Source: Paenibacillus sp. Soil522
GTDB lineage: Bacteria > Bacillota > Bacilli > Paenibacillales > Paenibacillaceae
NCBI RefSeq assembly: GCF_001428245.1
Contig: NZ_LMRV01000077.1
Coordinates: 58,829-122,828 of the forward strand
Direction of reading: 5' to 3'
Length of the DNA: 64,000 nt
Shown: positions 1 through 64,000 of the stretch, one piece after another
Numbering within the stretch: position 1 is the stretch's first letter
How the letters are laid out: the number at the start of each line of letters is the position of its first letter
Notes under the pieces: generated by a model
The model's input: only the letters and a program-made list of their open reading frames with translations
What the model was told of the DNA's origin: nothing
Database searches by the model: none
Made by a program: the position numbers and the translations under genes

Positions 1-45
1 AGTTGTCAGACGGCAGTGTAACGATAGAAAAACTGTCGATTGGAA

Positions 46-291
46 CCTCATCTGTCGAAATAGAGTAAATCCTTTTCTCTATTTCCTCAAAACTAACCCA
101 AACCGCATAATTAGAGAAAGTAACTTTCTCTAATGTCCACGTACCCCCGCAAACTGGCGCCTAACACGCCTCATCTGCCGAAATAGAGTAAATCCTTTTC
201 TCTATTTCCTCAGAACTAACCCAAACCGCATAATTAGAGAAAGTAACTTTCTCTAATGTCCACGTACCCCCGCAAACTGGCAGCTAACGCG
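46..291. repeat. Two tandem copies of a 123-bp hairpin repeat
   Basis: Copy 1 is about 46-168 and copy 2 about 169-291, nearly identical with a period of 123 bp. Each copy has two inverted repeats: AAATAGAG...CTCTATTT with a 10-nt loop, and TTAGAGAAAG-taa-CTTTCTCTAA, a perfect 10-bp stem. No T-run follows, so they are not ordinary terminators. The repeat sits just downstream of the minus-strand nuclease gene. The element is non-coding as far as I can see. Confidence 0.85.
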
Positions 292-300
292 CCACTAGCC

Positions 301-1059
301 TTACAACCGAAGCTTGACTCCAGCGCTTGTCAGTCGGTAGGAACGTATGCGTTGACCGCCAGAAGCTTGCTCTATTAATTTTAAATGAAGCAGACGACTT
401 AAGTTTTTACGAGCAGTAGGCGCACTAACCCAAAGCAGCTTCCGGGCATCCTTCGGACTGAAGGCTGCTCCGTTCACACGGCGCTGCGCCCATCGCAGAA
501 GTTCCCGCGCGGGTGAGGACAATTGCAGATAAAGCGCGTCTGTACGTCCAAGACCGTAAAATTTCCCTAGCAGCTGCTGGATAAACTGCTGGCATTGTCT
601 TGGTCTTTCCCGAAGGTCGTCATAGGAAAAGCGCACAACGATCCAATCGTCCAAGACGAGCTGGTTTTGCCGAAAGCGATCATCCGAAAATTTCCGCCGT
701 GATGCATTTTTTTGATGCGTCCCAAAGCCATCTATTTCGATGGAGATTCGAAAGGGAGGGCGAATATAAGTAAAGTCGAGAAACCGGCTGCCATCGCGAT
801 AATCATTCACCTCATACTCCGGATGCAAATATTCAAAGCTGCCCAGCACCTGCCACCAGATATCGATTGCAAAAAGCTGTTCGCTATGATCATCCCGCTC
901 TACAAGCCGACGTCTACGCTCACTTGTAGGCTCACGCAGCTCTGTATGCTTGAGTATCCATTCCCTATAGGCCCGTTCAGCCGTACCCAGTTTACCGGTT
1001 ACCCCAACATCCACTCCGGCCAACGCCATCCGATCCACCATCAGACATCCCGCTCCCAT
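301..1059 (-). CDS. DUF559-like (PD-(D/E)XK fold) nuclease with C-terminal winged helix, putative
   Basis: The 252-residue protein has a central segment (about residues 90-165) with FLDFTYIRPPF, SIEIDGFGTH and DDWIVVRFSYDDL. This pattern resembles DUF559/very-short-patch-repair-like nucleases, with the acidic residues of FLDF and EIDG as candidate metal ligands. The last 60 residues (KDARKLLWVSAPTARKNLSRLL) read like a winged helix. The start is uncertain: ATG at 1059, 1041 and 1029 are all in frame. The first 20 or so residues lie inside a 110-bp tandem duplication, so a second copy of the start region exists upstream but runs into a stop in another frame. No partner methyltransferase or restriction gene is nearby. 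The DNA target and role are unknown. Confidence 0.55.
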   Translation of the reverse strand: MGAGCLMVDRMALAGVDVGVTGKLGTAERAYREWILKHTELREPTSERRRRLVERDDHSEQLFAIDIWWQVLGSFEYLHPEYEVNDYRDGSRFLDFTYIRPPFRISIEIDGFGTHQKNASRRKFSDDRFRQNQLVLDDWIVVRFSYDDLRERPRQCQQFIQQLLGKFYGLGRTDALYLQLSSPARELLRWAQRRVNGAAFSPKDARKLLWVSAPTARKNLSRLLHLKLIEQASGGQRIRSYRLTSAGVKLRL

Positions 1060-1222
1060 CTCCTGAGATAAAAAAACGCTCGCTTCGAACGAATGTCCGA
1101 AGATTCACCAGCCCCAACATCCACGCCGGCCAACGCCATCCGATCCACCATCAGACATCCCGCTCCCATCTCCAATAAAAAAACACCGCTCCGCTTCGAA
1201 CAAATGTCCGAAGAAAGAGCGG
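1002..1222. repeat. 110-bp tandem duplication covering the start of the DUF559-like gene
   Basis: The segment starting CCCCAACATCCA at 1002 recurs at 1112 with few differences (period 110). It covers the ribosome binding site and first codons of the minus-strand nuclease gene plus part of the terminator hairpin of the upstream protease gene. Because 110 is not a multiple of three, the upstream copy cannot be read through into the gene. Confidence 0.85.
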
Positions 1223-1224
1223 TG
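1177..1224 (-). terminator. Rho-independent terminator after the SepM-like gene
   Basis: On the minus strand CACCGCTC (1224-1217) pairs with GAGCGGTG (1191-1184), with an inner CTTCG...CGAAG pairing, followed by seven Ts (1183-1177). It ends transcription of the protease gene at 1337-2380. A decayed copy of the inner hairpin is in the downstream duplicate. Confidence 0.8.
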
Positions 1225-1336
1225 TACTTCACCTCATACCATTGTAGTTGAGCAGCGAGCAGATGTCATCAGCCCAAACTAACCTTTTATGACATTAATG
1301 ATGTATCGGCTTTAATGTCAACGCGCTCAACTGTCT

Positions 1337-2380
1337 TTACGCTCCGAGCCGCTCCAAATAATTCATAGCTTCAGCAAGCGTATGAACGGGAACGATCGTA
1401 ACTTTATAGCCTCTTTTACGGGCCTCGTCCAAAATATCCTTTTCATTGCTGTCAGAAGCCTTCACATCCGCCGGACAAAAAAATATTTCTACGCCTGCAA
1501 GCTCGGCAGCAATGATCTTGTCGCGTATGCCGCCGATTTGTCCGACATTGCCGCCCGCGTCGATCGTTCCGGTGCCCGCGATAAACTTGCCGTGCGTCAG
1601 TTCGCCTTCAGTCAGCTGATCCAATATTTCCAGGGAAAACATGAGCCCTGCGGATGGTCCGCCGATTTCCGATTCCTTATATACCACACTTACCGGAGGC
1701 TTGATCGTATATTGATCCTCGCTTACAATTCCGATCCGCGGCACAGCTGCATCATCACCGTCATCACCATATAGTTCAACCGTGAGAGTGTGTCTTTCCT
1801 TACCGCGCAGCACGACCAGCTCCAGCATATCGCCAATCTTTTTGCTTTGTACGATTACGCTGGCCAGCTCGTTAATTCGCGTCACCGGCTTGCCCTCCGC
1901 CTCAACGATTACATCTCCCGGAAGAAGCATCCCAGCCGCCTTGGATTCCGCATATAGCGCCTGTACAAAAATGCCGGTATACGTCATTGGAATGGGCTGT
2001 CCAGCCGCTTCGAGCGATGCGACGACCGCGTTGTTTTGGGAGCTATTCATCATATGGTCGAGCAGGATTCCGTACTCGGCATCGGTTAGCGTGCCGCGGA
2101 CCTTTACGGATTTTCGAATTTCAGTGTCCTTGGCAAACAAGCCGTAAAGCAAGGTTAACGCATTATTTGCTTTTATAGACAACACGGTCGTAAGGTTGAA
2201 GCTGCCTATCTCGGAAGCGTGTCCGTTTTCTACCTTTACAAAGTCCGTCAGCTTCTCAATCGTACCAGGCTGATAAATGTAATAAGGCAAGGGGATCAAG
2301 GTCAGCAGCGCTAAAATAAGGATCAAAGAGAGCAGCGAAATTAGTCTTTTTTTATTGCTGGCGTTCGTATTTCTCGTCAT
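1337..2380 (-). CDS. SepM/YlbL-family PDZ-Lon serine protease
   Basis: This 347-residue membrane protease has one N-terminal membrane segment (about residues 12-34), a PDZ domain (about 130-205, with MLLPGDVIVEAEGKPV) and a Lon-type S16 protease domain. The Ser-Lys dyad is visible as S243 in GGPSAGLMFS and K288 in GGIRDKIIAA. The active site is expected outside the membrane. Relatives cleave peptide pheromones (SepM in streptococci) or the SOS division inhibitor YneA (YlbL in B. subtilis), and the substrate here cannot be told. GAGGAC precedes the ATG. The gene is monocistronic with its own terminator. Confidence 0.9.
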   Translation of the reverse strand: MTRNTNASNKKRLISLLSLILILALLTLIPLPYYIYQPGTIEKLTDFVKVENGHASEIGSFNLTTVLSIKANNALTLLYGLFAKDTEIRKSVKVRGTLTDAEYGILLDHMMNSSQNNAVVASLEAAGQPIPMTYTGIFVQALYAESKAAGMLLPGDVIVEAEGKPVTRINELASVIVQSKKIGDMLELVVLRGKERHTLTVELYGDDGDDAAVPRIGIVSEDQYTIKPPVSVVYKESEIGGPSAGLMFSLEILDQLTEGELTHGKFIAGTGTIDAGGNVGQIGGIRDKIIAAELAGVEIFFCPADVKASDSNEKDILDEARKRGYKVTIVPVHTLAEAMNYLERLGA

Positions 2381-2562
2381 GAAACAAGTCCTCTTTCTGT
2401 TTGGGGCGGTTTAGTATAAGATCATTTTAACAGAAGATGGTGAATTGTGAGTAAAAATTTGGAAGGTTATAATTATGAAGGGGCCGAATTCATTGTCAAA
2501 ATGGCAAAGTGCCGCTGCAGGTAAATGGGGAAATAAGTGTTTCGTATAGGAGCTGAGCATCA

Positions 2563-2946
2563 TTGATTCGAGTAGCTGCTGCAATCATTGAAAACGAGCA
2601 GGGATTATTGTTAATAGCAAGGCGTAGGCCGGAGAAGTCGCAGGGCGGGCTTTGGGAATTTCCTGGCGGGAAGCTGGAGGAAGGCGAGTCGCCTGAGGCT
2701 TGTCTGCGAAGAGAGCTAATGGAAGAGATGGGCATCGAGATCGCTGTAGAGAAGCGTTTTGGCGTGAATGAACACAGTTATGGCGCGATCCGTATCCAAT
2801 TGACCGCTTATGAAGCTAAGCTTGTTGCTGGAGACATTAAGTTGATCGATCATGATGAGTATAGATGGGCTCAAAAAGAGCGGTTAGCCGATTATTCATT
2901 TGCTCCAGCGGATATCAAGTTTGTTGCTATGCTCATGCAAGGTTGA
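2563..2946 (+). CDS. Nudix hydrolase, MutT-like (deoxy)nucleoside triphosphate pyrophosphohydrolase
   Basis: The 127-residue protein carries a complete Nudix box at about residues 35-57 (GGKLEEGESPEA...RRELMEEMGIE), the Mg-binding helix that hydrolyses nucleoside diphosphates linked to another moiety. WEFPGGK just before the box is typical of MutT enzymes that remove 8-oxo-dGTP, so a nucleotide-pool-cleaning role is likely. The start codon is TTG with AGGAG (2550-2554) a few bases upstream. The gene stands alone and an imperfect terminator hairpin follows. Confidence 0.88.
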   Translation: MIRVAAAIIENEQGLLLIARRRPEKSQGGLWEFPGGKLEEGESPEACLRRELMEEMGIEIAVEKRFGVNEHSYGAIRIQLTAYEAKLVAGDIKLIDHDEYRWAQKERLADYSFAPADIKFVAMLMQG

Positions 2947-2960
2947 GAAGGAGTAACAAG

Positions 2961-2999
2961 AAGCTGTCCCATTTGTAGATGACCTTGGGCGGCTTTTTG
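2961..2999 (+). terminator. Probable terminator after the Nudix gene
   Basis: AAGCTGTCCC and GGGCGGCTT form an imperfect stem around a loop of roughly 20 nt, followed by TTTT. There is one bulge and one G-U pair, so the call is moderate. Confidence 0.5.
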
Positions 3000-3095
3000 C
3001 TGCGCTGCGCGGGGTATAAAATCCGCGATAATCCATCGTCGTATCATGAAATTTTTTTGGATGCAGGTAAATTCTAGAAGGAGCGGTATCGAAGA

Positions 3096-3104
3096 TTGTC
3101 GAAA
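3096..3104 (+). promoter_or_regulatory. Spo0A-like box (TTGTCGAAA)
   Basis: TTGTCGAAA matches the known Spo0A-P binding consensus exactly and lies 47 bases before the start codon of the membrane histidine kinase. By position it could act near the promoter. It was found by eye only. Confidence 0.5.
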
Positions 3105-3151
3105 TATAGTAACGTAGAATGGTTTGTATTTTTGATATTTTGAGGTGTCCT

Positions 3152-5053
3152 ATGAAAGCTATACCTAAATTCGTAATCGTCCTTGTCATATCGTTATTTA
3201 TAGCCATTCCGTTTCTATCCACGCCTTCCTATGCCTTTTCGGATACGCTGACTACCGCGATTACAGAATGGGAAATGATGTGGGAGAAGGATTCCAGTAA
3301 TACGGTTCAGAATGTTATTTCCAACAATAAATCTGGTGAGTGGCATTCCTTCTCTTATGAAGATAAATTGCCTGTAAAACCGGCTAATGTTCATTCGGCA
3401 TGGCTCAGATTTCAGCTCCCTGCATTTGATTTAGCAAGGCCAGCGTTGTTAATAAGCAAGCTTACTGCCAAAGATGTCAAGATATTTATTGACAATAAAC
3501 TCATTTATGAATCTCATCGGAATTATCCGTATAACAAGAACGAGATTTTACTCTCATTAAACCCCAATGAATCCAAACAAATGGTATATATTCTTTTGCA
3601 TACGGATTCCGCCTGGTTAGGCTTGAAGAAACAAATTATTGTAGGTGAAAACCAGATTCTCAGTAAAGACTATCTGAAGAAGGATATTTTCGATGTTGTT
3701 ATTGGAGGAGCGCTTGTATTTGTTTCGCTGGCTATGTTTTTATGCTTCATTTTTTTGAACAAATCTTATTTAGTTGGTTTGAGTTCGCTTTGTATTTTTA
3801 TTTTTTCAATCGGAGTAATGATTCTCGCTTTAACCCCTTATTTACATACCGTATATAAGGACTATGGGCTGGTCATTTATTATATGTTCGATGTCGGTTC
3901 AAATCTATTGATACCTTCTATTTTTTTCTTTTTTGAAAAGATATTCGGTAGAGGACCTTTTGGACTTGTCTCCCGATTTAGAAAGCTCCAAGTCGTTGTT
4001 TCGACGATGTCTATTTTATGGCTGTTGGCTTCTTTTACTTCAGATAAAATCGGTAATCTGTATACAACAGCTACAATCTTTACTTTCGGCGGATCGATCA
4101 TTATAGGTAATAGCTTACTCATCATTTTCCTTGTTAAATATTGCTTGCAAAGAAATAAAGATGCAATTATTTTAACGACAGGATTTGGTATGTTTGCTGC
4201 AATTGGCGTCTCAGAAGTAATATGGTATTTTATTCAAGATATGAATTACGATCTGTTTTTTTGGAAATGGGGCATTCTTAGCTTTGTAGCATCGCTTATC
4301 ATCATATTGGCCAGAAGAATATTACAAAACTACGAACAGGTTGTAAAATACTCCAAACAGCTTGAGGTTTTTAATAATGAGCTTCAGCGGTCTGAAAAAA
4401 TGGAGATCATCAGCCAATTGGCTGCTTCGGTAGCTCACGAGGTACGCAATCCCTTGCAGGTTACAAGAGGTTTTCTTCAGCTCCTTCGTGAGAAAACGAC
4501 GAGTGATAAGGATAATAGCTTTATGGTGCTGGCGATAGATGAACTAGACCGGGCATCGGAAATTATTACAGACTTTTTAACGTTCGCTAAACCCCAGCTT
4601 GAGCAGACGACACTTCTGAATGTTGCGGAAGAGATTCAGAAGATTGAAGGAATACTGGCTCCGTTAGCGACTATGCAAGGCGGAATTATCAAGGTTGATT
4701 TAGCATCCGATTTATATGTACGCGGAAATTCATCTAAATTAAAGCAGGCGCTTATAAATATTATTAAGAACAGTATCGAAGCCTTAGATAAAGATGGGAT
4801 CATCCATATCCGAGCCTACATGGATGACTCCGGCCATGTAGTCATTTGCATAAAAGACAATGGTGAGGGTATGCACGAGGCTGATTTAAAAAGACTGGGT
4901 GAGCCGTATTATTCCAAGAAAACGAAAGGAACCGGCTTAGGATTAATGGTGACTTTCCGAATTATTGAAGTGATGCAGGGCAGAGTTGAGTTTATTAGTG
5001 ACAAAGGGGTGGGCACGGAGGCCATCATTCATATCCCTTCAGTGAATAAATAG
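3152..5053 (+). CDS. 7TM-type membrane sensor histidine kinase (sporulation-kinase-like)
   Basis: I chose the ATG at 3152, preceded by GAGGTG, over the in-frame ATG at 3119 because it begins directly with a signal peptide (MKAIPKF...). The protein is 633 residues: signal peptide to about residue 30, an extracytoplasmic domain to about 185 resembling 7TMR-DISM sensors, about seven membrane helices (185-395), a coiled linker, the H-box AHEVRNPLQ with phospho-acceptor H429, and a C-terminal HATPase domain (IIKNSIEAL, DNGEGM, GTGLGL). The kinase half resembles Bacillus KinB/KinC-type sporulation kinases. No response regulator is adjacent, as is usual for phosphorelay kinases. A Spo0A-like box lies upstream. 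The signal sensed is unknown. Confidence 0.85.
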   Translation: MKAIPKFVIVLVISLFIAIPFLSTPSYAFSDTLTTAITEWEMMWEKDSSNTVQNVISNNKSGEWHSFSYEDKLPVKPANVHSAWLRFQLPAFDLARPALLISKLTAKDVKIFIDNKLIYESHRNYPYNKNEILLSLNPNESKQMVYILLHTDSAWLGLKKQIIVGENQILSKDYLKKDIFDVVIGGALVFVSLAMFLCFIFLNKSYLVGLSSLCIFIFSIGVMILALTPYLHTVYKDYGLVIYYMFDVGSNLLIPSIFFFFEKIFGRGPFGLVSRFRKLQVVVSTMSILWLLASFTSDKIGNLYTTATIFTFGGSIIIGNSLLIIFLVKYCLQRNKDAIILTTGFGMFAAIGVSEVIWYFIQDMNYDLFFWKWGILSFVASLIIILARRILQNYEQVVKYSKQLEVFNNELQRSEKMEIISQLAASVAHEVRNPLQVTRGFLQLLREKTTSDKDNSFMVLAIDELDRASEIITDFLTFAKPQLEQTTLLNVAEEIQKIEGILAPLATMQGGIIKVDLASDLYVRGNSSKLKQALINIIKNSIEALDKDGIIHIRAYMDDSGHVVICIKDNGEGMHEADLKRLGEPYYSKKTKGTGLGLMVTFRIIEVMQGRVEFISDKGVGTEAIIHIPSVNK

Positions 5054-5092
5054 CGCTGGCCGCTCTAGAGGGAGCTGACCAGCGTTTTTTTT
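5054..5092 (+). terminator. Terminator after the histidine kinase
   Basis: CGCTGG(5054-5059)...CCAGCG(5079-5084), with inner CGCTC/GAGCTG pairing, followed by eight Ts. It separates this gene from the convergent peptide gene. Confidence 0.85.
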
Positions 5093-5098
5093 GTCATT

Positions 5099-5341
5099 TT
5101 ATTGCCATGCGGCTCCTTCTGAATTGTTCACGTTCGCAACCTCTTGAGGGCTCTGCGGAAGGACTAAATAATATTTATTGGCTGATTCTTCTAGTACTTC
5201 TACTTCGATTGTATCCGGTACATCAATGCCAAAAGCGTCTTTCACTGCTGCTTTAGGGTCTGCAATAAGCTTTTTCTTGAATTCGGCATCTTCCCATGCC
5301 TTTTGAATGATATGCTCTTGTAACGTTTGTTCTGCGGTCAC
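5099..5341 (-). CDS. NHLP-leader peptide with C-terminal Trp (putative RiPP or pheromone precursor)
   Basis: The start is the GTG at 5341, because AGGGTGATCA lies just upstream and the NHLP homology begins there; a longer frame to 5404 lacks support. The 80-residue peptide has a textbook nitrile-hydratase-like leader: QKAWEDAEFKKKLIADPKAA, FGIDVPDTIEVEVLEES, then YYLVLP. After the leader comes a tail of about 20 residues ending in SEGAAWQ, with Trp at the second-last position and no Gly-Gly cleavage motif. NHLP leaders normally feed peptides to modifying enzymes. The only candidate here is the isoprenoid-synthase-like gene 104 nt upstream on the same strand. There is no cyclodehydratase, lanthionine synthetase, radical SAM enzyme or peptidase-ABC exporter in the window near it. 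Confidence 0.8.
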   Translation of the reverse strand: MTAEQTLQEHIIQKAWEDAEFKKKLIADPKAAVKDAFGIDVPDTIEVEVLEESANKYYLVLPQSPQEVANVNNSEGAAWQ

Positions 5342-5395
5342 ATTGATCACCCTTCCGAATATGTATAAGTTTACCATACTCAGTTTAACATGGTC

Positions 5396-5404
5396 TTTCG
5401 ACAA
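5396..5404 (-). promoter_or_regulatory. Spo0A-like box upstream of the NHLP peptide gene
   Basis: The minus strand reads TTGTCGAAA, an exact match to the Spo0A consensus, 55 bases before the GTG start. It forms a pair with the box at 5426-5434, 30 bp away, which is about three helical turns. Confidence 0.5.
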
Positions 5405-5425
5405 TATCTATTTAAATTTACTAAT

Positions 5426-5434
5426 ATTCGACAA
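5426..5434 (-). promoter_or_regulatory. Second Spo0A-like box upstream of the NHLP peptide gene
   Basis: The minus strand reads TTGTCGAAT, one base off the TTGTCGAAA consensus, in the same orientation as the box at 5396-5404. It lies between the stop codon of the isoprenoid-enzyme gene and the peptide gene, which suggests the peptide may have its own regulated promoter. Confidence 0.45.
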
Positions 5435-5444
5435 TTAATAGATA

Positions 5445-6389
5445 CTATTGCACCTTCTTTGCTTCATAAGTAGACAAAAAGTACTCAAACCCGCCCTTAA
5501 GCAGCTGCTTTCTGTTTGTGTCTATCGTCTCAGTAACCTGGTTCAAATGATTTAGTAGAAAGGCGTGAAAGTCTAGTATCTCACTGGCTCCAGTATCCAT
5601 AGCCAGCAGCTTCCTATGATTGTCAAAAGCAAATTGCACATAGGGCTTCATGCATCCCCTAATATAGATCGCATTTTCAGCGTCTTTCTCAGTTAATGGC
5701 TCACCCGAGGCTCGTCCCGCAGCAATCATTGCCAGCAGGCCGTTATAGCTGCCTTCCGCCAAGTCTTCTTTCCAGTCCGCGTAGTCGTCAGCCATCTGAA
5801 GCGTCATCAGTACGAGATCGATGGCATGCTCAAGCTTATGTATGAATTCATCGCGTCCCGTTAACAGCAGCGCGCCTGTGCTGGCGATTTTGACGGGACC
5901 GGCTTTTCCTGCTGTGCGGATAGGCTCGTTAACAAAGTAATCGTCGCGGTCCTCATTCATTACGCTATCGGCCCATGTTGTCACATAACGGTGGTAGTAA
6001 CGCCAAAATGATGAATCTGATGGAAATAACTCGCGAAACACGCTGAACATTTCAAGCAGAAGCAGATTACCCAGTGCGAGCTGATCCTTCCATTTCGATG
6101 AAGGCGCACTGTCCATTACATCATCCTGAATAAAAAAATAGAGCATTCCATATACATTAGCTAATGCCAGGCGTTCACATTGCGAATCGCTTATCCCTGA
6201 CAGTTCCTTTATCCAAAAAGGGAGCAGGCTGCAAATATAGTCTTTGCCGCTCTCATGCTTCACCGGGTTGAATTTGTCTGCGTAGGCAAGGCCGACACTA
6301 TTCAGCGGCCCGGGAAAAGCCGCAATGCGATCTTCGGCCTCCTTGTAAACCTGCTCCAGCTGCTTTTTATAACGGGTATACCATTCCAT
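5445..6389 (-). CDS. Class I isoprenoid synthase-fold enzyme (prenyl synthase/prenyltransferase-like)
   Basis: The 314-residue, mostly helical protein carries two Asp-rich metal-binding motifs of class I isoprenoid enzymes: DDVMD at 89-93 (in FFIQDDVMDS) and DDYAD at 201-205 (in LQMADDYADWKEDL). This arrangement is shared by trans-prenyl diphosphate synthases, some terpene synthases and the ComQ peptide prenyltransferases. The length fits all three. The neighbour favours the last: directly downstream on the same strand is an NHLP-leader peptide with a penultimate Trp, the kind of residue ComQ prenylates in ComX. The start ATG has GGCGGAGG upstream. That it prenylates the peptide is inference. 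Making a free terpene, with the peptide unrelated, is the alternative. Confidence 0.75.
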   Translation of the reverse strand: MEWYTRYKKQLEQVYKEAEDRIAAFPGPLNSVGLAYADKFNPVKHESGKDYICSLLPFWIKELSGISDSQCERLALANVYGMLYFFIQDDVMDSAPSSKWKDQLALGNLLLLEMFSVFRELFPSDSSFWRYYHRYVTTWADSVMNEDRDDYFVNEPIRTAGKAGPVKIASTGALLLTGRDEFIHKLEHAIDLVLMTLQMADDYADWKEDLAEGSYNGLLAMIAAGRASGEPLTEKDAENAIYIRGCMKPYVQFAFDNHRKLLAMDTGASEILDFHAFLLNHLNQVTETIDTNRKQLLKGGFEYFLSTYEAKKVQ

Positions 6390-6757
6390 TGCTCCGCCTC
6401 CGCCATCATCAGAAAAGATTAAATGACAATACTAAATTACCTTTTGCAGCATATAAATTGTATACGAACGCTGTGAATCTTTTCTACTATATCATTTCAT
6501 AAACATGAAAATCTTAACATTTTTTTGAGCATTAGGGAAAAAGGGCGAACTACTTATTGAGTAAACAGAAGAAATCCAGTAAAATGGAGACAGATTAAGA
6601 TATTGAAAAGTTTGGTAGAGGCTTCTTTGTCACACTATTCTTACAAACTGGACTAAGGTCGGGGATAAACCTATTACCTGAGCAGGTTTAGAATTTAGTT
6701 CTCCTGCATTAAAGTTAATACCTAGATGAAAGTTCTTTAATGTGGAGGTAGTATGGC
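6390..6757. other. Intergenic region between divergent genes, with two inverted repeats
   Basis: This AT-rich stretch must hold promoters for both the leftward isoprenoid gene and the rightward amidase gene, but no promoter is convincing by eye. Two inverted repeats lie near the amidase gene: TAAACCT/AGGTTTA (6666-6690) and CATTAAAG/CTTTAATG (6707-6742). I see no coding sequence. Confidence 0.5.
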
Positions 6758-7327
6758 ATGAATAGAGATGCAGAAATTTATGTGCTCTTGACGAATACAG
6801 GGACTCTATTTTCGAAGACGATAAGATGGTATACGAAAAATATGTTAAATCATGCATCAATAGCTTTTGACAGCGATCTGAATGAGGTATACAGCTTTGG
6901 CAGAAAGAATCCGAGCAATCCATTTTTTGCGGGGTTTGTTAAGGAGGATGTGCGCGGTGAGTTTTTCGAGCATTCGACCTGCGCGCTGTACAGATGCACG
7001 ATCGACCATAGCGCCTATGTAAACATCAGGAATCAGATTCAATATATGGAGAAAAACCGGGATCAATACAAATACAATCTGCTTGGCATGCTTGGTATTA
7101 TGCTTAATATTGAGATGAAACGGGAATATGCTTATTTTTGCTCACAGTTTGTAGCCTCGGTGTTTGAGCAAAGCGGTGTGAATTTAGTCGATAAGCCGTC
7201 GTTGTTCGTAACGCCTGCCGATTTGGAAAAAACAGCATTGCTCGAGTTAGTATACCACGGCAGGCTGCACGCCTATACAGGCTGCCCAGAGGAGATTAAA
7301 GCGACAGGCACTTTCCGGACAGCTTAA
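6758..7327 (+). CDS. YiiX/NlpC-P60-like permuted papain-fold amidase or peptidase, putative
   Basis: The 189-residue protein has the order of a circularly permuted papain-like fold: an early His in the NHASIAFD strand (H32) and a later Cys at the start of a helix in YFCSQFVASVF (C128). This is the pattern of YiiX/YebB-like NlpC/P60 proteins. VLLTNTGTLFSKTIRWYTK at the N-terminus is also typical. There is no signal peptide, so a cytoplasmic location is likely. Some family members hydrolyse cell-wall peptides or lipids, but the substrate here is not evident. GGAGG precedes the ATG and a strong terminator follows, so it is transcribed alone. Confidence 0.7.
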   Translation: MNRDAEIYVLLTNTGTLFSKTIRWYTKNMLNHASIAFDSDLNEVYSFGRKNPSNPFFAGFVKEDVRGEFFEHSTCALYRCTIDHSAYVNIRNQIQYMEKNRDQYKYNLLGMLGIMLNIEMKREYAYFCSQFVASVFEQSGVNLVDKPSLFVTPADLEKTALLELVYHGRLHAYTGCPEEIKATGTFRTA

Positions 7328-7330
7328 AGA

Positions 7331-7362
7331 AGATCTCTCATGGAGAGATCTTTTTCTTTTTT
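7331..7362 (+). terminator. Terminator after the permuted amidase gene
   Basis: AGATCTCTC (7331-7339), loop ATG, GAGAGATCT (7343-7351), then a T-rich run to 7362: a perfect 9-bp stem. Confidence 0.9.
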
Positions 7363-7409
7363 AAAGAAGCAGTTAGCTCGTATATTACATCTTGGAGGCT
7401 GGTTATAAA

Positions 7410-8492
7410 ATGTCCATCATCAGTTTTGGTATTGTTGGCGGCGGCTGGCGCGCGGAGTTTTACATACGAATCGCGAAAGCGCTGCCGGAGCGGTTTCGCA
7501 TACATACGATGCTCGTTCGGGACGAGGAGAAGGGGCGGGCCATTGAGGCAAAATGGGGCATTCGGACCGTTCGCAATTTACAGCAATTTACGGCAGAGGC
7601 AGTGAACTTTAGCTTTGCAGTCGTATCGGTGCCGCGAACAGCAGCGCCGGATATGATCCGTGATTTATCTGCGCGGCGCATTCCCGTTCTTGCGGAGACA
7701 CCGCCAGCTGCCGATCTGGCTGCGCTTACCGCGCTCTGCGAATCACTGCCAAAGGATGCTAAGGTGCAGGTGGCGGAGCAGTATTTGTATCAGCCGATGC
7801 ATGCCGCCCGTATTCAAGTCGCCCGCTCCGGCAAGCTGGGAGAGGTGAATCATGTACAGGTTTCGGCCGCCCATGATTATCATGGCATAAGCTTAATTAG
7901 ACAGCTGCTTGGCGTCGGCTTCGAGGAGGCTGTCATTAGGGGCGAGCAGTTTGAATCAACGATTATGCAGGGCCCAAGCAGACAAGGGGATCCGCTTGAA
8001 GAACGAATGGTTCAGTCGGTGCAGCGGATCGCAACGCTTCGGTTTGGCGACAAGCTGGCCGTATATGATTTTACGGGCGATCAGTATTTCTCCTGGATCC
8101 GGCGCAGCCGCATGCTTGTAAGAGGCACGAAAGGCGAGCTTATGAACTCAAAAGTGAACTACTTGAAGGACTACGCAACGCCTGTTTACACGGAGCTTCG
8201 CAGAGTGGATACGGGGCATCACGGCAATTTGGAGGGCTACTATCATCGCGGCATTACCGCGGACGGGGAATGGCTGTACCGGAATCCTGTCGCTCCGGCA
8301 AGGCTCAGCGATGATGAAATCGCGATAGCTGCATGCTTGCTGCGCATGGGCGAGTACGCCACTGGAAGCGGAGCCTCCTTCTATAGCTTGGCCGAGGCTG
8401 CCCAGGATCATTATTTGGCGCTTATGATGGGACAAGCAATCACGTCAGGCCAGTCGGTAAAGACGGAAAAACAAGTTTGGATGAACCTATAA
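7410..8492 (+). CDS. Gfo/Idh/MocA-family oxidoreductase
   Basis: The N-terminus has a Rossmann dinucleotide-binding motif (FGIVGGGWRAEFY) and a family-typical strand ending in VPRTAAPDM. The catalytic EKP motif of the family is not clear: AETPPAADL occupies its place, so the usual Lys appears to be missing. The C-terminal half is the alpha/beta substrate domain. I chose the ATG at 7410 with GGAGG at 7394, rather than the TTG at 7392. About 360 residues fits the family, which oxidises or reduces sugars and inositols with NAD(P). The substrate is unknown, but the gene stands before a sugar-sensing and uptake block. Confidence 0.8.
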   Translation: MSIISFGIVGGGWRAEFYIRIAKALPERFRIHTMLVRDEEKGRAIEAKWGIRTVRNLQQFTAEAVNFSFAVVSVPRTAAPDMIRDLSARRIPVLAETPPAADLAALTALCESLPKDAKVQVAEQYLYQPMHAARIQVARSGKLGEVNHVQVSAAHDYHGISLIRQLLGVGFEEAVIRGEQFESTIMQGPSRQGDPLEERMVQSVQRIATLRFGDKLAVYDFTGDQYFSWIRRSRMLVRGTKGELMNSKVNYLKDYATPVYTELRRVDTGHHGNLEGYYHRGITADGEWLYRNPVAPARLSDDEIAIAACLLRMGEYATGSGASFYSLAEAAQDHYLALMMGQAITSGQSVKTEKQVWMNL

Positions 8493-8532
8493 ATGTAGAG
8501 TAATAATATAGATGCATGTATGTTAAAATAAT

Positions 8533-8568
8533 CGCAGCTCCCGTAAGCGGGGGCAGCGTTTTATTTTT
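8533..8568 (+). terminator. Terminator after the oxidoreductase gene
   Basis: CGCAGCTCCCG pairs with CGGGGGCAGCG around TAAG (imperfect, one G-U pair and a bulge), followed by TTTTATTTTTTT. It lies just before the binding-protein gene. Confidence 0.65.
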
Positions 8569-8590
8569 TTATGAAAGGGGTTACACCTGC

Positions 8591-9604
8591 ATGAAAAAAA
8601 TACTGCTCATTTATGGAATCCTCATCGTAACCTTCATGCTGTTCGTCTTTTATAACCAAAACATCGGTTACCGCAATGCGGATCCGAATCCATGGGAGCA
8701 GATGGATGAAGGGCTGCGCGGCACCATTGACGAGAAATATGTGATGGTCACCTTTCTCTCCGGAATCGAGTATTGGAAAACGGCGATTAAAGGGTTCGAG
8801 GATGGCGCACAGGCGCTAAACGTATCGGTCGAGTATCGCGGTGCGACGCAGTATGATGTGAACGAGCAAGTAACCGTTCTTGAGCAGGTAATCGCCAAAA
8901 AACCGGCGGGCATCGCACTGTCGGTGATGAATGCGAATGCGTTGACCGGCTCCATCAATAAAGCAGTCGAAGCAGGCATTCCGGTCGTGCTGTTCGATGC
9001 AGGCGCGGACAAGAGCAAGGCGTATTCCTTTCTTGCGACTAACAATTATGATGCCGGGGTTACGGCGGCGCATAAAATGGCCGAGCTCATTGGCAATAAA
9101 GGAAAGATCGCTGTCGTAACGCTGCCTAACCAATTGAATCATCAGGAACGGACGGTTGGGTTCCAGGAGACGATTTTTAAACAATATCCGGAAATAGAAG
9201 TGGTCGCGGTTAAAGACGGCAAGGGAGATCAGCTTGTGTCCGGGCAGATGGCGGCCGAGGTGATGAAGCAGCATCCCGATTTGCAGGGCTTTTTCGTGAC
9301 CGAGGCGAATGGCGGTGTAGGCGTTGGGCAGCTGTTTGAGCATAACCACAAAGTAAAGATCATCAGCTTCGATACGGACAAAGGTACGCTGGATATGGTG
9401 AAAGAGGGTACAATCTCAGCTACCCTAGCTCAAGGAACGTGGAATATGGGCTACTGGTCCCTGCAGTTTTTATTCCATCTCCATCACAATATGACGGGGC
9501 AAAGCGGCACTGCAATTATGGGCGGATCACCTCTGCCGAAATTTGTGGATACCGGCATAACCGTCGTCACGCAAAACAATGTCGAAAGCTTCTATGCGAA
9601 ATAA
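8591..9604 (+). CDS. Membrane-anchored sugar-binding protein (XylFII-like sensor)
   Basis: The start is ATG 8591 with GAAAGGGG upstream; an upstream in-frame start (8516) would put extra residues before the membrane anchor. The 337-residue protein has an N-terminal membrane helix (residues 4-20) without a lipobox Cys, then a type I periplasmic-binding fold: VMVTFLSGIEYWK, RGATQYDVNEQVTVLEQVI, PVVLFDAG, TNNYDAGVTAAHKMAE, ISFDTDKGTLDMV. It is followed immediately by a YesM-type kinase and a YesN-type regulator and then an ABC transporter with its own binding protein. That order matches the XylFII-LytS-YesN sensing systems described in clostridia, in which the anchored binding protein presents the sugar to the kinase. 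Confidence 0.8.
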   Translation: MKKILLIYGILIVTFMLFVFYNQNIGYRNADPNPWEQMDEGLRGTIDEKYVMVTFLSGIEYWKTAIKGFEDGAQALNVSVEYRGATQYDVNEQVTVLEQVIAKKPAGIALSVMNANALTGSINKAVEAGIPVVLFDAGADKSKAYSFLATNNYDAGVTAAHKMAELIGNKGKIAVVTLPNQLNHQERTVGFQETIFKQYPEIEVVAVKDGKGDQLVSGQMAAEVMKQHPDLQGFFVTEANGGVGVGQLFEHNHKVKIISFDTDKGTLDMVKEGTISATLAQGTWNMGYWSLQFLFHLHHNMTGQSGTAIMGGSPLPKFVDTGITVVTQNNVESFYAK

Positions 9605-9637
9605 CGGATAGCGTATGTTGAAATGAGAGGATGCCAC

Positions 9638-11506
9638 TTGAAACAGCTGAAATTTTTCCAATTAAATAACTTGCCGATACGTTACAAGCTGATTATCATG
9701 TTTTTGCTTATTTCCATATTGCCCTCAATAGGGCTCGGTCTGCTCATCGATTATACGGTCGAGCGGATTATTGGCAAGCAGGTCAATGAAAATACGCTTC
9801 AGCTTATCGGAAAAGTGAATAAATCGATGGAATTTTACGTCAGTAATATGCAAAATATGACGTATCTCATTGCGTTTGACCCTGGCGTGAAGCAATTTTT
9901 GAAAGGAAATGACAGCGGAGTCTCCGAGGAGGAACGGGAGAACAGCGTCTACAGCATGCATAAATATTTGCAAGGTTTCACTACGCTGTACTCGGAAGTT
10001 GCCGGCGTCATGGTGGTCAATAGTAAAGGCGATTACATAAGCAACGAGCTGTATGCACGCAGTCCGCAGCCTCTGACGGAGGAAAGCTGGTTTAAGGAGG
10101 CGGTTGCGGGTAAGGGAATTTATAAAATTCTCGGCAAGCCGGGCCATCGCAATATTACGAGCCATGCAAATTACAAGGAGGACGAAGTGATTTCCGTTGT
10201 CCGCGCGATTCTTAATCCGGATACGCAGCAGGCAGAGGGCGTTGTGTTAATTGATTTAAAGCTCAGAGTCATCGCAGAGGCTGTAAAGGATGTAAGATTG
10301 GGGAAAACGGGTTATTTGCTTGTCATCGATCATGACGGGGGACATATTTATTCACCTGCTAAACCTATTATTCGCGATATACCGAAACAATGGGTGATGG
10401 AAGGCAGTTCGGGCAATTTCTCGCAAATCGTGGATGGTGAAAAATTGCAAATTATTTACCGGAAATCAACGTTCACCGATTGGACGACGGTTGGCGTGTT
10501 TTCATCCAAGGAATCGGCGCTTGAAGTGCAGGAAATCCGTTTCTATGTCATCACTTTCGTATTCTTTCTCTGCTTGCTCAACATCGCAGCTGCCATTTAT
10601 TTGGCGCATTCGATGTCTAGGCCGATCAATCAGCTGATGTCGTTTATGCAAAAAGCGGAGAGCGGCGATCTGACGATCCGGTATTGGGGCGAGCGCGAGG
10701 ATGAAGTCGGCAAGCTTGGCCGGAGCTTTAATACGATGCTGGCCCAAATGAATAAGCTTCTCAGCTTAACCGAGCTTCAGGGACGGCAGAAACGGGAGGC
10801 TGAGCTGCGCAGCCTGCAAGCACATATTAAGCCCCATTTTTTATACAATACGCTTGATACGATTCATTGGATGGCGCGGAAAAAAGGAGCCGAAGACGTC
10901 GCGGAGGTCGTGCAATCCCTTTCGAAGCTGTTCCGGATCGGTCTCAGCAAAGGCAACGACATCATTCCGCTTACTGATGAAATCGAGCATATTCAAAGCT
11001 ATCTCGTTATTCAGAAGACAAGGTACAAGGATAAGCTGAATTACACGATGGATATCAGTCCGGATGTTCAGCAGCTGTACGTAATCAAGCTGGTACTTCA
11101 GCCTATTGTAGAAAACGCGATTTATCACGGGATTAAGGAACGGAGAGGTCCGGGTCATATTGCGATAAAAGCTTATGTGGACGAAGGCTCGCTGCTGTTG
11201 TCTGTCAGTGATGACGGCGTCGGAATGCAGCCCGAGAAGCTGGAGCAGCTGCGGAGGCTGCTGGACAGCACGGTAGCGACGCCGAAGCTTTCGGAGCATG
11301 ATCTTAAGGAGCTTAGGGAACGGGAGCATCAAGATGTGCTCCGTTCCAAAAAGCTGCAGGAGCAGCAAGGCTACGGCGTTCTAAACGTGCAGGCCAGAAT
11401 ACAGCTGACGTTTGGCGAACGATACGGCATGAGCATAGAGAGCACGCTCGGCGAGGGCACGACTGTAACGATTGCAATGCCGATTTTGCGGGATATTTAT
11501 GGGTAG
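9638..11506 (+). CDS. YesM-family sensor histidine kinase
   Basis: I chose the TTG at 9638 because AGAGG lies 7 nt before it; the ATG at 9623 has no ribosome binding site. The 622-residue protein has a membrane helix (about 17-40), an extracytoplasmic Cache-like domain (40-290), a second membrane helix (about 300-325), a HAMP domain (SMSRPINQLMSFM), the His_kinase domain with KPHFLYNTLD (H400), and a HATPase domain (IVENAIYHGIKE, DDGVGM). It pairs with the AraC-type regulator 15 nt downstream and probably senses sugar through the anchored binding protein upstream. Confidence 0.9.
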   Translation: MKQLKFFQLNNLPIRYKLIIMFLLISILPSIGLGLLIDYTVERIIGKQVNENTLQLIGKVNKSMEFYVSNMQNMTYLIAFDPGVKQFLKGNDSGVSEEERENSVYSMHKYLQGFTTLYSEVAGVMVVNSKGDYISNELYARSPQPLTEESWFKEAVAGKGIYKILGKPGHRNITSHANYKEDEVISVVRAILNPDTQQAEGVVLIDLKLRVIAEAVKDVRLGKTGYLLVIDHDGGHIYSPAKPIIRDIPKQWVMEGSSGNFSQIVDGEKLQIIYRKSTFTDWTTVGVFSSKESALEVQEIRFYVITFVFFLCLLNIAAAIYLAHSMSRPINQLMSFMQKAESGDLTIRYWGEREDEVGKLGRSFNTMLAQMNKLLSLTELQGRQKREAELRSLQAHIKPHFLYNTLDTIHWMARKKGAEDVAEVVQSLSKLFRIGLSKGNDIIPLTDEIEHIQSYLVIQKTRYKDKLNYTMDISPDVQQLYVIKLVLQPIVENAIYHGIKERRGPGHIAIKAYVDEGSLLLSVSDDGVGMQPEKLEQLRRLLDSTVATPKLSEHDLKELREREHQDVLRSKKLQEQQGYGVLNVQARIQLTFGERYGMSIESTLGEGTTVTIAMPILRDIYG

Positions 11507-11521
11507 AGAGGCGGTTTACAA

Positions 11522-12742
11522 TTGGATGGCCTATTGAAAGTATTAATTGCTGATGATGAGCCGATTATACGGGAAGGAGTACGGGATTCGGTTGATTGGG
11601 CTTCGCTTGGCATGCGCGTGTGCGCGGAGGCGGAGGACGGCGAAGAAGCGCTGGAGCTGGCGCTTCTGCATCAAATTCACGTTGCGCTGGTCGATTTGAA
11701 TATGCCGATCATGAACGGCATTGCGCTCATGAAGGAGCTCCGGCAGAAGCTGCCGCAGTGCCGCATTATTATCATTACGGGCCACGATGAATTCGCTTAT
11801 GCGCAAGAGGCGATTCGGCTTAGTGTGGATGATTATATTTTGAAGCCGGCTGGCGGGGATCAGCTGCGGCAAGTGCTTACCCGGATAAGACAGGATCTGG
11901 AGACGGCTCAGAAGCAGGATGAGCATTTGCAGCAGGCCTCTAAACAAATCGTAAAGAACTTTCCGCTTATGCGGGAACGGTTCTGTCTCGAGTGGATTGA
12001 AGGAACGCTGACGGAGGACGAGCTGCTGGAGCAGCTGCAATTTCTGCGGCTTCCCGCTCAAACACCCGCCCTGTTAGGCGTAATCCGTTGGCCCGAGCTA
12101 AATGCGAGCATGCCGCTGAGAAAGGAAAACGACCGGCAGCTCTTTTTATTTGCGATTGAGAACATCGTGTCAGAAATGCTTGAGGACTATGAAAAAGTAT
12201 TGTTTCGCGACCATGCCGGCTTAATTGTCATGATTCTTTGGGGAACGGTGCCGGAAACGCATATTTCAGATATGCAGCATGCGGTTCAGGCCTACTTGAA
12301 AATATCGGTACAGGTGTTTACCCAATCGGTTGAGGAAGGCCTGTTGTCTGTTCCTGCCGTCTACCGGCAATGCAAGGCGGGTATTTACAAAGAGACGGTC
12401 ATGTCTCCGCTCGTACGCCGGGCACAGGACTATATTCGCGAGACGTACATGGATGCGGATATGAGTCTCGAAGCATTCGCGAACTTAATGCAGGTATCGC
12501 CCGTTTATATGAGCAGGATCATTAAGCAAGAGCTGGGCACTTCATTTGTCAGTCTTGTGACGCAGCTTCGCATGAGCAAAGCGATCCAACTGCTTAATGC
12601 GACCGATTTGCCGATCAATGAAATCGCCGAGAAGGTCGGCTACGATACGCAGCATTACTTCAGCACCGCTTTTAAGAAGGCGGTCGGCGTCTCACCTAAT
12701 CAATACCGTAAAGGCGCAGCCTTCCAGGATGACGAGCGATAA
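11522..12742 (+). CDS. YesN-type response regulator with AraC DNA-binding domain
   Basis: The 406-residue protein starts at TTG (11522), with GAGAGGCGG upstream. The receiver domain has the acidic pair in IADDEP, phospho-acceptor D58 in LVDLNMP and K at ILKPAG. The C-terminus (about 305-400) holds two helix-turn-helix units of an AraC domain (DMSLEAFANLMQVSPVYMS and LPINEIAEKVGYDTQHYFS). It is cotranscribed with the YesM-type kinase. The likely target is the promoter of the ABC transporter operon 190 bp downstream (inference). Confidence 0.9.
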   Translation: MDGLLKVLIADDEPIIREGVRDSVDWASLGMRVCAEAEDGEEALELALLHQIHVALVDLNMPIMNGIALMKELRQKLPQCRIIIITGHDEFAYAQEAIRLSVDDYILKPAGGDQLRQVLTRIRQDLETAQKQDEHLQQASKQIVKNFPLMRERFCLEWIEGTLTEDELLEQLQFLRLPAQTPALLGVIRWPELNASMPLRKENDRQLFLFAIENIVSEMLEDYEKVLFRDHAGLIVMILWGTVPETHISDMQHAVQAYLKISVQVFTQSVEEGLLSVPAVYRQCKAGIYKETVMSPLVRRAQDYIRETYMDADMSLEAFANLMQVSPVYMSRIIKQELGTSFVSLVTQLRMSKAIQLLNATDLPINEIAEKVGYDTQHYFSTAFKKAVGVSPNQYRKGAAFQDDER

Positions 12743-12767
12743 ATGTAGAACAAAACCAGAAATTTAT

Positions 12768-12808
12768 ATGCCCTGTCGGTGCCGTATCGCGCTGATAGGG
12801 CATTTTTT
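12768..12808 (+). terminator. Terminator after the response regulator gene
   Basis: ATGCCCT (12768-12774) pairs with AGGGCAT (12797-12803), with further inner pairing and then TTTTTT. It separates the sensing genes from the transporter operon. Confidence 0.75.
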
Positions 12809-12897
12809 AATAACTCGAAGCAGGTTTGATTTTTATAAAAAAGGTAGCTTTATTGCAAAGACGATAGCCAGCCCCCGAATGTATATTGATTAAGCAG

Positions 12898-12911
12898 AAA
12901 CAAACTTGTTT
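12898..12911. promoter_or_regulatory. Small palindrome upstream of the transporter operon
   Basis: AAACAA-AC-TTGTTT is a perfect 14-bp palindrome, 24 bp before the binding-protein start codon. It could be an operator or part of the 5' leader. Low confidence. Confidence 0.3.
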
Positions 12912-12934
12912 AGAGACGAAAGGGGACGGCACAC

Positions 12935-14011
12935 ATGAAAAAAGGGCTGGTTTTACTTGTTGTAACGGCAATTGTATTCGTACTTTCAGCATGCGGAGCA
13001 TCAAATAGCGGAGGCAGCGGCGACAGCGGCTACGTAGGCATCTCGATGCCAACAAAATCATCCGAGCGGTGGGTAGGCGACGGAGCGAACATGGTGAAGG
13101 AGTTCGAAGGGCTCGGTTACAAGACAGACCTTCAGTACGCGGAGGACGTTATTGAAAACCAGGTATCCCAAATTGAAAATATGATTACGAAAGGCGTCGA
13201 TATTCTCGTTATTGCGCCGATCGACGGCGAGTCGCTTAGTGACGTGCTTGGCAAAGCGAACAAAGAAGGCATTGAGGTTATCGCTTATGACCGTTTGATT
13301 AAAAAAACGGAGCATGTCAGCTACTATGCGACGTTCGACAACTTTAAAGTAGGCGTGCAGCAGGCTTCCTATATTGAAGAAAAGCTTGGCCTTAAGGACG
13401 GCAAGGGCCCGTTCAACATCGAGCTGTTCGCAGGCTCGCCTGACGATAACAACGCTTACTTCTTCTTCGACGGAGCGATGTCCATTCTTAAGCCTTACAT
13501 CGATAGCGGCAAGCTTGTCGTTCGGAGTAAACAAATAACGATGGATCAAGTCGCAACGCTCAGATGGGACGGCGCGCTTGCTCAATCCCGTATGGATAAC
13601 CTGATGAGCGCAAACTACGCAAACGAGAAAGTACACGCGGTATTGTCGCCATATGACGGCATCAGCATCGGTATTTTGTCCTCTTTGAAAGGGGTTGGCT
13701 ACGGTTCGGATAGCAATCCGCTTCCAGTAGTAACCGGTCAAGACGCGGAGCTTGCTTCCGTTAAATCGATCATAACTGACGAGCAAACGCAAACGGTATT
13801 TAAAGATACTCGTGAGCTTGCGAAAAAAGCAGTAGCGATGGCGGACAGCATTTTGAAAGGCACTGAAGTAGAAGTGAATAACACAGAAACGTACGATAAC
13901 GGCGTGAAGGTTGTCCCTTCGTTCCTGCTTGAGCCTGTTTCGGTCGACAAATCGAATTACAAGACAGCACTCATTGACACGGGTTATTACACCGAAGACC
14001 AACTTAAATAA
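12935..14011 (+). CDS. chvE: ChvE-type multiple-monosaccharide ABC transporter binding lipoprotein
   Basis: This 358-residue lipoprotein has a signal peptide with lipobox LSAC (Cys about residue 20) and a sugar-binding type I fold. [69 protein letters not shown] and the closing YYTEDQL are all characteristic of the ChvE group, which binds aldoses such as galactose, arabinose, glucose and xylose. The following genes encode the matching ATPase and permease (GguA, GguB). A hairpin after the stop may keep binding-protein mRNA more abundant than the rest of the operon. AAAGGGGACGG precedes the ATG. Confidence 0.88.
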
Positions 14012-14034
14012 TTCGTAATAGAAAAGGTGCTCCT

Positions 14035-14078
14035 ACGATTTAGTGATGGTTGCCCAGACTGTCGCTAAATCGTTTTTA
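14035..14078 (+). terminator. Intra-operon attenuating hairpin between binding protein and ATPase genes
   Basis: ACGATTTAG (14035-14043) pairs with CTAAATCGT (14065-14073), followed by TTTTATT. Partial terminators at this place are common in ABC operons and favour extra binding protein. Confidence 0.75.
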
Positions 14079-14103
14079 TTAACACTAAGGGCGTGATCAT
14101 GAT

Positions 14104-15636
14104 ATGACGACAGGCATCATCCTCGAAATGAAAAATATAACGAAGACGTTTCCGGGCGTCAAAGCGCTGGAGAATGTGAACCTGCAAGTAAAAGAAGGCG
14201 AAATTCATGCGCTCATGGGAGAAAACGGCGCAGGCAAGTCAACGCTCATGAAGGTGCTCAGCGGAGTATATCCGCATGGCTCATATACGGGCGATATTTT
14301 GTATAAAGGACAAGTATGCGAGTTTAAAGATATTTCGCAGAGCGAGCAGCTCGGCATCGTAATTATTCATCAGGAATTGGCGCTGATCCCTCAGCTTTCG
14401 ATATCGGAAAATATTTTTTTGGGCAATGAGCGGTCGAGAAGAGGCATTATCAATTGGAACGATACGGTCATTAAGACGAAGGAATTGCTGCAAACGGTCG
14501 GTTTGAATGAATCGCCGGGTACGCTCATCTCATCGATCGGCGTCGGCAAGCAGCAGCTCGTAGAAATTGCAAAGGCGCTTTCGAAGAAAGTGAAGCTGCT
14601 TATTCTCGATGAGCCGACCGCAGCGCTCAACGAAGAGGACAGCGAAAATTTGTTGAACCTGCTGCTTGCCTTTAAGAAGCAGGGCATCTCGTCTATCATG
14701 ATTTCGCATAAGCTGAATGAAATTACGAAGGTTGCAGATTCCATCACGATCCTGCGCGACGGCCAAACGATTGAAACGCTGGATATGGTGAAGGACAGCA
14801 TTACAGAGGACCGGATTATAAAAGGGATGGTAGGCCGCGATTTGACGCAGCGCTATCCGGTGCGCGAGCCGAAGATCGGAGATACGATTTTTGAAGTGAA
14901 AGCGTGGAATGTATACCATCCTACGCAGCAGGACCGCAAGGTGATCGACGATGTGAATATGCACATCCGCAAGGGTGAAATCGTTGGAATCGCCGGACTT
15001 ATGGGCGCCGGACGGACGGAGCTGGCGATGAGCATATTCGGTAAATCCTACGGCAAACGAATAAGCGGAGACGCCCTTTTGAAGGGCAAGAAAGTGCAGC
15101 TGAATTCGATCAATCAAGCGATTGATCACGGCATTGCTTATGTGACTGAGGACCGCAAGCATTATGGGCTCATTCTTATCGATGACATTAAACGGAACAT
15201 TACGTTGACGAGTCTACACAAAATTTCGCGGAATTCGGTCGTGAATGCGAACCAGGAAATCATCGAAGCGGAAAACTTCCGCTCGAAGCTTAATATAAAG
15301 ACGCCAAGCATTTTGCAGAAGACAGGCAATCTTAGCGGCGGCAATCAGCAAAAGGTCGTGCTCAGCAAGTGGATTTTCGCAGGGCCGGAGGTGCTCATGC
15401 TGGATGAACCAACACGGGGCATTGACGTCGGCGCCAAATATGAGATTTATACGATCATTAATCAGCTTGCGTCGGAAGGCAAAGGCGTGCTGATTATTTC
15501 ATCGGAGCTCCCAGAGCTGCTCGGCATGTGCGATCGCATCTATGTGATGAGCGAGGGCAGGCTGACCGGCGAAGTAACAAGGCAGGAAGCCTCGCAGGAG
15601 CATCTGATGAAATTAATGACGAAGAGCAGGAGGTAA
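14104..15636 (+). CDS. gguA: Sugar ABC transporter ATP-binding protein, GguA/MglA-like
   Basis: The 510-residue protein has two fused ABC cassettes, as in monosaccharide importers. The first has Walker [10 protein letters not shown], Walker [12 protein letters not shown] and a degenerate signature (SSIGVGKQQ). The second has a degenerate Walker A (GLMGAGRTE), the canonical signature [14 protein letters not shown], and [18 protein letters not shown]. This asymmetric layout is normal for RbsA/MglA/XylG proteins. It sits between the binding-protein and permease genes and would energise uptake of the ChvE-bound sugar at the inner face of the membrane. Confidence 0.93.
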
Positions 15637-15641
15637 GACAG

Positions 15642-16805
15642 ATGGAAGCCATCAGCAAATTGTTCAAAAGCAATATCCGCCAATACGGCATGATTATCGC
15701 ACTCGTATTAATTATGGTGCTGTTCCAGATTTTAACCGACGGCATTCTGCTGAAGCCGCTCAACATAACGAATCTCATTTTGCAAAACAGTTACATTCTT
15801 GTTCTCGCAATCGGCATGCTTCTCGTGATTATTACGGGGCATATCGATCTTTCAGTAGGCTCGGTAGCCGCGTTCGTCGGTGCGATCTCAGCGATACTAG
15901 TCGTTGATATGCATATTCCTTATCCGATTGCGATCGTCTTATCTCTTGTATTCGGAGGTCTGGTGGGCGCTTGGCAAGGATTCTGGGTCGCATATATACG
16001 TATTCCATCGTTTATCGTTACGTTAGCGGGTATGCTTCTATTCCGCGGCTTGACGATGGTCGTCTTGAATGGACAGTCGATATCGCCCTTTCCGGAAGGG
16101 TTTCAACGAATCAGCTCCGGCTTCATTCCGGATTGGTTCGGCGGCGGCGACATGCATGTGCTTACGATAATCATAGGGCTCATCTTATCACTCGTGCTTG
16201 TATTTACGGAATGGCGCAACCGGCTGACGCAGCAGCGTTATCAGTTCAGTGTAGCGCCGGCGCCGCTGTTTGCGCTGAAGCTGGTCGGAATCGCGGCAAT
16301 TATCAACTTGTTCACTTATGTTCTGGCTGCCTATGAAGGCATTCCGAATATTCTCATCGTTTTGTTTGTACTCGTAGTTGTTTATACTTTTGTTATGAAT
16401 AAGACGGTCATGGGACGTCATATTTATGCGCTTGGCGGCAATGAGAAGGCTGCTAAATTGTCCGGTGTCAAAACGAAGCGGATGACCTTCTGGGTGTTCG
16501 TCAATATGGGCGTACTCGCTGCGCTGTCGGGAATATTGTTTGCGGCAAGGTTGAATGCGGCAACGCCGAAGGCCGGCGTTAACTTTGAGCTGGATGCGAT
16601 AGCGGCTGTCTTTATCGGAGGCGCTTCGGCAACCGGCGGTATCGGTACGGTTATCGGCGCCATTATCGGCGGACTCGTTATGGGCGTTATGAATAACGGG
16701 ATGTCTCTTGTCGGCCTCGGCATCGATTGGCAGCAGGGGATTAAAGGCTTGGTGCTGCTGCTCGCGGTAGCGTTCGACATCTATAACAAAAATAAAGCTG
16801 AATAA
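15642..16805 (+). CDS. gguB: Sugar ABC transporter permease, GguB-like
   Basis: The start is ATG 15642, with CAGGAGGTAAGACAG just before it; a frame open from 15528 overlaps gguA and is not translated sense. The 387-residue protein is very hydrophobic, with about 8-10 membrane helices and the family segments ITGHIDLSVGSVAAF near the start and AAVFIGGASATGGIGTVIGAIIGG near the end, as in RbsC/XylH/GguB permeases. It is the last gene of the operon and a strong terminator follows. Confidence 0.93.
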   Translation: MEAISKLFKSNIRQYGMIIALVLIMVLFQILTDGILLKPLNITNLILQNSYILVLAIGMLLVIITGHIDLSVGSVAAFVGAISAILVVDMHIPYPIAIVLSLVFGGLVGAWQGFWVAYIRIPSFIVTLAGMLLFRGLTMVVLNGQSISPFPEGFQRISSGFIPDWFGGGDMHVLTIIIGLILSLVLVFTEWRNRLTQQRYQFSVAPAPLFALKLVGIAAIINLFTYVLAAYEGIPNILIVLFVLVVVYTFVMNKTVMGRHIYALGGNEKAAKLSGVKTKRMTFWVFVNMGVLAALSGILFAARLNAATPKAGVNFELDAIAAVFIGGASATGGIGTVIGAIIGGLVMGVMNNGMSLVGLGIDWQQGIKGLVLLLAVAFDIYNKNKAE

Positions 16806-16812
16806 ACAGAGG

Positions 16813-16848
16813 GACGGGTTCCGGTTATACGGGCCCGTCTTTTTTTTG
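16813..16848 (+). terminator. Terminator of the ChvE-GguAB operon
   Basis: GACGGG (16813-16818), 15-nt loop, CCCGTC (16834-16839), then nine Ts. Confidence 0.85.
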
Positions 16849-16926
16849 ATATGATAACGCTATGCTGGAAGATAGGCGAACCGATGAAGTTTATGGTATG
16901 ATTTTTGGAAAAAGGGAGGAATCGGC

Positions 16927-17226
16927 GTGAAGGGACAAGGGGTACTTATATCCGCGTTAGTGTTCGCGCTTCTCATCGCGATATTTGCCGTTATTAATGT
17001 TGAACCGGTGCAGGTAAACTTCTTATTTACGAAGGCGACGCTTCCGCTTATTCTCATCATTTTGGCATCGACGCTGCTCGGAGGCTTGACGGTGGGACTG
17101 CTTGGTTTGATTCGCCAAATCCGCTTGCAGCGGACGGTCAAGTTACTTGAGAAGCAAGTATCCGAGCTGACGACTGAGGCTGAGCTGCTCGGCATATCAA
17201 AGGGAACAATCCCGCAAGCCGAATAA
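16927..17226 (+). CDS. LapA-domain (DUF1049) small membrane protein
   Basis: This 99-residue protein has two membrane helices (about 5-24 and 38-62) joined by the family-typical NVEPVQVNFLFTKATLPL, and a C-terminal coiled coil (RLQRTVKLLEKQVSELTTEAELL). That is the layout of LapA/DUF1049 proteins. In Gram-negatives LapA takes part in envelope assembly; the Firmicute role is unknown. The start is GTG with GGGAGGA upstream. It is separated from the following methyltransferase gene by 23 bp and is probably cotranscribed with it. Confidence 0.8.
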   Translation: MKGQGVLISALVFALLIAIFAVINVEPVQVNFLFTKATLPLILIILASTLLGGLTVGLLGLIRQIRLQRTVKLLEKQVSELTTEAELLGISKGTIPQAE

Positions 17227-17249
17227 TCCGCCCTGAGATAGCGAGGCCA

Positions 17250-18170
17250 ATGATGTTTATTTATACGTATGCAAGCCATGAGGATGAGGCCGCTTTGTGC
17301 GGTCTTGAGCTGCAAACGCTGTTTGGGGAAAAGGTCAGCGGCGGCGTCATCAGCAGCTCATATGGACTTTCGGTAAACCGCAGTCCTTTCGTGAAACGGC
17401 GTATCTCGGTCATGCTGGAAGGAAGCAGCTTAGAGGAGCTGATTTTGCAGCTTCCGTCAATCGAGCTGGGCGGACAAACGTTTAAGGTGCTGTTTACCCC
17501 CGGCGACGAGGCGTTCACCTACGAGGAGCAGCGGCAGCTTGAGCGTGCCGCTGGCGCTGCTATTCGCGGCAAGGCGGACATGCGCAGGGCGGACCGGCTG
17601 TTTGGCCTGACAAAGCTGAATGGGCGCTGGTACTTTGGACAATGCGAGGAGAACGGCGCCATATGGTTAAAGCATCAGAATAAGCCGCAAAATTATTCGA
17701 CGGCGCTTCCGACGCGAGCGGCCCGGGCTATCGTTAATATTGCGGCGGGGCAAGCCCCGCAGCAGCTGCGGTTAATCGATCCTTGCTGCGGAATGGGAAC
17801 CGTGCTTATTGAAGCGATGTCGATGGGCATCGATATCGAAGGTGTTGATCTTAACCCGTTAGCTGTTAGAGGGGCGCGTGTAAACCTTGCTCATTTTGGC
17901 TATCCGGACCGGGTGAGACTTGGCGATATGCGGCTTATTGAAGGGCATTACGATGCGGCGATCGTCGATATGCCCTACAATTTATGCTCCGTGCTGCCGG
18001 AAAACGAGCAGCTTGTCATGCTGGAGAGAGTAAGGAAAATGGCGAAGCGGGCGGTTATTGTTACGACAGAACCGCTCATGCGGCAGCTGGAGCTGGCATC
18101 CTGGTGGATCACCCATAGCACAACATTGAGTAAAGCCTCTTTTACCAGATATATAAGTGTAGTAGAATAA
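17250..18170 (+). CDS. TRM11-like SAM-dependent RNA methyltransferase
   Basis: The 306-residue protein has a C-terminal Rossmann methyltransferase domain with the SAM motif IDPCCGMGTVLIEA, the acidic EGVDLNPLAV and the catalytic motif DMPYNLCS, a variant of the D/N-P-P-Y/F box of N-methyltransferases. The N-terminal 120 residues are shorter than a typical THUMP module. Relatives (TRM11, RlmL/UPF0020) methylate guanines in tRNA or rRNA. The exact target is not evident. Confidence 0.82.
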   Translation: MMFIYTYASHEDEAALCGLELQTLFGEKVSGGVISSSYGLSVNRSPFVKRRISVMLEGSSLEELILQLPSIELGGQTFKVLFTPGDEAFTYEEQRQLERAAGAAIRGKADMRRADRLFGLTKLNGRWYFGQCEENGAIWLKHQNKPQNYSTALPTRAARAIVNIAAGQAPQQLRLIDPCCGMGTVLIEAMSMGIDIEGVDLNPLAVRGARVNLAHFGYPDRVRLGDMRLIEGHYDAAIVDMPYNLCSVLPENEQLVMLERVRKMAKRAVIVTTEPLMRQLELASWWITHSTTLSKASFTRYISVVE

Positions 18171-18202
18171 GGATGATGTAGCGCATGAAACGAGGTGAAC
18201 CT

Positions 18203-18406
18203 ATGTCTACAATTGATCAAAACGAATCTGCAGAGCAGCCGAAACAGCTGACTCAAGCGGAGAAAGCGAAGCAGATGCTCGCTCAGAAGAAGCAAGCGAA
18301 AGCAGGCGGAGCGCCTGGTCAAACGCACCTATCCACGGGGACGCAGGCACTAAAGAGCCAGAACACGAAGAAAGTAAACAATCAACGTAAAAAAATGGGA
18401 GTATAG
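18203..18406 (+). CDS. Small basic hydrophilic protein, unknown
   Basis: The start is ATG 18203 with GAGGTGAACC upstream. The 67-residue product is rich in Lys, Gln and Ala (TQAEKAKQMLAQKKQAKAGG, NTKKVNNQRKKMGV), probably disordered or helical, with no membrane segment. I do not recognise a family. It lies 33 bp after the methyltransferase gene and ends in a terminator, so it is probably the last gene of that small operon. Its basic composition would suit nucleic-acid binding, but that is only inference. Confidence 0.6.
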   Translation: MSTIDQNESAEQPKQLTQAEKAKQMLAQKKQAKAGGAPGQTHLSTGTQALKSQNTKKVNNQRKKMGV

Positions 18407-18447
18407 CTGACGGAGTCGATTTTTTCATGCAGCAATAGCAACGAGGG

Positions 18448-18482
18448 AGAGCGCCGGCTGGCAACAGCTGGGCGCTCTTTTG
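18448..18482 (+). terminator. Terminator after the small basic protein gene
   Basis: AGAGCGCC (18448-18455) pairs with GGCGCTCT (18471-18478), with inner CAGCTG pairing and TTTT at the end. Confidence 0.8.
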
Positions 18483-18542
18483 CAATGGCACCGGTTAAGG
18501 TCATTCACCGTATAAGATGGACGGGAATAAAATAGGAGAAAA

Positions 18543-18575
18543 CGCTTCATTTGACGGAAATGAAGCGCATTTTTT
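18543..18575 (+). terminator. Second hairpin with T-run in the 18.4-18.8 kb gap
   Basis: CGCTTCATTT, loop GACGG, AAATGAAGCG is a perfect 10-bp stem, followed by CATTTTTT. It lies about 60 bp after the first terminator with no gene between. The rest of the gap up to 18783 holds no gene I can support. Confidence 0.7.
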
Positions 18576-18783
18576 CGGATACGAGGTAAATTTAAACGGA
18601 AATAACAATAATATTGAAGAATGAATCCAGCGTCTAACCCACATAATGAATATACGTCGATATTAGCAAATATAAGAGTGTATAAGCCTCGAGGCTATGT
18701 CACGCTTGAAGTTCTTTTACGAAACGGGCCGAGCTTCCAGAGGAAAGCGACTAACGTTTACGTTTATTACGGAGGGATTCGTT

Positions 18784-19479
18784 ATGACGGCGATCAAACC
18801 ATCACGAATGAGCATCTATTTGCTAGCCGGTGTGGCAACATCCAACAGTATTTTTACCGAATGCAAAGTAAAGCTCGAAAAATTGTTTCAATTAGACGGC
18901 ATAGAACCAGTCGTCCATGTCATATTTCCGTATGGCGATGCCAGCCGTAACTTGGTAAGGCAGGTGCTTGAAGTAAAGAGCGATTTGTCTAACCGCTTAA
19001 AAGCCGGACGTGTCGGCGGGCAGCATGCGCTAAGCAAAATCAAACAGACGCTTACGAACGACCGCATCCTGCTGATCGGCCACAGCGGAGGCGGAGCGGC
19101 AGCATATCAAGCGGCGAAAATGCTGTATGAACAAGACAAAGTTGAAGATTTCCGCATCGTGCAGGTTGGATCGCCGCGAACGCCGATTGATCCGAAGCTG
19201 CAGAATCGCGTCAGTTATTTTCATTCTATCGATAGATCGGGCAAGCCCAATGATCCGATCAGCCGAATCGGCACTTGGGGCGGCTGGATTAAAAACGGAT
19301 ATTCGGTGCCGAGATGGAACCGCATGAAATATGCTCCCGGCTATGTCGAAGGCATACCGACGGTCGGCGGGCATGCTGATTATTTCCGCCATACGGACGA
19401 CTATGCCGATCAAGAGGCCGTCTGCAACCTGGATAAAACCATTGACCGTGTACGCGGCTGGTTAAAAGAATGGGTATGA
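18784..19479 (+). CDS. Alpha/beta-hydrolase (lipase-fold) protein
   Basis: The start is ATG 18784 with GGAGGG 9 nt upstream; an in-frame start at 18697 adds residues without support. The 231-residue protein has a nucleophile elbow GHSGGG in RILLIGHSGGGAAAYQAA, preceded by a hydrophobic strand, and VGSPRTP after the next strand, as in class 3-type lipases. A late GGHADYF may supply the catalytic His. There is no signal peptide. A second lipase-fold gene lies convergently downstream. The substrate is unknown. Confidence 0.75.
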   Translation: MTAIKPSRMSIYLLAGVATSNSIFTECKVKLEKLFQLDGIEPVVHVIFPYGDASRNLVRQVLEVKSDLSNRLKAGRVGGQHALSKIKQTLTNDRILLIGHSGGGAAAYQAAKMLYEQDKVEDFRIVQVGSPRTPIDPKLQNRVSYFHSIDRSGKPNDPISRIGTWGGWIKNGYSVPRWNRMKYAPGYVEGIPTVGGHADYFRHTDDYADQEAVCNLDKTIDRVRGWLKEWV

Positions 19480-19510
19480 ATGAGGACTGCTCCAATTTAA
19501 GCCTGATACG

Positions 19511-19584
19511 AAAATAGTGAGGGAAATCTTGCCCGCCATGAACCAGTTTCATGGGGAATAGGATTTTCCTCACTATTTTTTTTT
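19511..19584. terminator. Bidirectional terminator between convergent lipase genes
   Basis: AATAGTGAGGGAAATC pairs with GATTTTCCTCACTATT (one G-U pair), with a second small hairpin inside (CATGAAAC/GTTTCATG-like) and T-runs on the plus strand, A-rich on the other side. Confidence 0.8.
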
Positions 19585-19594
19585 GAAATATAGG

Positions 19595-20413
19595 CTAAAG
19601 CTCAATCGCCGGACACCAGCCGGGCGGCTCGGAACAGACGGACAAGGCAAAGGCGGGGTCCTCGTTTGCAATATTGGCGAAATAGCTAGGTAAAATATGG
19701 TTGCCGGCAACGGAGCCCATCCGGAACGAACGTTTAACCTCGCCCTTTACGTGCATGTAGTAGTAGGTTTGTTTTGTATTTGGCGACTGGTAAACGAGTG
19801 TGGGCAGATGAGGGACGATATCAAATTCGTTTTGAAACCGCCAGTGTGTGGCGACCGTCGAATTATAGCTGCTGGCAAACTTGGGATCGCCGACTCGCGG
19901 AGCGCCAAATGTATACACGATTGGAGCCTTAAATGCGGAGTTGTTTGCCAGATCGATCGCTGCCAGCGTAGCGAGAGCGCCACCGAGGCTATGCCCTGTA
20001 ATAAACAGCGGCTTTTCCGGCGGCAGCTGCTTCAAAATTTCGAGAACTTGCATGCGCGTGGACATGTAAATGTCGGTAAAGCCCTTATGGGTGAGACCGG
20101 AATTTTTGACGGGACGGTATGTCGTCTGCTGGGCTATGAAATCGGATACCCAATCAAAGGCAGAGCCGCTGCCGCGAAAAGCGAGCACGGAGGCGCGCTC
20201 CGAAGTCAGCACAAAACCGAATCTCTCCGCGCTGTTATCGTAAGCCTTTGCCTTAAATTCGCTTACTAAGCTATATCCTCTAGGCACTAGAAACAGTCCG
20301 TCCTTGTTATTGTACTGCATATACGTTTGTCCGCAAACCGCAGCTAAAAACAGAGCAGTTCGAAGATCGAGCTCCTGCGCTGCTGCTTGCGTATCTCTCG
20401 TTTTTGCACCCAT
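19595..20413 (-). CDS. Lipase class 3-family protein
   Basis: The start is ATG 20413 with GGAGGGATGAT just upstream; a longer frame to 20446 has no ribosome binding site. The 272-residue protein has the class 3 lipase layout: LAFRGSGSAFDWVSDF (oxyanion-region strand and the DWxxD motif), the nucleophile elbow ITGHSLGGALATLAA, TFGAPRVGDPKFA, NEFDIVPHLP with the catalytic Asp, and a late GNHILPSYF with a candidate His. There is no clear signal peptide. Class 3 lipases split acylglycerols or phospholipids; specificity cannot be told. Confidence 0.9.
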   Translation of the reverse strand: MGAKTRDTQAAAQELDLRTALFLAAVCGQTYMQYNNKDGLFLVPRGYSLVSEFKAKAYDNSAERFGFVLTSERASVLAFRGSGSAFDWVSDFIAQQTTYRPVKNSGLTHKGFTDIYMSTRMQVLEILKQLPPEKPLFITGHSLGGALATLAAIDLANNSAFKAPIVYTFGAPRVGDPKFASSYNSTVATHWRFQNEFDIVPHLPTLVYQSPNTKQTYYYMHVKGEVKRSFRMGSVAGNHILPSYFANIANEDPAFALSVCSEPPGWCPAIEL

Positions 20414-20564
20414 ATCATCCCTCCGCTCATACGATCCCGGCCACATCGATGTTGTATTGTATGATGGAATGGGCGGATGGGTACCTGCGGATAAAAAATG
20501 GACTTCACGCTATGACTGCAAGTATAATCTTGGATGTAAGTCCATTCTGAAAGGGGATTCATAC

Positions 20565-21533
20565 ATGTCACTTCAAATAGGAATTATTGGTACTGGCTGG
20601 TTTGGCATGATGCACGCCGAGAAGCTTGCTAAGCGAGATGGGGTCAAGGTGGCTGCCTTCGCAGCTACGAGCCAGCAAAAAGCGGATTTGGCAGCACAGC
20701 GGTTCGAGGGTGCCAGCGGTTATGATTCGATTTACAATATGCTGGACGAATGTAAGCTTGACGCCGTTTATGTATGCGTACCGCCGTTCGCGCATGGAGA
20801 GATTGAGACGGCGCTGCTTGATCGCAGCATTCCTTTTCTGGTGGAAAAGCCGATCGGATTAGACGGGCAGCTGCCGACAGCTATTTTGAAAGGAATTGAA
20901 GAGAAGAAGCTGATTACATCAGTCGGCTATCACTTTCGCTATATGGATGGGACGGATCGCGCAAGGGAGCTGCTGCGTGAGCGCACGGCCTTGATGGCGC
21001 TTGGATACTGGATGGGATCGATGCCGGGCGTTAGCTGGTGGCGCAAAATGGAAGGCTCAGGCGGACAATTCGTCGAGCAGACGACGCACATCGTGGACTT
21101 GCTCCGTTATACGGTTGGCGAAGTGAGCGAAGTGTATGCGGCCTACGGTGATCGTTACATGAGCAGCGCGGAGGAAGGCGTAACCGTTCCAGATGTAGGT
21201 ACAGTTACCTTGAAACTTGCGGGCGGTTCTGTGGCTACGATTAGCAATACATGTGCAATTCCTGCGGGCGATCGTGCCGGACTACATATTTATACGAATA
21301 AAGGTGTGCTTGAGCTGGGACACAGCGGACTGACCGACGTGGAAGCGGGACGCAAGACGGAATATGCCAATCGAAACGATCCTTACGAGCTGGAGAACGA
21401 TGCTTTTCTTCATGCGGTTAAGACCGGAGATCCATCGCGAATCCGTTCAACCTATGCGGATGCGCTGCTTACGCATCAAGTGACCATCGCGGCGAATGAA
21501 TCGGCGCGCACGGGGCTGCCGGTAAAGCTGTAA
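20565..21533 (+). CDS. Gfo/Idh/MocA-family oxidoreductase
   Basis: The start is ATG 20565 with AAAGGGG upstream. The longer frame from 20304 lies opposite the lipase gene and is not protein-like. The 322-residue protein has a Rossmann motif (GIIGTGWFGMMHAEKL), VYVCVPPFAHGE, and the catalytic EKP motif in PFLVEKPIGLD. The substrate-domain helix has GGGQ-like GSGGQFVEQTTHIVDLLRY with the conserved His. It probably acts on a sugar or cyclitol with NAD(P). It is monocistronic between a divergent lipase gene and a strong terminator. Confidence 0.88.
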   Translation: MSLQIGIIGTGWFGMMHAEKLAKRDGVKVAAFAATSQQKADLAAQRFEGASGYDSIYNMLDECKLDAVYVCVPPFAHGEIETALLDRSIPFLVEKPIGLDGQLPTAILKGIEEKKLITSVGYHFRYMDGTDRARELLRERTALMALGYWMGSMPGVSWWRKMEGSGGQFVEQTTHIVDLLRYTVGEVSEVYAAYGDRYMSSAEEGVTVPDVGTVTLKLAGGSVATISNTCAIPAGDRAGLHIYTNKGVLELGHSGLTDVEAGRKTEYANRNDPYELENDAFLHAVKTGDPSRIRSTYADALLTHQVTIAANESARTGLPVKL

Positions 21534-21554
21534 GCAGCCGCCACTACGCATTAC

Positions 21555-21608
21555 GAAAAAAACCGTCTATCAAGGTCGTTTTTTGACCTTCGTGGACGGT
21601 TTTTTTTG
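21555..21608. terminator. Bidirectional terminator
   Basis: AAAAAACCGTC and GACGGTTTTTTTT flank an inner AAGGTC/GACCTT stem, giving T-runs on both strands. It serves the oxidoreductase gene and the convergent CorA gene. Confidence 0.85.
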
Positions 21609-21646
21609 AATAAGATCCAAGCGCAGTATACATTTGCTTCCACTCG

Positions 21647-22834
21647 TTATCTGCGTTTTCTTTTGGAACGCGTCTGCGCTTGAGGCTGCTCAGCGGCAGC
21701 GGCCGATACTTTGCTCTCTGAAAGGCTATCCTTCGTGCGGCGGGATCTGTTCAATCTGGAAAAAGAGCTTCCCGCAGCGATCTCCTTCGGGCTGCGCCCA
21801 TGCAGCAAATCGCCAGTCCAACCCTTCTTCCACAGCCATATATACAGGAAGACCGTAATGACGGTAATGGCTGTTATCATCGCTGTAAAGCCCCATTTGT
21901 ATGTTATGAACGGAAGGTTTTTGAAGTTGACTCCCCATATGCCCCCTATCATCGTAGCAGGCAGGAACAGTACCGTGAATATCGTGAGCGTCTTCATAAT
22001 GTCGTTGCCGCGGAAGTTAGAGATGGCGTCGTCCATTGAGATAAGGGTATCGATCTCCAGCGCGTAATGTTTGAGCAGCGCATCGATCCTCTCCAGCTTA
22101 TGCGTAATCCGCTTGAAGGTGTCGGTATCGGTAAGCTCGTTCATGAACGCTTCCTTGGCGGCGCTATGCAGCTCTCTGACCGGGATGAAGAGATGGCTCC
22201 AGTGGAGCAGTTCATAGCGTCTCTCGAAAATAATATCGATAAGACCGGTATTGTTTTTCTTGCGCATCGTCATTTCCAGCTCGCCGAGCCGGGTCTCGAA
22301 GCCGTCGAGCCCGGCATGGAAGGTTTCCAGCATAATGCTGAGCATTATAAATAAACCTTCTGGAGCGGTCTCGCAGCTATCGAGCTTTGGAGTGTGCTCT
22401 ATGGATTGAAGCCTTAATGGGAGACGCATATCGTCATGCATGGTTAAAAGCTGCTGGTCCGTCAGCCAGAAGTGAAAAGGCTGAACGTCCGATTGGTCCT
22501 CCGTTACCTGGAGCATGAGCGTTCCGTAGAGCAGCTTCTTCGAATTAGACGCTTCGCCGATCGAGATGATATTTGTCCGTCTGTTTGCGCATTCATCAAC
22601 CCAGAAAGCGCATTCCGGAAAAAGCTTCTTTAGCTCACCTGTATGCTGCTCCACGGCATCCTGCTCTATTTTCGCTATAGCTTTAGTGGCTCTTTGCTCC
22701 TCGCGTGATGCAGGTGCTTGTCTTTGCGCAACTTTCCTGCTTGGCAAGGGTGCTTTCCTTACAGTCTGCCCCTTCGATTGCTGCAGTACATGCCATTCCC
22801 ATCCTGCGGGATAGCGAAGCATCCGATGAATCAT
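21647..22834 (-). CDS. CorA-family divalent metal transporter with variant GVN motif
   Basis: The 395-residue protein has a long cytoplasmic alpha/beta domain and helical stalk, then two C-terminal membrane helices (about 283-300 and 314-335). The signature loop after the first reads GGIWGVNFKNLP, so the canonical Gly-Met-Asn is Gly-Val-Asn at 301-303. A basic, Ser-rich tail of about 55 residues follows the last helix (RSRRTKDSLSES, RSKRKRR), longer than in standard CorA. AGGAGG precedes the ATG. Mg2+ is the default substrate, but the altered loop leaves selectivity open. Confidence 0.85.
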   Translation of the reverse strand: MIHRMLRYPAGWEWHVLQQSKGQTVRKAPLPSRKVAQRQAPASREEQRATKAIAKIEQDAVEQHTGELKKLFPECAFWVDECANRRTNIISIGEASNSKKLLYGTLMLQVTEDQSDVQPFHFWLTDQQLLTMHDDMRLPLRLQSIEHTPKLDSCETAPEGLFIMLSIMLETFHAGLDGFETRLGELEMTMRKKNNTGLIDIIFERRYELLHWSHLFIPVRELHSAAKEAFMNELTDTDTFKRITHKLERIDALLKHYALEIDTLISMDDAISNFRGNDIMKTLTIFTVLFLPATMIGGIWGVNFKNLPFITYKWGFTAMITAITVITVFLYIWLWKKGWTGDLLHGRSPKEIAAGSSFSRLNRSRRTKDSLSESKVSAAAAEQPQAQTRSKRKRR

Positions 22835-23031
22835 CGCTTTGCCTCCTGCTTGTCCGATTTTCCAATATCTATTTGTCCATCATACCGCGAACTGCAATGT
22901 TGCACAACCTGATCGTCGGATTCGTCCTATCCTTAGAGGTTTTGTGCGTTAAACCTGCAAAGTTCGACTTATTCCGTCAAAATTAGGGCATACCAAGATT
23001 AGCTTGTCATGAGACAAAGGAGGGAAATACG

Positions 23032-23586
23032 ATGGCAAGAAAGATCGGCATATTCGATACTGAACAGCAAGCAATTACGGCTATAGAGCAGCTTGAGCAA
23101 GCGGGATTCGTGAAAGGCGAGCTCCAGGTGCTGGCGAAGGATATCGAGCATTCCCGGCGCATAGAGGCTGAGAGCGACGTACATGTGGACGAGCTCAGAC
23201 AGCTTGAAGATACGCCGGACCGGCATGGGCTGGGCAGTCTTGGCATGGCACCTGCAGCCGGCTTTGCCGGTGCCGGCATAAACGCCGTTTATGGAGTGGC
23301 GGGCTATGGAGCCGCTCCCTATGCTGCGGCAGGTTTTCCTTTTGCAGCGGCTGTGCTGCTGAACGAGGATGAACATAGCAATACGCTGCAAGCGCTGGGA
23401 CTGGATGATGAGGAAGCGCAGCTATGCAGTCAGGCGCTGCGAAGCGGATCATTAATCGTTATTGTAGAAACCGACGAGAGTAAGACGCTGTTCGATAAGG
23501 ATGGCGGCCCGGATTTATCGCGGCTAGGCACGGCTGAGGCCGTTTTTCGTACGTGTAACGCCTCAGCTATAGCGGACGGAGACTAG
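23032..23586 (+). CDS. General stress protein 17M-like (YflT-type) domain protein
   Basis: The 184-residue protein opens with MARKIGIFDTEQQAITAIEQLEQAGF and continues LQVLAKD, as in the YflT/GS17M domain of Bacillus stress proteins. A central Gly/Ala-rich hydrophobic stretch (about 68-105) could span the membrane or pack as a glycine-zipper hairpin. It ends with LRSGSLIVIVETDE, the usual last strand of the domain. AAAGGAGGG precedes the ATG. No clear SigB promoter was seen. The molecular function of the family is unknown. Confidence 0.72.
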   Translation: MARKIGIFDTEQQAITAIEQLEQAGFVKGELQVLAKDIEHSRRIEAESDVHVDELRQLEDTPDRHGLGSLGMAPAAGFAGAGINAVYGVAGYGAAPYAAAGFPFAAAVLLNEDEHSNTLQALGLDDEEAQLCSQALRSGSLIVIVETDESKTLFDKDGGPDLSRLGTAEAVFRTCNASAIADGD

Positions 23587-23610
23587 CCGAAGCGCTTAAC
23601 GAATACAAAT

Positions 23611-23670
23611 GGAAGAAGCCTCATAGACGCAGGGGAGTCCATGAGGCTTGGTGAGGCTTCTTATTTTTTT
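23611..23670. terminator. Terminator between convergent genes
   Basis: AAGAAGCCTCA pairs with TGAGGCTTCTT around a loop with partial pairing (a second TGAGGCTT is inside), followed by ATTTTTTT. Bidirectional use is likely. Confidence 0.75.
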
Positions 23671-24898
23671 ACACAGTGGCCAGCGATTTGCGGTCCAGCT
23701 TTACGATACCGGTTAACGGATGCTCATCGCCGCGTATAAGATCACGCAGCAGATGGGCTGCGATCATACTGTACACCGATCCGTTTCCGCCGTAGCCTAA
23801 GCAGTAATAGACGTTTTTCCATGCGGGATCGGCTCCGATAAAGGGCAAACCATCCCGCGATTCTCCAAAGGTGGCGCTCCACTCGAATTCAATTGGAGCT
23901 TGCAGCCCGGGAAATAGTTCTTTGAGCTGTCCGTACAAATTTTCGCTTCGCTTATGCCTCTCTTGTTCGCTGTGCAGCGGCTGTTCGATTTTCTCATCCA
24001 AGCCGCCGATGACGATGCGTCCGTCAAGCGTCGTGCGCATGTATAAATAAGGACGCGCCGTTTCCCATATTAGAAACCGCTCATGCCAGTTTAGAAGATT
24101 TTGCTGAACGCCGGTGACAAGCACGAAGGAACGGCTTAATTCCGCTTTGATCAGTTTGCCGCGAAGCTCTTCGGGCTCGTAGCCGACGGCATAAACGACA
24201 TGCTCCGCCTCGATCTCGTAGCCATCCGCAGTACGCAGACGATGAAGGCCGCCCGGCAGCGTATCATGCCCCACGATATCGGTTTGCTCATGTATCACGA
24301 GTCCGGAATCGGCAGCGGCGTTTGCTAAGCCGTTAACGAACAGTAAAGGATTCACCTCGGCATCGCCGTGCGTGACGATAGCGCCCGGTTTCCGGAACGG
24401 AAAATGTTTTGCGATATCATCCGCCGACCAAAATTCAACGTCGAGCCCGCAGCCTTTAAGCGTCTCGTATTCTTTTTTGAGCTTCGGCAGATCCTGCTCG
24501 GTCGATGCGTAATAGAGGCTGCTTCTTCTTCTGAAGCCAACATCCACAGTGAGGGAGTTTGCTGTAATCGCAAGCATATTGACGGCATCCCTGCATGCTC
24601 TGTATAAGGCTTGCGCATCCCGCTCCCCGATTTGCTCGATTAAATCGCAAAGCATGAAGTCGTTGGAAAACTGCAGCATTCCGGTATCTGCCGACGTGGT
24701 GCCGCCTGCTACCTGCCCGCGTTCAAGCATGATGGTCGACAAGCCGCTGCGATTGAAGACGTAGCTGCAAATCGTTCCGGACATGCCTCCTCCTATAATG
24801 GCGACCTGCGTTTTTTTGTTTTGCCGCACGGGCGCAAATTCCCGGATGCTGCCTAGTGTGACCGGCCAATATAGATTTCCGGTATGTAGTTCTTTCAT
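23669..24898 (-). CDS. FAD-dependent oxidoreductase (DAO family)
   Basis: The 409-residue protein has the FAD-binding Rossmann motif VAIIGGGMSGTICSYV at about residue 32, then MLERGQVAGGTTSADTG, the pattern of glycine/sarcosine-oxidase-like DAO enzymes. VVYAVGY near the middle and DGLPFIGADPAWKNVYYCLGYGGNG near the C-terminus complete the fold. Such enzymes oxidise amines or amino acids to imines, making H2O2. No Rieske domain follows. GGGAGTGATGATC precedes the ATG. Confidence 0.87.
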   Translation of the reverse strand: MKELHTGNLYWPVTLGSIREFAPVRQNKKTQVAIIGGGMSGTICSYVFNRSGLSTIMLERGQVAGGTTSADTGMLQFSNDFMLCDLIEQIGERDAQALYRACRDAVNMLAITANSLTVDVGFRRRSSLYYASTEQDLPKLKKEYETLKGCGLDVEFWSADDIAKHFPFRKPGAIVTHGDAEVNPLLFVNGLANAAADSGLVIHEQTDIVGHDTLPGGLHRLRTADGYEIEAEHVVYAVGYEPEELRGKLIKAELSRSFVLVTGVQQNLLNWHERFLIWETARPYLYMRTTLDGRIVIGGLDEKIEQPLHSEQERHKRSENLYGQLKELFPGLQAPIEFEWSATFGESRDGLPFIGADPAWKNVYYCLGYGGNGSVYSMIAAHLLRDLIRGDEHPLTGIVKLDRKSLATV

Positions 24899-25015
24899 TG
24901 ATCATCACTCCCTAGGATAGTATTACCCGAAATTACGAATATGAAGCTGAGGGCAGCGGATACTAACGATAGGAAGGATTTGCTTAGCTATGACAACTTG
25001 GAATTCACAGCTCAT

Positions 25016-25885
25016 CTATTCCCCCAAGCTCCTCATCGCGTCGCGATAGGCTGTAGGGGACTGGCCGTGAAGGCGGCGGAATTGCTTGGAGAAGTACAGG
25101 GCGTCCTGCAGTCCGACGGAAGCGGCAATTTGTTCGACGGTTAGCTCCGGTCGCTCGCGCAGCATGCGGCGCGCTTTGTCGATTCGCAGCTTGAGCAGGA
25201 ACGTGACGGGCGATACGCCGGTTCTCTGCTTGAACAAGCGTGACAAATACGCTCTATTGTAGCCGAGCGACTCTGCCATTTGCTCGATGGAGACGGGATG
25301 AGCGTACTGTGTCGATAAGTAATGCACGACCTGCTGGAGCAGGCGGTCTCCCTCTGCTTGCGCGGTGCGCAGCGTGCTGCCGCTGAGGGCATGCAGCACG
25401 CTTTTATATTCGGCCAGCAGCAAGTGCAAATAGCCTGCAGCCTTTATATCCGCCGCTGCGCCGCCGTTCCGGAAAGTCTCGTGAATTTGGCGGAACAAGG
25501 CGCCCGCGCGCCGCTTATCCTCCGTGAACACGACCTGCTGCGCGGTCGTAAAGCCGGCTGAGGTGACGAGCTCCGCCGCCTGCGTGCCATTAAAGGCGAC
25601 CCAGCGATACCGCCACGGCTCGTCGTTGTCGGATTCATAGCTGATCAGCTGCTCCGGCTCGATCAGAAAGGTGTGGCCCGCGCGCAGCTCATGTCTTGCG
25701 CCATCGCAAATAAAAAGGCCTTTGCCCTCCAGCACGATGTGCATCAAATAGAAATCGTAAACCTTCGGTCCAAGCCGGTGAAGAGGCTTCGTCTGGCTTT
25801 CGCCGGCAAACAATACGTTAAGCGACGCATTCTCTCCGCTCCCGATAACCGGGTTTGAGGCAACCGTATACATATCCTGACGCAT
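25016..25885 (-). CDS. AraC-family transcriptional regulator, probably of the gal genes
   Basis: The 289-residue protein has an N-terminal cupin sugar-sensing domain (about 1-160; HIVLEGKGLFICDG, LRAGHTFLIEPEQ) and two helix-turn-helix units at the C-terminus (VSIEQMAESLGYNRAYLSRLF and LTVEQIAASVGLQDALYFSKQF). It is transcribed divergently from galK, 203 bp apart. That context suggests it senses galactose or a galactoside and switches on galK-galE-galT, like MsmR-type regulators (inference). AGGTGTGAAG precedes the ATG. Confidence 0.85.
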   Translation of the reverse strand: MRQDMYTVASNPVIGSGENASLNVLFAGESQTKPLHRLGPKVYDFYLMHIVLEGKGLFICDGARHELRAGHTFLIEPEQLISYESDNDEPWRYRWVAFNGTQAAELVTSAGFTTAQQVVFTEDKRRAGALFRQIHETFRNGGAAADIKAAGYLHLLLAEYKSVLHALSGSTLRTAQAEGDRLLQQVVHYLSTQYAHPVSIEQMAESLGYNRAYLSRLFKQRTGVSPVTFLLKLRIDKARRMLRERPELTVEQIAASVGLQDALYFSKQFRRLHGQSPTAYRDAMRSLGE

Positions 25886-26088
25886 TTTACTTCACACCTG
25901 CTTTATATTTGAATGGAATGGTGAGCAATTGTAGTGTTTGCCCTATCATAGCATGTCCTGCGAGACATAGAGAAGTCACATTAGTCCATATAAAAAGCAC
26001 TTACCGCCATTTTGTTTTGAAACGGGTTACTTTATACTAAAGTTGAAAATAAACGATACCAATTTGATAAAAAGGAACGTGATAGCAA

Positions 26089-27261
26089 ATGGCAAACATT
26101 GACACGCTAACACAGCAATTTATACAACAATACGGCGGAGAAGCGGGAGACATCGCTGTATTCCATGCTCCGGGCCGTGTAAACCTGATCGGCGAGCACA
26201 CGGACTATAATGGCGGTTATGTATTTCCGGCCGCATTAACCTTCGGTACAACCTTGCTTATCCGCAAGCGTTCTGATAAACAGCTCGGCCTGGCTACAAC
26301 AAACTTCCCTTCCTCGAAGCAATTTTCCATCGAAACAATCGTATATGATGTAGCCGACGACTGGATGAACTATCCAAAGGGAATCGTGTATGAGCTTGAG
26401 CAAAGCGGCGTCCAATTATCGAGCGGCTACGACCTGCTGTATCATGGTGAAATTCCAAACGGTGCGGGCTTATCCTCTTCTGCTTCCATTGAGGTCGTAA
26501 CGGCTTACGCGCTTCAAGCGCTTGAAGGACTGCAGACAGACACGGTGAATATTGCTTTGCTCTCACAAAAATCGGAAAATGAGTTTAACGGCGTACAATG
26601 CGGCATCATGGACCAATTTGCCGTAGCGAACGGCAAGAAGGATCATGCGATCCTGCTCATGTGCGATACGCTTGAGTATGACCTCGTTCCTTTTGAATCA
26701 GGCAGATACAAGCTAGTGATTGGAAATACAAACAAGCGCCGCGGCCTTGTCGACTCTGCCTATAACGAACGCCGCGCCCAGTGCGAGCAAGCGGTCCAAG
26801 ATTTACAAGCGGCTTTCCCGGAGCTCACGCTGCTCGGACAAATCAACCTGGAGCAATTCAATTCCGCGAAGCACTTCATTAAGGATGAAACGGTTCAAAA
26901 GCGTGCGCAGCATGTTGTAGAAGAAATCGACCGCGTTCTGCAATCGATTAAGGCGCTGAAGGAAAATGACCTCGTACAATTCGGTCAACTGATGAACGGA
27001 TCGCATGATTCGCTGCGCGATCTTTATGAAGTAACGGGTGCAGAGCTTGATGCGATGGTTGAGGCGGCTCGCCAAGTGCCGGGTGTGCTTGGTTCCCGTA
27101 TGACTGGCGCTGGCTTCGGCGGCTGTACGGTTTCTCTTGTGCACGAGGATAGCGTTGAAACATTCAAGGATGAGGTAGGCCGCAAATATAACGAAGCGAC
27201 CGGCTTGACGGCTGACTTCTATGTATGCACCATCGGAAACGGCGTAGAACGTCTCGTATAA
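26089..27261 (+). CDS. galK: Galactokinase
   Basis: The 390-residue GHMP kinase has the galactokinase signature GRVNLIGEHTDYNGGYVFP (about residues 27-45), the ATP-loop PNGAGLSSSASIEV, CGIMDQFAVANGKKDHAIL, and the third GHMP motif GSRMTGAGFGGCTV. It phosphorylates galactose to galactose-1-phosphate with ATP, the first Leloir step. AAAGGAACGTGATAGCAA precedes the ATG. It is the first gene of the galK-galE-galT operon. Confidence 0.97.
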   Translation: MANIDTLTQQFIQQYGGEAGDIAVFHAPGRVNLIGEHTDYNGGYVFPAALTFGTTLLIRKRSDKQLGLATTNFPSSKQFSIETIVYDVADDWMNYPKGIVYELEQSGVQLSSGYDLLYHGEIPNGAGLSSSASIEVVTAYALQALEGLQTDTVNIALLSQKSENEFNGVQCGIMDQFAVANGKKDHAILLMCDTLEYDLVPFESGRYKLVIGNTNKRRGLVDSAYNERRAQCEQAVQDLQAAFPELTLLGQINLEQFNSAKHFIKDETVQKRAQHVVEEIDRVLQSIKALKENDLVQFGQLMNGSHDSLRDLYEVTGAELDAMVEAARQVPGVLGSRMTGAGFGGCTVSLVHEDSVETFKDEVGRKYNEATGLTADFYVCTIGNGVERLV

Positions 27262-27307
27262 ATAGCATCCGCAAAAGTGGGACCCAAATGGAGAGGGGAA
27301 ATCATCA

Positions 27308-28294
27308 ATGGCAGTATTAGTAACAGGTGGAGCAGGATATATCGGATCGCATGCCGTAGCGGCATTGCAGGAGCGCGGCGAGGAAATCGTTATCGTCGAC
27401 AATTTGCAGCAGGGACACCGCGCGGCTATGCTTGGAGGCAAGCTGTACGAGGGCGACCTTCGCGACGCGGCTTTCATGGATACCGTCTTTGGGGAAAACG
27501 AGATTGATGCGGTTATTCACTTTGCGGCAAATTCACTTGTCGGCGAGAGCATGAAGGACCCCGGCAAATATTATCATAACAATGTCTTTGGCACGCTGTG
27601 CTTGCTTGAGAAAATGAACGAATACAATGTTCGGAAAATCGTTTTCTCGTCTACAGCGGCTACTTACGGCGAACCTGAAAACGTGCCGATCGACGAGTAT
27701 GACCGCACGCTTCCGACCAATGCTTACGGCGAAACGAAGCTGGCGATGGAAAAAATGATGAAATGGTTCGATGTTGCGCATAACATCAAGTTCGTTTCGC
27801 TCCGTTACTTCAATGCGGCAGGCGCGCATGAGAGCGGAAAAATCGGCGAAGACCATAGTCCGGAAACACATCTGATTCCGATCGTGCTGCAAGCGGCGCT
27901 TGGCCAGAGACCGCATATCTCCGTGTTCGGAGAAGACTATGATACGCCTGACGGCACTTGTATCCGCGACTACATTCATGTGAGCGACCTTGCCGATGCG
28001 CATGTGCTTGCGTTTGACCGTCTTCGCGGCGGCGCGGAAAGCTCCGTATACAACCTTGGTAACGGAACGGGCTTTTCGGTAAAACAGGTAATTGATATCG
28101 CGCGCGCCGTAACCGGCAAAGAAATTCCTGCCGTGTTCGAGGCTCGCCGCGCCGGAGACCCTGCCGTTCTTGTCGCATCCTCCGACCGCGCCCGCAAGGA
28201 GCTGGGCTGGAATCCGAAACGCGACAAGCTGGAGGATATCATTAAAAGCGCTTGGAGCTGGCATGAAGCGAATCCAAATGGCTATAACGACTAA
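27308..28294 (+). CDS. galE: UDP-glucose 4-epimerase
   Basis: The 328-residue SDR enzyme has the NAD motif VTGGAGYIGSHAV, the Ser/Tyr/Lys catalytic set (FSSTAATYGEPE, NAYGETKLAMEKM), RYFNAAGA, and DGTCIRDYIHVSDLADAH, all GalE-typical. It interconverts UDP-galactose and UDP-glucose. It starts 46 bp after galK with GAGAGGGG upstream. Confidence 0.97.
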   Translation: MAVLVTGGAGYIGSHAVAALQERGEEIVIVDNLQQGHRAAMLGGKLYEGDLRDAAFMDTVFGENEIDAVIHFAANSLVGESMKDPGKYYHNNVFGTLCLLEKMNEYNVRKIVFSSTAATYGEPENVPIDEYDRTLPTNAYGETKLAMEKMMKWFDVAHNIKFVSLRYFNAAGAHESGKIGEDHSPETHLIPIVLQAALGQRPHISVFGEDYDTPDGTCIRDYIHVSDLADAHVLAFDRLRGGAESSVYNLGNGTGFSVKQVIDIARAVTGKEIPAVFEARRAGDPAVLVASSDRARKELGWNPKRDKLEDIIKSAWSWHEANPNGYND

Positions 28295-28326
28295 CGTCGC
28301 CGCTTAATCGAAAGGAGCTGCATCAC

Positions 28327-29928
28327 GTGGCAAATGAACAACAAGTGACATCAGCAAACGATGCGCTGATTCTTATAGAACGCTTGCTGCAATTCGCATT
28401 GCAGCGAAAGCTGATCGATCAGCTTGATACGCATGCGGCACGAAACGAGCTGCTGGATTTGTTCCGCTTCACTGAGCCGTACGAAGGCCAGATCGCGGAG
28501 GAACTTCTGGAGAGCGCGGTAGAGCTGCTCGAGCCATTGCTCGATTATGGCTATGCAATCGGCCTAATTCCGGATAATACGACGACCTACCGCGATTTGC
28601 TCGATGCCCGCATTATGGGCTTCTTGCTGCCGCGGCCTTCCGAGGCCAGCGCTGCATTCCAGCGTCAGGTGAAGGAGGAAGGGCTAAAAGCGGCAACGGA
28701 TGCTTTTTACAACCTGAGCATCGATTCGAACTACATTCGGATGGACCGCATCCGCAAAAATCAGTATTGGCTGCATGAGACTGCGTTCGGCAAGCTCGAA
28801 ATTACGATCAACCTTTCGAAGCCTGAGAAGGATCCGAAGGAAATCGCGCTGCTCAAAACGATGCCGCAGGCGAAGTACCCGAAATGCTTGCTATGCGTAG
28901 ATAATATTGGTTACGCCGGACGTCCCGATCACCCGGCACGTCAAAACCTGCGCGTATTGCCGATTACCCTGCAAGATGAGCAATGGTTTTTTCAATATTC
29001 TCCTTACGTGTATTACAACGAGCACAGCATTATTTTCAAAGGCGCGCATGAGCCGATGGTTATCTCCCATTCGTCATTTGCGCGGCTGCTCGATTTCGTT
29101 GAGCAGTTTCCGCATTATTTCATCGGCTCAAACGCCGATTTACCGATTGTTGGCGGCTCGATACTAAGCCATGATCATTTTCAAGGCGGCCGTCACGTGT
29201 TTCCGATGGAGACTGCCGCCACAAATACGCTGTTTGTTGATCCTAAGCTGCCGGGCGTACGCTTTGGCATCGTGAATTGGCCGATGTCGGTCGTTCGGGT
29301 TAACGGTACGTCCAAGGCTGACGTTCATCGCGCCGCTTGTCGTCTATTGGATGAATGGCGCGCTTACAGCGATGCTTCGGCAGACGTTCTGGCCTTTACC
29401 GGGCAAGAGGACGGTACGCTTACGCCGCATAACACGATCACACCGATTGCACGGCTGCGGGATAACGGCGTGTACGAGGTCGATTTGGTGCTGCGCAACA
29501 ACCGCACGAGTGACGAGCATCCGGACGGAATTTTCCATCCGCATCAGCACTTGCATCATATTAAGAAAGAAAATATCGGCTTGATCGAAGTGATGGGTCT
29601 TGCGGTATTGCCAGGGCGCTTAAAGGATGAGCTGGAGCAAATTGCGGCATATTTGACAGGCGAGTCGGCTGCTTCCGCCGAGGAGCTTCATGCAGCCTCG
29701 CATCCCCTCAATAAGCACGCGGAATGGCTGTTGTCATTAATCAGGCGCTTCGGCACTTCCAATACTTCTGAACAGGCGACATCGATCGTTGAATCCGAAA
29801 CGGGTGATAAGTTTTTAGACGTGTTGAAGGATGCAGGCGTTTATAAGCATACGACAGACGGAGCCGCAGCATTTGAGCGATTCTTAATATCGGTCGGGCT
29901 TGAGAAAGCGTATCATAGCAGAAATTAG
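28327..29928 (+). CDS. galT: UTP-hexose-1-phosphate uridylyltransferase, Firmicute (class II) GalT
   Basis: The start is GTG with AAAGGAG upstream. At 533 residues this is the long Firmicute-type GalT (galT2 family), not the 350-residue E. coli type. Visible family segments are LPRPSE, YFIGSNADLPIVGGSILSHDHFQGG (with the HDHFQGG motif), NWPMSVVR, LTPHNTITPIAR and HPHQHLHHIKKENIGLIEVMG. It transfers UMP to galactose-1-phosphate. It is the last gene of the operon, 32 bp after galE. No galM (mutarotase) is in the window. Confidence 0.96.
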   Translation: MANEQQVTSANDALILIERLLQFALQRKLIDQLDTHAARNELLDLFRFTEPYEGQIAEELLESAVELLEPLLDYGYAIGLIPDNTTTYRDLLDARIMGFLLPRPSEASAAFQRQVKEEGLKAATDAFYNLSIDSNYIRMDRIRKNQYWLHETAFGKLEITINLSKPEKDPKEIALLKTMPQAKYPKCLLCVDNIGYAGRPDHPARQNLRVLPITLQDEQWFFQYSPYVYYNEHSIIFKGAHEPMVISHSSFARLLDFVEQFPHYFIGSNADLPIVGGSILSHDHFQGGRHVFPMETAATNTLFVDPKLPGVRFGIVNWPMSVVRVNGTSKADVHRAACRLLDEWRAYSDASADVLAFTGQEDGTLTPHNTITPIARLRDNGVYEVDLVLRNNRTSDEHPDGIFHPHQHLHHIKKENIGLIEVMGLAVLPGRLKDELEQIAAYLTGESAASAEELHAASHPLNKHAEWLLSLIRRFGTSNTSEQATSIVESETGDKFLDVLKDAGVYKHTTDGAAAFERFLISVGLEKAYHSRN

Positions 29929-29931
29929 CAT

Positions 29932-29978
29932 GACCTCCATTTGCGCTGAACGCTCAGCGTTCAAATGGAGGTTTTCTG
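29932..29978 (+). terminator. Terminator of the gal operon
   Basis: GACCTCCATTTG pairs with CAAATGGAGGTT around an inner AACGCTCAGCGTT hairpin, followed by TTTC. The 180 bp after it are very AT-rich and probably hold the promoter of the next gene. Confidence 0.75.
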
Positions 29979-30157
29979 CTAGTAAGCAGCTTTTTATCAA
30001 ATGACTTAAAATCAAACAACTACATTAGCCGTTTATGTATTGTGAAATTATATTAATTTGTAAACAGCCAAAATTTATGGTATTTTTTATATTATAAACA
30101 AAGCATTTTGAATTATTATTTTATAACTCTATAAACTATTTATCCGGAGGGGTCAAG

Positions 30158-30613
30158 ATGTCCGAAAAAATGCTACCGCTTGACGACTTTTTGCAGCTGA
30201 GTACCGATGAACAAGTCGAGAAGCTAAAGCGCTGGAAGATGGATTACACGCTGAAAGACATTCGGGAAGCTTGGAATTTCAAGCATTCCGCGCAATATTA
30301 CATGCTGCTGAAGAAGCTGCGCATTTATGAAAGAGTAGTAAATAAATCAGATAAATTTTATCCCGTACAAGAGCAGCTGCTGACTAGAGCGAATGCGGCG
30401 GGTGGAGATCGGGGCTGGGGAGGCCAGAACGCATTTGCGGATCGGAAGCTGCCCTCGGACAGCTTCGATTACCACTTGAATACGACGCTGACCGGTCCTG
30501 AGCTGGCTGATAAGCTGGAGAGAATTGCGCATTTTCTTAAGGGAGAGCTTAAGGAAGTATCGATTAAGCTGTCTATAGCAGCGGCAGAAGCGGAAGCGGA
30601 AGAGCAGGAATAG
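30158..30613 (+). CDS. Conserved-looking cytoplasmic protein, unknown, possible helix-turn-helix
   Basis: The 151-residue protein begins MSEKMLPLDDFLQLS, with GGAGGGG just upstream of the ATG. The segment YTLKDIREAWNFKHSAQYYMLL (about 31-52) reads like a helix-turn-helix. A variable Gly-rich middle follows, then an amphipathic C-terminus (PELADKLERIAHFLKGELKEVSIKLSIAAAEAEAEEQE) that looks like a coiled coil. I do not recognise the family. It could be a small regulator that oligomerises through its tail (inference). Confidence 0.6.
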   Translation: MSEKMLPLDDFLQLSTDEQVEKLKRWKMDYTLKDIREAWNFKHSAQYYMLLKKLRIYERVVNKSDKFYPVQEQLLTRANAAGGDRGWGGQNAFADRKLPSDSFDYHLNTTLTGPELADKLERIAHFLKGELKEVSIKLSIAAAEAEAEEQE

Positions 30614-30622
30614 CGCATACGT

Positions 30623-30674
30623 ACATAAGAAGAACCGAGCTCGGCGAAGGTGCCAGGCTCGGTTCTTCTTATGT
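30623..30674. terminator. Long perfect hairpin between convergent genes
   Basis: ACATAAGAAGAACCGAGC (30623-30640) and its exact reverse complement (30657-30674) form an 18-bp stem. There is no strong T-run, but its place between convergent genes fits a bidirectional terminator. Confidence 0.7.
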
Positions 30675-30727
30675 AGAAAAATGAAAATTAATGTTTGATA
30701 TTGGAATAATTTACTTTAAAAAAGCAC

Positions 30728-30955
30728 TTATTGCATGCGCAGCTTGCCAAGCTCGGATACGAGTGCTTCCACTTCGCTGATGCTGAATTTTTCCTTCGAT
30801 GCAACTACCTCGTACAGGTCTTTTATATCCTCATACTTTCTGAGGTCGAAGTTAGAAGCCTGCATGGCCGCAGCGGAAGCCATCTTCAGCTTTGTTTTGA
30901 TGACTTCAATCATAAATTCCACATTTTCTTGCGTTTGCAGCTGTAAATTGTTCAT
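30728..30955 (-). CDS. DUF1128 family protein (YfkK-like)
   Basis: The start is ATG 30955 with TTAGGAGGCGCCCT before it; a longer frame to 31144 has no ribosome binding site. The 75-residue, fully helical protein (ENVEFMIEVIKTKLKMAS, KYEDIKDLYEVVASKEKFSISEVEALVSELGKLR) matches the DUF1128 pattern of Bacillus YfkK. Function is unknown. It diverges from the YyaC-like gene. Confidence 0.82.
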   Translation of the reverse strand: MNNLQLQTQENVEFMIEVIKTKLKMASAAAMQASNFDLRKYEDIKDLYEVVASKEKFSISEVEALVSELGKLRMQ

Positions 30956-31203
30956 AGGGCGCCTCCTAAATTTATTGAGAGCCGAAAGCGGCCTCGATAG
31001 CATAGACTTATTCGCACTTTTTGCTTTGATGTAATTGTACCATGTTTTAATTAAGAATAACCATAAATTGAACAGCATCTTGAAATTGGATACAATTAAT
31101 AGTAGAAATAAACAGCAATCGAACACAGGGCAGGTGCAGGGCAACGGAAAAGCTGGCGAAGAGTGAAATAGAGCAATTTTTTGAAACGGTTGCGGAAAGA
31201 CAT

Positions 31204-31689
31204 GTGAACCGCAGCGGCATTGTGTTTATTTGCATCGGGAGCGACCGGTCTACCGGTGATTCCTTCGGCCCCCTGGTGGGTACAATGCTGCAAGAGAACG
31301 GCTGGCCGAACGTGATCGGCACTTTAGAGAAGCCGTGCGACGCGCATGCCATTGAGCGTGCAGTACAGGAGATACATAAGGATGCAATCGTGATCGCGAT
31401 CGATGCATGTCTTGGCAAGCAAGCATCGGTCGGCCGCTTCATCGTAACGGAAGGTCCGCTGCAGCCAGGAAAAGCAATCGGCCGCAGGCTGCCGGCAATC
31501 GGGCAATACAGCATTGCAGGCGTTGTGAACACAAATGGCCCAAAGGCTTATTGGATGCTGCAAACGACCTCCTTATATCAGGTGATACAGATGGCTAAAG
31601 AAGCGGTAAGCGCAATCCATTCAGCATGGAGCAAGCAGACGGATATGCAGGACAAACAAAATCATCATTCACAAATCCCATATGTATAG
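31204..31689 (+). CDS. yyaC: YyaC-family spore protease-like protein; 5' end uncertain
   Basis: The protein from GTG 31204 has GIVFICIGSDRSTGDSFGPLVGTML, then PCDAHAIERA and AIDACLGK, typical of YyaC, a sporulation protein with a peptidase-like (HybD/Gpr) fold. YyaC proteins are longer at the N-terminus. Indeed the same frame stays open and protein-like back to about 31141 (SEIEQFFETVAERH), but I see no ATG, GTG or TTG there. The real start may be a rare codon, or a +1 frameshift may separate it from a TTG-started frame at about 31068-31167. The C-terminal 20 residues after SAWSKQ look like an unstructured extension. Confidence 0.72.
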   Translation: MNRSGIVFICIGSDRSTGDSFGPLVGTMLQENGWPNVIGTLEKPCDAHAIERAVQEIHKDAIVIAIDACLGKQASVGRFIVTEGPLQPGKAIGRRLPAIGQYSIAGVVNTNGPKAYWMLQTTSLYQVIQMAKEAVSAIHSAWSKQTDMQDKQNHHSQIPYV

Positions 31690-31704
31690 AGGAGCGTGCA
31701 GCAA

Positions 31705-32565
31705 ATGACAAAAGAAAATGCCGGAAAAGATTACTCGATCGCGCAGCGCAAGCTATTTTTGGACAATGGAGCAGAGATTGCTTATTATGATTCCCATCCG
31801 CATGACGGCGGCGCCGAGGACGGCATTACCGAGGTTGTCGTCCTGCTTCACGGCTATTGCGGCAGCTCCGCGTATTGGGAGCAGGTCGTGGAAGAGCTAG
31901 AGCAATCGGTACGGATTATTGCTCCAGACGCACGAGGGCACGGAAGAAGCTCCGCGCCGGGTGAAGAGATCTTTACGATGGAAATGTATGCAGAGGATGT
32001 CGCCCATATGCTCATCAGTCTGCAGATTCATAATGCCGTGCTGCTCGGCCACTCCTTAGGCGGTTACATTACGCTTGCGTTCGCGGAGAAATATGCGAAG
32101 AAGCTGTCTGGCTTTGGCCTGATTCATTCGACAGCGCTCGAAGACAGCGAGGCGGCCAAAGAAAACCGGGATAAAGCCGTTGCGGCGCTTGAGCAGAACG
32201 GCATTGAACCGTTTGTCGACGGACTTATTCCTAAGCTGTTTGCTCCGGCCAACGTGGAAGCTTTGTCTGACGAGGTTGAACGCGGGAAACAAATCGGCTA
32301 TGGCACCTCGCTGCAAGGGGCGGTCAGTACGGCAAGAGGCATGAAGGCCCGCGTAAACCGCGCGCACGTTATTGAGCGCTCCGAGCTTCCCGTACTGCTC
32401 GTTGCCGGAGCGAGCGATAAGGTGATTCCGATGGAGAGTGCGTTCGCGGCCGCTAACGATTTAACGGTGAAGGTAGAGCTGGATAGTGCCGGCCACATGG
32501 GGATGATTGAGCAGCCGAAAGAGCTTATCGCGGCCATTCTTGGCTTCGTGAAATCCAAGCAGTAG
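31705..32565 (+). CDS. Alpha/beta-fold hydrolase
   Basis: The start is ATG 31705; GGAG at 31691 is too close to the in-frame GTG at 31696. The 286-residue protein shows the fold's landmarks: VVLLHGYCGSS (oxyanion), RIIAPDARGHGRSSAP, the nucleophile elbow LLGHSLGGYITLAF (Ser), LPVLLVAGASDKVIP (Asp) and DSAGHMGMIEQP (His). The catalytic triad is complete. It acts in the cytoplasm on an unknown ester or amide. It lies 15 bp after the YyaC-like gene and 20 bp before the next. Confidence 0.88.
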   Translation: MTKENAGKDYSIAQRKLFLDNGAEIAYYDSHPHDGGAEDGITEVVVLLHGYCGSSAYWEQVVEELEQSVRIIAPDARGHGRSSAPGEEIFTMEMYAEDVAHMLISLQIHNAVLLGHSLGGYITLAFAEKYAKKLSGFGLIHSTALEDSEAAKENRDKAVAALEQNGIEPFVDGLIPKLFAPANVEALSDEVERGKQIGYGTSLQGAVSTARGMKARVNRAHVIERSELPVLLVAGASDKVIPMESAFAAANDLTVKVELDSAGHMGMIEQPKELIAAILGFVKSKQ

Positions 32566-32585
32566 CATGCGTAGAGGAGCGGGTT

Positions 32586-33245
32586 ATGTTTCAGCGCGAT
32601 TATTTCATGAGAATGATTGAGCAGATGACGGAAGCGGTTGGACAAATTATGAATTTGCGGCGCGAGCGCAAGCATGAGGAGGCGCTTCTTTTCATCGACG
32701 AGCTGTTAGATAAGCGGTTTCGGATGAGCAGCAAGCTTATCCGCTCTTTATCGGATGAGGATTTGATGAAGATGATGACGACGAACGGCATACTGGAAGC
32801 CGATCAGATGCAGGCTATTGCCATATTGATGAAGCAGGAGGCTGAGCTGTACAGCGAGCTTGGCCGCGAGGACGAGAGCTTCTTCGCGCATGTAAAGTCT
32901 TTGCATCTATTTTTGCGGTTATCGCTTGCGGGCGCGGAGCCTATGATCGACGAGCCTGTAATCTTCGAGCCGCGCGCACAAATTAAGGCTCTGATCGAAC
33001 GGCTTCTTCCATATGAACTGTCCGCGCCGACGAAGCGGCTGCTGATGGAGTGGCATGAGGCGGAAGGACAATACGATTTAGCGGAAAATGTCATGTACGA
33101 GCTGATGGGCGACGACGCTCTAAAGCCTTCAGAGGCAGAGGACATTTATAGGCGCATGCTGCTGCAGCCTAACGAGCGGCTCGAGGCGGGCGGCTTGCCG
33201 AGAGAGGAAATCGAGCAAGGACTCGAAGCCCTTTTAAAGCAATAA
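32586..33245 (+). CDS. DUF6483-like helical protein, unknown
   Basis: The 219-residue, all-helical protein starts MFQRDYFMRMIEQMTEAVGQI, with AGGAGCGGG before the ATG. The second half (RLLMEWHEAEGQYDLAENVMYELM) resembles tetratricopeptide-like helix pairs. It matches my memory of DUF6483 proteins of Paenibacillus and clostridia, so the family call is moderate. There is no membrane segment and no catalytic motif. It is probably cotranscribed with the hydrolase and the methyltransferase that follows. Confidence 0.6.
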   Translation: MFQRDYFMRMIEQMTEAVGQIMNLRRERKHEEALLFIDELLDKRFRMSSKLIRSLSDEDLMKMMTTNGILEADQMQAIAILMKQEAELYSELGREDESFFAHVKSLHLFLRLSLAGAEPMIDEPVIFEPRAQIKALIERLLPYELSAPTKRLLMEWHEAEGQYDLAENVMYELMGDDALKPSEAEDIYRRMLLQPNERLEAGGLPREEIEQGLEALLKQ

Positions 33246-33303
33246 ACCTAACCCGCAGCAGAAGCCCAGCTTCAAAAAACTTTACTGGATTGAGAGGTGC
33301 GTC

Positions 33304-34491
33304 ATGACGGAACAATGGCAGCAAGACATCACTAAATGGATCGGCAACGGAGAGCTGCTGCAGGCAACGCTCAGCCAGCCAAGGCGCAAGGACGCTGCGA
33401 TGGCGCCAAAGATGATCATTCGTCCTATCGAACTGAAGAACGGATTGTATTATCAATTTGAATATCATTTTTCGAACAAGGTGACGCACGATAACGTTGC
33501 GGGATCTAGGGCCGCCGAGCGGGTCCTCGGCCTGCTTCAGGAAAATTACCGTCAGGCGCTTGTGAAGACGCCGGAGGCCGATGTACAGTTGCTCTTTAGC
33601 AAGAAGGGCAAGGCAGCCGTCCTCAAGAAGCCGCCAACCGTGGGAGCGCGTCCGGCAAGCCTGCAGCACAACAGGCAAAAGCAGCGCGTGCTGGCGGAGG
33701 GCAAAGCGGCGCCTTTTCTGGTGGAGCTAGGCATCATGACGCCGGAGGGACACGTTCACGCGAAAAAGCAGGATAAATACCGGCAGATCAATCGTTTTTT
33801 AGAAATGGTCACCGATGTTTTGGCGTATTTGCCAAAGGACCGCGAGCTTACGATCGTTGATTTTGGCTGCGGAAAATCTTATTTGACATTCGCGCTGTAC
33901 CATTTGCTTGCTATCGAGCAGCAACGGAAAATCAATATTATCGGACTTGATTTGAAAGCAGATGTTATTGCGTTCTGCAAGGCGCTCGCGGAAAAGCTCG
34001 GCTATGAAAAGCTGCAGTTCCTTGTAGGGGACATTGCGGAGTATGAAGAGCTGCAGGCTGCCGATATGGTCGTTACGCTGCATGCATGCGATACGGCTAC
34101 GGATGCCGCGCTTGCCAAGGCGGTTAATTGGGGGGCCTCGGTTATTATGTCGGTGCCATGCTGCCAGCATGAGCTGTTCAAGCAGGTTAGCAGCGATGCG
34201 CTGACACCGCTTTTGTCCCAAGGCTTGCTGAAGGAGCGCTTTGCCGCGCTGGCAACCGATGCGGCACGGGGAAATCTGCTAGAGGTGCTTGGATACAAGG
34301 TTCAAATGCTGGAATTTGTAGACCCGGAGCATACGCCCAAAAACCTGCTTATACGCGCTGTACGTTCGGAGCAGCAAGAGCTTTCGATGAAGAAATGGGA
34401 GCAGTACGAGCAATTCCGCCAGTTTCTGAACATTTCTCCGTCACTCGAGCGGATGCTTTCCGGGCGATGGCCTAATCGCGCCTCCCAATGA
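33304..34491 (+). CDS. Class I SAM-dependent methyltransferase (METTL25/Methyltransf_32-like)
   Basis: The 395-residue protein has the SAM site VDFGCGKSYLTFALYHLL at about residue 185, IIGLDLKADVI, and VVTLHACDTATDAALAKAV, followed by IMSVPCCQHE. The SVPCCQHE motif near the C-terminal part is characteristic of the Methyltransf_32 group, which includes METTL25. The N-terminal 150 residues (HFSNKVTHDNV) carry a conserved-looking substrate region. An RNA or protein target is likely, not known. GAGAGGTGCGTC precedes the ATG. Confidence 0.83.
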   Translation: MTEQWQQDITKWIGNGELLQATLSQPRRKDAAMAPKMIIRPIELKNGLYYQFEYHFSNKVTHDNVAGSRAAERVLGLLQENYRQALVKTPEADVQLLFSKKGKAAVLKKPPTVGARPASLQHNRQKQRVLAEGKAAPFLVELGIMTPEGHVHAKKQDKYRQINRFLEMVTDVLAYLPKDRELTIVDFGCGKSYLTFALYHLLAIEQQRKINIIGLDLKADVIAFCKALAEKLGYEKLQFLVGDIAEYEELQAADMVVTLHACDTATDAALAKAVNWGASVIMSVPCCQHELFKQVSSDALTPLLSQGLLKERFAALATDAARGNLLEVLGYKVQMLEFVDPEHTPKNLLIRAVRSEQQELSMKKWEQYEQFRQFLNISPSLERMLSGRWPNRASQ

Positions 34492-34593
34492 GGCTCGTTA
34501 ATTGTCGGATGCTAAACTTTTTAGGATGAGCGGAGGGGAATCCACCTCATTTTAATGGGGTAGATGAAAGTCCGCTTTGACTGAAATCCCCTT

Positions 34594-35239
34594 ATGGTGG
34601 TACAAGGGCGGCTTTCCAAGATCGGCAATGTGAGGATTCGACTTCACCGGGAGCAGCAAGGAAAGATCAAGACGTGTACAATCATGTTCAAGAATGGCAA
34701 ATATTACGCTTGCTTTTCTTGTGAAGTCGAGAGTGGGCCCCTCCCCGTGTCTGAAAAACAGATCGGCATTGATCTTGGTTTGTCTCAGCTTGCCGTCACA
34801 TCTGACGGCAAGAAAATCGAGTCACCCAAATTCCTCCGTAAAAGCGAAGAAAAGCTGAAACGAAAACAGCATACGGTATCGAAGATAAAGCGCGGTTCAA
34901 ACCGCAGGCGTAAAGCTGTACGCAAATTGGCCAGACTGCATGAGAAAGTAGCGAATCAGCGTAAGGACTATGCCCACAAAGAGTCGCGAAAACTGGTGAA
35001 TGAATATGGATTCATTGCCTTCGAGGACTTGAGCATACAAGTACAAGGCTGAAAGCGCCGGTCGTCTTGTTGTGCAAGTGAATCCATACCAGACATCACA
35101 ACAATGCTCTAACTGCGGTGAAATTGTCAAAAAATCGCTCGCTGTTCGTGTCCATCAATGTTCGTGCGGATACATGGCAGATCGGGATGAAAATGCAGCC
35201 ATTAACATATTGAAACTAGCTTTGCAAAACGTATCATAG
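34594..35239 (+). pseudogene. Decayed TnpB (IS200/IS605-family OrfB), truncated and frameshifted
   Basis: The region encodes the C-terminal part of a TnpB: VRIRLHREQQGK, the first RuvC Asp in IGIDLGLSQLAVTSDG, the Glu in GFIAFEDLSIQ, then a shift of frame at about 35045. The other frame carries KAESAGRLVVQVNPYQTSQQCSNCG, the zinc ribbon (CxxC...CxC) and ADRDENAAINI with the last RuvC Asp, ending at TAG 35237. The join shows an internal deletion of the stretch between the FEDL motif and the zinc ribbon, plus loss of the N-terminal third. No TnpA is present. The nuclease cannot be functional. Confidence 0.88.
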
Positions 35240-35343
35240 CCATAGACCCATTCAAACAGGCCAGGAACTGGCCTTCAAGGAGGGACGAGGTTGCGAGTCC
35301 CGATGATTTGAGAAGCTCATCAATTAATTGATGAGAGGTTCAC
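35240..35343 (+). mobile_element. Right-end/omega-RNA-like region of the TnpB element
   Basis: Directly after the TnpB stop are two hairpins: GGCCAG-GAA-CTGGCC (35259-35273) and CTCATCAATTAATTGATGAG (35316-35335, a perfect palindrome), then AGGTTCAC. In IS605-type elements this 3' region forms the scaffold of the guide RNA and the DNA that TnpA recognises. The bases after about 35343 would be the guide. The exact end cannot be fixed by eye. Confidence 0.6.
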
Positions 35344-35426
35344 TTTTTGAAGTGAAGTAATTGTCGATGCAATTAACATTTGCTACAATGGAAGAAGATG
35401 GCTGTCAAATGGATGGGTGAACCGTA

Positions 35427-37112
35427 TTGGAATGGATGATCTGGCTGGACTTTAGTATGTTTCTAGTGCTGCTCGGCTTATTTTTTTACGTGATAGCCTC
35501 AAGCACCTTTACGGTACTGCATCGTATTTACCTGTCTCTGCATATTGTGTTTATGGTATGGACACTCTTTCAGTTTGTATCGCAGACAACAACTTCCGCT
35601 CTCTATAGACTATTCTACCTTTCGGTCTCTTACACAGGGCTTTCACTGCTTGGAATCGGCTGGTTCGTTTTTGTCGTTTTTCTGACCGGGCAGTCGTATG
35701 TGATACGAAAGAGCCGGTTGTTCCTTTTAGCGACGCCTGCGCTTATTTCGGTCGCTGTGGTCATTATTAATCCGAACGGCATGTTTCTTCGGATCAACGA
35801 ACAGCTTGCTCCGCTGAAGCAGCTTCAGCATGGACCGTTGTACTGGATCATGATTACGCAATTGATCCTGTATATGATCGTCTCGTTTACGATTATGTTT
35901 TACAAGCTGCGGGGGGAAAACTCCGTCCGGAAGCGCACATTGATTAAGACGGCGTCAAACGGCATGCTGGTGCTGGTCATATTCTCTATCTCGGATTTGA
36001 TTATCAACGTATTTATAATCGAGCATTTTAAACAATATATTCCGCTTATTTCGGTTGGAATGGCATTTGCGGCTGTTTATTTAGTGCATGCCATAACGCA
36101 TAATAAGGTACTCGATATTATACAAACCGTCCAACGGGACGTTATGAATACGATGTCGATGGGCATTATCGTGCTCGATGAGAACGATATTATTATTGAA
36201 GTGAACAAAGTGATAAAGCCGATGATCCGGTTTCGGATAGGAGACAAATTTAATCCCGTACTTCTTGGTTCTCAGTTCAAGACGGAGGTTTCTAGAGAGT
36301 TTGCAGCTTTTTTTGAAGATCAGCGCATGCGTCCAATGGAAAGGCTCGAAATCGAAATTGCGCTCCATTATGACAATTACCGCCATGTTATCGTTCAGTC
36401 CGCTCCCATTCTAAATCATAAGAAAACACTTGTCGGGAGATTGCTCACCTTCCAGGATGTAACGGAGCTTAGATTGCTGGTGGAAGAAACGAACAATCAG
36501 AACGAACTGCTGCAGGATCGGAACCGCGATTTGCTTATTATGCAGGACGAGCTGTTTCAAGCGAATAAGAAGCTGGAGAATATGGCGATTACCGATGGTC
36601 TGACAGGCTGCTTTAACCGCCGTTATTTGCTGCATCAATTGGAGCAAGAAGTCGTGACTAACATTCGTTACGGCATTCCCTTCTCTATTTTTTTATTTGA
36701 TCTCGATCATTTCAAATCTATCAATGATAATTACGGTCATTTAGTAGGCGATGAAGTGCTTTGCAGCACGGTGGACGCGGTACGGGGCTCACTGCGGTTT
36801 ACGGATATTTTGGCGCGCTATGGCGGAGAAGAGTTTACGGTGTATTTGCCGCACACGAACCGGGATCATGCTGCTCAAATTGCCGAGAGGCTTAAGGAAG
36901 CCGTAGAGCAGAATCAGGTGAATACGGGGCTTGGGGAGCAAACGATATCGGTTACGATAAGCATGGGCGTGATCTCGATCGAGCATTTTGAGCCTTCTGA
37001 TCTTGCGGATCCGAAAGCTTTTTTGCGGGAACTGCTCGCTGAGGCGGATGCGGCACTCTATGAAGCGAAATACAGCGGCCGTAATCGGATTGTCAAACGA
37101 AAATTAGCCTAA
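35427..37112 (+). CDS. Membrane-bound diguanylate cyclase (7TM-PAS-GGDEF)
   Basis: The start is TTG 35427, with GGATGGGTGAACC upstream. The 561-residue protein has about seven N-terminal membrane helices (residues 1-220) like the HisKA_7TM sensor, a PAS-like domain (about 230-350; MGIIVLDENDIIIEVN), a coiled coil, and a GGDEF domain (about 390-558) with DLDHFKSINDNYGH and the active-site loop RYGGEEF at about residue 464. GGEEF loops are catalytically competent, so it should make c-di-GMP in response to an unknown membrane or cytoplasmic signal. An HD-GYP protein follows, but a terminator lies between. Confidence 0.92.
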   Translation: MEWMIWLDFSMFLVLLGLFFYVIASSTFTVLHRIYLSLHIVFMVWTLFQFVSQTTTSALYRLFYLSVSYTGLSLLGIGWFVFVVFLTGQSYVIRKSRLFLLATPALISVAVVIINPNGMFLRINEQLAPLKQLQHGPLYWIMITQLILYMIVSFTIMFYKLRGENSVRKRTLIKTASNGMLVLVIFSISDLIINVFIIEHFKQYIPLISVGMAFAAVYLVHAITHNKVLDIIQTVQRDVMNTMSMGIIVLDENDIIIEVNKVIKPMIRFRIGDKFNPVLLGSQFKTEVSREFAAFFEDQRMRPMERLEIEIALHYDNYRHVIVQSAPILNHKKTLVGRLLTFQDVTELRLLVEETNNQNELLQDRNRDLLIMQDELFQANKKLENMAITDGLTGCFNRRYLLHQLEQEVVTNIRYGIPFSIFLFDLDHFKSINDNYGHLVGDEVLCSTVDAVRGSLRFTDILARYGGEEFTVYLPHTNRDHAAQIAERLKEAVEQNQVNTGLGEQTISVTISMGVISIEHFEPSDLADPKAFLRELLAEADAALYEAKYSGRNRIVKRKLA

Positions 37113-37139
37113 AAGCCTGAATGATCAGGCTTTTTTTTT
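37113..37139 (+). terminator. Terminator after the diguanylate cyclase gene
   Basis: AAGCCTGA, loop ATGA, TCAGGCTT, then a run of Ts. Confidence 0.9.
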
Positions 37140-37233
37140 AATGCTCCTTGCATAGTCAGTCCGAGATAGTTCTGATAAAATAGAAGCTATCCGGTTACTA
37201 GCGCTATAATTATCGAAAGCGGGAACTAATCTC

Positions 37234-38316
37234 ATGAGAAAAGTACAAATTGGAATGGTCAAGCCGGGTGACAAAGTGGGAAAACCCATTTTTCAAGAAA
37301 ACGGCCACGTGCTCCTGGGAGAAGGGGTTGAGCTAAATGATCGTTACATCGATCGATTGCGCAACTTGGGCATCGATTTTTTGTTCATAGAGGACGGATT
37401 GACTGCGGATTTGATTCCAGAGGATACAATCCGGGAAGAAACCCGTAAGCAAGCGGTCGATACCATTTATAAGACGATGAACGCCTTCAAAGACCAGACG
37501 GTAACGAAGGGACGAACGATCGCGCCTGATATGGGCCGGAATTTCCGAGCGGTATTCGGGCAAATCATGCAGGACTTGGCGACAAGACCTAATATGCTCG
37601 TCAATTTAACGAGCATTCATGCTAAGGACGCCTATTTGTTTCAGCATTCCTTTAATGTGGCGGTGCTCGCAGGGATTATGGGCATAGCGAAGGGCTTTAA
37701 CCGCAACCAACTGGAAGATCTCGGAATCGGAGCGCTTCTCTTCGATATCGGGATGACCAAGGTGCCTGCAAAGCTGCTTACTCACCCGGGCGGCTTATCG
37801 GCAGATGAACGTGCAATCGTTGGAAACCATACCAAGGAAGGATTCGATATATTACGTAAGTATCATGATATATCTATCGTTTCTGCTCACTGCGCGCTGC
37901 AGCATCACGAACGCTTTAACGGATCAGGCTACCCGCGAGGGCTTAAGGAAAATGAGATACATATGTATGCCCAAATCGTTGGTTTAGCGGATACATTTGA
38001 TGCGTTAACCTCGCCAAGACCGCACCGGAAGCGTTATACGGCGAGTGAAGCAATCGAGTTTCTGTTCGCTGCCGGCGGGACCTTTTTTGATCTGGAGCTC
38101 ATTAAGCTCTTTTGTCGACATATATCAATTTATCCGATTTCCACCTCGCTCCTGCTCAGTAACGGTCAGGTCGGCGTCGTATCGGAAAATAACGAGCTGG
38201 CCGTCCATCGTCCCCGCGTCCGCATCATTATGGAACCGGATGGAACTCAGCCCGCGTCGCCGTATGAGATCGAGCTAAAGGACGAGCTTTTTATCACTAT
38301 AGTAAAAGAGCTGTAG
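37234..38316 (+). CDS. HD-GYP domain protein with altered HD motif
   Basis: The 360-residue protein has a small N-terminal domain (1-70) and an HD-GYP domain (about 105-300). The helix with H138 (LFQHSFNVAVLAG) and the HHERFNGSGYP segment (224-234), including the GYP hallmark, are intact. The HD pair itself reads LLFDIGM, so Phe170 stands where His coordinates metal. That may weaken or abolish c-di-GMP phosphodiesterase activity, leaving a binding or scaffold role. Alternatively the clade tolerates it. GCGGGAAC is a weak ribosome site. Confidence 0.87.
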   Translation: MRKVQIGMVKPGDKVGKPIFQENGHVLLGEGVELNDRYIDRLRNLGIDFLFIEDGLTADLIPEDTIREETRKQAVDTIYKTMNAFKDQTVTKGRTIAPDMGRNFRAVFGQIMQDLATRPNMLVNLTSIHAKDAYLFQHSFNVAVLAGIMGIAKGFNRNQLEDLGIGALLFDIGMTKVPAKLLTHPGGLSADERAIVGNHTKEGFDILRKYHDISIVSAHCALQHHERFNGSGYPRGLKENEIHMYAQIVGLADTFDALTSPRPHRKRYTASEAIEFLFAAGGTFFDLELIKLFCRHISIYPISTSLLLSNGQVGVVSENNELAVHRPRVRIIMEPDGTQPASPYEIELKDELFITIVKEL

Positions 38317-38417
38317 CAACGCTTTGCTAGAAATAGTTGCAATAAGCATAGGAGCTTAACCATACCGCGCCGCTTTCTCTCGCATATTCTAATAGAAATG
38401 CAGGAGGGAGTGACGGC

Positions 38418-38771
38418 ATGGCGCATCAGGTCAAACCGCCAATTTTTGGTCCTAAGACTACTAACCATTATCTGCTTAAGAGAACGAAGGCCTCCAAGCT
38501 GCAAAGCGGTCCGACATTTAATCGGTTGACCGTATTGTGGGTAGACAGCAATGGGGTTCCTTTCAATTCGGCAGGCTTTAACGCGGCATTGTTTAGAGGC
38601 AGCGAGCTTGTTCAGACTGCAGTTTTCGATCGTTTTGGCGCCGTATTTTTCAGTCTGATACCGACTTTAACGACTGTGAATTATACGATTCAGGTGTATG
38701 ACAGCTTTGGCAGAGTGTATCGTACCAAAACGATTCCGGCAGGCGTAGAAGCTTTCTCGGTAATCGGTTAA
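38418..38771 (+). CDS. Small beta-rich protein, unknown
   Basis: The 117-residue protein has AGGAGGGAG before its ATG. Its pattern of alternating strands (RLTVLWVDSNGVPFNSAGFNAALFRGSELVQTAVFDRFGAV then VNYTIQVYDSFGRVYRTKTIP) suggests an immunoglobulin-like or carboxypeptidase-regulatory-like beta sandwich (inference). There is no signal peptide or membrane segment. I do not recognise the family. It stands alone. Confidence 0.6.
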   Translation: MAHQVKPPIFGPKTTNHYLLKRTKASKLQSGPTFNRLTVLWVDSNGVPFNSAGFNAALFRGSELVQTAVFDRFGAVFFSLIPTLTTVNYTIQVYDSFGRVYRTKTIPAGVEAFSVIG

Positions 38772-38925
38772 TCAAACAATAGGAGAAATCTTCCAAATTG
38801 GCGGCTGTTTTGCTGCTGAAATGGCAGGTTTCTTTTTTTGCAATAATGGCAGACTTGCTTTCTATCTGATAGCGATTAAGGTAAAATAATGAGAAATAGA
38901 GCGAGTAGGGGATGTGCATTCAATT

Positions 38926-39795
38926 ATGGGAACCTTACAGCACCACAAGCTATCGAAGCTCGAAGTACTGCGAAGAGTGCTTTTTATTACACTCGGCGCG
39001 GTGCTCGTATCGGTTGGACTGGAAATTTTTCTTGTGCCAAATCACATTATTGATGGTGGTATTGTCGGCATATCGATTATGGCTTCCCACTTATCTTCCT
39101 TGCCGCTCGGCCTCTTTCTATTTCTATTAAATCTTCCTTTTTTGTTTCTCGGCTATAAGCAAATCGGCAAAACGTTCGCCCTGTCGACGCTGTATGGCGT
39201 ATCGGTTATGTCGGTTGGAACGTTTCTGCTTCATCCGGTGCCTCCCCTTACGGTAGAGCCTTTTTTGGCCTCTATTTTTGGCGGTGTCATTTTGGGTATT
39301 GGCGTAGGGATGGTAATCCGATTCGGAGGCTCGCTCGACGGTACCGAAATTATTGCGATTTTGTTTAACAAGCGGCTCCCGTTCTCGGTAGGCGAGACGG
39401 TTATGTTTTTTAACTTATTCATACTCGGCAGCGCAGGTTTCGTGTTCGGCTGGGATCGGGCGATGTATTCGCTTATCGCGTATTACATCGCGTTCAAAAT
39501 GATTGACATCACGATCGAGGGCTTCGATGAATCGAAGGCAGTCTGGATCATTAGCGACGAAGCGAAGGAAATCGGCGCAGCTATTATGAGCCGGCTTGGC
39601 CGCGGTGTCACTTATTTACACGGTGAAGGCGGCTTTACGGGGGGCAGCAAACGCGTTATTTTCTGCGTGATTACGCGGCTTGAGGAAGCGAAGATGAAGT
39701 CGATCGTTCATGAGCTCGACCCCGTGGCGTTTCTCGCAGTCGGCAACATTCACGATGTGAAGGGCGGACGGTTTAAGAAACGGGATATTCACTAA
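38926..39795 (+). CDS. YitT-family membrane protein (DUF2179)
   Basis: I prefer the ATG at 38926. The in-frame GTG at 38914 lies only 2 nt after the AGGGG. The protein of about 289 residues has five to six membrane helices (LGAVLVSVGLEIFLVPNHIIDGGIVGIS is the family opening) and RFGGSLDGTEIIA, then a cytoplasmic C-terminal DUF2179 domain (AKEIGAAIMSRLGRGVTYLHGEGGFTG...VIFCVITRLEEAKMKSIVHELDP). The family is widespread in Firmicutes and its transport substrate is unknown. Confidence 0.88.
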   Translation: MGTLQHHKLSKLEVLRRVLFITLGAVLVSVGLEIFLVPNHIIDGGIVGISIMASHLSSLPLGLFLFLLNLPFLFLGYKQIGKTFALSTLYGVSVMSVGTFLLHPVPPLTVEPFLASIFGGVILGIGVGMVIRFGGSLDGTEIIAILFNKRLPFSVGETVMFFNLFILGSAGFVFGWDRAMYSLIAYYIAFKMIDITIEGFDESKAVWIISDEAKEIGAAIMSRLGRGVTYLHGEGGFTGGSKRVIFCVITRLEEAKMKSIVHELDPVAFLAVGNIHDVKGGRFKKRDIH

Positions 39796-39820
39796 TGATG
39801 ATAGTAGGAGATGCTCGTTT

Positions 39821-39856
39821 ATGGACAGCGAGCGGCCGATAATGGCTTTGGGATGA
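39821..39856 (+). CDS. Possible 11-codon leader peptide coupled to thiL
   Basis: ATG 39821 has AGGAG 10 nt upstream and encodes 11 codons (MDSERPIMALG). Its TGA overlaps the ATG of thiL (ATGA at 39853-39856). This would explain translation of thiL, whose own start lacks a ribosome site. It may equally be chance. Confidence 0.3.
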   Translation: MDSERPIMALG

Positions 39857-40953
39857 AGGAGATCAGCGTTTTGGATGAGTTTGAGAGAATTGGGCATTGG
39901 ACGGCGGGCAGGCAAGAAGGCGAGTGGCAGCGGCAGCGCGGCGTTGTCGTCGGGATAGGCGATGATGCCGCCGTGGTTGATCCAGCCGCGGCTGCGGATG
40001 GCGTAGCCTCGCCGAAGCGGCTGCTGCTGGCGGTCGACACGATGGTGGAGACCGTCCACTTTAAGCAGTCGACGATGCGGGACGAGGATGTCGGCTATAA
40101 GGCGCTTGCCGCCAACATTAGCGATATTGCCGCGATGGGTGGCGTGCCCTTGCATGCGCTCGTCTCGGTCAGCGTGCCGCCCGCATTTACACCGGAGCGG
40201 ATGCGGAGGTTGTACGATGGGCTGTACGAATGCGCCGAGCGCTATGGGGTTGCTATTGCGGGAGGCGATACGACGTCGGCGCCGGAGCATCTGGTTGTCG
40301 CCATAACGGTGACGGGAACCGTTGAGGCGGGGCGCGAGCTGCTCCGCTCGGGAGCTAAGCCGGGCGATGCCGTGTTTGTGACCGGCGCCGTAGGCATGTC
40401 GGCGGCGGGATTGCATGCGCTGCTTGCCAAGGAGGCCCGAGGGGGAGCGGCGGATCTTCCGCCCTTGCAGGAGCTTGCGGCGCTTGTGCAGGCGCATCAG
40501 CGGCCAAGTCCATCGGTGCGGGCAGGCCGGCTTCTGCTTGAGCGGGGAAGCTGCCGCTCGCTTAATGATGTTAGCGATGGGCTTGCGAGCGAATTGTGGG
40601 AAATTGCGGAAGCATCAGGGCTGCGTCTTGTCATTAGAGAGAAGCATTTGCCGAAGAGCGGCAGCATGGCGGCTTACGCATCAAGCACAGGCGTTGATCC
40701 GCTGGAATGGATGCTTTACGGCGGAGAGGATTACGTATTGCTGGGCACGATGCCTTCTGAGGAAGCTGATGCGATGCGGGTTGTTTTTCAGGAGGAGGGC
40801 ATTCCTTTTTTTATAATCGGGGAAGCCGAAGCGGGTGAGCCCGCAGTAGAGCTCATACGCCAAGTTCAGGCTATTGAAGGAAGCGGATCGCAGTCCAGGT
40901 CCGCGAAGCGAGTTAAGCTTAAAAAGCGCGGATACAATCATTTTTCGTCATGA
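39853..40953 (+). CDS. thiL: Thiamine-monophosphate kinase
   Basis: The start at ATG 39853 gives MKEISVLDEFERIGHW, matching the ThiL N-terminus; an in-frame ATG at 39811 adds 14 unlikely residues and has AGGAG directly adjoining it. The 366-residue protein has the PurM-fold motifs VVGIGDDAAVV, LAVDTMVETVHF, ANISDIAAMGG, GGDTTSAP, VSDGLASEL and YGGEDYVLL. It phosphorylates thiamine monophosphate to thiamine diphosphate with ATP. It heads the thiL-tsaE-tsaB-rimI-tsaD cluster, the order found in many Bacillales. Confidence 0.95.
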   Translation: MKEISVLDEFERIGHWTAGRQEGEWQRQRGVVVGIGDDAAVVDPAAAADGVASPKRLLLAVDTMVETVHFKQSTMRDEDVGYKALAANISDIAAMGGVPLHALVSVSVPPAFTPERMRRLYDGLYECAERYGVAIAGGDTTSAPEHLVVAITVTGTVEAGRELLRSGAKPGDAVFVTGAVGMSAAGLHALLAKEARGGAADLPPLQELAALVQAHQRPSPSVRAGRLLLERGSCRSLNDVSDGLASELWEIAEASGLRLVIREKHLPKSGSMAAYASSTGVDPLEWMLYGGEDYVLLGTMPSEEADAMRVVFQEEGIPFFIIGEAEAGEPAVELIRQVQAIEGSGSQSRSAKRVKLKKRGYNHFSS

Positions 40954-40966
40954 ACGGGTGAATAGC

Positions 40967-41455
40967 ATGCAACAACAGGTAGGCCATGCCATTTGGCTGG
41001 CGCAAACGGAGCAGGATACAATCGCCTTGGCCAAGCAGCTTGCTGCATGGGTAAAGCCGGGCGCGCTGCTCGCGTTAGACGGCGATCTCGGCGCAGGCAA
41101 AACGAGATTTTCTCAGGCCTTTGCCGAAGCCATTGGCGTGAAAGGCATTGTGAATAGTCCAACATTCACGATTATAAAAGAATACGAAGGGGAGCAGCTT
41201 CCCTTTTATCATATGGATGTTTACAGGCTGTCGCTGGAGGAAGCGGACGAGCTTGGTTTGGATGATTATTTTTATGGCGATGGGGTAACGATCGTGGAAT
41301 GGGCAAGCTTGATAAAAGAGCTGCTGCCAAACGAGCGATTGGAGCTGTATATCGAGCATCTTGGCGATGAATCGCGGCGCATTCAATTGACCGGCTGCGG
41401 AGAGATTTATGCTGGCTGGTGCGAAGCCGTGAATGAGATAGGAGCGGGCAGATGA
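40967..41455 (+). CDS. tsaE: tRNA t6A biosynthesis ATPase TsaE
   Basis: The start is ATG 40967 after ACGGGTGAATAG. The 162-residue ATPase has the P-loop LDGDLGAGKTRFSQA, then VNSPTFTIIKEYEG and FYHMDVYRL, and IVEWASLI, all family hallmarks. It drives turnover of the TsaB-TsaD complex that attaches threonylcarbamoyl to adenosine 37 of ANN-reading tRNAs. Its stop overlaps the tsaB start (ATGA). Confidence 0.95.
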   Translation: MQQQVGHAIWLAQTEQDTIALAKQLAAWVKPGALLALDGDLGAGKTRFSQAFAEAIGVKGIVNSPTFTIIKEYEGEQLPFYHMDVYRLSLEEADELGLDDYFYGDGVTIVEWASLIKELLPNERLELYIEHLGDESRRIQLTGCGEIYAGWCEAVNEIGAGR

Positions 41456-42273
41456 GAACGGAGCAGAAGCATCAAGCGGGAGCAATTTTGGCTTTAGATA
41501 CGTCAACGGCATCTATGGCGGCCGCAATCGTTAGTGGTCATAACGTGCTGGCAGAAATTCAAACGTTAGCGGAAAGAAACCATTCGGTCCATGTCGTGGC
41601 GCATATCAAGGAAATGCTGCTCAGCAGCGGCGTTACGGCTGCGGATATCGATGCAATTGCCGTTGGAAATGGACCGGGGTCCTACACGGGCATGCGTATC
41701 GCAGTGTCCGTGGGCAAGACGCTGGCATGGGTGTGGAACAAGCCGCTGGTCGGCGTATCCAGCCTGGAGGCGCTTGCTTACGGTGCTTGGCATCAAGCTT
41801 TAGGCACGGCGGAGGCGGGGATGACGAAATCTCTTGAAGGCGGGCACTGGGTGCTGCCGATTATGGATGCTAGACGCGGGCAAGTTTACTCGTCCGGCTT
41901 CACGATGACGAATAAGGAAGAATGGAGCCGTTGGTCGGATGATGGCGTGCGGCTTATGAAGGACTTTATAGATCAGCTGGAGCAGCGATTAGCAAGTCAG
42001 CCGCCGGGAGCCGTTCGGAGCATTTCGCTAGTAGGGGATTTGTCGCTTCACGAACAGGGCGCGCAGCGTTTGCAGCAGATCGGCGATTCGGCGGGCGTGA
42101 TCGTCCGGCTGCAGCCATTTATCCAAGAGGGCAAATGGATTGCAAGTCTTGGCCGTTCAAGATTGGAGGCAGGACTGACCGAAGACCCGCATACTTTTAT
42201 TCCTAACTACACTCAGCTTACCGAAGCTGAAGTCGTATGGAAGGCGAAGCAGGAAGGTGAAGCGAAGGTATGA
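41452..42273 (+). CDS. tsaB: tRNA t6A biosynthesis protein TsaB
   Basis: The 273-residue protein has the ASKHA-fold start ILALDTSTASMAAAIV, then RNHSVHVVAHIKEML, and AIAVGNGPGSYTGMRIAVSVGKTLAW, the TsaB signature. It serves as a scaffold for TsaD. It is somewhat longer than E. coli TsaB, as usual in Firmicutes. It overlaps tsaE and rimI by 4 bp each. Confidence 0.95.
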   Translation: MRTEQKHQAGAILALDTSTASMAAAIVSGHNVLAEIQTLAERNHSVHVVAHIKEMLLSSGVTAADIDAIAVGNGPGSYTGMRIAVSVGKTLAWVWNKPLVGVSSLEALAYGAWHQALGTAEAGMTKSLEGGHWVLPIMDARRGQVYSSGFTMTNKEEWSRWSDDGVRLMKDFIDQLEQRLASQPPGAVRSISLVGDLSLHEQGAQRLQQIGDSAGVIVRLQPFIQEGKWIASLGRSRLEAGLTEDPHTFIPNYTQLTEAEVVWKAKQEGEAKV

Positions 42274-42758
42274 ATATAGACGTAAATAAGCTTATTTTTC
42301 GTGCGATGTCGATGGCTGATATTTTTGCAATCGTTGCTATCGAGGAAGAAGCGTTTTCGAGTCCTTGGACGGTGGAAGCGTTCACGAATGAGCTGATGAA
42401 CAACTTATTTGCCAAATATATGATTATGGAATACGAAGGCCAAATTATCGGTTATGGCGGTATGTGGGTTATTATGGACGAGGCGCATGTGACGAATATT
42501 GCGGTTCGGTCGGATGTGCGGGGACAAGGGCTGGGCAGCTACCTGCTAATGGAGCTGCAGCGGACTGCGGTTTTTTTTGGCGCAGTCAAAATGACGCTCG
42601 AGGTACGTCCATCCAACGAAATTGCTCAGCGGCTTTACCGGAAATACGGCTTTGAGCCATCCGGGATTCGTCCTCGTTACTACTCGGATAACAATGAAGA
42701 CGCGCTTATTATGTGGGCTGAGCTTGATCATGAGCGGTTGAAGGCAGGGGAGCAATGA
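42270..42758 (+). CDS. rimI: Ribosomal protein S18 alanine N-acetyltransferase
   Basis: The 162-residue GNAT enzyme has EEEAFSSPWTVEAF, the acetyl-CoA loop VRSDVRGQGLGSYLL (R/QxxGxG/A), LEVRPSNEIAQRLYRKYGFEP and RPRYYSDNNEDALIMW, closely matching RimI. It would acetylate the N-terminus of S18. It overlaps both neighbours by 4 bp, indicating translational coupling in the tsa cluster. Confidence 0.93.
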   Translation: MNIDVNKLIFRAMSMADIFAIVAIEEEAFSSPWTVEAFTNELMNNLFAKYMIMEYEGQIIGYGGMWVIMDEAHVTNIAVRSDVRGQGLGSYLLMELQRTAVFFGAVKMTLEVRPSNEIAQRLYRKYGFEPSGIRPRYYSDNNEDALIMWAELDHERLKAGEQ

Positions 42759-43840
42759 ACGTGAGTCAATCAGAACAGGCAGCTAACACAGAGCGATCGA
42801 ACGCTATTATTTTGGCTGTGGAGACAAGCTGCGACGAGACATCGGCAGCCGTTATTCGCGGAGGCAAGCATATATTATCAAACGTTGTATCTAGTCAAAT
42901 TGAGATTCATGAGCGTTTCGGGGGCGTCGTGCCGGAAATTGCTTCGCGTAAGCATGTGGAGTCGATTACGCTGATCATCGAGCAGGCTGTAAAAGAATCA
43001 GGCCTTACATTGAAGGATATGTCGGCCATTGCAGTAACGCAGGGCCCCGGACTCGTAGGCGCATTGCTCGTAGGTGTCGTAGCTGCCAAAAGCCTGTCCA
43101 TGGCGCTGGATATTCCGTTGATCGGCACGCATCATATTGCGGGACATATTTATGCGAACGAGCTTGTGCATGACATCGTATATCCTTGTATGGCGCTAGT
43201 CGTATCCGGCGGTCATACGGAATTGGTGCTGCTTGCGAGCGAAGGGGAATTCCGCGTCGTAGGCCGGACAAGAGATGACGCAGTCGGTGAAGCATACGAC
43301 AAAGTTGCACGTGCGCTTCATTTGCCGTACCCGGGAGGACCGCATATCGACAAGCTCGCGGTCGAAGCGGAGGAATCCATTACTTTGCCTCGTTCATGGC
43401 TGGAGGCGGATAGCTACGACTTTAGCTTCAGCGGCTTGAAATCGGCCGTGCTTGCGGTTATTAACCAGACGAGAATGAAGGGTCAGGTGCTAAATGAGGC
43501 GGCTTTGGCCCGCGGTTTTCAGGAGTCGGTTACCGAGGTGCTCGTTACGAAAGCACTGCGCGCTGTTCGAGAGTTCGGCGCGAAGCAGCTGATTCTGTGC
43601 GGTGGAGTAGCCGCTAACCGGGGCTTGAGAGCAGCTTTAACGGTCCGCTGCGAGTCAGAACGGGTGCCGCTGCTTATTCCGCCGAATTCGCTCTGCACGG
43701 ATAATGCCGCAATGATTGGTGCGGCAGCCTATCTTAAGCTGAAGCGCTCACAATTTACCGATCTCGACATGAAAGCGGACCCTGGTTTTTCGCTGGAGAG
43801 CTGGTCAGTAAGTAATATGCCCCTTCCAAGCGGCAAATAG
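42755..43840 (+). CDS. tsaD: tRNA N6-adenosine threonylcarbamoyltransferase
   Basis: The 361-residue ASKHA enzyme has AVETSCDETSAAVI, SRKHVESI, VTQGPGLVGALLVGV, the metal-binding HHIAGHIYAN, LVVSGGHTELVLL, GEAYDKVARALHLPYPGGP, LCGGVAANRGLR and CTDNAAMIG. It transfers the threonylcarbamoyl group to tRNA with TsaB and TsaE. It is the last gene of the cluster and about 200 bp of mostly non-coding sequence follow. Confidence 0.97.
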   Translation: MNVSQSEQAANTERSNAIILAVETSCDETSAAVIRGGKHILSNVVSSQIEIHERFGGVVPEIASRKHVESITLIIEQAVKESGLTLKDMSAIAVTQGPGLVGALLVGVVAAKSLSMALDIPLIGTHHIAGHIYANELVHDIVYPCMALVVSGGHTELVLLASEGEFRVVGRTRDDAVGEAYDKVARALHLPYPGGPHIDKLAVEAEESITLPRSWLEADSYDFSFSGLKSAVLAVINQTRMKGQVLNEAALARGFQESVTEVLVTKALRAVREFGAKQLILCGGVAANRGLRAALTVRCESERVPLLIPPNSLCTDNAAMIGAAAYLKLKRSQFTDLDMKADPGFSLESWSVSNMPLPSGK

Positions 43841-43916
43841 CGGTCCATTTACTGCTAAATAACAAGGTGCACATCTTTATTCTGGAAAAAAATTCGGAAA
43901 TTAGTTGGTAATTGAA

Positions 43917-43945
43917 TTGACAGACTATTTCCATGAGCATATAAT
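43917..43945 (+). promoter_or_regulatory. Consensus SigA promoter for the leuA leader
   Basis: TTGACA (43917-43922), 17-bp spacer, TATAAT (43940-43945): both hexamers are perfect. It lies about 90-110 bp before the first T-box stem I. Confidence 0.85.
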
Positions 43946-44034
43946 AGGCAACAATACTTCAAGTTCATACTTTTTAAACGCAAGGAACAGGAATAGTAAA
44001 GCTTGTCCGGGATTGTCGGCAGCGCGGATGTGAG

Positions 44035-44351
44035 TGAGTCTCATTCATACGTCGCTGTAACACAGAGAGCTGCGGGGTGGTGCAACGCAGTCGAAGGATG
44101 CTTGAAGCTCGCCTGGGAGCGGAACAGTGGAAACGATGGCGGCATTTTTCAAATGCTGATCAGCCATGCAGGTACATTGTTACGGTTAACCGCCGTAATC
44201 GGGTGCATGTGAGTCAACATCCGGAGTTGGCCATATGCTTAAGTTGGGCATCCCTGCTCGTTTGCGAACGTATGGGTGTCAACAAGGGTGGTACCGCGCG
44301 GGTCTATTATAGCCTGTCGTCTCTTGATTCAAGAGACGACAGGCTTTTCTT
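44035..44351 (+). ncRNA. T-box riboswitch 1 (leucine specifier)
   Basis: The leader has the stem I landmarks AGAGAGCTGCGGGGTGGTGCAACGCAG, a specifier-loop region GAAGCTCGCC (CTC, leucine), and the T-box AGGGTGGTACCGCG (44285-44298) that pairs with the tRNA acceptor end. A terminator follows: GCCTGTCGTCTCTT (44312-44325) pairs with AAGAGACGACAGGC (44331-44344), then TTTTCTT. Uncharged leucyl-tRNA would favour the antiterminator. Confidence 0.9.
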
Positions 44352-44479
44352 GTTGACTTGGAAGTGAATGATATGACCTTTAGACAAATAGCAAAAAACA
44401 ACATAGAGTGGAAACGCTATGAACAGGAGCAGTAGAACAATAGGCTGGCAAAGCGAATTTCGAGGATGCTCATTGTAAA

Positions 44480-44786
44480 TCAATGAGAAAATCGAAATCG
44501 TACAGAGAGCTGCGGGGTGGTGCGACGCAGTCGAAGCTGAGGTTTGAATCTCGCCTGGGAGCGGAACAGTGGAAACAGGTTGTTTTGTTACAGCCGGCGC
44601 CTACACTGTTACGGCCAGCCGCCGTCATCGGGCATTTAAGCGGGCTCGGATCCCCGCAGCAAGCAGCAAGGCTGCCTTTTTGGAGGCGGCTTCGCCAAGC
44701 TTCTGCGGCAAGGACCGGTCAATTAGAGTGGTACCACGGCAGCGTAAAGCTCGTCGTCTCTTACAAGGAGATGACGAGCTTTTTTT
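44480..44786 (+). ncRNA. T-box riboswitch 2 (leucine specifier), in tandem
   Basis: A second complete T-box leader starts at about 44500 (AGAGAGCTGCGGGGTGGTGCGACGCAG), with specifier region GAATCTCGCC (CTC, leucine) and the T-box AGAGTGGTACCACGG (44725-44739). The terminator is AAGCTCGTCGTCTC (44747-44760) with GAGATGACGAGCTT (44768-44781) and six Ts. Stem I halves of the two T-boxes are nearly identical, so the pair arose by duplication. The T-box core is less canonical than in copy 1. Confidence 0.88.
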
Positions 44787-44855
44787 GTACAAATTTAAGA
44801 GCGTATAAATTTAACCCTTTTATGATAACCAACCAACCTTTAGGAGGCTATATCC

Positions 44856-46421
44856 ATGACAAACGAATTGAAAAAAATCCAAATTTTCGATACGACGCTG
44901 CGTGATGGCGAGCAATCGCCCGGCGCTTCCATCGATCCGGAACGTAAAATCATTATTGCCCGCCAGCTTGGCAAGCTGGGAATAGATGTCATTGAGCCCG
45001 GCTTTGCGGTGTCGAGTCCTGGCGAATTTGCAGCCATACAGCAAATTTCCCGCGAGCTGCAGCATGTTGAGATCGCCGGTTTTGCAAGAGCGGTAAAGCT
45101 GGATATCGACGCTGCCGTTAAAGCGACGCAGGATGCGGCTCGAAGACGGCTTCACTTATTCATCTCCTCGTCGGACATTCATCTTAACCATCAGCTGCGC
45201 AAATCACGTGACGAGGTTGTTAAGATTGCCCGGGATATGGTCGCCTACGGCAAGCAATTCGTTGATGAAATTGAATTTTCTGCGATGGATTCCACGCGAT
45301 CAGGCAGAGATTTTGTTATCCAGCTCGTAGAGGCGGTAATTGCCGAAGGAGCGACAATTATTAATCTGCCCGATACACTGGGATACGCGATGCCCGAGGA
45401 GATGAGCGAGCTGTTCCGCGCTGTTCGGACACAGGCTAGAGGCGGCGACCTTGTAAGATACAGCGCGCATTGCCATAATGACCTTGGCCTTGCGGTAGCC
45501 AACAGCATTGCAGCCATCCATGCGGGCGCTACGCAGATTGAAGTAACCGTAAACGGAATCGGCGAGAGAGCGGGCAACTGTTCCTTGGAAGAGCTGGTTA
45601 TGGCGCTTGAAACGCGTAAGGACGCGATTCAAGCGGAAACGAACATTCAAATTGGAGAGATTTACGAAACGTCACGAATGGTCAGCCGCGCTATGAACTT
45701 CCCTATCGCTTATAATAAGCCGATCGTTGGACGCAATGCGTTTCAACATGAATCGGGCATCCATCAGGACGGCCTGCTGAAAAACCGCAATACGTATGAA
45801 ATCATGGATCCGGAATCAATGGGTATCTCGCGGAACATGATTATTCTAGGCAAGCATTCCGGTCGCCATGCTATTAAGCATCGCCTTTCTGAATTCGGCA
45901 TCGAGATGTCCGATGCTCAAATGCAGGATGTGTATGAGAAGTTCAAGGAAACGGCGGATGCTCAAAAAATTGTCACTGACGATGAGCTGATTCGTATTGC
46001 CGGCGAGCTGACACAGACGCAGCCAGATCCATACGTGCTGGTTGATCTGCATGTTCATGCCGGAACGCAGCGTTCGCGCACGGCAACGGTAACGATTCGT
46101 GAAAATGAGCGTGGATCGGAGCAGACGTATATTGCGATGGGAGCAGGCCCGCTTGAGGCTGTTATCCATGCGATCCAGCAAGCGATTCCGGTTGCAGCCG
46201 AGTTCGAGGATCTGGAGCTGCATTCTTTATCAACAGGCGAGGACGCTTATGGGGAAGCAGTTGTCAGCATTGTGCACAAGCAGCAGCGCTTCCGCGGCAC
46301 CTCCATCCATAACGACATCGTACTTGCAGCGGCGCAGGCCTATGTCGCAGCATGCAATCAAGCGGTTATGACAACGGGAAGCAGAAATGTTGATGCTAGC
46401 CCAAGTAGGGCGGCTAACTGA
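44856..46421 (+). CDS. leuA: 2-isopropylmalate synthase
   Basis: The 521-residue enzyme has the HMGL/DRE-TIM start IFDTTLRDGEQSPGAS, SDIHLNHQLRKSRDEV, the metal-binding HCHNDLGLAVANS, VNGIGERAGNCSLEE, and the regulatory C-terminal domain (about 380-510) that binds leucine. It condenses acetyl-CoA with 2-oxoisovalerate, the first committed step to leucine. TAGGAGGC precedes the ATG. Two tandem leucine T-boxes control it. No ilv or other leu genes are in the window, so this copy stands outside an ilv-leu operon. Confidence 0.95.
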   Translation: MTNELKKIQIFDTTLRDGEQSPGASIDPERKIIIARQLGKLGIDVIEPGFAVSSPGEFAAIQQISRELQHVEIAGFARAVKLDIDAAVKATQDAARRRLHLFISSSDIHLNHQLRKSRDEVVKIARDMVAYGKQFVDEIEFSAMDSTRSGRDFVIQLVEAVIAEGATIINLPDTLGYAMPEEMSELFRAVRTQARGGDLVRYSAHCHNDLGLAVANSIAAIHAGATQIEVTVNGIGERAGNCSLEELVMALETRKDAIQAETNIQIGEIYETSRMVSRAMNFPIAYNKPIVGRNAFQHESGIHQDGLLKNRNTYEIMDPESMGISRNMIILGKHSGRHAIKHRLSEFGIEMSDAQMQDVYEKFKETADAQKIVTDDELIRIAGELTQTQPDPYVLVDLHVHAGTQRSRTATVTIRENERGSEQTYIAMGAGPLEAVIHAIQQAIPVAAEFEDLELHSLSTGEDAYGEAVVSIVHKQQRFRGTSIHNDIVLAAAQAYVAACNQAVMTTGSRNVDASPSRAAN

Positions 46422-46467
46422 CAGAACTAAGATTAATTCGAAATAACCTTCAAGGGAGAGGTTGTTT

Positions 46468-46584
46468 TTGAACAAAATCATTCAATATTACAATCAATTT
46501 GATGAATGGGGGCGTCTCGAAAGAGCGCTCCTTGAATTTATCGTGAATTGGCAGCAAAATAAACATTATTTTTTCCAAAATTAG
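46468..46584 (+). pseudogene. N-terminal remnant of a SAM-dependent methyltransferase
   Basis: A TTG with AGGGAGAGG upstream starts a 38-codon frame reading MNKIIQYYNQFDEWGRLERA, then LEFIVNW and QQNKHYFFQN before a stop. The first 27 residues match what I know of the start of small class I methyltransferases (YYNxFDEWGRLxREPxEFxVNW). The SAM-binding part is absent, so the rest of the gene was lost. Confidence 0.6.
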
Positions 46585-46586
46585 TG

Positions 46587-46878
46587 TTGTGCACAAAGTT
46601 ATCCACAATCGGGTACGTTTCTGTGTATAAAACGATGAAAAGCCCGAAAATACTGGATTTACTAAAGCTAAACAATGTGAGCGAAAAGGGGATATTTTTT
46701 TCATGATGTGAATGTGGATAATGTGCATAACGTGGATAAAATTTTAAAAACGTATGAGTTTGTACCTATAAAACGACGAAATCCGCGAAAATACTACTGT
46801 AATACTCCTGTACTATCGACAGAATTAACTAACAATTTATACAGAGTTGTTGATATCTTTGTGGATAACTGTGGATAG
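46587..46878. other. Cluster of DnaA boxes
   Basis: Exact TTATNCACA matches lie at 46599-46607 (+, TTATCCACA), 46622-46630 (-, TTATACACA), 46713-46721 (-, TTATCCACA), 46722-46730 (-, TTATGCACA) and 46860-46868 (-, TTATCCACA). One-mismatch copies are at 46587-46595, 46731-46739, 46838-46846 and 46870-46878. No dnaA or dnaN is near, so this is not a standard oriC. It resembles the DnaA-box clusters that titrate DnaA elsewhere on Bacillus chromosomes. Confidence 0.75.
46626..46795 (+). repeat. Direct repeat pair, 141 bp apart
   Basis: TATAAAACGATGAAAAG...CGAAAATACT (46626-46654) recurs at 46767-46795 as TATAAAACGACGAAATC...CGAAAATACT, with about 24 of 29 positions identical. The repeats interleave with the DnaA boxes and may be iteron-like. 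Confidence 0.6.
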
Positions 46879-47098
46879 CCCATTTTTCGAAAAAGTGGAA
46901 TTAAGACTAAGGTTTTCCTTCCGTTTTGCGCTTTCATTGCGGTCACGCAAAAATTTTGCGTGAAATACCAGATAGGTTTTCGGTGAAAAAATAAGTGTTA
47001 TGCGTTATCGTGAAACTATGACGCATTTTAAACATAAAACTCACCTTAAATCAAATAGCTCTCGCAATTTCTAAGTGTGAATGGAGGTTAACCAAGGG

Positions 47099-47842
47099 AT
47101 GGATAAGCAAACGATCATTCAGGTAAGTTCGGTCAGCAAGTACTATGGTGCGAATAAGGCAGTGGATCGAGTATCCTTCAAAGTAAATGAAGGAGAAATT
47201 TTCGGCATTATCGGCACACACGGCGCTGGAAAGACGACGCTGCTTGAAATGCTAATGGGCATTCGTATGCCAGACCAAGGCAGCATCCGGATATACGGTC
47301 ATGATGTGGTGCTTGAAGCAGAACGGTTGAAGGAAGACATCGGAATCCATCTGCAAAGCACGTCTTTGGTCGATAAAATGAATGTTCGAGAGGCAATGGA
47401 GCTTTTTCAAGGCTTCTATAAACGGAAATCTGATTTAGACCGTATCATTGAACAGTTCGGACTTAGCCAGTATTCGGATAGATTAGTAAAGCGTCTATCA
47501 GGCGGTTGGAGACAACGCACGGCATTAGCGATCGCATTAGTAAATGACCCGAAAATTATATTTTTGGATGAGCCGACAACGGGCCTTGACCCACAAGCCA
47601 AAAAGGATTATTGGTCGTTGCTGCAGCTGCTTCAGCAGCAGGGGAAAACAATCGTTGTCGCCTCGCATGATATGGAGGAAATTCAACGTAATTGCAATCG
47701 TGTTTGCGTTATGCGTAAGGGAGAATTTATTACTTGCGATAATCCGTCGACGCTGATTGCACAATTGCCGGGCGGCGGTATGACAATGGAAGCCGTTTAT
47801 ATGCATCACGCAGTTGAAATGAATAGGAGTGTTAGCGTATAA
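47099..47842 (+). CDS. Orphan ABC transporter ATP-binding protein
   Basis: I chose ATG 47099, preceded by GGAGG 11 nt upstream; an in-frame ATG at 47081 overlaps that site. The 247-residue ATPase has Walker A GTHGAGKTT (His where most have Asn), signature LSGGWRQR (Trp where most have Gln), Walker B IIFLDEPTTGLDPQ and the switch His in VVASHDMEE. The overall type is the CcmA/DrrA exporter group. No permease gene is adjacent; the next gene encodes a small soluble-looking protein and then comes comQ. Its partner may be elsewhere. Confidence 0.87.
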   Translation: MDKQTIIQVSSVSKYYGANKAVDRVSFKVNEGEIFGIIGTHGAGKTTLLEMLMGIRMPDQGSIRIYGHDVVLEAERLKEDIGIHLQSTSLVDKMNVREAMELFQGFYKRKSDLDRIIEQFGLSQYSDRLVKRLSGGWRQRTALAIALVNDPKIIFLDEPTTGLDPQAKKDYWSLLQLLQQQGKTIVVASHDMEEIQRNCNRVCVMRKGEFITCDNPSTLIAQLPGGGMTMEAVYMHHAVEMNRSVSV

Positions 47843-47907
47843 GGAGAAGGTGGATTCGGCAGAGACTGATAACTGTATACGTAACCTCAAGGAGGGCTTT
47901 TAAGTAA

Positions 47908-48135
47908 ATGGATCATCGCGATTACATCGGAGGTCCGTCACTCGAGCGCAGAAAGCTGTTAGAAAAGAGAATGGAGATGATTGCTAGCTTAATGAATCAA
48001 TTAAATGAGGGGGAGAATCAGAAGCAAGAGAACCGTTCGGACAAAAAGCGCAAACGCATCGACGACTGCTGCGGCATAATGACACTTAATTGGGTAGGTC
48101 AATTAGTAACGGTCCTTCACCGTATGTTCACTTAA
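47908..48135 (+). CDS. Small protein of unknown function upstream of comQ
   Basis: The 75-residue protein has CAAGGAGGGC before its ATG (MDHRDYIGGPSLERRKLLEKRMEM). The N-terminal 45 residues are charged and helical; the C-terminus carries DDCCGIMTLNWVGQLVTVLHRMF, with vicinal Cys and a short hydrophobic stretch that could be membrane-associated. I do not recognise a family. It lies 65 bp after the ABC ATPase and 47 bp before comQ. Confidence 0.6.
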   Translation: MDHRDYIGGPSLERRKLLEKRMEMIASLMNQLNEGENQKQENRSDKKRKRIDDCCGIMTLNWVGQLVTVLHRMFT

Positions 48136-48182
48136 CGATTTCATAGTATAATAAAATGATTATGATTGTCGGAGGATCGATT

Positions 48183-49112
48183 GTGAACAATTGCATTCCA
48201 CTCATTAGTCAACAAATGCGAAAGCAGGTTCAGCGTTTTTTTACAGCTGAACCTCTTGCCCGTTTCGCAGAGCTCTTTATTGAGGACAAGCTGGCTGAAT
48301 CTATTCGATTTGGGCAGCTGACGGTTATTCACTATCGTATGTTCGGCGGCAAAGGCGATGAAGCGTACAAGGCTGCTGCGGCAGTGGAGCTGTTTATTTT
48401 GGCGTCTGATATATTGGACGATTTGCAGGATCAGGACGCTCCGCATAAGCCGTGGATGCAGGCGCCTCAGCCTGTAGCGATTCATGTCGCTTCAGCCATC
48501 CTCACGTTGTCGCAGCAAGCGATGTTAGACAGTACGTCAAATGATGAAATTCAAATGGCCCTTCTGAAAATGATGAATGCTAAGCTGCTTCAGGCTGCAA
48601 ACGGTCAAATGATCGACATTTTGAATGAAATGACGGATGAACAATCCTACTTGGACATGGTTAAGCAAAAATCAGCGGCGCTGCTGCAGTTCGCTTGCAT
48701 GGCCGGCGTCATACTGGCAGGCCAGCCATGGAATAACGTAGTTGCGGAATACGCGACTGAGATAGGAATAGCGGCCCAAATTCAAAATGACCTCCGTGAT
48801 TTACTGCGTTGGGATGACAAAAGTGACTTCCTGAAGCGGAAACGCACCCTGCTTACCATGTATTTACTCGAGGGAGATGCGGAAGAGGATCAATGGATTA
48901 AAGCTTATTTTCAAGGAAATATATCTGCTGAAGACATTGCGCCAAAGCGCGAGCTTTTTCTCGAAACATGCGAAAGGACCGGCACTATTTTATATGGTTC
49001 TGTCATGAGCAGGATGCACTACAATCGGTTTGAGGAATTACTAGACTCTATTCAGGAAATAAGTCCTTGGAAATCGACATTTCTGCAGATAATAAACCAA
49101 AAAAATGCATAA
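48183..49112 (+). CDS. comQ: ComQ-like pheromone prenyltransferase
   Basis: The start is GTG 48183, with GGAGG 7 nt upstream; the earlier in-frame ATG codons (48156, 48162) contain that site. The 309-residue protein has the two Asp-rich motifs of class I isoprenoid enzymes, DDLQD at 79-83 (SDILDDLQDQD) and NDLRD at 203-207 (AAQIQNDLRDLL), as in ComQ. Its place directly before a ComX-like peptide, a ComP-like kinase and a ComA-like regulator makes the assignment firm. It should attach a farnesyl or geranyl group to the ComX Trp and process or export it. Confidence 0.9.
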   Translation: MNNCIPLISQQMRKQVQRFFTAEPLARFAELFIEDKLAESIRFGQLTVIHYRMFGGKGDEAYKAAAAVELFILASDILDDLQDQDAPHKPWMQAPQPVAIHVASAILTLSQQAMLDSTSNDEIQMALLKMMNAKLLQAANGQMIDILNEMTDEQSYLDMVKQKSAALLQFACMAGVILAGQPWNNVVAEYATEIGIAAQIQNDLRDLLRWDDKSDFLKRKRTLLTMYLLEGDAEEDQWIKAYFQGNISAEDIAPKRELFLETCERTGTILYGSVMSRMHYNRFEELLDSIQEISPWKSTFLQIINQKNA

Positions 49113-49121
49113 TAACAAATC

Positions 49122-49163
49122 ACGCAAAAGTCATTTCGGTAAATACCAATCACTTTTGCGTTT
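49122..49163 (+). terminator. Hairpin between comQ and comX
   Basis: ACGCAAAAGT (49122-49131) pairs with ACTTTTGCGT (49152-49161), a perfect 10-bp stem followed by only TTT. Its 3' arm abuts the predicted -35 of the comX promoter. It could weaken read-through from comQ into comX. Confidence 0.65.
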
Positions 49164-49189
49164 ATTGTCGATTCGTTTCCTGTTATAGT
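49162..49189 (+). promoter_or_regulatory. Probable promoter for comX
   Basis: TTATTG (49162-49167), 16-bp spacer, TATAGT (49184-49189) with an extended TG (49181-49182) before it. This would let comX be expressed apart from comQ. Confidence 0.5.
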
Positions 49190-49239
49190 AGATACGTGTA
49201 CCAATAATACTATTTTAGTAGAGAAGCGGAGGAGTTTGA

Positions 49240-49410
49240 ATGTTAAAAGAAACGATTCGTCAATTGGTAAGCAGCACAGAAAAAATGTCCATGACCATGG
49301 GTGGTCAAATGCAGCTAGCAGGTGTTTCCGCAGCAGAACAAAAAGCTCTTCTTGGTGAGCTAAAGCAAAAAAACGAGAAAAATAGCGGTTACGCTTATAT
49401 GTGGAGCTAA
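49240..49410 (+). CDS. comX: ComX-like pheromone precursor
   Basis: The 56-codon gene begins at ATG 49240, with CGGAGGAGTTTGA before it. The peptide has a basic N-terminus (MLKETIRQLV), a middle resembling ComX leaders, and the tail NSGYAYMWS with one Trp at position 55, second-last. ComX pheromones are cut from such tails and carry a prenyl group on their single Trp. The place between comQ and comP settles the call. Sequence identity to known ComX is low, as expected for pherotype divergence. The exact cleavage site cannot be read. Confidence 0.88.
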   Translation: MLKETIRQLVSSTEKMSMTMGGQMQLAGVSAAEQKALLGELKQKNEKNSGYAYMWS

Positions 49411-49443
49411 TGATTTGATTAAGTTTGAAGGGAAGAGGACAGC

Positions 49444-51840
49444 ATGAAACTTACACTATGGAACCGCATTATTGCAACCCTCTTCCTAGCATTATTTCTT
49501 ACGTCGTTATTCTACTTGACCTCAGTTATAGTAAGAATTCCGTCGATAGGTGCCGTTCTGATTAAGGAATCGGGCGATCGGTATATGGTTAAATCGATAG
49601 AACCGGCGGGTCAGGCAGAGTTAAAGGGAATCCAGATAGGCGACCAAATACTAGAAGTAAACGGTAAACCCGTAAGAGAATTTCGAAATGTAAAAAAATA
49701 TAATTCGATCGAGTACGCTGATCATGTTCTTATTCTGCATAAAGACAATGTTCAGCAAAAGATAGCCTTTCCTAAAGGCTGGGCAGGTGATCATTCGCTA
49801 TGGGAACTATTGATTCAATTGTACATCCCGGGTATATCACTTGTTATTTTTTGTGCTTTCTCAGGATTTCTGTATGTGAAGCGCAGAAACGACAAAGCCG
49901 CAATTATGCTCATTCTATTTTTTATTTCAATCGGGATTAGTTATTATAGCTCGGCTGCTTCCTATCGAAGCGATCCTGTAGGAATCACAATTATTTATCT
50001 TGTATTGCCGGCTATACCATTGTTGTTCATGAGTTTCATGAATAGCTATTTGCAAAGATTTGACGTTCATTTTATTGGCAAGGGGTTATTACGAACGCTA
50101 TTCGGAGTAGTTGGGATAGTGGGAGCTGCTAGCTTGCTCTACATTTGGACTAATTTATTTTCCATTGAAGTGTATAGCTACATTGAGATGGCCTTTAGCG
50201 GTATTGTGCTTTTAGGCAATTTAGTGTGCGTATTAATGCTTGTACGCAAGTTTTTTAAACATCGGCATACGAAATTACATTCATTGTTTACGATTACTTT
50301 AATTTCGCATCTCGTTGCATTTACACCATTTGCAGCATTGAATTTGCTTCCTCAAATTATAGGGCAAAGCCAAATTTTGCCTGCTGCGTTTACAGCGCTT
50401 TTCCTGTTCATTCTGCCAATCGTCTATTTTTATCTTTCAACCTCAAATCAATTGTTTGATATCGATTTTATTTTAACGAGATTCAAATACTATACAGCGC
50501 TTGCCTTGGTTCCATCGATTATTGTGTCAGCACTTGTAGCGTTTGTAATGCTAGGGGAGAAAGGTCCGTCATGGTCCGCATGGTTTGGCGTGTTTTTTGT
50601 CATTTACATCGGAATGACGTTGTTTTTATATGCGAAGGAACAAATTGATCAGCGCTTTAGACCTAAGCTTTTTAAGGCGATGTACAGCTACCAGGATAGT
50701 CTTGACCGCTTCTCGCGTAAAGTTGCCAGAGTGATGAAGCAGACAGATTTGGAAGCAGTCCTTAAACAAGAAATATCAGAGCTCCTGCCGGTTAAACGAA
50801 TTACTTTTTTACTAGTGGAGCAATCGGAGAACACGGTATATCCGATGGGAGAGCATCCCGAGGAGCTCATCACCGCGGAATTTTTGCTGGGAACAGTAAA
50901 TTCCTTGCAGGTTGGCGAGTTAATCGAACTGCCTTACGGGTTGGGCCTTGTTATAGGCAGGCAGCGGTCAAGGTACCATATATTATGGATCGGTATGAAA
51001 ACGAACCACACCCGCTTTAACTCTGACGAGATTCGTTGGTTAAAGACGATGTCGAACTATGCCAGCATCGTATTTGAAAACCTATACTTAATCGAGGGAT
51101 TAATCGAGGATCTGGAGTCTGAAGTTCGCAAAGAGCATTCTACCTCGCCATGGGTGCTGCGTCTTCTGTTCTGCCTATCTGAGAACGAGAGAAGAAAGCT
51201 TGCCGCGGATTTGCATGACTCAGCGCTGCAGGATCAGCTACTCTGGTACCGTAAGCTGGAAGCTATCATGATGGATTATCCGATTTCCGATAAACTTGGA
51301 CACGAGCTAGAGGACATAAAGGAAGGACTCCTTGACGTCATCCATCAAATACGTGAAACCTGCAACGAGCTGCGTCCACCGCTGTTGAAAGAGATGGGCG
51401 TAGTTGAGGCGGTTGAATCTATTATCGAGCATACTCAGATGCGCGTGAACTTTGCCGTCGATTTCCGTGCAAAATCATTTAATCGACCGCTCAATGAGGA
51501 GCAAATCACGGCCATTTACCGTATCGTACAAGAATTACTCCGCAATGCGGACAAGCATTCGCACGCAAAATTAGTTATTCTCGAGCTTGAACTACGCAAA
51601 GGAACTATATATTTCCGATATCAAGATGATGGTGTCGGTATGGATGTCAATCAAATGATTGTTTCTTTTGAGCATATGGGCTTGTCAGGCATTAAAGAGC
51701 GGGTGACGGGTCTTGAAGGAGACATATCATTTTATTCAGAGCGCGGTAACGGCCTAGAGGTTGTTATTTTGTTGCCAGAAATCATGACAACCGGCAGATC
51801 GGAGAGGGGTATATCGCGTGATTCGTATCTTATTAGTTGA
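49444..51840 (+). CDS. comP: ComP-like sensor histidine kinase with extracytoplasmic PDZ-like domain
   Basis: The 798-residue protein starts 33 bp after comX with AAGGGAAGAGGA before the ATG. It has a membrane helix (about 10-28), a PDZ-like extracytoplasmic domain (about 35-115; KSIEPAGQAELKGIQIGDQILEVNGKPV), a block of about seven membrane helices (120-400), a GAF-like linker, then a HisKA_3 dimerisation region with LAADLHDSALQDQL (H591) and a HATPase domain (RIVQELLRNADKHSHA, DDGVGM, GLSGIKERV). This is the ComP type of kinase paired with LuxR-type regulators. It should detect the ComX pheromone outside the cell. Confidence 0.92.
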   Translation: MKLTLWNRIIATLFLALFLTSLFYLTSVIVRIPSIGAVLIKESGDRYMVKSIEPAGQAELKGIQIGDQILEVNGKPVREFRNVKKYNSIEYADHVLILHKDNVQQKIAFPKGWAGDHSLWELLIQLYIPGISLVIFCAFSGFLYVKRRNDKAAIMLILFFISIGISYYSSAASYRSDPVGITIIYLVLPAIPLLFMSFMNSYLQRFDVHFIGKGLLRTLFGVVGIVGAASLLYIWTNLFSIEVYSYIEMAFSGIVLLGNLVCVLMLVRKFFKHRHTKLHSLFTITLISHLVAFTPFAALNLLPQIIGQSQILPAAFTALFLFILPIVYFYLSTSNQLFDIDFILTRFKYYTALALVPSIIVSALVAFVMLGEKGPSWSAWFGVFFVIYIGMTLFLYAKEQIDQRFRPKLFKAMYSYQDSLDRFSRKVARVMKQTDLEAVLKQEISELLPVKRITFLLVEQSENTVYPMGEHPEELITAEFLLGTVNSLQVGELIELPYGLGLVIGRQRSRYHILWIGMKTNHTRFNSDEIRWLKTMSNYASIVFENLYLIEGLIEDLESEVRKEHSTSPWVLRLLFCLSENERRKLAADLHDSALQDQLLWYRKLEAIMMDYPISDKLGHELEDIKEGLLDVIHQIRETCNELRPPLLKEMGVVEAVESIIEHTQMRVNFAVDFRAKSFNRPLNEEQITAIYRIVQELLRNADKHSHAKLVILELELRKGTIYFRYQDDGVGMDVNQMIVSFEHMGLSGIKERVTGLEGDISFYSERGNGLEVVILLPEIMTTGRSERGISRDSYLIS

Positions 51841-52468
51841 TGACCATCCTTCCGTTGGGGAAGGGACAAAAAATATGATAGAGCAAGATTCCGAGATGTC
51901 GGTATCGGTCGTTTTATCCGCTATTGAAGCTCTGGATATCGTACAAATCGACCATTTCGATCTCATATTATGTGATCTGAATATGCCAGGCATTAGCGGA
52001 TTAGAATTAACGAAGCGTCTCATTCAACAGGATCCCGAGCGCAAGGTTATTATTTATTCCGGCTACGAGATTGGTTCGCATTTTAATTTGCTCATCGAGT
52101 CGGGTGTTTCCGGTTTTATATCAAAGACGGTATCCAGGGAACAGCTGCATAATGCGATCAGGTGTGCGATGAGAGGGGAATCGGTTATTCCCATCTCACT
52201 ATTAAAGCAGCTTAGGCGTCATGAGGTAACGATTGGGCGTTCGGAAGTAACCATTGAGGATGTATCGATCAACGAGAAAGAGCAAACGATTTTGCATGAG
52301 GTAGCAACTGGCGTTAGCAATAAGGAGCTGGCTGTCATGCTGCATGTGAGCCAGAGAAACGTGGAATATCAGTTATCGCGTATTTTCGATAAATTAAATG
52401 TCCGTTCTCGCTCGGAAGCGATAAAAGAGGCTCAGCGTTTAGGCTTGATAAGCTTAGAACAATATTAG
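51818..52468 (+). CDS. comA: ComA-like response regulator (LuxR/NarL type)
   Basis: The start is GTG 51818, inside the end of comP (23-bp overlap), with GGAGAGGGG upstream. The 216-residue protein has a receiver domain with VDDHPS and phospho-acceptor D53 (LCDLNMPG), and a LuxR-type helix-turn-helix (about 150-212; EVATGVSNKELAVMLHVSQRNVEYQLSRIFDKLNV). It would be phosphorylated by ComP. I did not find a clear ComA box (TTGCGGNNNNCCGCAA) in the window, so its targets are probably elsewhere. Confidence 0.92.
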   Translation: MIRILLVDDHPSVGEGTKNMIEQDSEMSVSVVLSAIEALDIVQIDHFDLILCDLNMPGISGLELTKRLIQQDPERKVIIYSGYEIGSHFNLLIESGVSGFISKTVSREQLHNAIRCAMRGESVIPISLLKQLRRHEVTIGRSEVTIEDVSINEKEQTILHEVATGVSNKELAVMLHVSQRNVEYQLSRIFDKLNVRSRSEAIKEAQRLGLISLEQY

Positions 52469-52539
52469 TCGCAAAATATTAGATTCGGGATGCTTCATTC
52501 CTTTCATTTACAGAATTAAGCATTTAACGGGTTAATTAT

Positions 52540-52575
52540 AAACGGCAGGCTAAGGAATTCCTTAGCCTGCCGTTT
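52540..52575. terminator. Bidirectional terminator after comA
   Basis: AAACGGCAGGCTAAGG, loop AATT, CCTTAGCCTGCCGTTT: a perfect 16-bp stem between the convergent comA and APH-family genes. Only a short T-run follows on the plus strand. Confidence 0.85.
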
Positions 52576-52615
52576 CGTGTTAAAGCCCTAAAACATATAA
52601 ACAGATATTCCGGTT

Positions 52616-53551
52616 TTACTGGTTGGCTGCTCTTTCCAGCAAGCTGAGCATGTAGCAGTCCAAACGCTCGACCATTAACGAATCGGTTAGTCCGGTTACT
52701 CCAAATGCGGGCCAGCCTGGATATACAGATGGTGGTCCGAAGAGGACTTCAATTAAAGACAGGAGATCCCAAAAGGGCTCATATTGAAATGTAGAGCCGG
52801 CATATTTCTCATATGCTGTCAAAAAAGCATCAGCAGCCGCAACGTCATAGAGCTGAGCTAAATTTAACCGGCAATGGCCAATGTCGATTCCGGCAGGTCC
52901 TTGGCATGCATTGACCCAATCGACAACACCGCTCACTTTGTTGCCCGACCACAGTACGTTGGTCGGATGATAATCCCGATGAATAAAGCAGGGCTTCACA
53001 GCTGGCCGTGGTCCCTTAACCAATGTAATGACCTTGTGCCAAGACTCAGAATAGCTGGACCAGGACGGAGCTTGTAAGGAAGAAATGTCATTGTATGTGA
53101 AATAGGTCCAGGGAAAATGGTCAGCAGCGACGGTATGAATCTGAGCGAGCGCTTCCGCCAAACCATCTATCCACTGGTTCAGATCAGGCGGCTGCAGGAC
53201 AACAGCACCAACTAGCTGAGACATCAATACAGCAGGTATTCCGCATTCGCTACCAGTCTTGTCAAAAGCAAGGATTCGTGGTGTTTGTACGCCCGTTTTC
53301 GCCGCCCATCGCAGGCTTTCCGATTCATGCAGCGGTAAATCGGGCTCTTGGCGCAACCATTCGGCATTGTCGAATTGCCGTAAAACGACTTTTGATTCGA
53401 CTCCCTTGATTTGCAGCGCAATGCTATGGACAAGGGACGACATACCGCCATGCAGACGATTAATGGATTGAACCGAAGCTTGCGGGTGTACAGCTTCAAG
53501 CACCCATTGCAGCAGGCGGTCAGAAAGCTCTTGTTTAGAATCGGCGTCCAT
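52616..53551 (-). CDS. Aminoglycoside phosphotransferase-family kinase
   Basis: The 311-residue protein has the APH fold: an N-terminal lobe (SINRLHGGMSSLVHSI, with KVVLRQF as the ATP-Lys strand) and the catalytic loop CFIHRDYHPTNVLW (HxDxxxxN) followed by GVVDWVNACQGPAGIDIGH (the metal-binding Asp in VVDW). Substrates of this family range from aminoglycosides to sugars and homoserine, so antibiotic resistance should not be assumed. It is monocistronic, leftward, next to the ABC-F gene. Confidence 0.85.
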   Translation of the reverse strand: MDADSKQELSDRLLQWVLEAVHPQASVQSINRLHGGMSSLVHSIALQIKGVESKVVLRQFDNAEWLRQEPDLPLHESESLRWAAKTGVQTPRILAFDKTGSECGIPAVLMSQLVGAVVLQPPDLNQWIDGLAEALAQIHTVAADHFPWTYFTYNDISSLQAPSWSSYSESWHKVITLVKGPRPAVKPCFIHRDYHPTNVLWSGNKVSGVVDWVNACQGPAGIDIGHCRLNLAQLYDVAAADAFLTAYEKYAGSTFQYEPFWDLLSLIEVLFGPPSVYPGWPAFGVTGLTDSLMVERLDCYMLSLLERAANQ

Positions 53552-53577
53552 TACCTATCCGTCCTCTCTCCTATTTC

Positions 53578-55512
53578 TTACATATATTGCTCCCATTCCT
53601 CATAGGCGGCCGATACAGAGGCTTTGCGGGCTTCCAAGGCAGCTTGGATTTCTTGAATGCGGATATAATCATTGAAAATGGCAGGATCAGCAAGCTGCTC
53701 CTCCAACTCGGTAATTTGCTGCTCAAACGACGCTATTTCTTGCTCTAATTGTTCGACTTTGCGCTGCCTCGTGCGTTCTTCCCGTTTGGCTTGTTTGTCA
53801 GCCTCGTAGGAGTTTGCAGGCGCATTGTCGGAAATAGCTGAAGATTTCGAGCCTGAAGCTTGTTTTGACAGCGCCTCGAGCCGCGCTTCTTCGATTTCAT
53901 TTTTTTTCTCTATCATTTCGTCATAATTTCCTAGGAAATGATCGGTTCCTGACGGTTTGAGTTCGACAATGCGTTCAGCCATCTTGTTCAGGAAGTAACG
54001 GTCATGTGAAATGAAGAGCAATGTTCCTTCATAATCAAGCAAGGCGGCTTCAAGCACTTCTTTGCTGAAAAGATCGAGATGGTTGGTAGGCTCATCCAAA
54101 ATAAGCACGTTGGCCTGAGCAAGCATGAGCTTGGCTAACGAAACACGAGCCTTCTCGCCACCGCTAAGCGACGAAATCCGTTTCAATACATCTTCGCCGC
54201 TGAATAAAAAATTGCCGAGCACGGTACGTATACGTGCTTCCTCCATATGGGAATAGCTGCCCCAAACCTCTTCAAGAACCGTATTTTGGGCGTTCAGCCT
54301 CGTTTGCTCCTGATCGTAGTAGCCGATTTTGACATGGGTTCCAAATCGAATCGTACCAGTTGTCGGCGCATTTTGACCGACAATAACCTTCAGCAGGGTT
54401 GACTTTCCAATACCGTTAGGGCCAAGCAACGCGACGGTTTCGCCACGGGTAAGCTGAAAGGAAACATTGCGGAACAGAGGAGTATCCTTGCCAGGAAAAG
54501 TAACGGAAACATCATTTATCGCCAGTACGTCTTTACCTGTAGAACGCTCGATTTCAAATGAGAAATGGGCTTTCTTCAAATCACCCTGCGGCTTGTCCAG
54601 TCGATCCATTTTGTCCAGCGCTTTACGCCTGCTTTGCGCTCGCTTGGTTGTCGAAGCGCGCACGAGGTTGCGCTGAACGAATTGCTCCATGCGCGAAATT
54701 TCATCCTGCTGCTTCTCGAATTGCCGCATATTAATTTCGTAATCGGCAGCTTTCAGCTCCATATATCGGCTGTAGTTTCCAGTGTACCGCTTGGAGGTAT
54801 GACGCTCGATCTCAATAATCGTTTGGGCGAGCGCATCAAGAAAGTACCGGTCATGGGATACAACTAGAATAGCGCCCGAATAACCGCGCAAATAAGATTC
54901 CAGCCAGGTTAATGTCTCAATATCGAGATAGTTGGTAGGCTCATCAAGCATGAGCAAATCCGGCGCTTGAAGCAAAATACGCGCCAAAGCAAGCCGGGTT
55001 TTCTGGCCGCCGCTTAGCGTTGAGATTAATGTATCAGCGGGAAAGCTTCCGAAGCCCATCCCGTGAAGAACGCTGTTAATGCGCGTATTGATTTCGAAGC
55101 CGCCTTGCTCACGGTACCAGTCTGAACGCTTGGCGTAGCGGTCGAGAGTATCCGCATAGCGTTTCTCGTCCTCATGAAGGGCAGGATCAGCGATTTTGAT
55201 TTCGAGCTCACGAAGCTCCAGCTCGGCTTCGATTAAATGGGAAAATACAGCACGCATCTCCGCTTCGATGGTTCGATTGGATTGTAAGCCGCTGTTCTGA
55301 GCGAGATAGCCAATTTTTGTTTCTTTTGCTTTATGGACAGCGCCCGAATCAGCAGACATTTCGCCTGCAATAATTTTTAGCAGCGTTGATTTGCCGGCGC
55401 CGTTTACGCCTACGAGACCGATTCGTTCCCGTTCCAGCACCTGCATGGAAATATTGGATAATACGACATTTACGCCGTAGCTCTTTGTAACGTTAGAAAC
55501 CTGCAGCAGCAT
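53578..55512 (-). CDS. ABC-F family ATPase (YdiF-like)
   Basis: The start is ATG 55512 with GGAGG upstream; a longer frame to 55605 is unsupported. The 644-residue protein has two ABC cassettes without membrane helices: GVNGAGKST / LSGGQKTRLALARIL / LLMLDEPTNYLD and GPNGIGKST / LSGGEKARVSLAKLM / VLILDEPTNHLD, joined by a basic linker of about 70 residues (P-site tRNA interaction motif), and a C-terminal coiled coil. ABC-F proteins act on the ribosome. The B. subtilis orthologue position beside moaC and tat genes suggests YdiF. An antibiotic-resistance role cannot be judged. Confidence 0.93.
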   Translation of the reverse strand: MLLQVSNVTKSYGVNVVLSNISMQVLERERIGLVGVNGAGKSTLLKIIAGEMSADSGAVHKAKETKIGYLAQNSGLQSNRTIEAEMRAVFSHLIEAELELRELEIKIADPALHEDEKRYADTLDRYAKRSDWYREQGGFEINTRINSVLHGMGFGSFPADTLISTLSGGQKTRLALARILLQAPDLLMLDEPTNYLDIETLTWLESYLRGYSGAILVVSHDRYFLDALAQTIIEIERHTSKRYTGNYSRYMELKAADYEINMRQFEKQQDEISRMEQFVQRNLVRASTTKRAQSRRKALDKMDRLDKPQGDLKKAHFSFEIERSTGKDVLAINDVSVTFPGKDTPLFRNVSFQLTRGETVALLGPNGIGKSTLLKVIVGQNAPTTGTIRFGTHVKIGYYDQEQTRLNAQNTVLEEVWGSYSHMEEARIRTVLGNFLFSGEDVLKRISSLSGGEKARVSLAKLMLAQANVLILDEPTNHLDLFSKEVLEAALLDYEGTLLFISHDRYFLNKMAERIVELKPSGTDHFLGNYDEMIEKKNEIEEARLEALSKQASGSKSSAISDNAPANSYEADKQAKREERTRQRKVEQLEQEIASFEQQITELEEQLADPAIFNDYIRIQEIQAALEARKASVSAAYEEWEQYM

Positions 55513-55659
55513 TATGAAACCTCCAACAAATAATTGTAAAGAAAGGATGCTTACCCTACTCATTAGTGTACCATAAACAAGCGCCGGCATTGGCGAAAGT
55601 TGCATAACAGTGGTAAACTACAATTAATGAAAGAAAATGATGGGAAGTAGAATAGGTGA

Positions 55660-56274
55660 ATGCTTTTGGTTGAACGAAATCGATTTGGCGATAAGGCTTA
55701 CATACGAAAAGAGATGGAAATAAAACGGAACAGTTTATCGTCTGAGCAGCGGAAATTGTGGTCACAGTCTGCCTGCGCGAAAGCGGAAGCTTTGCTGGAG
55801 AGCCGCTCCGTAACAGCGTTTATGGTGTATCTATCTTTTCGGAGCGAGCTTGATCTATCCCGTCTCATTGAATGGGGCTGGCGGACGGGGCGTGACGTGA
55901 TTGCGCCAAGATGCATCGCGGAGGACCGCTCAATGACGCTGCATTATTTGCGGAGCTGGGACGATCTTATGGCTGGTGCCTACGGTATTATGGAGCCGAA
56001 TCCTGCCGTGACTCCGCCAATCGACGATGGCTATGCACCGGATGTCGTGTTTGTTCCGGGCCTCGCCTTCGATCGCCAAGGCGGACGCCTTGGCTACGGC
56101 GGAGGATATTATGACCGCTTTGCGGAAACGGTTATTAGAGGAGCCGGCGGGCAAGCCCGGACCTTGTGGCTTGGCATGTCGTTCGAAGCACAGCTCATAG
56201 CTAAAGTTCCTCTCGAAGAGCATGATCTAATGATGAGTGGAATGATTACCGAGCAAGACGTTTATTTGCTATAG
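55660..56274 (+). CDS. 5-formyltetrahydrofolate cyclo-ligase
   Basis: The 204-residue protein shows RKEMEIKRNSLSSEQRKLWS near the N-terminus, FMVYLSFRSELDLSRLI, APRCIAEDRSMTLHYLR, YGIMEPN, and the C-terminal signature VFVPGLAFDRQGGRLGYGGGYYDRF, typical of the MTHFS/YgfA family. It converts 5-formyl-THF to 5,10-methenyl-THF with ATP. It is divergent from the ABC-F gene and leads into the molybdenum-cofactor genes. The start at ATG 55660 is preceded only by a weak AGGTG. Confidence 0.92.
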   Translation: MLLVERNRFGDKAYIRKEMEIKRNSLSSEQRKLWSQSACAKAEALLESRSVTAFMVYLSFRSELDLSRLIEWGWRTGRDVIAPRCIAEDRSMTLHYLRSWDDLMAGAYGIMEPNPAVTPPIDDGYAPDVVFVPGLAFDRQGGRLGYGGGYYDRFAETVIRGAGGQARTLWLGMSFEAQLIAKVPLEEHDLMMSGMITEQDVYLL

Positions 56275-56363
56275 CGCAAGATTTGAGGAAAGCAATCATC
56301 GCGAAACGAAGCTGTTTCCGCTAGAGGGTGGAGCAGCCGTTTACGCCAGAAGGAGCGATAGAG

Positions 56364-56843
56364 GTGGAGTTGACACATTTTAACGAGCAGGGCCGAGCGC
56401 GCATGGTGGACATCTCCGATAAGGAAGTCACTTCACGCACGGCAGTCGCTCAAACCAGAGTTACGATGAACCCGGATACATTAGCACAAATCAAGGCAGG
56501 CAAGATCGGGAAGGGCGATGTGCTGGCTGTGGCTCAGGTTGCTGCAGTAATGGCCGCCAAAAAAACAGCAGACTGGATTCCAATGTGTCATCCGCTTCCG
56601 CTTACAGGCATAAATGTGATATTCAGCGATAATGGGACGGATGAGCTTTACATAGAAGGCACTGTAAAGACTACTGGAAAAACAGGTGTTGAAATGGAGG
56701 CACTCACAGCCGTGTCTGCCGCAGCTCTAACGGTGTATGACATGTGCAAGGCGCTGCAAAAGGATATGATCATTGGGCCGACGCAGCTCGTTTCCAAAAC
56801 GGGCGGTAAAAGCGGCGATTATCGAATTTCGACAAACTCGTAA
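56364..56843 (+). CDS. moaC: Cyclic pyranopterin monophosphate synthase
   Basis: The start is GTG 56364 with AAGGAG upstream, giving the usual [22 protein letters not shown]; an earlier in-frame GTG at 56328 adds 12 unlikely residues. The 159-residue protein has [36 protein letters not shown] and [17 protein letters not shown], the MoaC hallmarks. It makes cPMP in molybdenum-cofactor synthesis. MoaA is not in the window. Confidence 0.96.
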
Positions 56844-56870
56844 GCAGATTAGGGATGGGAGGAATGGTAG

Positions 56871-57365
56871 ATGCGGTGGAAGGTAGCAATATTAACAGCA
56901 AGCGATAAAGGCTCACGCGGGGAACGTGAAGATACGAGCGCACAGGTTATTCGTGAGTTAATTGAGGAAGAGCTGGGCGGCGAAATTATCGATTACCGGA
57001 TTGTCCCGGATGAGCAGGATGAAATTATGGCAGCTATCATTGAAATGACCGAGTATTTCCATGCCGATCTTGTGCTTACAACTGGTGGAACAGGTCTTGC
57101 GGAGCGCGATATTACTCCTGAAGCAACGCTTAAAGTCATTGACCGTGCTGTTCCTGGGCTTGCGGAAGCGATGCGTATGGGAGCGCTCCAGAAAACGAGA
57201 CGGGCAATGCTCTCAAGGGGAGTATGCGGCATTAGAGGCAGCTCGCTCATCATTAACCTTCCTGGAAGTCCGAAGGGCGTCCATGAGAGCCTAATGGCGA
57301 TCATGGATCAATTGCCGCATGCGCTGGGCATTTTATCCGGACAACTGGGGGAGCATAGCGTATGA
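56871..57365 (+). CDS. MogA/MoaB-family molybdenum cofactor biosynthesis protein
   Basis: The 164-residue protein has ILTASDKGSRGEREDTSAQVI, YRIVPDEQDEIMAAI, the molybdopterin-binding LVLTTGGTGLAERDITPEATL and LIINLPGSPKGVHESL. This is the MoaB/Mog family, which adenylylates molybdopterin. GGGAGGAATGGTAG precedes the ATG. Its stop overlaps the next start (ATGA), so it is coupled to the MoeA-like gene. Confidence 0.93.
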   Translation: MRWKVAILTASDKGSRGEREDTSAQVIRELIEEELGGEIIDYRIVPDEQDEIMAAIIEMTEYFHADLVLTTGGTGLAERDITPEATLKVIDRAVPGLAEAMRMGALQKTRRAMLSRGVCGIRGSSLIINLPGSPKGVHESLMAIMDQLPHALGILSGQLGEHSV

Positions 57366-58414
57366 GCCAAAAGCAGCAAACAGAGGAAGGCGTAGAGCAG
57401 CTAGGATCGACTATTCTTAGAGAGGTGTCGGTATACGATGCGGTTGGACTGCGCTTGGCTCATGATTTGACGCGAATTATTCCCGGTACGTTCAAGGGGC
57501 GCTTGTTCAAAAGAGGCCATGTCGTGACGGAAGCAGACATCCCAAATCTTCTCGATATCGGCAAAGAGCATATTTATATTATGGAGCTTGGGGAAGACGA
57601 GCTTCATGAGGATGATGCCGCGATTCGAATGGCTGAAGCTTTATATGGCGATCAACTGCTGCTATCCGAGCCGCATGAAGGCAAGGTGAGCATCAAATCG
57701 AATCAGCTTGGCTTGGCGGAGATAGACAAAGGAATTGTTGATGCCATAAATGCTTTAGGTGAAATTGCGCTAGCTACGGTCAAGACGAATACAGTCGTTA
57801 AGCCGGGACAGCCGCTCGCCGCGACGAGAGCGATCCCGCTTGTTGTCCCTAAAACGAAGGTTGAAACTGTAGAGCGGCTGGCTGATGAATACCGCCGGGC
57901 AAATGAAGGCGCGTCGCCGCTGCGCGTACGCCCTTTCCGTAAATTTCGCGTAGGACTGATAACGACAGGCGGAGAAGTCTTTAACGGCAGAATCGAAGAT
58001 AAATTTGGTCCGGCCGTAAGAAGCAAGCTGGAGGAGCTGGGATCAGAGGTTGGGGAGCAGAGGTTTGCTCCCGATGATCGACAAACAATTGTCAAGGAAA
58101 TACACTATTTGCTTGATCAACGGTATGATATGATACTAGTGACGGGCGGAATGTCGGTAGATCCCGACGATCGCACGCCAGGCGCGATTAAAGCCTCGGG
58201 AGCAGATATCGTAAGCTATGGGACGCCAATGCTGCCAGGCTCAATGCTGCTTATCGGTTATTTAAACGGAGTTCCGATTATGGGCTTGCCAGGCTGCGTT
58301 ATGCATGATCCGTATACGTCCTTCGATGTTCTTCTGCCGCGTATTCTGGCGGGCGATACGATTGCTCGCGAAGATATCATCAGCATGGGATACGGCGGTT
58401 TAAATAGCTGTTAG
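57362..58414 (+). CDS. MoeA-like molybdopterin-binding protein
   Basis: The 350-residue protein has an N-terminal region resembling MoeA domains (DAVGLRLAHDLTRIIPGTFKGRLFKRGHVVTEADI) and a C-terminal MPT-binding fold with VGLITTGGEVFNGRI, KFGPAVRSKLEELG, and ILVTGGMSVDPDDRTPGAI, then GLPGCVMHDPYTSFD. It is shorter than full MoeA (about 400) and lacks the last MoeA domain. This type is common in Firmicutes beside mog. A role in molybdenum insertion is likely by context. Confidence 0.87.
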   Translation: MSQKQQTEEGVEQLGSTILREVSVYDAVGLRLAHDLTRIIPGTFKGRLFKRGHVVTEADIPNLLDIGKEHIYIMELGEDELHEDDAAIRMAEALYGDQLLLSEPHEGKVSIKSNQLGLAEIDKGIVDAINALGEIALATVKTNTVVKPGQPLAATRAIPLVVPKTKVETVERLADEYRRANEGASPLRVRPFRKFRVGLITTGGEVFNGRIEDKFGPAVRSKLEELGSEVGEQRFAPDDRQTIVKEIHYLLDQRYDMILVTGGMSVDPDDRTPGAIKASGADIVSYGTPMLPGSMLLIGYLNGVPIMGLPGCVMHDPYTSFDVLLPRILAGDTIAREDIISMGYGGLNSC

Positions 58415-58469
58415 TTATTGACGCTTACAAAGCAGGTTTACTGCGTAAAGATTTGAGGAGGTTAACGAA

Positions 58470-58703
58470 ATGTCAGGAATAGGTGCAACGGGTATCATAC
58501 TGCTCGTGTTGGTCGCTTTGCTTCTGTTTGGACCGAATAAACTGCCAGAGCTTGGCCGTGCTTTTGGACGTACGCTGCGTGAGTTTAAGTCTGGAGCCAG
58601 AGAAATCATGGACGACGATGATCGCAAGGATAAGGAATCTAGCCGGGTTGAAGTGAATCGCTCGGAAAATATGGATAAAGACAATAAGCGGCTTCCGGAT
58701 TAA
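58470..58703 (+). CDS. tatA: Twin-arginine translocase subunit TatA
   Basis: The 77-residue protein has one membrane helix (about 6-22; TGIILLVLVALLLFGP), the hinge FGPNKLPELGRAFG, an amphipathic helix (RTLREFKSGAREIMDDDD) and a charged tail, the complete TatA/E layout. GAGGAGGTTAACGA precedes the ATG. It forms the Tat protein-conducting pore with TatC 61 bp downstream. Confidence 0.95.
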   Translation: MSGIGATGIILLVLVALLLFGPNKLPELGRAFGRTLREFKSGAREIMDDDDRKDKESSRVEVNRSENMDKDNKRLPD

Positions 58704-58764
58704 TCGGGCCCGCTTTTTTCTTGAACAAAAGGCAGTAAACAGCAGGTAAAGGAGGCTAGCGCAG

Positions 58765-59586
58765 GTGGGAACGGAAGAAAGCAATAAATCGGAGCGGATG
58801 TCACGTAAAGCGATTTTTCGCGAGGAAGGGCTCATGCCGCTTCTAGAGCATATTGGAGAGCTGCGGAAGAGAATCTTTTACGTGCTTATCATACTAACAG
58901 TAGGCCTGGTCCTCGGAATCATATTCGCGCAGCCTACCTATAACTTTCTAATGAGCCAAAAGCCGGCAAATACGATTTCCTTACATACGTTTTCACTGTG
59001 GGATGGAATAGGCATGTACATGAAATTCGCATTCGTCATCGCTTTGATTTTGGCACTGCCTGTCATTGCCTATCAGCTTTGGGCATTCGTCAAGCCGGCT
59101 TTGCGCAAGAGCGAGCAGCGTTCCACGCTGAAATACGTTCCTTTCGCTCTCATTATGTTTTTAATCGGGTTGGCATTTTCGTATTTTGTCGTGTTTCCGC
59201 TCGCGTTCAACTTTACAAGAACGATCTCGCAGCATTTGAACCTTGAGGAAACGTATGGCATCGCGCAATATTTTACGTTTATGTTTAATTTATTAATTCC
59301 GATATCGCTCCTATTCGAGCTGCCGCTCGTCATCATGTTTTTTACGGCTATCCGTTTGGTGAATCCGAAGCGGCTTCGCAAAATGCGCCGCCTTGCCTAT
59401 TTCATAATGGTGGTTATAGGAGTTATGATTACGCCGCCGGATTTCATATCTGATATTTTAGTGGCCATCCCATTAATCATTTTGTATGAAGTAAGCGTGT
59501 TTCTATCCGGAATGGTTCACAAAAAACAGCTGGCGGCTGATGCCAAATGGGAAGCGGAGTATGGGGAATCGTATAATAAGGTCTAG
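58765..59586 (+). CDS. tatC: Twin-arginine translocase subunit TatC
   Basis: The start is GTG 58765, with AAAGGAGGCTAGCG before it. The 273-residue protein has six membrane helices and the TatC motifs MPLLEHIGELRKRI (the HxxELRxR signature near the N-terminus), FVIALILALPVIAYQLWAFVKPAL, and PPDFISDILVAIPLI. It recognises Tat signal peptides. No Tat substrate gene is adjacent. Confidence 0.96.
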   Translation: MGTEESNKSERMSRKAIFREEGLMPLLEHIGELRKRIFYVLIILTVGLVLGIIFAQPTYNFLMSQKPANTISLHTFSLWDGIGMYMKFAFVIALILALPVIAYQLWAFVKPALRKSEQRSTLKYVPFALIMFLIGLAFSYFVVFPLAFNFTRTISQHLNLEETYGIAQYFTFMFNLLIPISLLFELPLVIMFFTAIRLVNPKRLRKMRRLAYFIMVVIGVMITPPDFISDILVAIPLIILYEVSVFLSGMVHKKQLAADAKWEAEYGESYNKV

Positions 59587-59590
59587 AAGG

Positions 59591-59621
59591 AAGAAGGGGA
59601 AAAAGTCCTCTTCTTTTTTTT
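59591..59621 (+). terminator. Terminator after tatC
   Basis: AAGAAGGGGA, loop AAAAG, TCCTCTTCTT (one G-U pair), followed by Ts. The run is directly next to the promoter of the permease operon. Confidence 0.75.
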
Positions 59622-59622
59622 A

Positions 59623-59651
59623 TTGACAAAACAAACCATCCTGCGTAATAT
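59623..59651 (+). promoter_or_regulatory. SigA promoter of the permease-tetR operon
   Basis: TTGACA (59623-59628), 17-bp spacer, TAATAT (59646-59651). It is a near-consensus promoter whose -10 box touches the operator palindrome. Confidence 0.8.
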
Positions 59652-59681
59652 TTAAACAAACGTTTAAAACGGTTGTTTAAA
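59651..59681. promoter_or_regulatory. Operator palindrome, probably for the TetR regulator
   Basis: TTTAAACA (59651-59658) and TGTTTAAA (59674-59681) are perfect inverted repeats, with further near-symmetric sequence between (ACGTTTAAAACGG). It overlaps the -10 box and transcription start, so a bound repressor would block the operon. The TetR gene is the second gene of this operon. Confidence 0.7.
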
Positions 59682-59703
59682 TAGAGAACAGGAGTGGATA
59701 AGC

Positions 59704-60870
59704 ATGAAAAACGCACTGCAAGCTTTTATGAAACGTCCGACAACATGGATCGGCATGATTACCGCATTAATGTTTCAGGTTATTTTCTCGGTCATTTGGA
59801 TGACGGGCTACAACGGCGTCACGGATCGCGTCGAGCAGCTGAAAATTGCGGTCGTTAATGAGGATCAGCAGATGGGACAACAGATTGCGGGCAATTTAAT
59901 ACAAAATTCGCCATTCGATATGAGACAGGTTGACAGCATCGACGAGGCAAAGCAGCAGCTAAACGAGCGTGAGCTTCAGATGGTTGTGTATGTGCCGGCA
60001 GATTTCTCACAGAAGTCGACAGCGGCAGACGGTTCAGCTTCCATCCAATATTTCATCAATGAATCGAATCCGGCGCTTATTAAGAGCATCATGAGCGGCG
60101 CTGCGGCACAAATAACGGCGGAGGTTAACCGTCAAGCGGTTGCCAGCGGCATTCAAACGGTGCTGGGCAATATGAGTATGCCGGCCGAACAGGCAACGGC
60201 AGCAGCGCAAGGATTATCGCAGCGCGTCACGACCGATATCCAAACTACGAATGCGGTACAAGGAATGAACAACCAGATGGTACCGATGATGATGGTGCTT
60301 GCCTCCTATGTCGGCGCTATGATCATGGGGATGAACTTTGAGCAATCTTCAATGGCCGTAAGCGCGACTGTCGGCAGATGGCACCGTTTTGCCGCAAGAA
60401 GCATGATGAATGTTGCGGCAGCCGTGCTCGTATCGTTAGCGGGCTCGACCCTGCTTGCATCCTTTGGCGGCCAAATGGCTCAAGGGTTCCTTCATATTTG
60501 GCTGTTTCAGCTGCTGTTCTTGTTAACCTTCATATTCGTTTCCCAAATGTTTCTTTACATGTTCGGGATGGCCGGCATGCTGTTTAATATTATCGCTTTG
60601 TCGGCACAGCTTGTTACCTCGGGCGCAATCGTACCGCGTGAATTGCTGTCTGATTTCTATATCAAGCTTGGCGATGCCCTTCCGGCTACTTATGCGGTAG
60701 AGGGCACGATGAACATCTTGTTCGGCGGTCCGGCTGCAACGTCTGACGCATTGACGCTCAGCATAATCGCAGTTATTGCACTAGCGGTTAGCGCATTAGC
60801 CGTAGCGGTGAAACGTCAAGCTGTTCCCCAGCAGCAGCCATCCGCGGTCATTGCCGGACAAAGACGATAA
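59704..60870 (+). CDS. YhgE/Pip-like ABC-2 family membrane permease
   Basis: The 388-residue protein has an N-terminal membrane helix (about 15-35), a long extracytoplasmic domain (about 38-195; IAVVNEDQQMGQQIAGNLI, FINESNPALIKSIM) and five to six C-terminal membrane helices. This is the ABC-2/YhgE type of exporter subunit. No ATPase gene accompanies it. It is preceded by a promoter and TetR-type operator and followed by a tetR gene 73 bp away, the usual layout of drug- or stress-responsive exporters. Confidence 0.85.
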   Translation: MKNALQAFMKRPTTWIGMITALMFQVIFSVIWMTGYNGVTDRVEQLKIAVVNEDQQMGQQIAGNLIQNSPFDMRQVDSIDEAKQQLNERELQMVVYVPADFSQKSTAADGSASIQYFINESNPALIKSIMSGAAAQITAEVNRQAVASGIQTVLGNMSMPAEQATAAAQGLSQRVTTDIQTTNAVQGMNNQMVPMMMVLASYVGAMIMGMNFEQSSMAVSATVGRWHRFAARSMMNVAAAVLVSLAGSTLLASFGGQMAQGFLHIWLFQLLFLLTFIFVSQMFLYMFGMAGMLFNIIALSAQLVTSGAIVPRELLSDFYIKLGDALPATYAVEGTMNILFGGPAATSDALTLSIIAVIALAVSALAVAVKRQAVPQQQPSAVIAGQRR

Positions 60871-60943
60871 GAGTAAACCCGGTCTTGCTGTTTGTCTGCA
60901 AATACGACAAAATAAAAGAAATACGCTTCTATGGAGGACCGTC

Positions 60944-61534
60944 ATGACAACAGGAGATGCGGATATAAAAATTAGAATATTGTTAGCGGCCAAAAAGCTG
61001 TTCGCCCAATACGGCTTTGAAAAAACGACCGTTCGGCAAATATGCGAGGAAGCAGGCGCTAACGTCGCGCTCGTGTCGTATCATTTTGGCGGTAAAGAAA
61101 ATATGTTCGGCGCGATATTCGAGAGTTTTATTCCTAACTATCAAATTGCCGGGGTAGACCCCTCCCTGGATCCCGTGCAGGGTATAAAGCTCATCATTCG
61201 CGAGGTAACGAAGTTTCGTTACAGCGATAAGGAGCTGGTATGCATCATCCAGCAGGAAATTATAATGAACACGGACCGCATTAAAAAAATACGCGAGCAT
61301 GTCATGCCGACGTGGAGGCTGCTTCGCAGGTGGCTTAAGCAGGGCGGGGAGCAGGGTCTGTTTCATTTCCGGTCATTAGATACTACATTGATGAACATCG
61401 TCGGCACACTGTTATATCATAGACATATGGAATATTGGGCCGTATTGCTCGAGGATGAGCCTCCAACGCTTGAAATCATGACCGAGGAATTGACGGCGTT
61501 CATTATGGGCGGATTGCAATATAAGGATAATTAG
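60944..61534 (+). CDS. TetR-family regulator
   Basis: The start is ATG 60944 with ATGGAGGACC upstream. The 196-residue protein has the TetR DNA-binding domain: IRILLAAKKLFAQYGFEKTTVRQICEEAGANVALVSYHFGGKENMFGAIFESF, with helix-turn-helix at about residues 28-52. The C-terminal ligand-binding domain is of the TetR_C_7 or similar kind. It probably represses its own operon through the palindrome at 59651-59681 and responds to the permease substrate (inference). Confidence 0.92.
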   Translation: MTTGDADIKIRILLAAKKLFAQYGFEKTTVRQICEEAGANVALVSYHFGGKENMFGAIFESFIPNYQIAGVDPSLDPVQGIKLIIREVTKFRYSDKELVCIIQQEIIMNTDRIKKIREHVMPTWRLLRRWLKQGGEQGLFHFRSLDTTLMNIVGTLLYHRHMEYWAVLLEDEPPTLEIMTEELTAFIMGGLQYKDN

Positions 61535-61545
61535 CCGGAACTGAG

Positions 61546-61584
61546 AAATACCGTACGCGAGCGCTCGCTGTACGGTATTTTTTT
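61546..61584 (+). terminator. Terminator of the permease-tetR operon
   Basis: AAATACCGTAC (61546-61556), inner GCGAGCGCTCGC, GTACGGTATTT (61570-61580), then Ts. Confidence 0.88.
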
Positions 61585-61955
61585 GCAAAGAGAAGAAAAT
61601 CAATATAGCGGCATAGGTCATCAAAATAATAAGGAAGTTTAGGTAGACAAGCTTCCCTTCTGCAAATAATATTGGAATAAACTGCCGATGCAGTTATGGA
61701 AGGGAGTGTGTTTGGAGGGGGAAAAGGGTAACGGCTTAGGCAATATTTTTGAGCGGGAAGTAAAAATAGTTTTAATTGTAGTCAAAATAGTAGTATGGAT
61801 ACGAATGACGGCGTTGCTAAAATGATAAATGGTCTTCATTCAGATTCGTTCTCCTGCCATTTGAGGAGAGTTTGGATAAACAAATAGATGAAATTATAGT
61901 TCATTCTTACTTTGTCAATTGAACAAGGGCTAAAAGAATAGGAGCGATATAAATC
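61585..61955. other. Intergenic region before the heparinase-like gene
   Basis: About 370 bp with no gene I can support. A leftward frame at 61639-61839 lacks a ribosome binding site and protein-like composition. The region presumably holds the promoter of the lyase gene, but no clear -35/-10 pair was seen. Confidence 0.5.
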
Positions 61956-63788
61956 ATGAAACGCAAGCTGATAAAGGAGATACTTGAGTATAGCAGAAAG
62001 CGCGGGCTAGCGCTGCTCACTTTGGACGGCGCAGCTGAAGGGCTGGCGGCAAGTTTGCTTGCGTCTGAATCGAATCGGACACTTCTTGAGGAGATCAAGG
62101 CGGAAGCTGAACGGTTTGTGCAGACGCCGGATCCTGAGCTTACGTATGCGCTCTTTCGCATATACGGCGATACGGGCGAGCGGTTAGCGTATGAGCGTGT
62201 TTATTTTGAACGGCGCAAGAGGCTGAACGCTTTCGTCATCATGGCGCTGCTGGAGCCGGATAATGCGGTTTATGAAGCTGCAGCGCTAAATGTTATTTGG
62301 TCGGTTTGCAATGAGTTTACATGGTGCCTGCCTGCCCATTTTAATGCGGGAGCAGAGAGGCCGGACATCGATTTATTTGCTGCTGAGACAGGCTTTGCGC
62401 TTAGTGAGATTTTATGGTTATGGGGAGACCGGTTGCCTGAATTGCTGCGCAAACGGATAAAGGCCGAGGTAGAGCTGCGGATTTTGTGTCCTTTTTTGGA
62501 GCAGGGCCCATACGGGTGGGAGACGGCTGAGCACAACTGGTCCGCGGTATGCGCAGGGTCGGTTGGCGCTGCCGCACTCCATCTCATAGACGATTCAGAG
62601 CGGCTGTCCGGGGTGCTCGAGCGGGTGCTCGCATCGCTTGATTGCTATTTGACCGGCTTTGGGGAAGACGGGGCGTGCGCGGAGGGTTATTTGTACTGGC
62701 AGTACGGTTTCGGTTACTACGTTTATTTCGCTCAGCTCTTAAAGGCGGCGACAGACGGCGAAATCAACCTATTTGCTTCAAGCAAGGTAAAGGAGATCGC
62801 ACTCTTTCAGCAGAAATGTTTTACAGGCGGCCGTACCGTCGTCAATTTCTCTGATTCGCCTTCCGAAAGCGGTATCTTTATGGGGCTTAGCTGCTGCTTG
62901 CACCGTGAATATGAAGAGGTGACCGTACCAGATGCGAGCCTTAGAGCAGACTATTCAGCAGATCACTGCGGCCGATGGGCGCCTGCGATCCGAAATTTGC
63001 TTTGGCTTAAGGATTCATGGATGGAGGCTTCCGGTAAAAAAGCGATCTGGCCTGCCGAATCGCATTATTTGCCCGATGTGCAGTGGCTTTTGTCCAGACA
63101 TGTCAGTAAGGATGGCGGCAGCTGCAGCTTTGCGGCTAAGGGCGGCCACAATGAGGAGCCTCACAACCATAATGATGTGGGCCACTTTATCGTGCATGCG
63201 GACGGACAAGCTTATTTGGCTGATTTGGGCAGCGGTAAGTATACGGCGCAGTATTTTGGCCCTGAGCGGTACATGCTTTGGTGCAACGGTTCCCAAGGAC
63301 ATTCGGTCCCGGTTATTGACGGCTTTCATCAGCAAAATGGGCCTTCGTTCCATGCAACAGTCAAGGAGATCTATACCGGCGGGCGGTATGATCAGCTTGT
63401 TTTGGAATTAAGCTCTGCTTACGGGTATTCCAAGCTTGAGCAGCTGGAGCGCCGGTTCCACTGGGAGAAAACCGGTCTGCCGGCCTTAACGCTGACCGAC
63501 ACGATTTTGTTTTCGGCAGGCAGCGGTGAGCCGGCAGAGAGGCTCGTTACGGAGCGGTTCATCACGCTGCTTGCTCCCGAGTTGGTTAAGGAAGGACGAA
63601 TTCTCCTATTAGGGAGTCGTCAATTAAGCATTGCCTACGATCATAAGGTATGGAAGCCTATCGTAACTTCACGAAGCGATATCGATCATTTCGGACGCGA
63701 GCGGTTCTGGTATACGCTTGATTTTCAAGGAGCAGCCGCTGCAGGGGTGCCTTTGACTGCGACGTTTATTTTTCAATTTGACTCATAA
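61956..63788 (+). CDS. Heparinase II/III-family polysaccharide lyase or hydrolase
   Basis: The 610-residue protein has an alpha-toroid N-terminal half (about 30-330; FTWCLPAHFNAG, AEHNWSAVCAGSVG) and a C-terminal beta-sandwich beginning with SFAAKGGHNEEPHNHNDVGHFIVHADGQAYLADLG, where HNHND-type His/Asn residues are the hallmark of heparinase II/III. There is no signal peptide, so it may act on oligosaccharides inside the cell. A GH88 unsaturated-uronyl hydrolase gene follows 28 bp later, supporting breakdown of uronate-containing glycans. GATAGGAGCGATATAAATC precedes the ATG. Confidence 0.88.
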   Translation: MKRKLIKEILEYSRKRGLALLTLDGAAEGLAASLLASESNRTLLEEIKAEAERFVQTPDPELTYALFRIYGDTGERLAYERVYFERRKRLNAFVIMALLEPDNAVYEAAALNVIWSVCNEFTWCLPAHFNAGAERPDIDLFAAETGFALSEILWLWGDRLPELLRKRIKAEVELRILCPFLEQGPYGWETAEHNWSAVCAGSVGAAALHLIDDSERLSGVLERVLASLDCYLTGFGEDGACAEGYLYWQYGFGYYVYFAQLLKAATDGEINLFASSKVKEIALFQQKCFTGGRTVVNFSDSPSESGIFMGLSCCLHREYEEVTVPDASLRADYSADHCGRWAPAIRNLLWLKDSWMEASGKKAIWPAESHYLPDVQWLLSRHVSKDGGSCSFAAKGGHNEEPHNHNDVGHFIVHADGQAYLADLGSGKYTAQYFGPERYMLWCNGSQGHSVPVIDGFHQQNGPSFHATVKEIYTGGRYDQLVLELSSAYGYSKLEQLERRFHWEKTGLPALTLTDTILFSAGSGEPAERLVTERFITLLAPELVKEGRILLLGSRQLSIAYDHKVWKPIVTSRSDIDHFGRERFWYTLDFQGAAAAGVPLTATFIFQFDS

Positions 63789-63816
63789 TATGACTAAATT
63801 GCTGCTAGGAGAGGGA

Positions 63817-64000
63817 ATGGACATGGAACAGATCAATTGGGTAAATGACGCTTGGGAGAAAGTACATGAGAAGGTAACGAGAACGAGCAGCCGCATCGGC
63901 GCAAGATTTCCGCATGCAAGCGTGGACGGGACCTATGTGCTGGAAGCGCCCCACTGGTGGACGGCGGGCTTCTGGCCGGGCTTGCTTTGGTTATTGTACC
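63817..64000 (+). CDS. GH88 family hydrolase (unsaturated glucuronyl hydrolase-like), 5' part only
   Basis: AGGAGAGGG precedes ATG 63817. The 61 codons in the window read MDMEQINWVNDAWEKVHEKV, then RIGARFPHAS, and HWWTAGFWPGLLWLLY, matching the N-terminus of GH88 enzymes (WTxGFWPGLLW). These remove unsaturated uronic acids from lyase products, which fits the upstream lyase. The gene runs off the end of the window. Confidence 0.85.
   Translation, partial: MDMEQINWVNDAWEKVHEKVTRTSSRIGARFPHASVDGTYVLEAPHWWTAGFWPGLLWLLY

Follow-up and report, generated by a model that had tools for sequence, protein, structure and literature searches.

The window, a stretch of 64,000 nucleotides from Paenibacillus sp. 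Soil522, harbours a compact unit of three genes. On the minus strand, the ORF at 5445-6389 encodes a putative PalQ-like Trp prenyltransferase of 314 aa, predicted to have a trans-isoprenyl diphosphate synthase (trans-IDS) fold, with the motifs DDVMD at residues 89-93 and DDYAD at 201-205 and a glutamine at position 198. The gene of a PalX-like NHLP precursor peptide (5099-5341) follows 103 bases downstream on the same strand. Its frame is open from a TTG at 5404; the GTG at 5341 sits behind the sequence GGAAGG and is the likely start codon, giving a precursor of 80 aa. The peptide scores 77.7 bits against the NHLP leader model TIGR03793, well above the curated cut-off of 50.9, and matches the NHase_alpha/NHLP models of Pfam and NCBIfam, the ComX model PF05952 not being among them. 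It ends in NVNNSEGAAWQ, the last residues of a variable tail of 18 residues (5102-5155, minus strand) in which the codon of Trp79, the penultimate residue and predicted prenylation site, occupies 5105-5107.

The third gene, at 3119-5053 on the plus strand, encodes a PalP-like orphan sensor histidine kinase with a hydrophobic, multi-pass N-terminal half followed, according to Pfam, by HisKA (PF00512) and HATPase_c. It converges on the peptide gene, whose stop codon lies 45 bases from its end. An inverted repeat (CGCTGG/CCAGCG) followed by a T-run was read by eye in this gap (5054-5098) and may be the terminator of the kinase transcript; the promoter and terminator scan added nothing and did not list the repeat, whose loop is longer than the limit of the scan. 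A previous sequence-only reading of this DNA had described the isoprenoid synthase-fold gene with its two motifs and the same-strand NHLP peptide ending in AAWQ, and both descriptions hold. It had paired the enzyme with the peptide, and this pairing stands, but the convergent kinase had been overlooked.

As that reading had noted, no RiPP-type exporter or protease was seen close to the pair among the ORFs listed for positions 1-16000, apart from a papain-like gene. The leader domain is that of the NHLP RiPP precursors, from which the peptide differs in having no GG cleavage site and in that none of the genes around the unit stood out as a LanM, YcaO or NHLM gene. In the Soil522 genome as a whole, none of the 75 scored matches to the NHLM transporter model was above its cut-off. 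The papain-like gene (6758-7327, plus strand), of YaeF/YiiX-like fold according to weak model matches, adjoins the enzyme gene within the clade of the window. We rejected it as the maturation protease: it was near the unit in only three of 100 loci (L111-L210), all with the window's genus code and one of them (L210) from the same genome as L007, and it does not accompany the unit into other genera. Among the window neighbours tested, the kinase alone stays with the pair across genera.

Relation of the enzyme to PalQ and ComQ

Sequence searches placed the enzyme in no established family. Neither Pfam nor NCBIfam gave a family above cut-off, and no terpene or polyprenyl synthase family of Pfam matched above its gathering score; three of 25 members of the enzyme family matched DUF5685 weakly, no other family being listed at E 0.01. 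A PHROGs search returned nothing useful, and PDB sequences gave no match to the single enzyme or to a profile of 25 homologues. The AlphaFold model is all-helical (pLDDT 89.2, pTM 0.85), and its Foldseek matches in the PDB are trans-isoprenyl diphosphate synthases with TM scores up to 0.69, of which the first alone had E <= 0.001; the Trp prenyltransferase Ord1 ranked 25th. Judging from the model, the enzyme has the trans-IDS-like all-alpha isoprenoid synthase fold, in agreement with the sequence-only reading.

The closest characterised system is a three-gene cluster of P. alvei comprising the kinase PalP, the NHLP precursor PalX and the prenyltransferase PalQ, the last originally annotated as a terpene synthase, and described as 'conserved across various Paenibacillus' (Miyata, Ito, Fujinami 2023, PMC10853753). 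In vitro, PalQ transfers C5, C10 or C15 prenyl groups onto PalX, with shifts of +68, +136 and +204 Da; the site is the indole C3 of the C-terminal Trp and a pyrroloindole ring results. The NHLP domain of PalX aids the reaction without being essential, and the core peptide, cut at T72/D73, was detected in P. alvei lysate (PMC10853753). The sequence-only reading had proposed prenylation of the tail Trp and a mass-shift test of it, and had known of no characterised example. PalQ/PalX is one, so that Trp prenylation by this enzyme family is published and the test has in effect already been done on an orthologue (PMC10853753). Within the open-licence PMC literature, PalQ is treated only in that paper and in a 2026 review (PMC13290415), and no product, expression or phenotype is given there for the Soil522 locus. 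The terpene-synthase literature was uninformative for the locus. As far as their accessible texts go, PMC12715784 and PMC12715929 have no bearing on it, nor has PMC7829367 beyond reporting an NHLP precursor in Paenibacillus strains, with no link to a prenyltransferase drawn.

PalQ itself was represented in our comparisons by the homologue from genome G532 (L174). We infer that this genome belongs to P. alvei or to a near relative because its enzyme carries K39, D89, D93, Q197, D200 and D204 at the exact published PalQ positions and because 72 residues of its precursor precede DNVRRF, as in the published T72/D73 cut and core start. A degenerate pattern of the published PalX core had no match in 19 genomes of G532's genus. 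Aligned end to end over 313 positions, the window enzyme shares 41.5% identity with this protein, and D89, D93, Q198, D201, D202 and D205 (window numbering) are present in 120/120 aligned homologues. Compared in silico, therefore, with the FARM, SARM and Gln residues all in place, the window enzyme is by its sequence an orthologue of PalQ. In six genomes (G640, G617, G639, G619, G632 and G646) the enzyme matches cross one in-frame stop; these are possibly decaying copies or assembly errors.

The two systems share the 80-aa NHLP precursor, the same catalytic residues, a kinase as third gene and a conserved tail Trp. They differ in the place of that Trp, which is the last residue of PalX (FFW) but is followed by one residue in the window peptide (AAWQ). 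This matters since PalQ refuses residues after Trp: addition of Ala abolished its activity (PMC10853753), and the review repeats the rejection of C-terminal extensions, adding that activity is low when the Trp is internal and has Gly neighbours (PMC13290415). Because of the loss with Ala, the window peptide may escape modification in its present form. The P domain of ChrPC and Ord1 resemble the window enzyme in fold class and in having a Gln directly ahead of the second Asp motif, and differ in that ChrPC, which also carries a cyclase domain, acts on an internal Trp and Ord1 on free Trp; the accessible text of the review mentions no NHLP leader for either (PMC13290415).

The sequence-only reading had reasoned from ComQ, and kinship at the sequence level failed to appear. 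By hhalign, a profile of 120 enzymes matched a ComQ profile with a probability of 8.3% over 29 columns, in an alignment that is not co-linear and brings the second Asp motif onto the first; the ComQ profile was made from the window's own ComQ-like protein and 16 ComQ-like ORFs beside ComX matches, including once more that of the window. In BLAST, the enzyme met the window's ComQ-like protein at E 5.5. We therefore rejected ComQ kinship, as well as a ComX-type precursor, the peptide being without a PF05952 match, and a ComP-type kinase (HisKA_3 with a LuxR-type ComA), since the kinase has HisKA and no adjoining receiver ORF. The unit resembles ComQ-ComX-ComP-ComA of Bacillus in that a prenyl-synthase-fold enzyme would prenylate a Trp near, not at, the C-terminus of a peptide, with an adjoining sensor kinase. 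It differs in the absence of detectable kinship between enzyme profiles, in leader, kinase class and gene order, and in having no response regulator beside the kinase. From these comparisons, it would work like ComQX without being a member of that family, with fold and chemistry in common.

Spread of the unit and the tail tryptophan

In a survey of 394 Paenibacillaceae genomes, one per species, we found the enzyme in 326 and an NHLP match in 337; 11 genomes had an NHLP match without the enzyme and 57 had neither. Matches above the TIGR03793 cut-off occurred in 329 genomes, comprising 326/326 of those with the enzyme versus 3/68 of those without it. The pairing is far beyond chance, and the finding that would have told against the sequence-only reading, homologues mostly lacking the peptide, did not appear. 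In a sample of 299 genomes of the class Bacilli, the enzyme was found in 26, all Paenibacillaceae; one member of the family (G076) was listed without it, and it occurred in 0/272 of the others.

Gene order was followed in 125 loci (the window, L001-L024 and L111-L210, with L007/L210 and L024/L195 being the same genomes counted twice). The order enzyme, peptide or peptides, convergent kinase was kept in 109, and a kinase with the same N-terminal half was present in 121. Among the 16 deviating loci, the kinase lies between enzyme and peptide in five (one of them cut by the end of the extracted sequence) and only before the enzyme in three; three have peptide and kinase without a nearby enzyme, one has the enzyme beyond the kinase, three have a lone enzyme and one reaches a contig end. 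The lone enzymes have a peptide-kinase pair elsewhere on the same contig, about 33 kb off in L007/L210 (tail GAMWI) and about 17 kb off in L204 (tail NSMW), where a second NHLP match is also present. Where the enzyme has moved, the kinase remains with the peptide. Some loci are expanded: L187 (G571, 2759-7218) has one enzyme, then five peptide genes in a row and then one kinase, four of the peptides having related tails (RKYTWV, RKFVWI, RKYNWL and RKYVWF) and one a different tail (PFIWT). Tandem PalP-type kinases stand beside one peptide in L152, L155-L161 and L163-L166 (g2) and in L001 and L011, and the second kinase of the last two is 47-49% identical to the window kinase in the sensor half and 77-78% in the kinase half.

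The same loci yielded 134 complete peptide ORFs, or 132 after merging identical tails; ORFs running off a contig (L006) and repeat genomes (L025-L026, L052-L110) were omitted, and the 100 loci L111-L210 are a manual selection among the best matches listed, drawn from 12 genus codes, in which the weaker-scoring groups g4, g132 and much of g3 are thin or missing. Trp followed by zero to three residues closes 131 of the 132 distinct peptides: it is the last residue in 83 (W+0), and has one residue after it in 40 (W+1), two in seven (W+2) and three in one (W+3). The sole exception is L174, where the tail frame is altered; the gene there (5919-6356) encodes a P. alvei-like PalX with a tail frame unlike the published intact one. 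Over the 131 peptides, positions -1 to -12 before Trp show an entropy of 3.06-3.67 bits, so that the tail is free and Trp fixed, as the sequence-only reading had anticipated. In the 11 family genomes without the enzyme, Trp was in the last four residues in 0/24 NHLP matches (19 distinct ORFs), a mixed control in which only five of the 24 are above the TIGR03793 cut-off and the L259 ORF is off the peptide model (E 2.6). Several of these matches presumably resemble true nitrile hydratase alpha subunits rather than peptides. The ORFs of L256, L257, L265, L270 and L273 (G550, G399), of about 206-280 aa with an NHLP-like match and endings such as ITRDSMIG, come from such enzyme-less genomes and are what we take to be true nitrile hydratase alpha subunits.

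We then mapped the label 'residue(s) after Trp' (W+) on the tree of 120 enzymes, with 114 rows assigned. It required five changes against a mean of 30.1 after shuffling, and the non-terminal Trp is therefore tied to certain enzyme clades. The window's clade (SH-aLRT 99) has 26 rows, of which 22 are W+, none is W+0 and four, one of them mixed, are unlabelled. The other W+ enzymes are eight of the ten g5 rows, the group of L112, L121, L187 and L203, and L143. Residue 44 is Lys or Arg in 26/35 W+ rows and in 16/78 W+0 rows; having been picked among some 314 columns, and with four independent pairs only (sign test median p 0.25), a basic residue 44 behind the switch in Trp position is no more than a lead. 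K39 does not follow the class and was discarded as its determinant.

The kinase as candidate receptor

PalP is named once in the PalQ paper, the main text of which gives it no function (PMC10853753). The catalytic half of the window kinase resembles AtoS and the sporulation kinase KinD, well under their cut-offs, and 104 of 143 kinase copies carry the H-box HExRNPLxxxxGFLQL, which we assume to be similar to that of phosphorelay kinases. In none of 121 loci does a receiver-domain ORF lie less than 1.5 kb from the kinase, within the limits of the sequence extracted for each locus.

Covariation was assessed in 114 convergent peptide-kinase pairs with an enzyme, taking as tail the seven residues before Trp. 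Partial correlations are given for all pairs, pairs of the same genus code, pairs of different codes and pairs with a kinase distance under 0.35, in this order. Tail and sensor half, controlled for kinase half, enzyme and leader, gave 0.32, 0.47, 0.26 and 0.35; shuffling tails within genus codes gave a null mean of 0.08 (sd 0.04; p 0.001, the floor of the test). The values were -0.01, -0.03, 0.01 and -0.12 for tail and enzyme, 0.08, -0.06, 0.11 and -0.01 for tail and kinase half, 0.15, 0.31, -0.03 and 0.31 for leader and enzyme, and 0.28, 0.23, 0.14 and 0.17 for leader and sensor. By genus code, tail and sensor gave 0.22 in g1, 0.29 in g2, 0.35 in g120, 0.46 in g131, 0.36 in g5 and -0.04 in g3 (10 pairs). 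Part of the tail-sensor signal may be kinship, given the leader-sensor values of 0.14-0.28, a leader-enzyme covariation that appears inside genus codes (0.31) and vanishes across them (-0.03), the null result in g3 and permutations that shuffle within genus codes and do not follow the tree. Three genomes represented among 119 pairs (L003, L004 and L009) have two peptide-kinase modules each, with strongly divergent tails and sensors (sensor distance 0.55-0.61, kinase distance 0.27-0.31). The covariation is the pattern expected if the kinase were the docking site of the tail and, less clearly, the enzyme that of the leader.

Most probably, then, the Soil522 locus is a prenylated-peptide signalling unit of the PalQ-PalX-PalP type. 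We propose that the 80-aa precursor would bind through its NHLP leader to the enzyme, which would ionise a prenyl diphosphate, most likely geranyl or farnesyl, at the DDxxD motif and transfer the prenyl group forward onto the indole C3 of Trp79, after which the backbone nitrogen would close the pyrroloindole ring. The prenylated tail would be cut off and leave the cell, and the convergent membrane kinase would sense it; having no adjoining response regulator, the kinase may feed a shared phosphorelay. Since the acceptor Trp is penultimate in the window's clade, its enzyme would have to tolerate at least one residue after Trp, unlike PalQ of P. alvei. The wider reading is more tentative, and we lean towards it without granting it quite an even chance: a near-core pheromone system of the Paenibacillaceae in which the orphan kinase, perhaps through the Spo0F phosphorelay, reads the prenylated tail, tails and sensors co-diverge into pherotypes, and the acceptor Trp has shifted, in the window's clade at least, from the last to the penultimate residue, with an enzyme that takes an internal Trp as PalQ does not. 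What was already known is the PalQ-PalX-PalP system, characterised in 2023; new are its near-core spread, the variant in Trp position and the evidence for the kinase as receptor.

It is rather unlikely, although the published enzymology speaks for it, that the PalQ rule holds throughout and a carboxypeptidase first trims the residues after Trp (here Q80), so that only a peptide with terminal Trp is prenylated. PalQ rejects C-terminal extensions in both the paper and the review (PMC10853753, PMC13290415), 83/132 distinct peptides end exactly in Trp, and the trailing residues are few and variable. The W+ class follows enzyme clades with five changes, however, as expected if the enzymes differ, whereas trimming would not require a link to enzyme clades. 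In P. luteus (L003), a single enzyme match is accompanied by two peptides, ending in VPMW (W+0) and AAWQ (W+1). Over prior trimming we favour enzymes of the W+ clades that would tolerate Trp in more than one place. A peptide that is mainly antimicrobial or surface-active, with a kinase controlling its production or immunity to it, is unlikely. Antimicrobial peptides prenylated with PalQ do gain activity (PMC13290415), and some loci have several peptides per enzyme, such as L187 with five; but the kinase alone follows the pair across genera among the neighbours tested, is found in 121/125 loci and covaries with the tail in its sensor half, and a single enzyme copy in most species of the family looks more regulatory than warfare.

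Two further explanations were weighed and set aside. That the enzyme yields a free terpene or small isoprenoid, the peptide being a bystander NHLP protein, would suit the fold and motifs of isoprenoid synthases and the first annotation of PalQ; it is very improbable in view of the NHLP peptide in all 326 enzyme genomes, a tail Trp seen in the peptides of enzyme loci but in none of the 24 matches from enzyme-less genomes, the Trp-recognition Gln of PalQ in 120/120 homologues and an orthologue that is a proven peptide prenyltransferase. A divergent ComQXP system is hardly credible: the logic of a prenyl-synthase-fold enzyme, a Trp peptide and a sensor kinase is the same, but against it stand the hhalign result (8.3%, 29 columns, not co-linear), a leader that is NHLP and not PF05952, HisKA instead of HisKA_3, a convergent kinase with no response regulator beside it, and a separate comQXPA-like locus in the same window.

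If the kinase does read the prenylated tail, signalling by a lipidated peptide would be common to most species of the Paenibacillaceae; the accessible texts of PMC10853753 and PMC13290415 treat the PalQ system as biosynthesis and as a source of enzyme tools. Among the naturally occurring clades W+1 to W+3 there are enzymes at hand that may prenylate a non-terminal Trp, beyond the range of PalQ, and would show how positional choice evolved within the trans-IDS fold.

The comQXPA-like locus lies on the plus strand of the same contig at 48156-52468, at a distance of about 43 kb. It consists of a ComQ-like gene (48156-49112, PF00348), a ComX-like gene (49240-49410; PF05952 at 27 bits, cut-off 25) whose product ends in AYMWS with a penultimate Trp, a ComP-like gene (49444-51840) with PDZ and HisKA_3 domains, and a ComA-like gene (51818-52468). 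A 2014 census mentions a locus of the comQXPA type in P. curdlanolyticus (PMC4008528). Judging from sequence, one genome would hold two Trp-prenylation systems with no detectable kinship between their enzymes.
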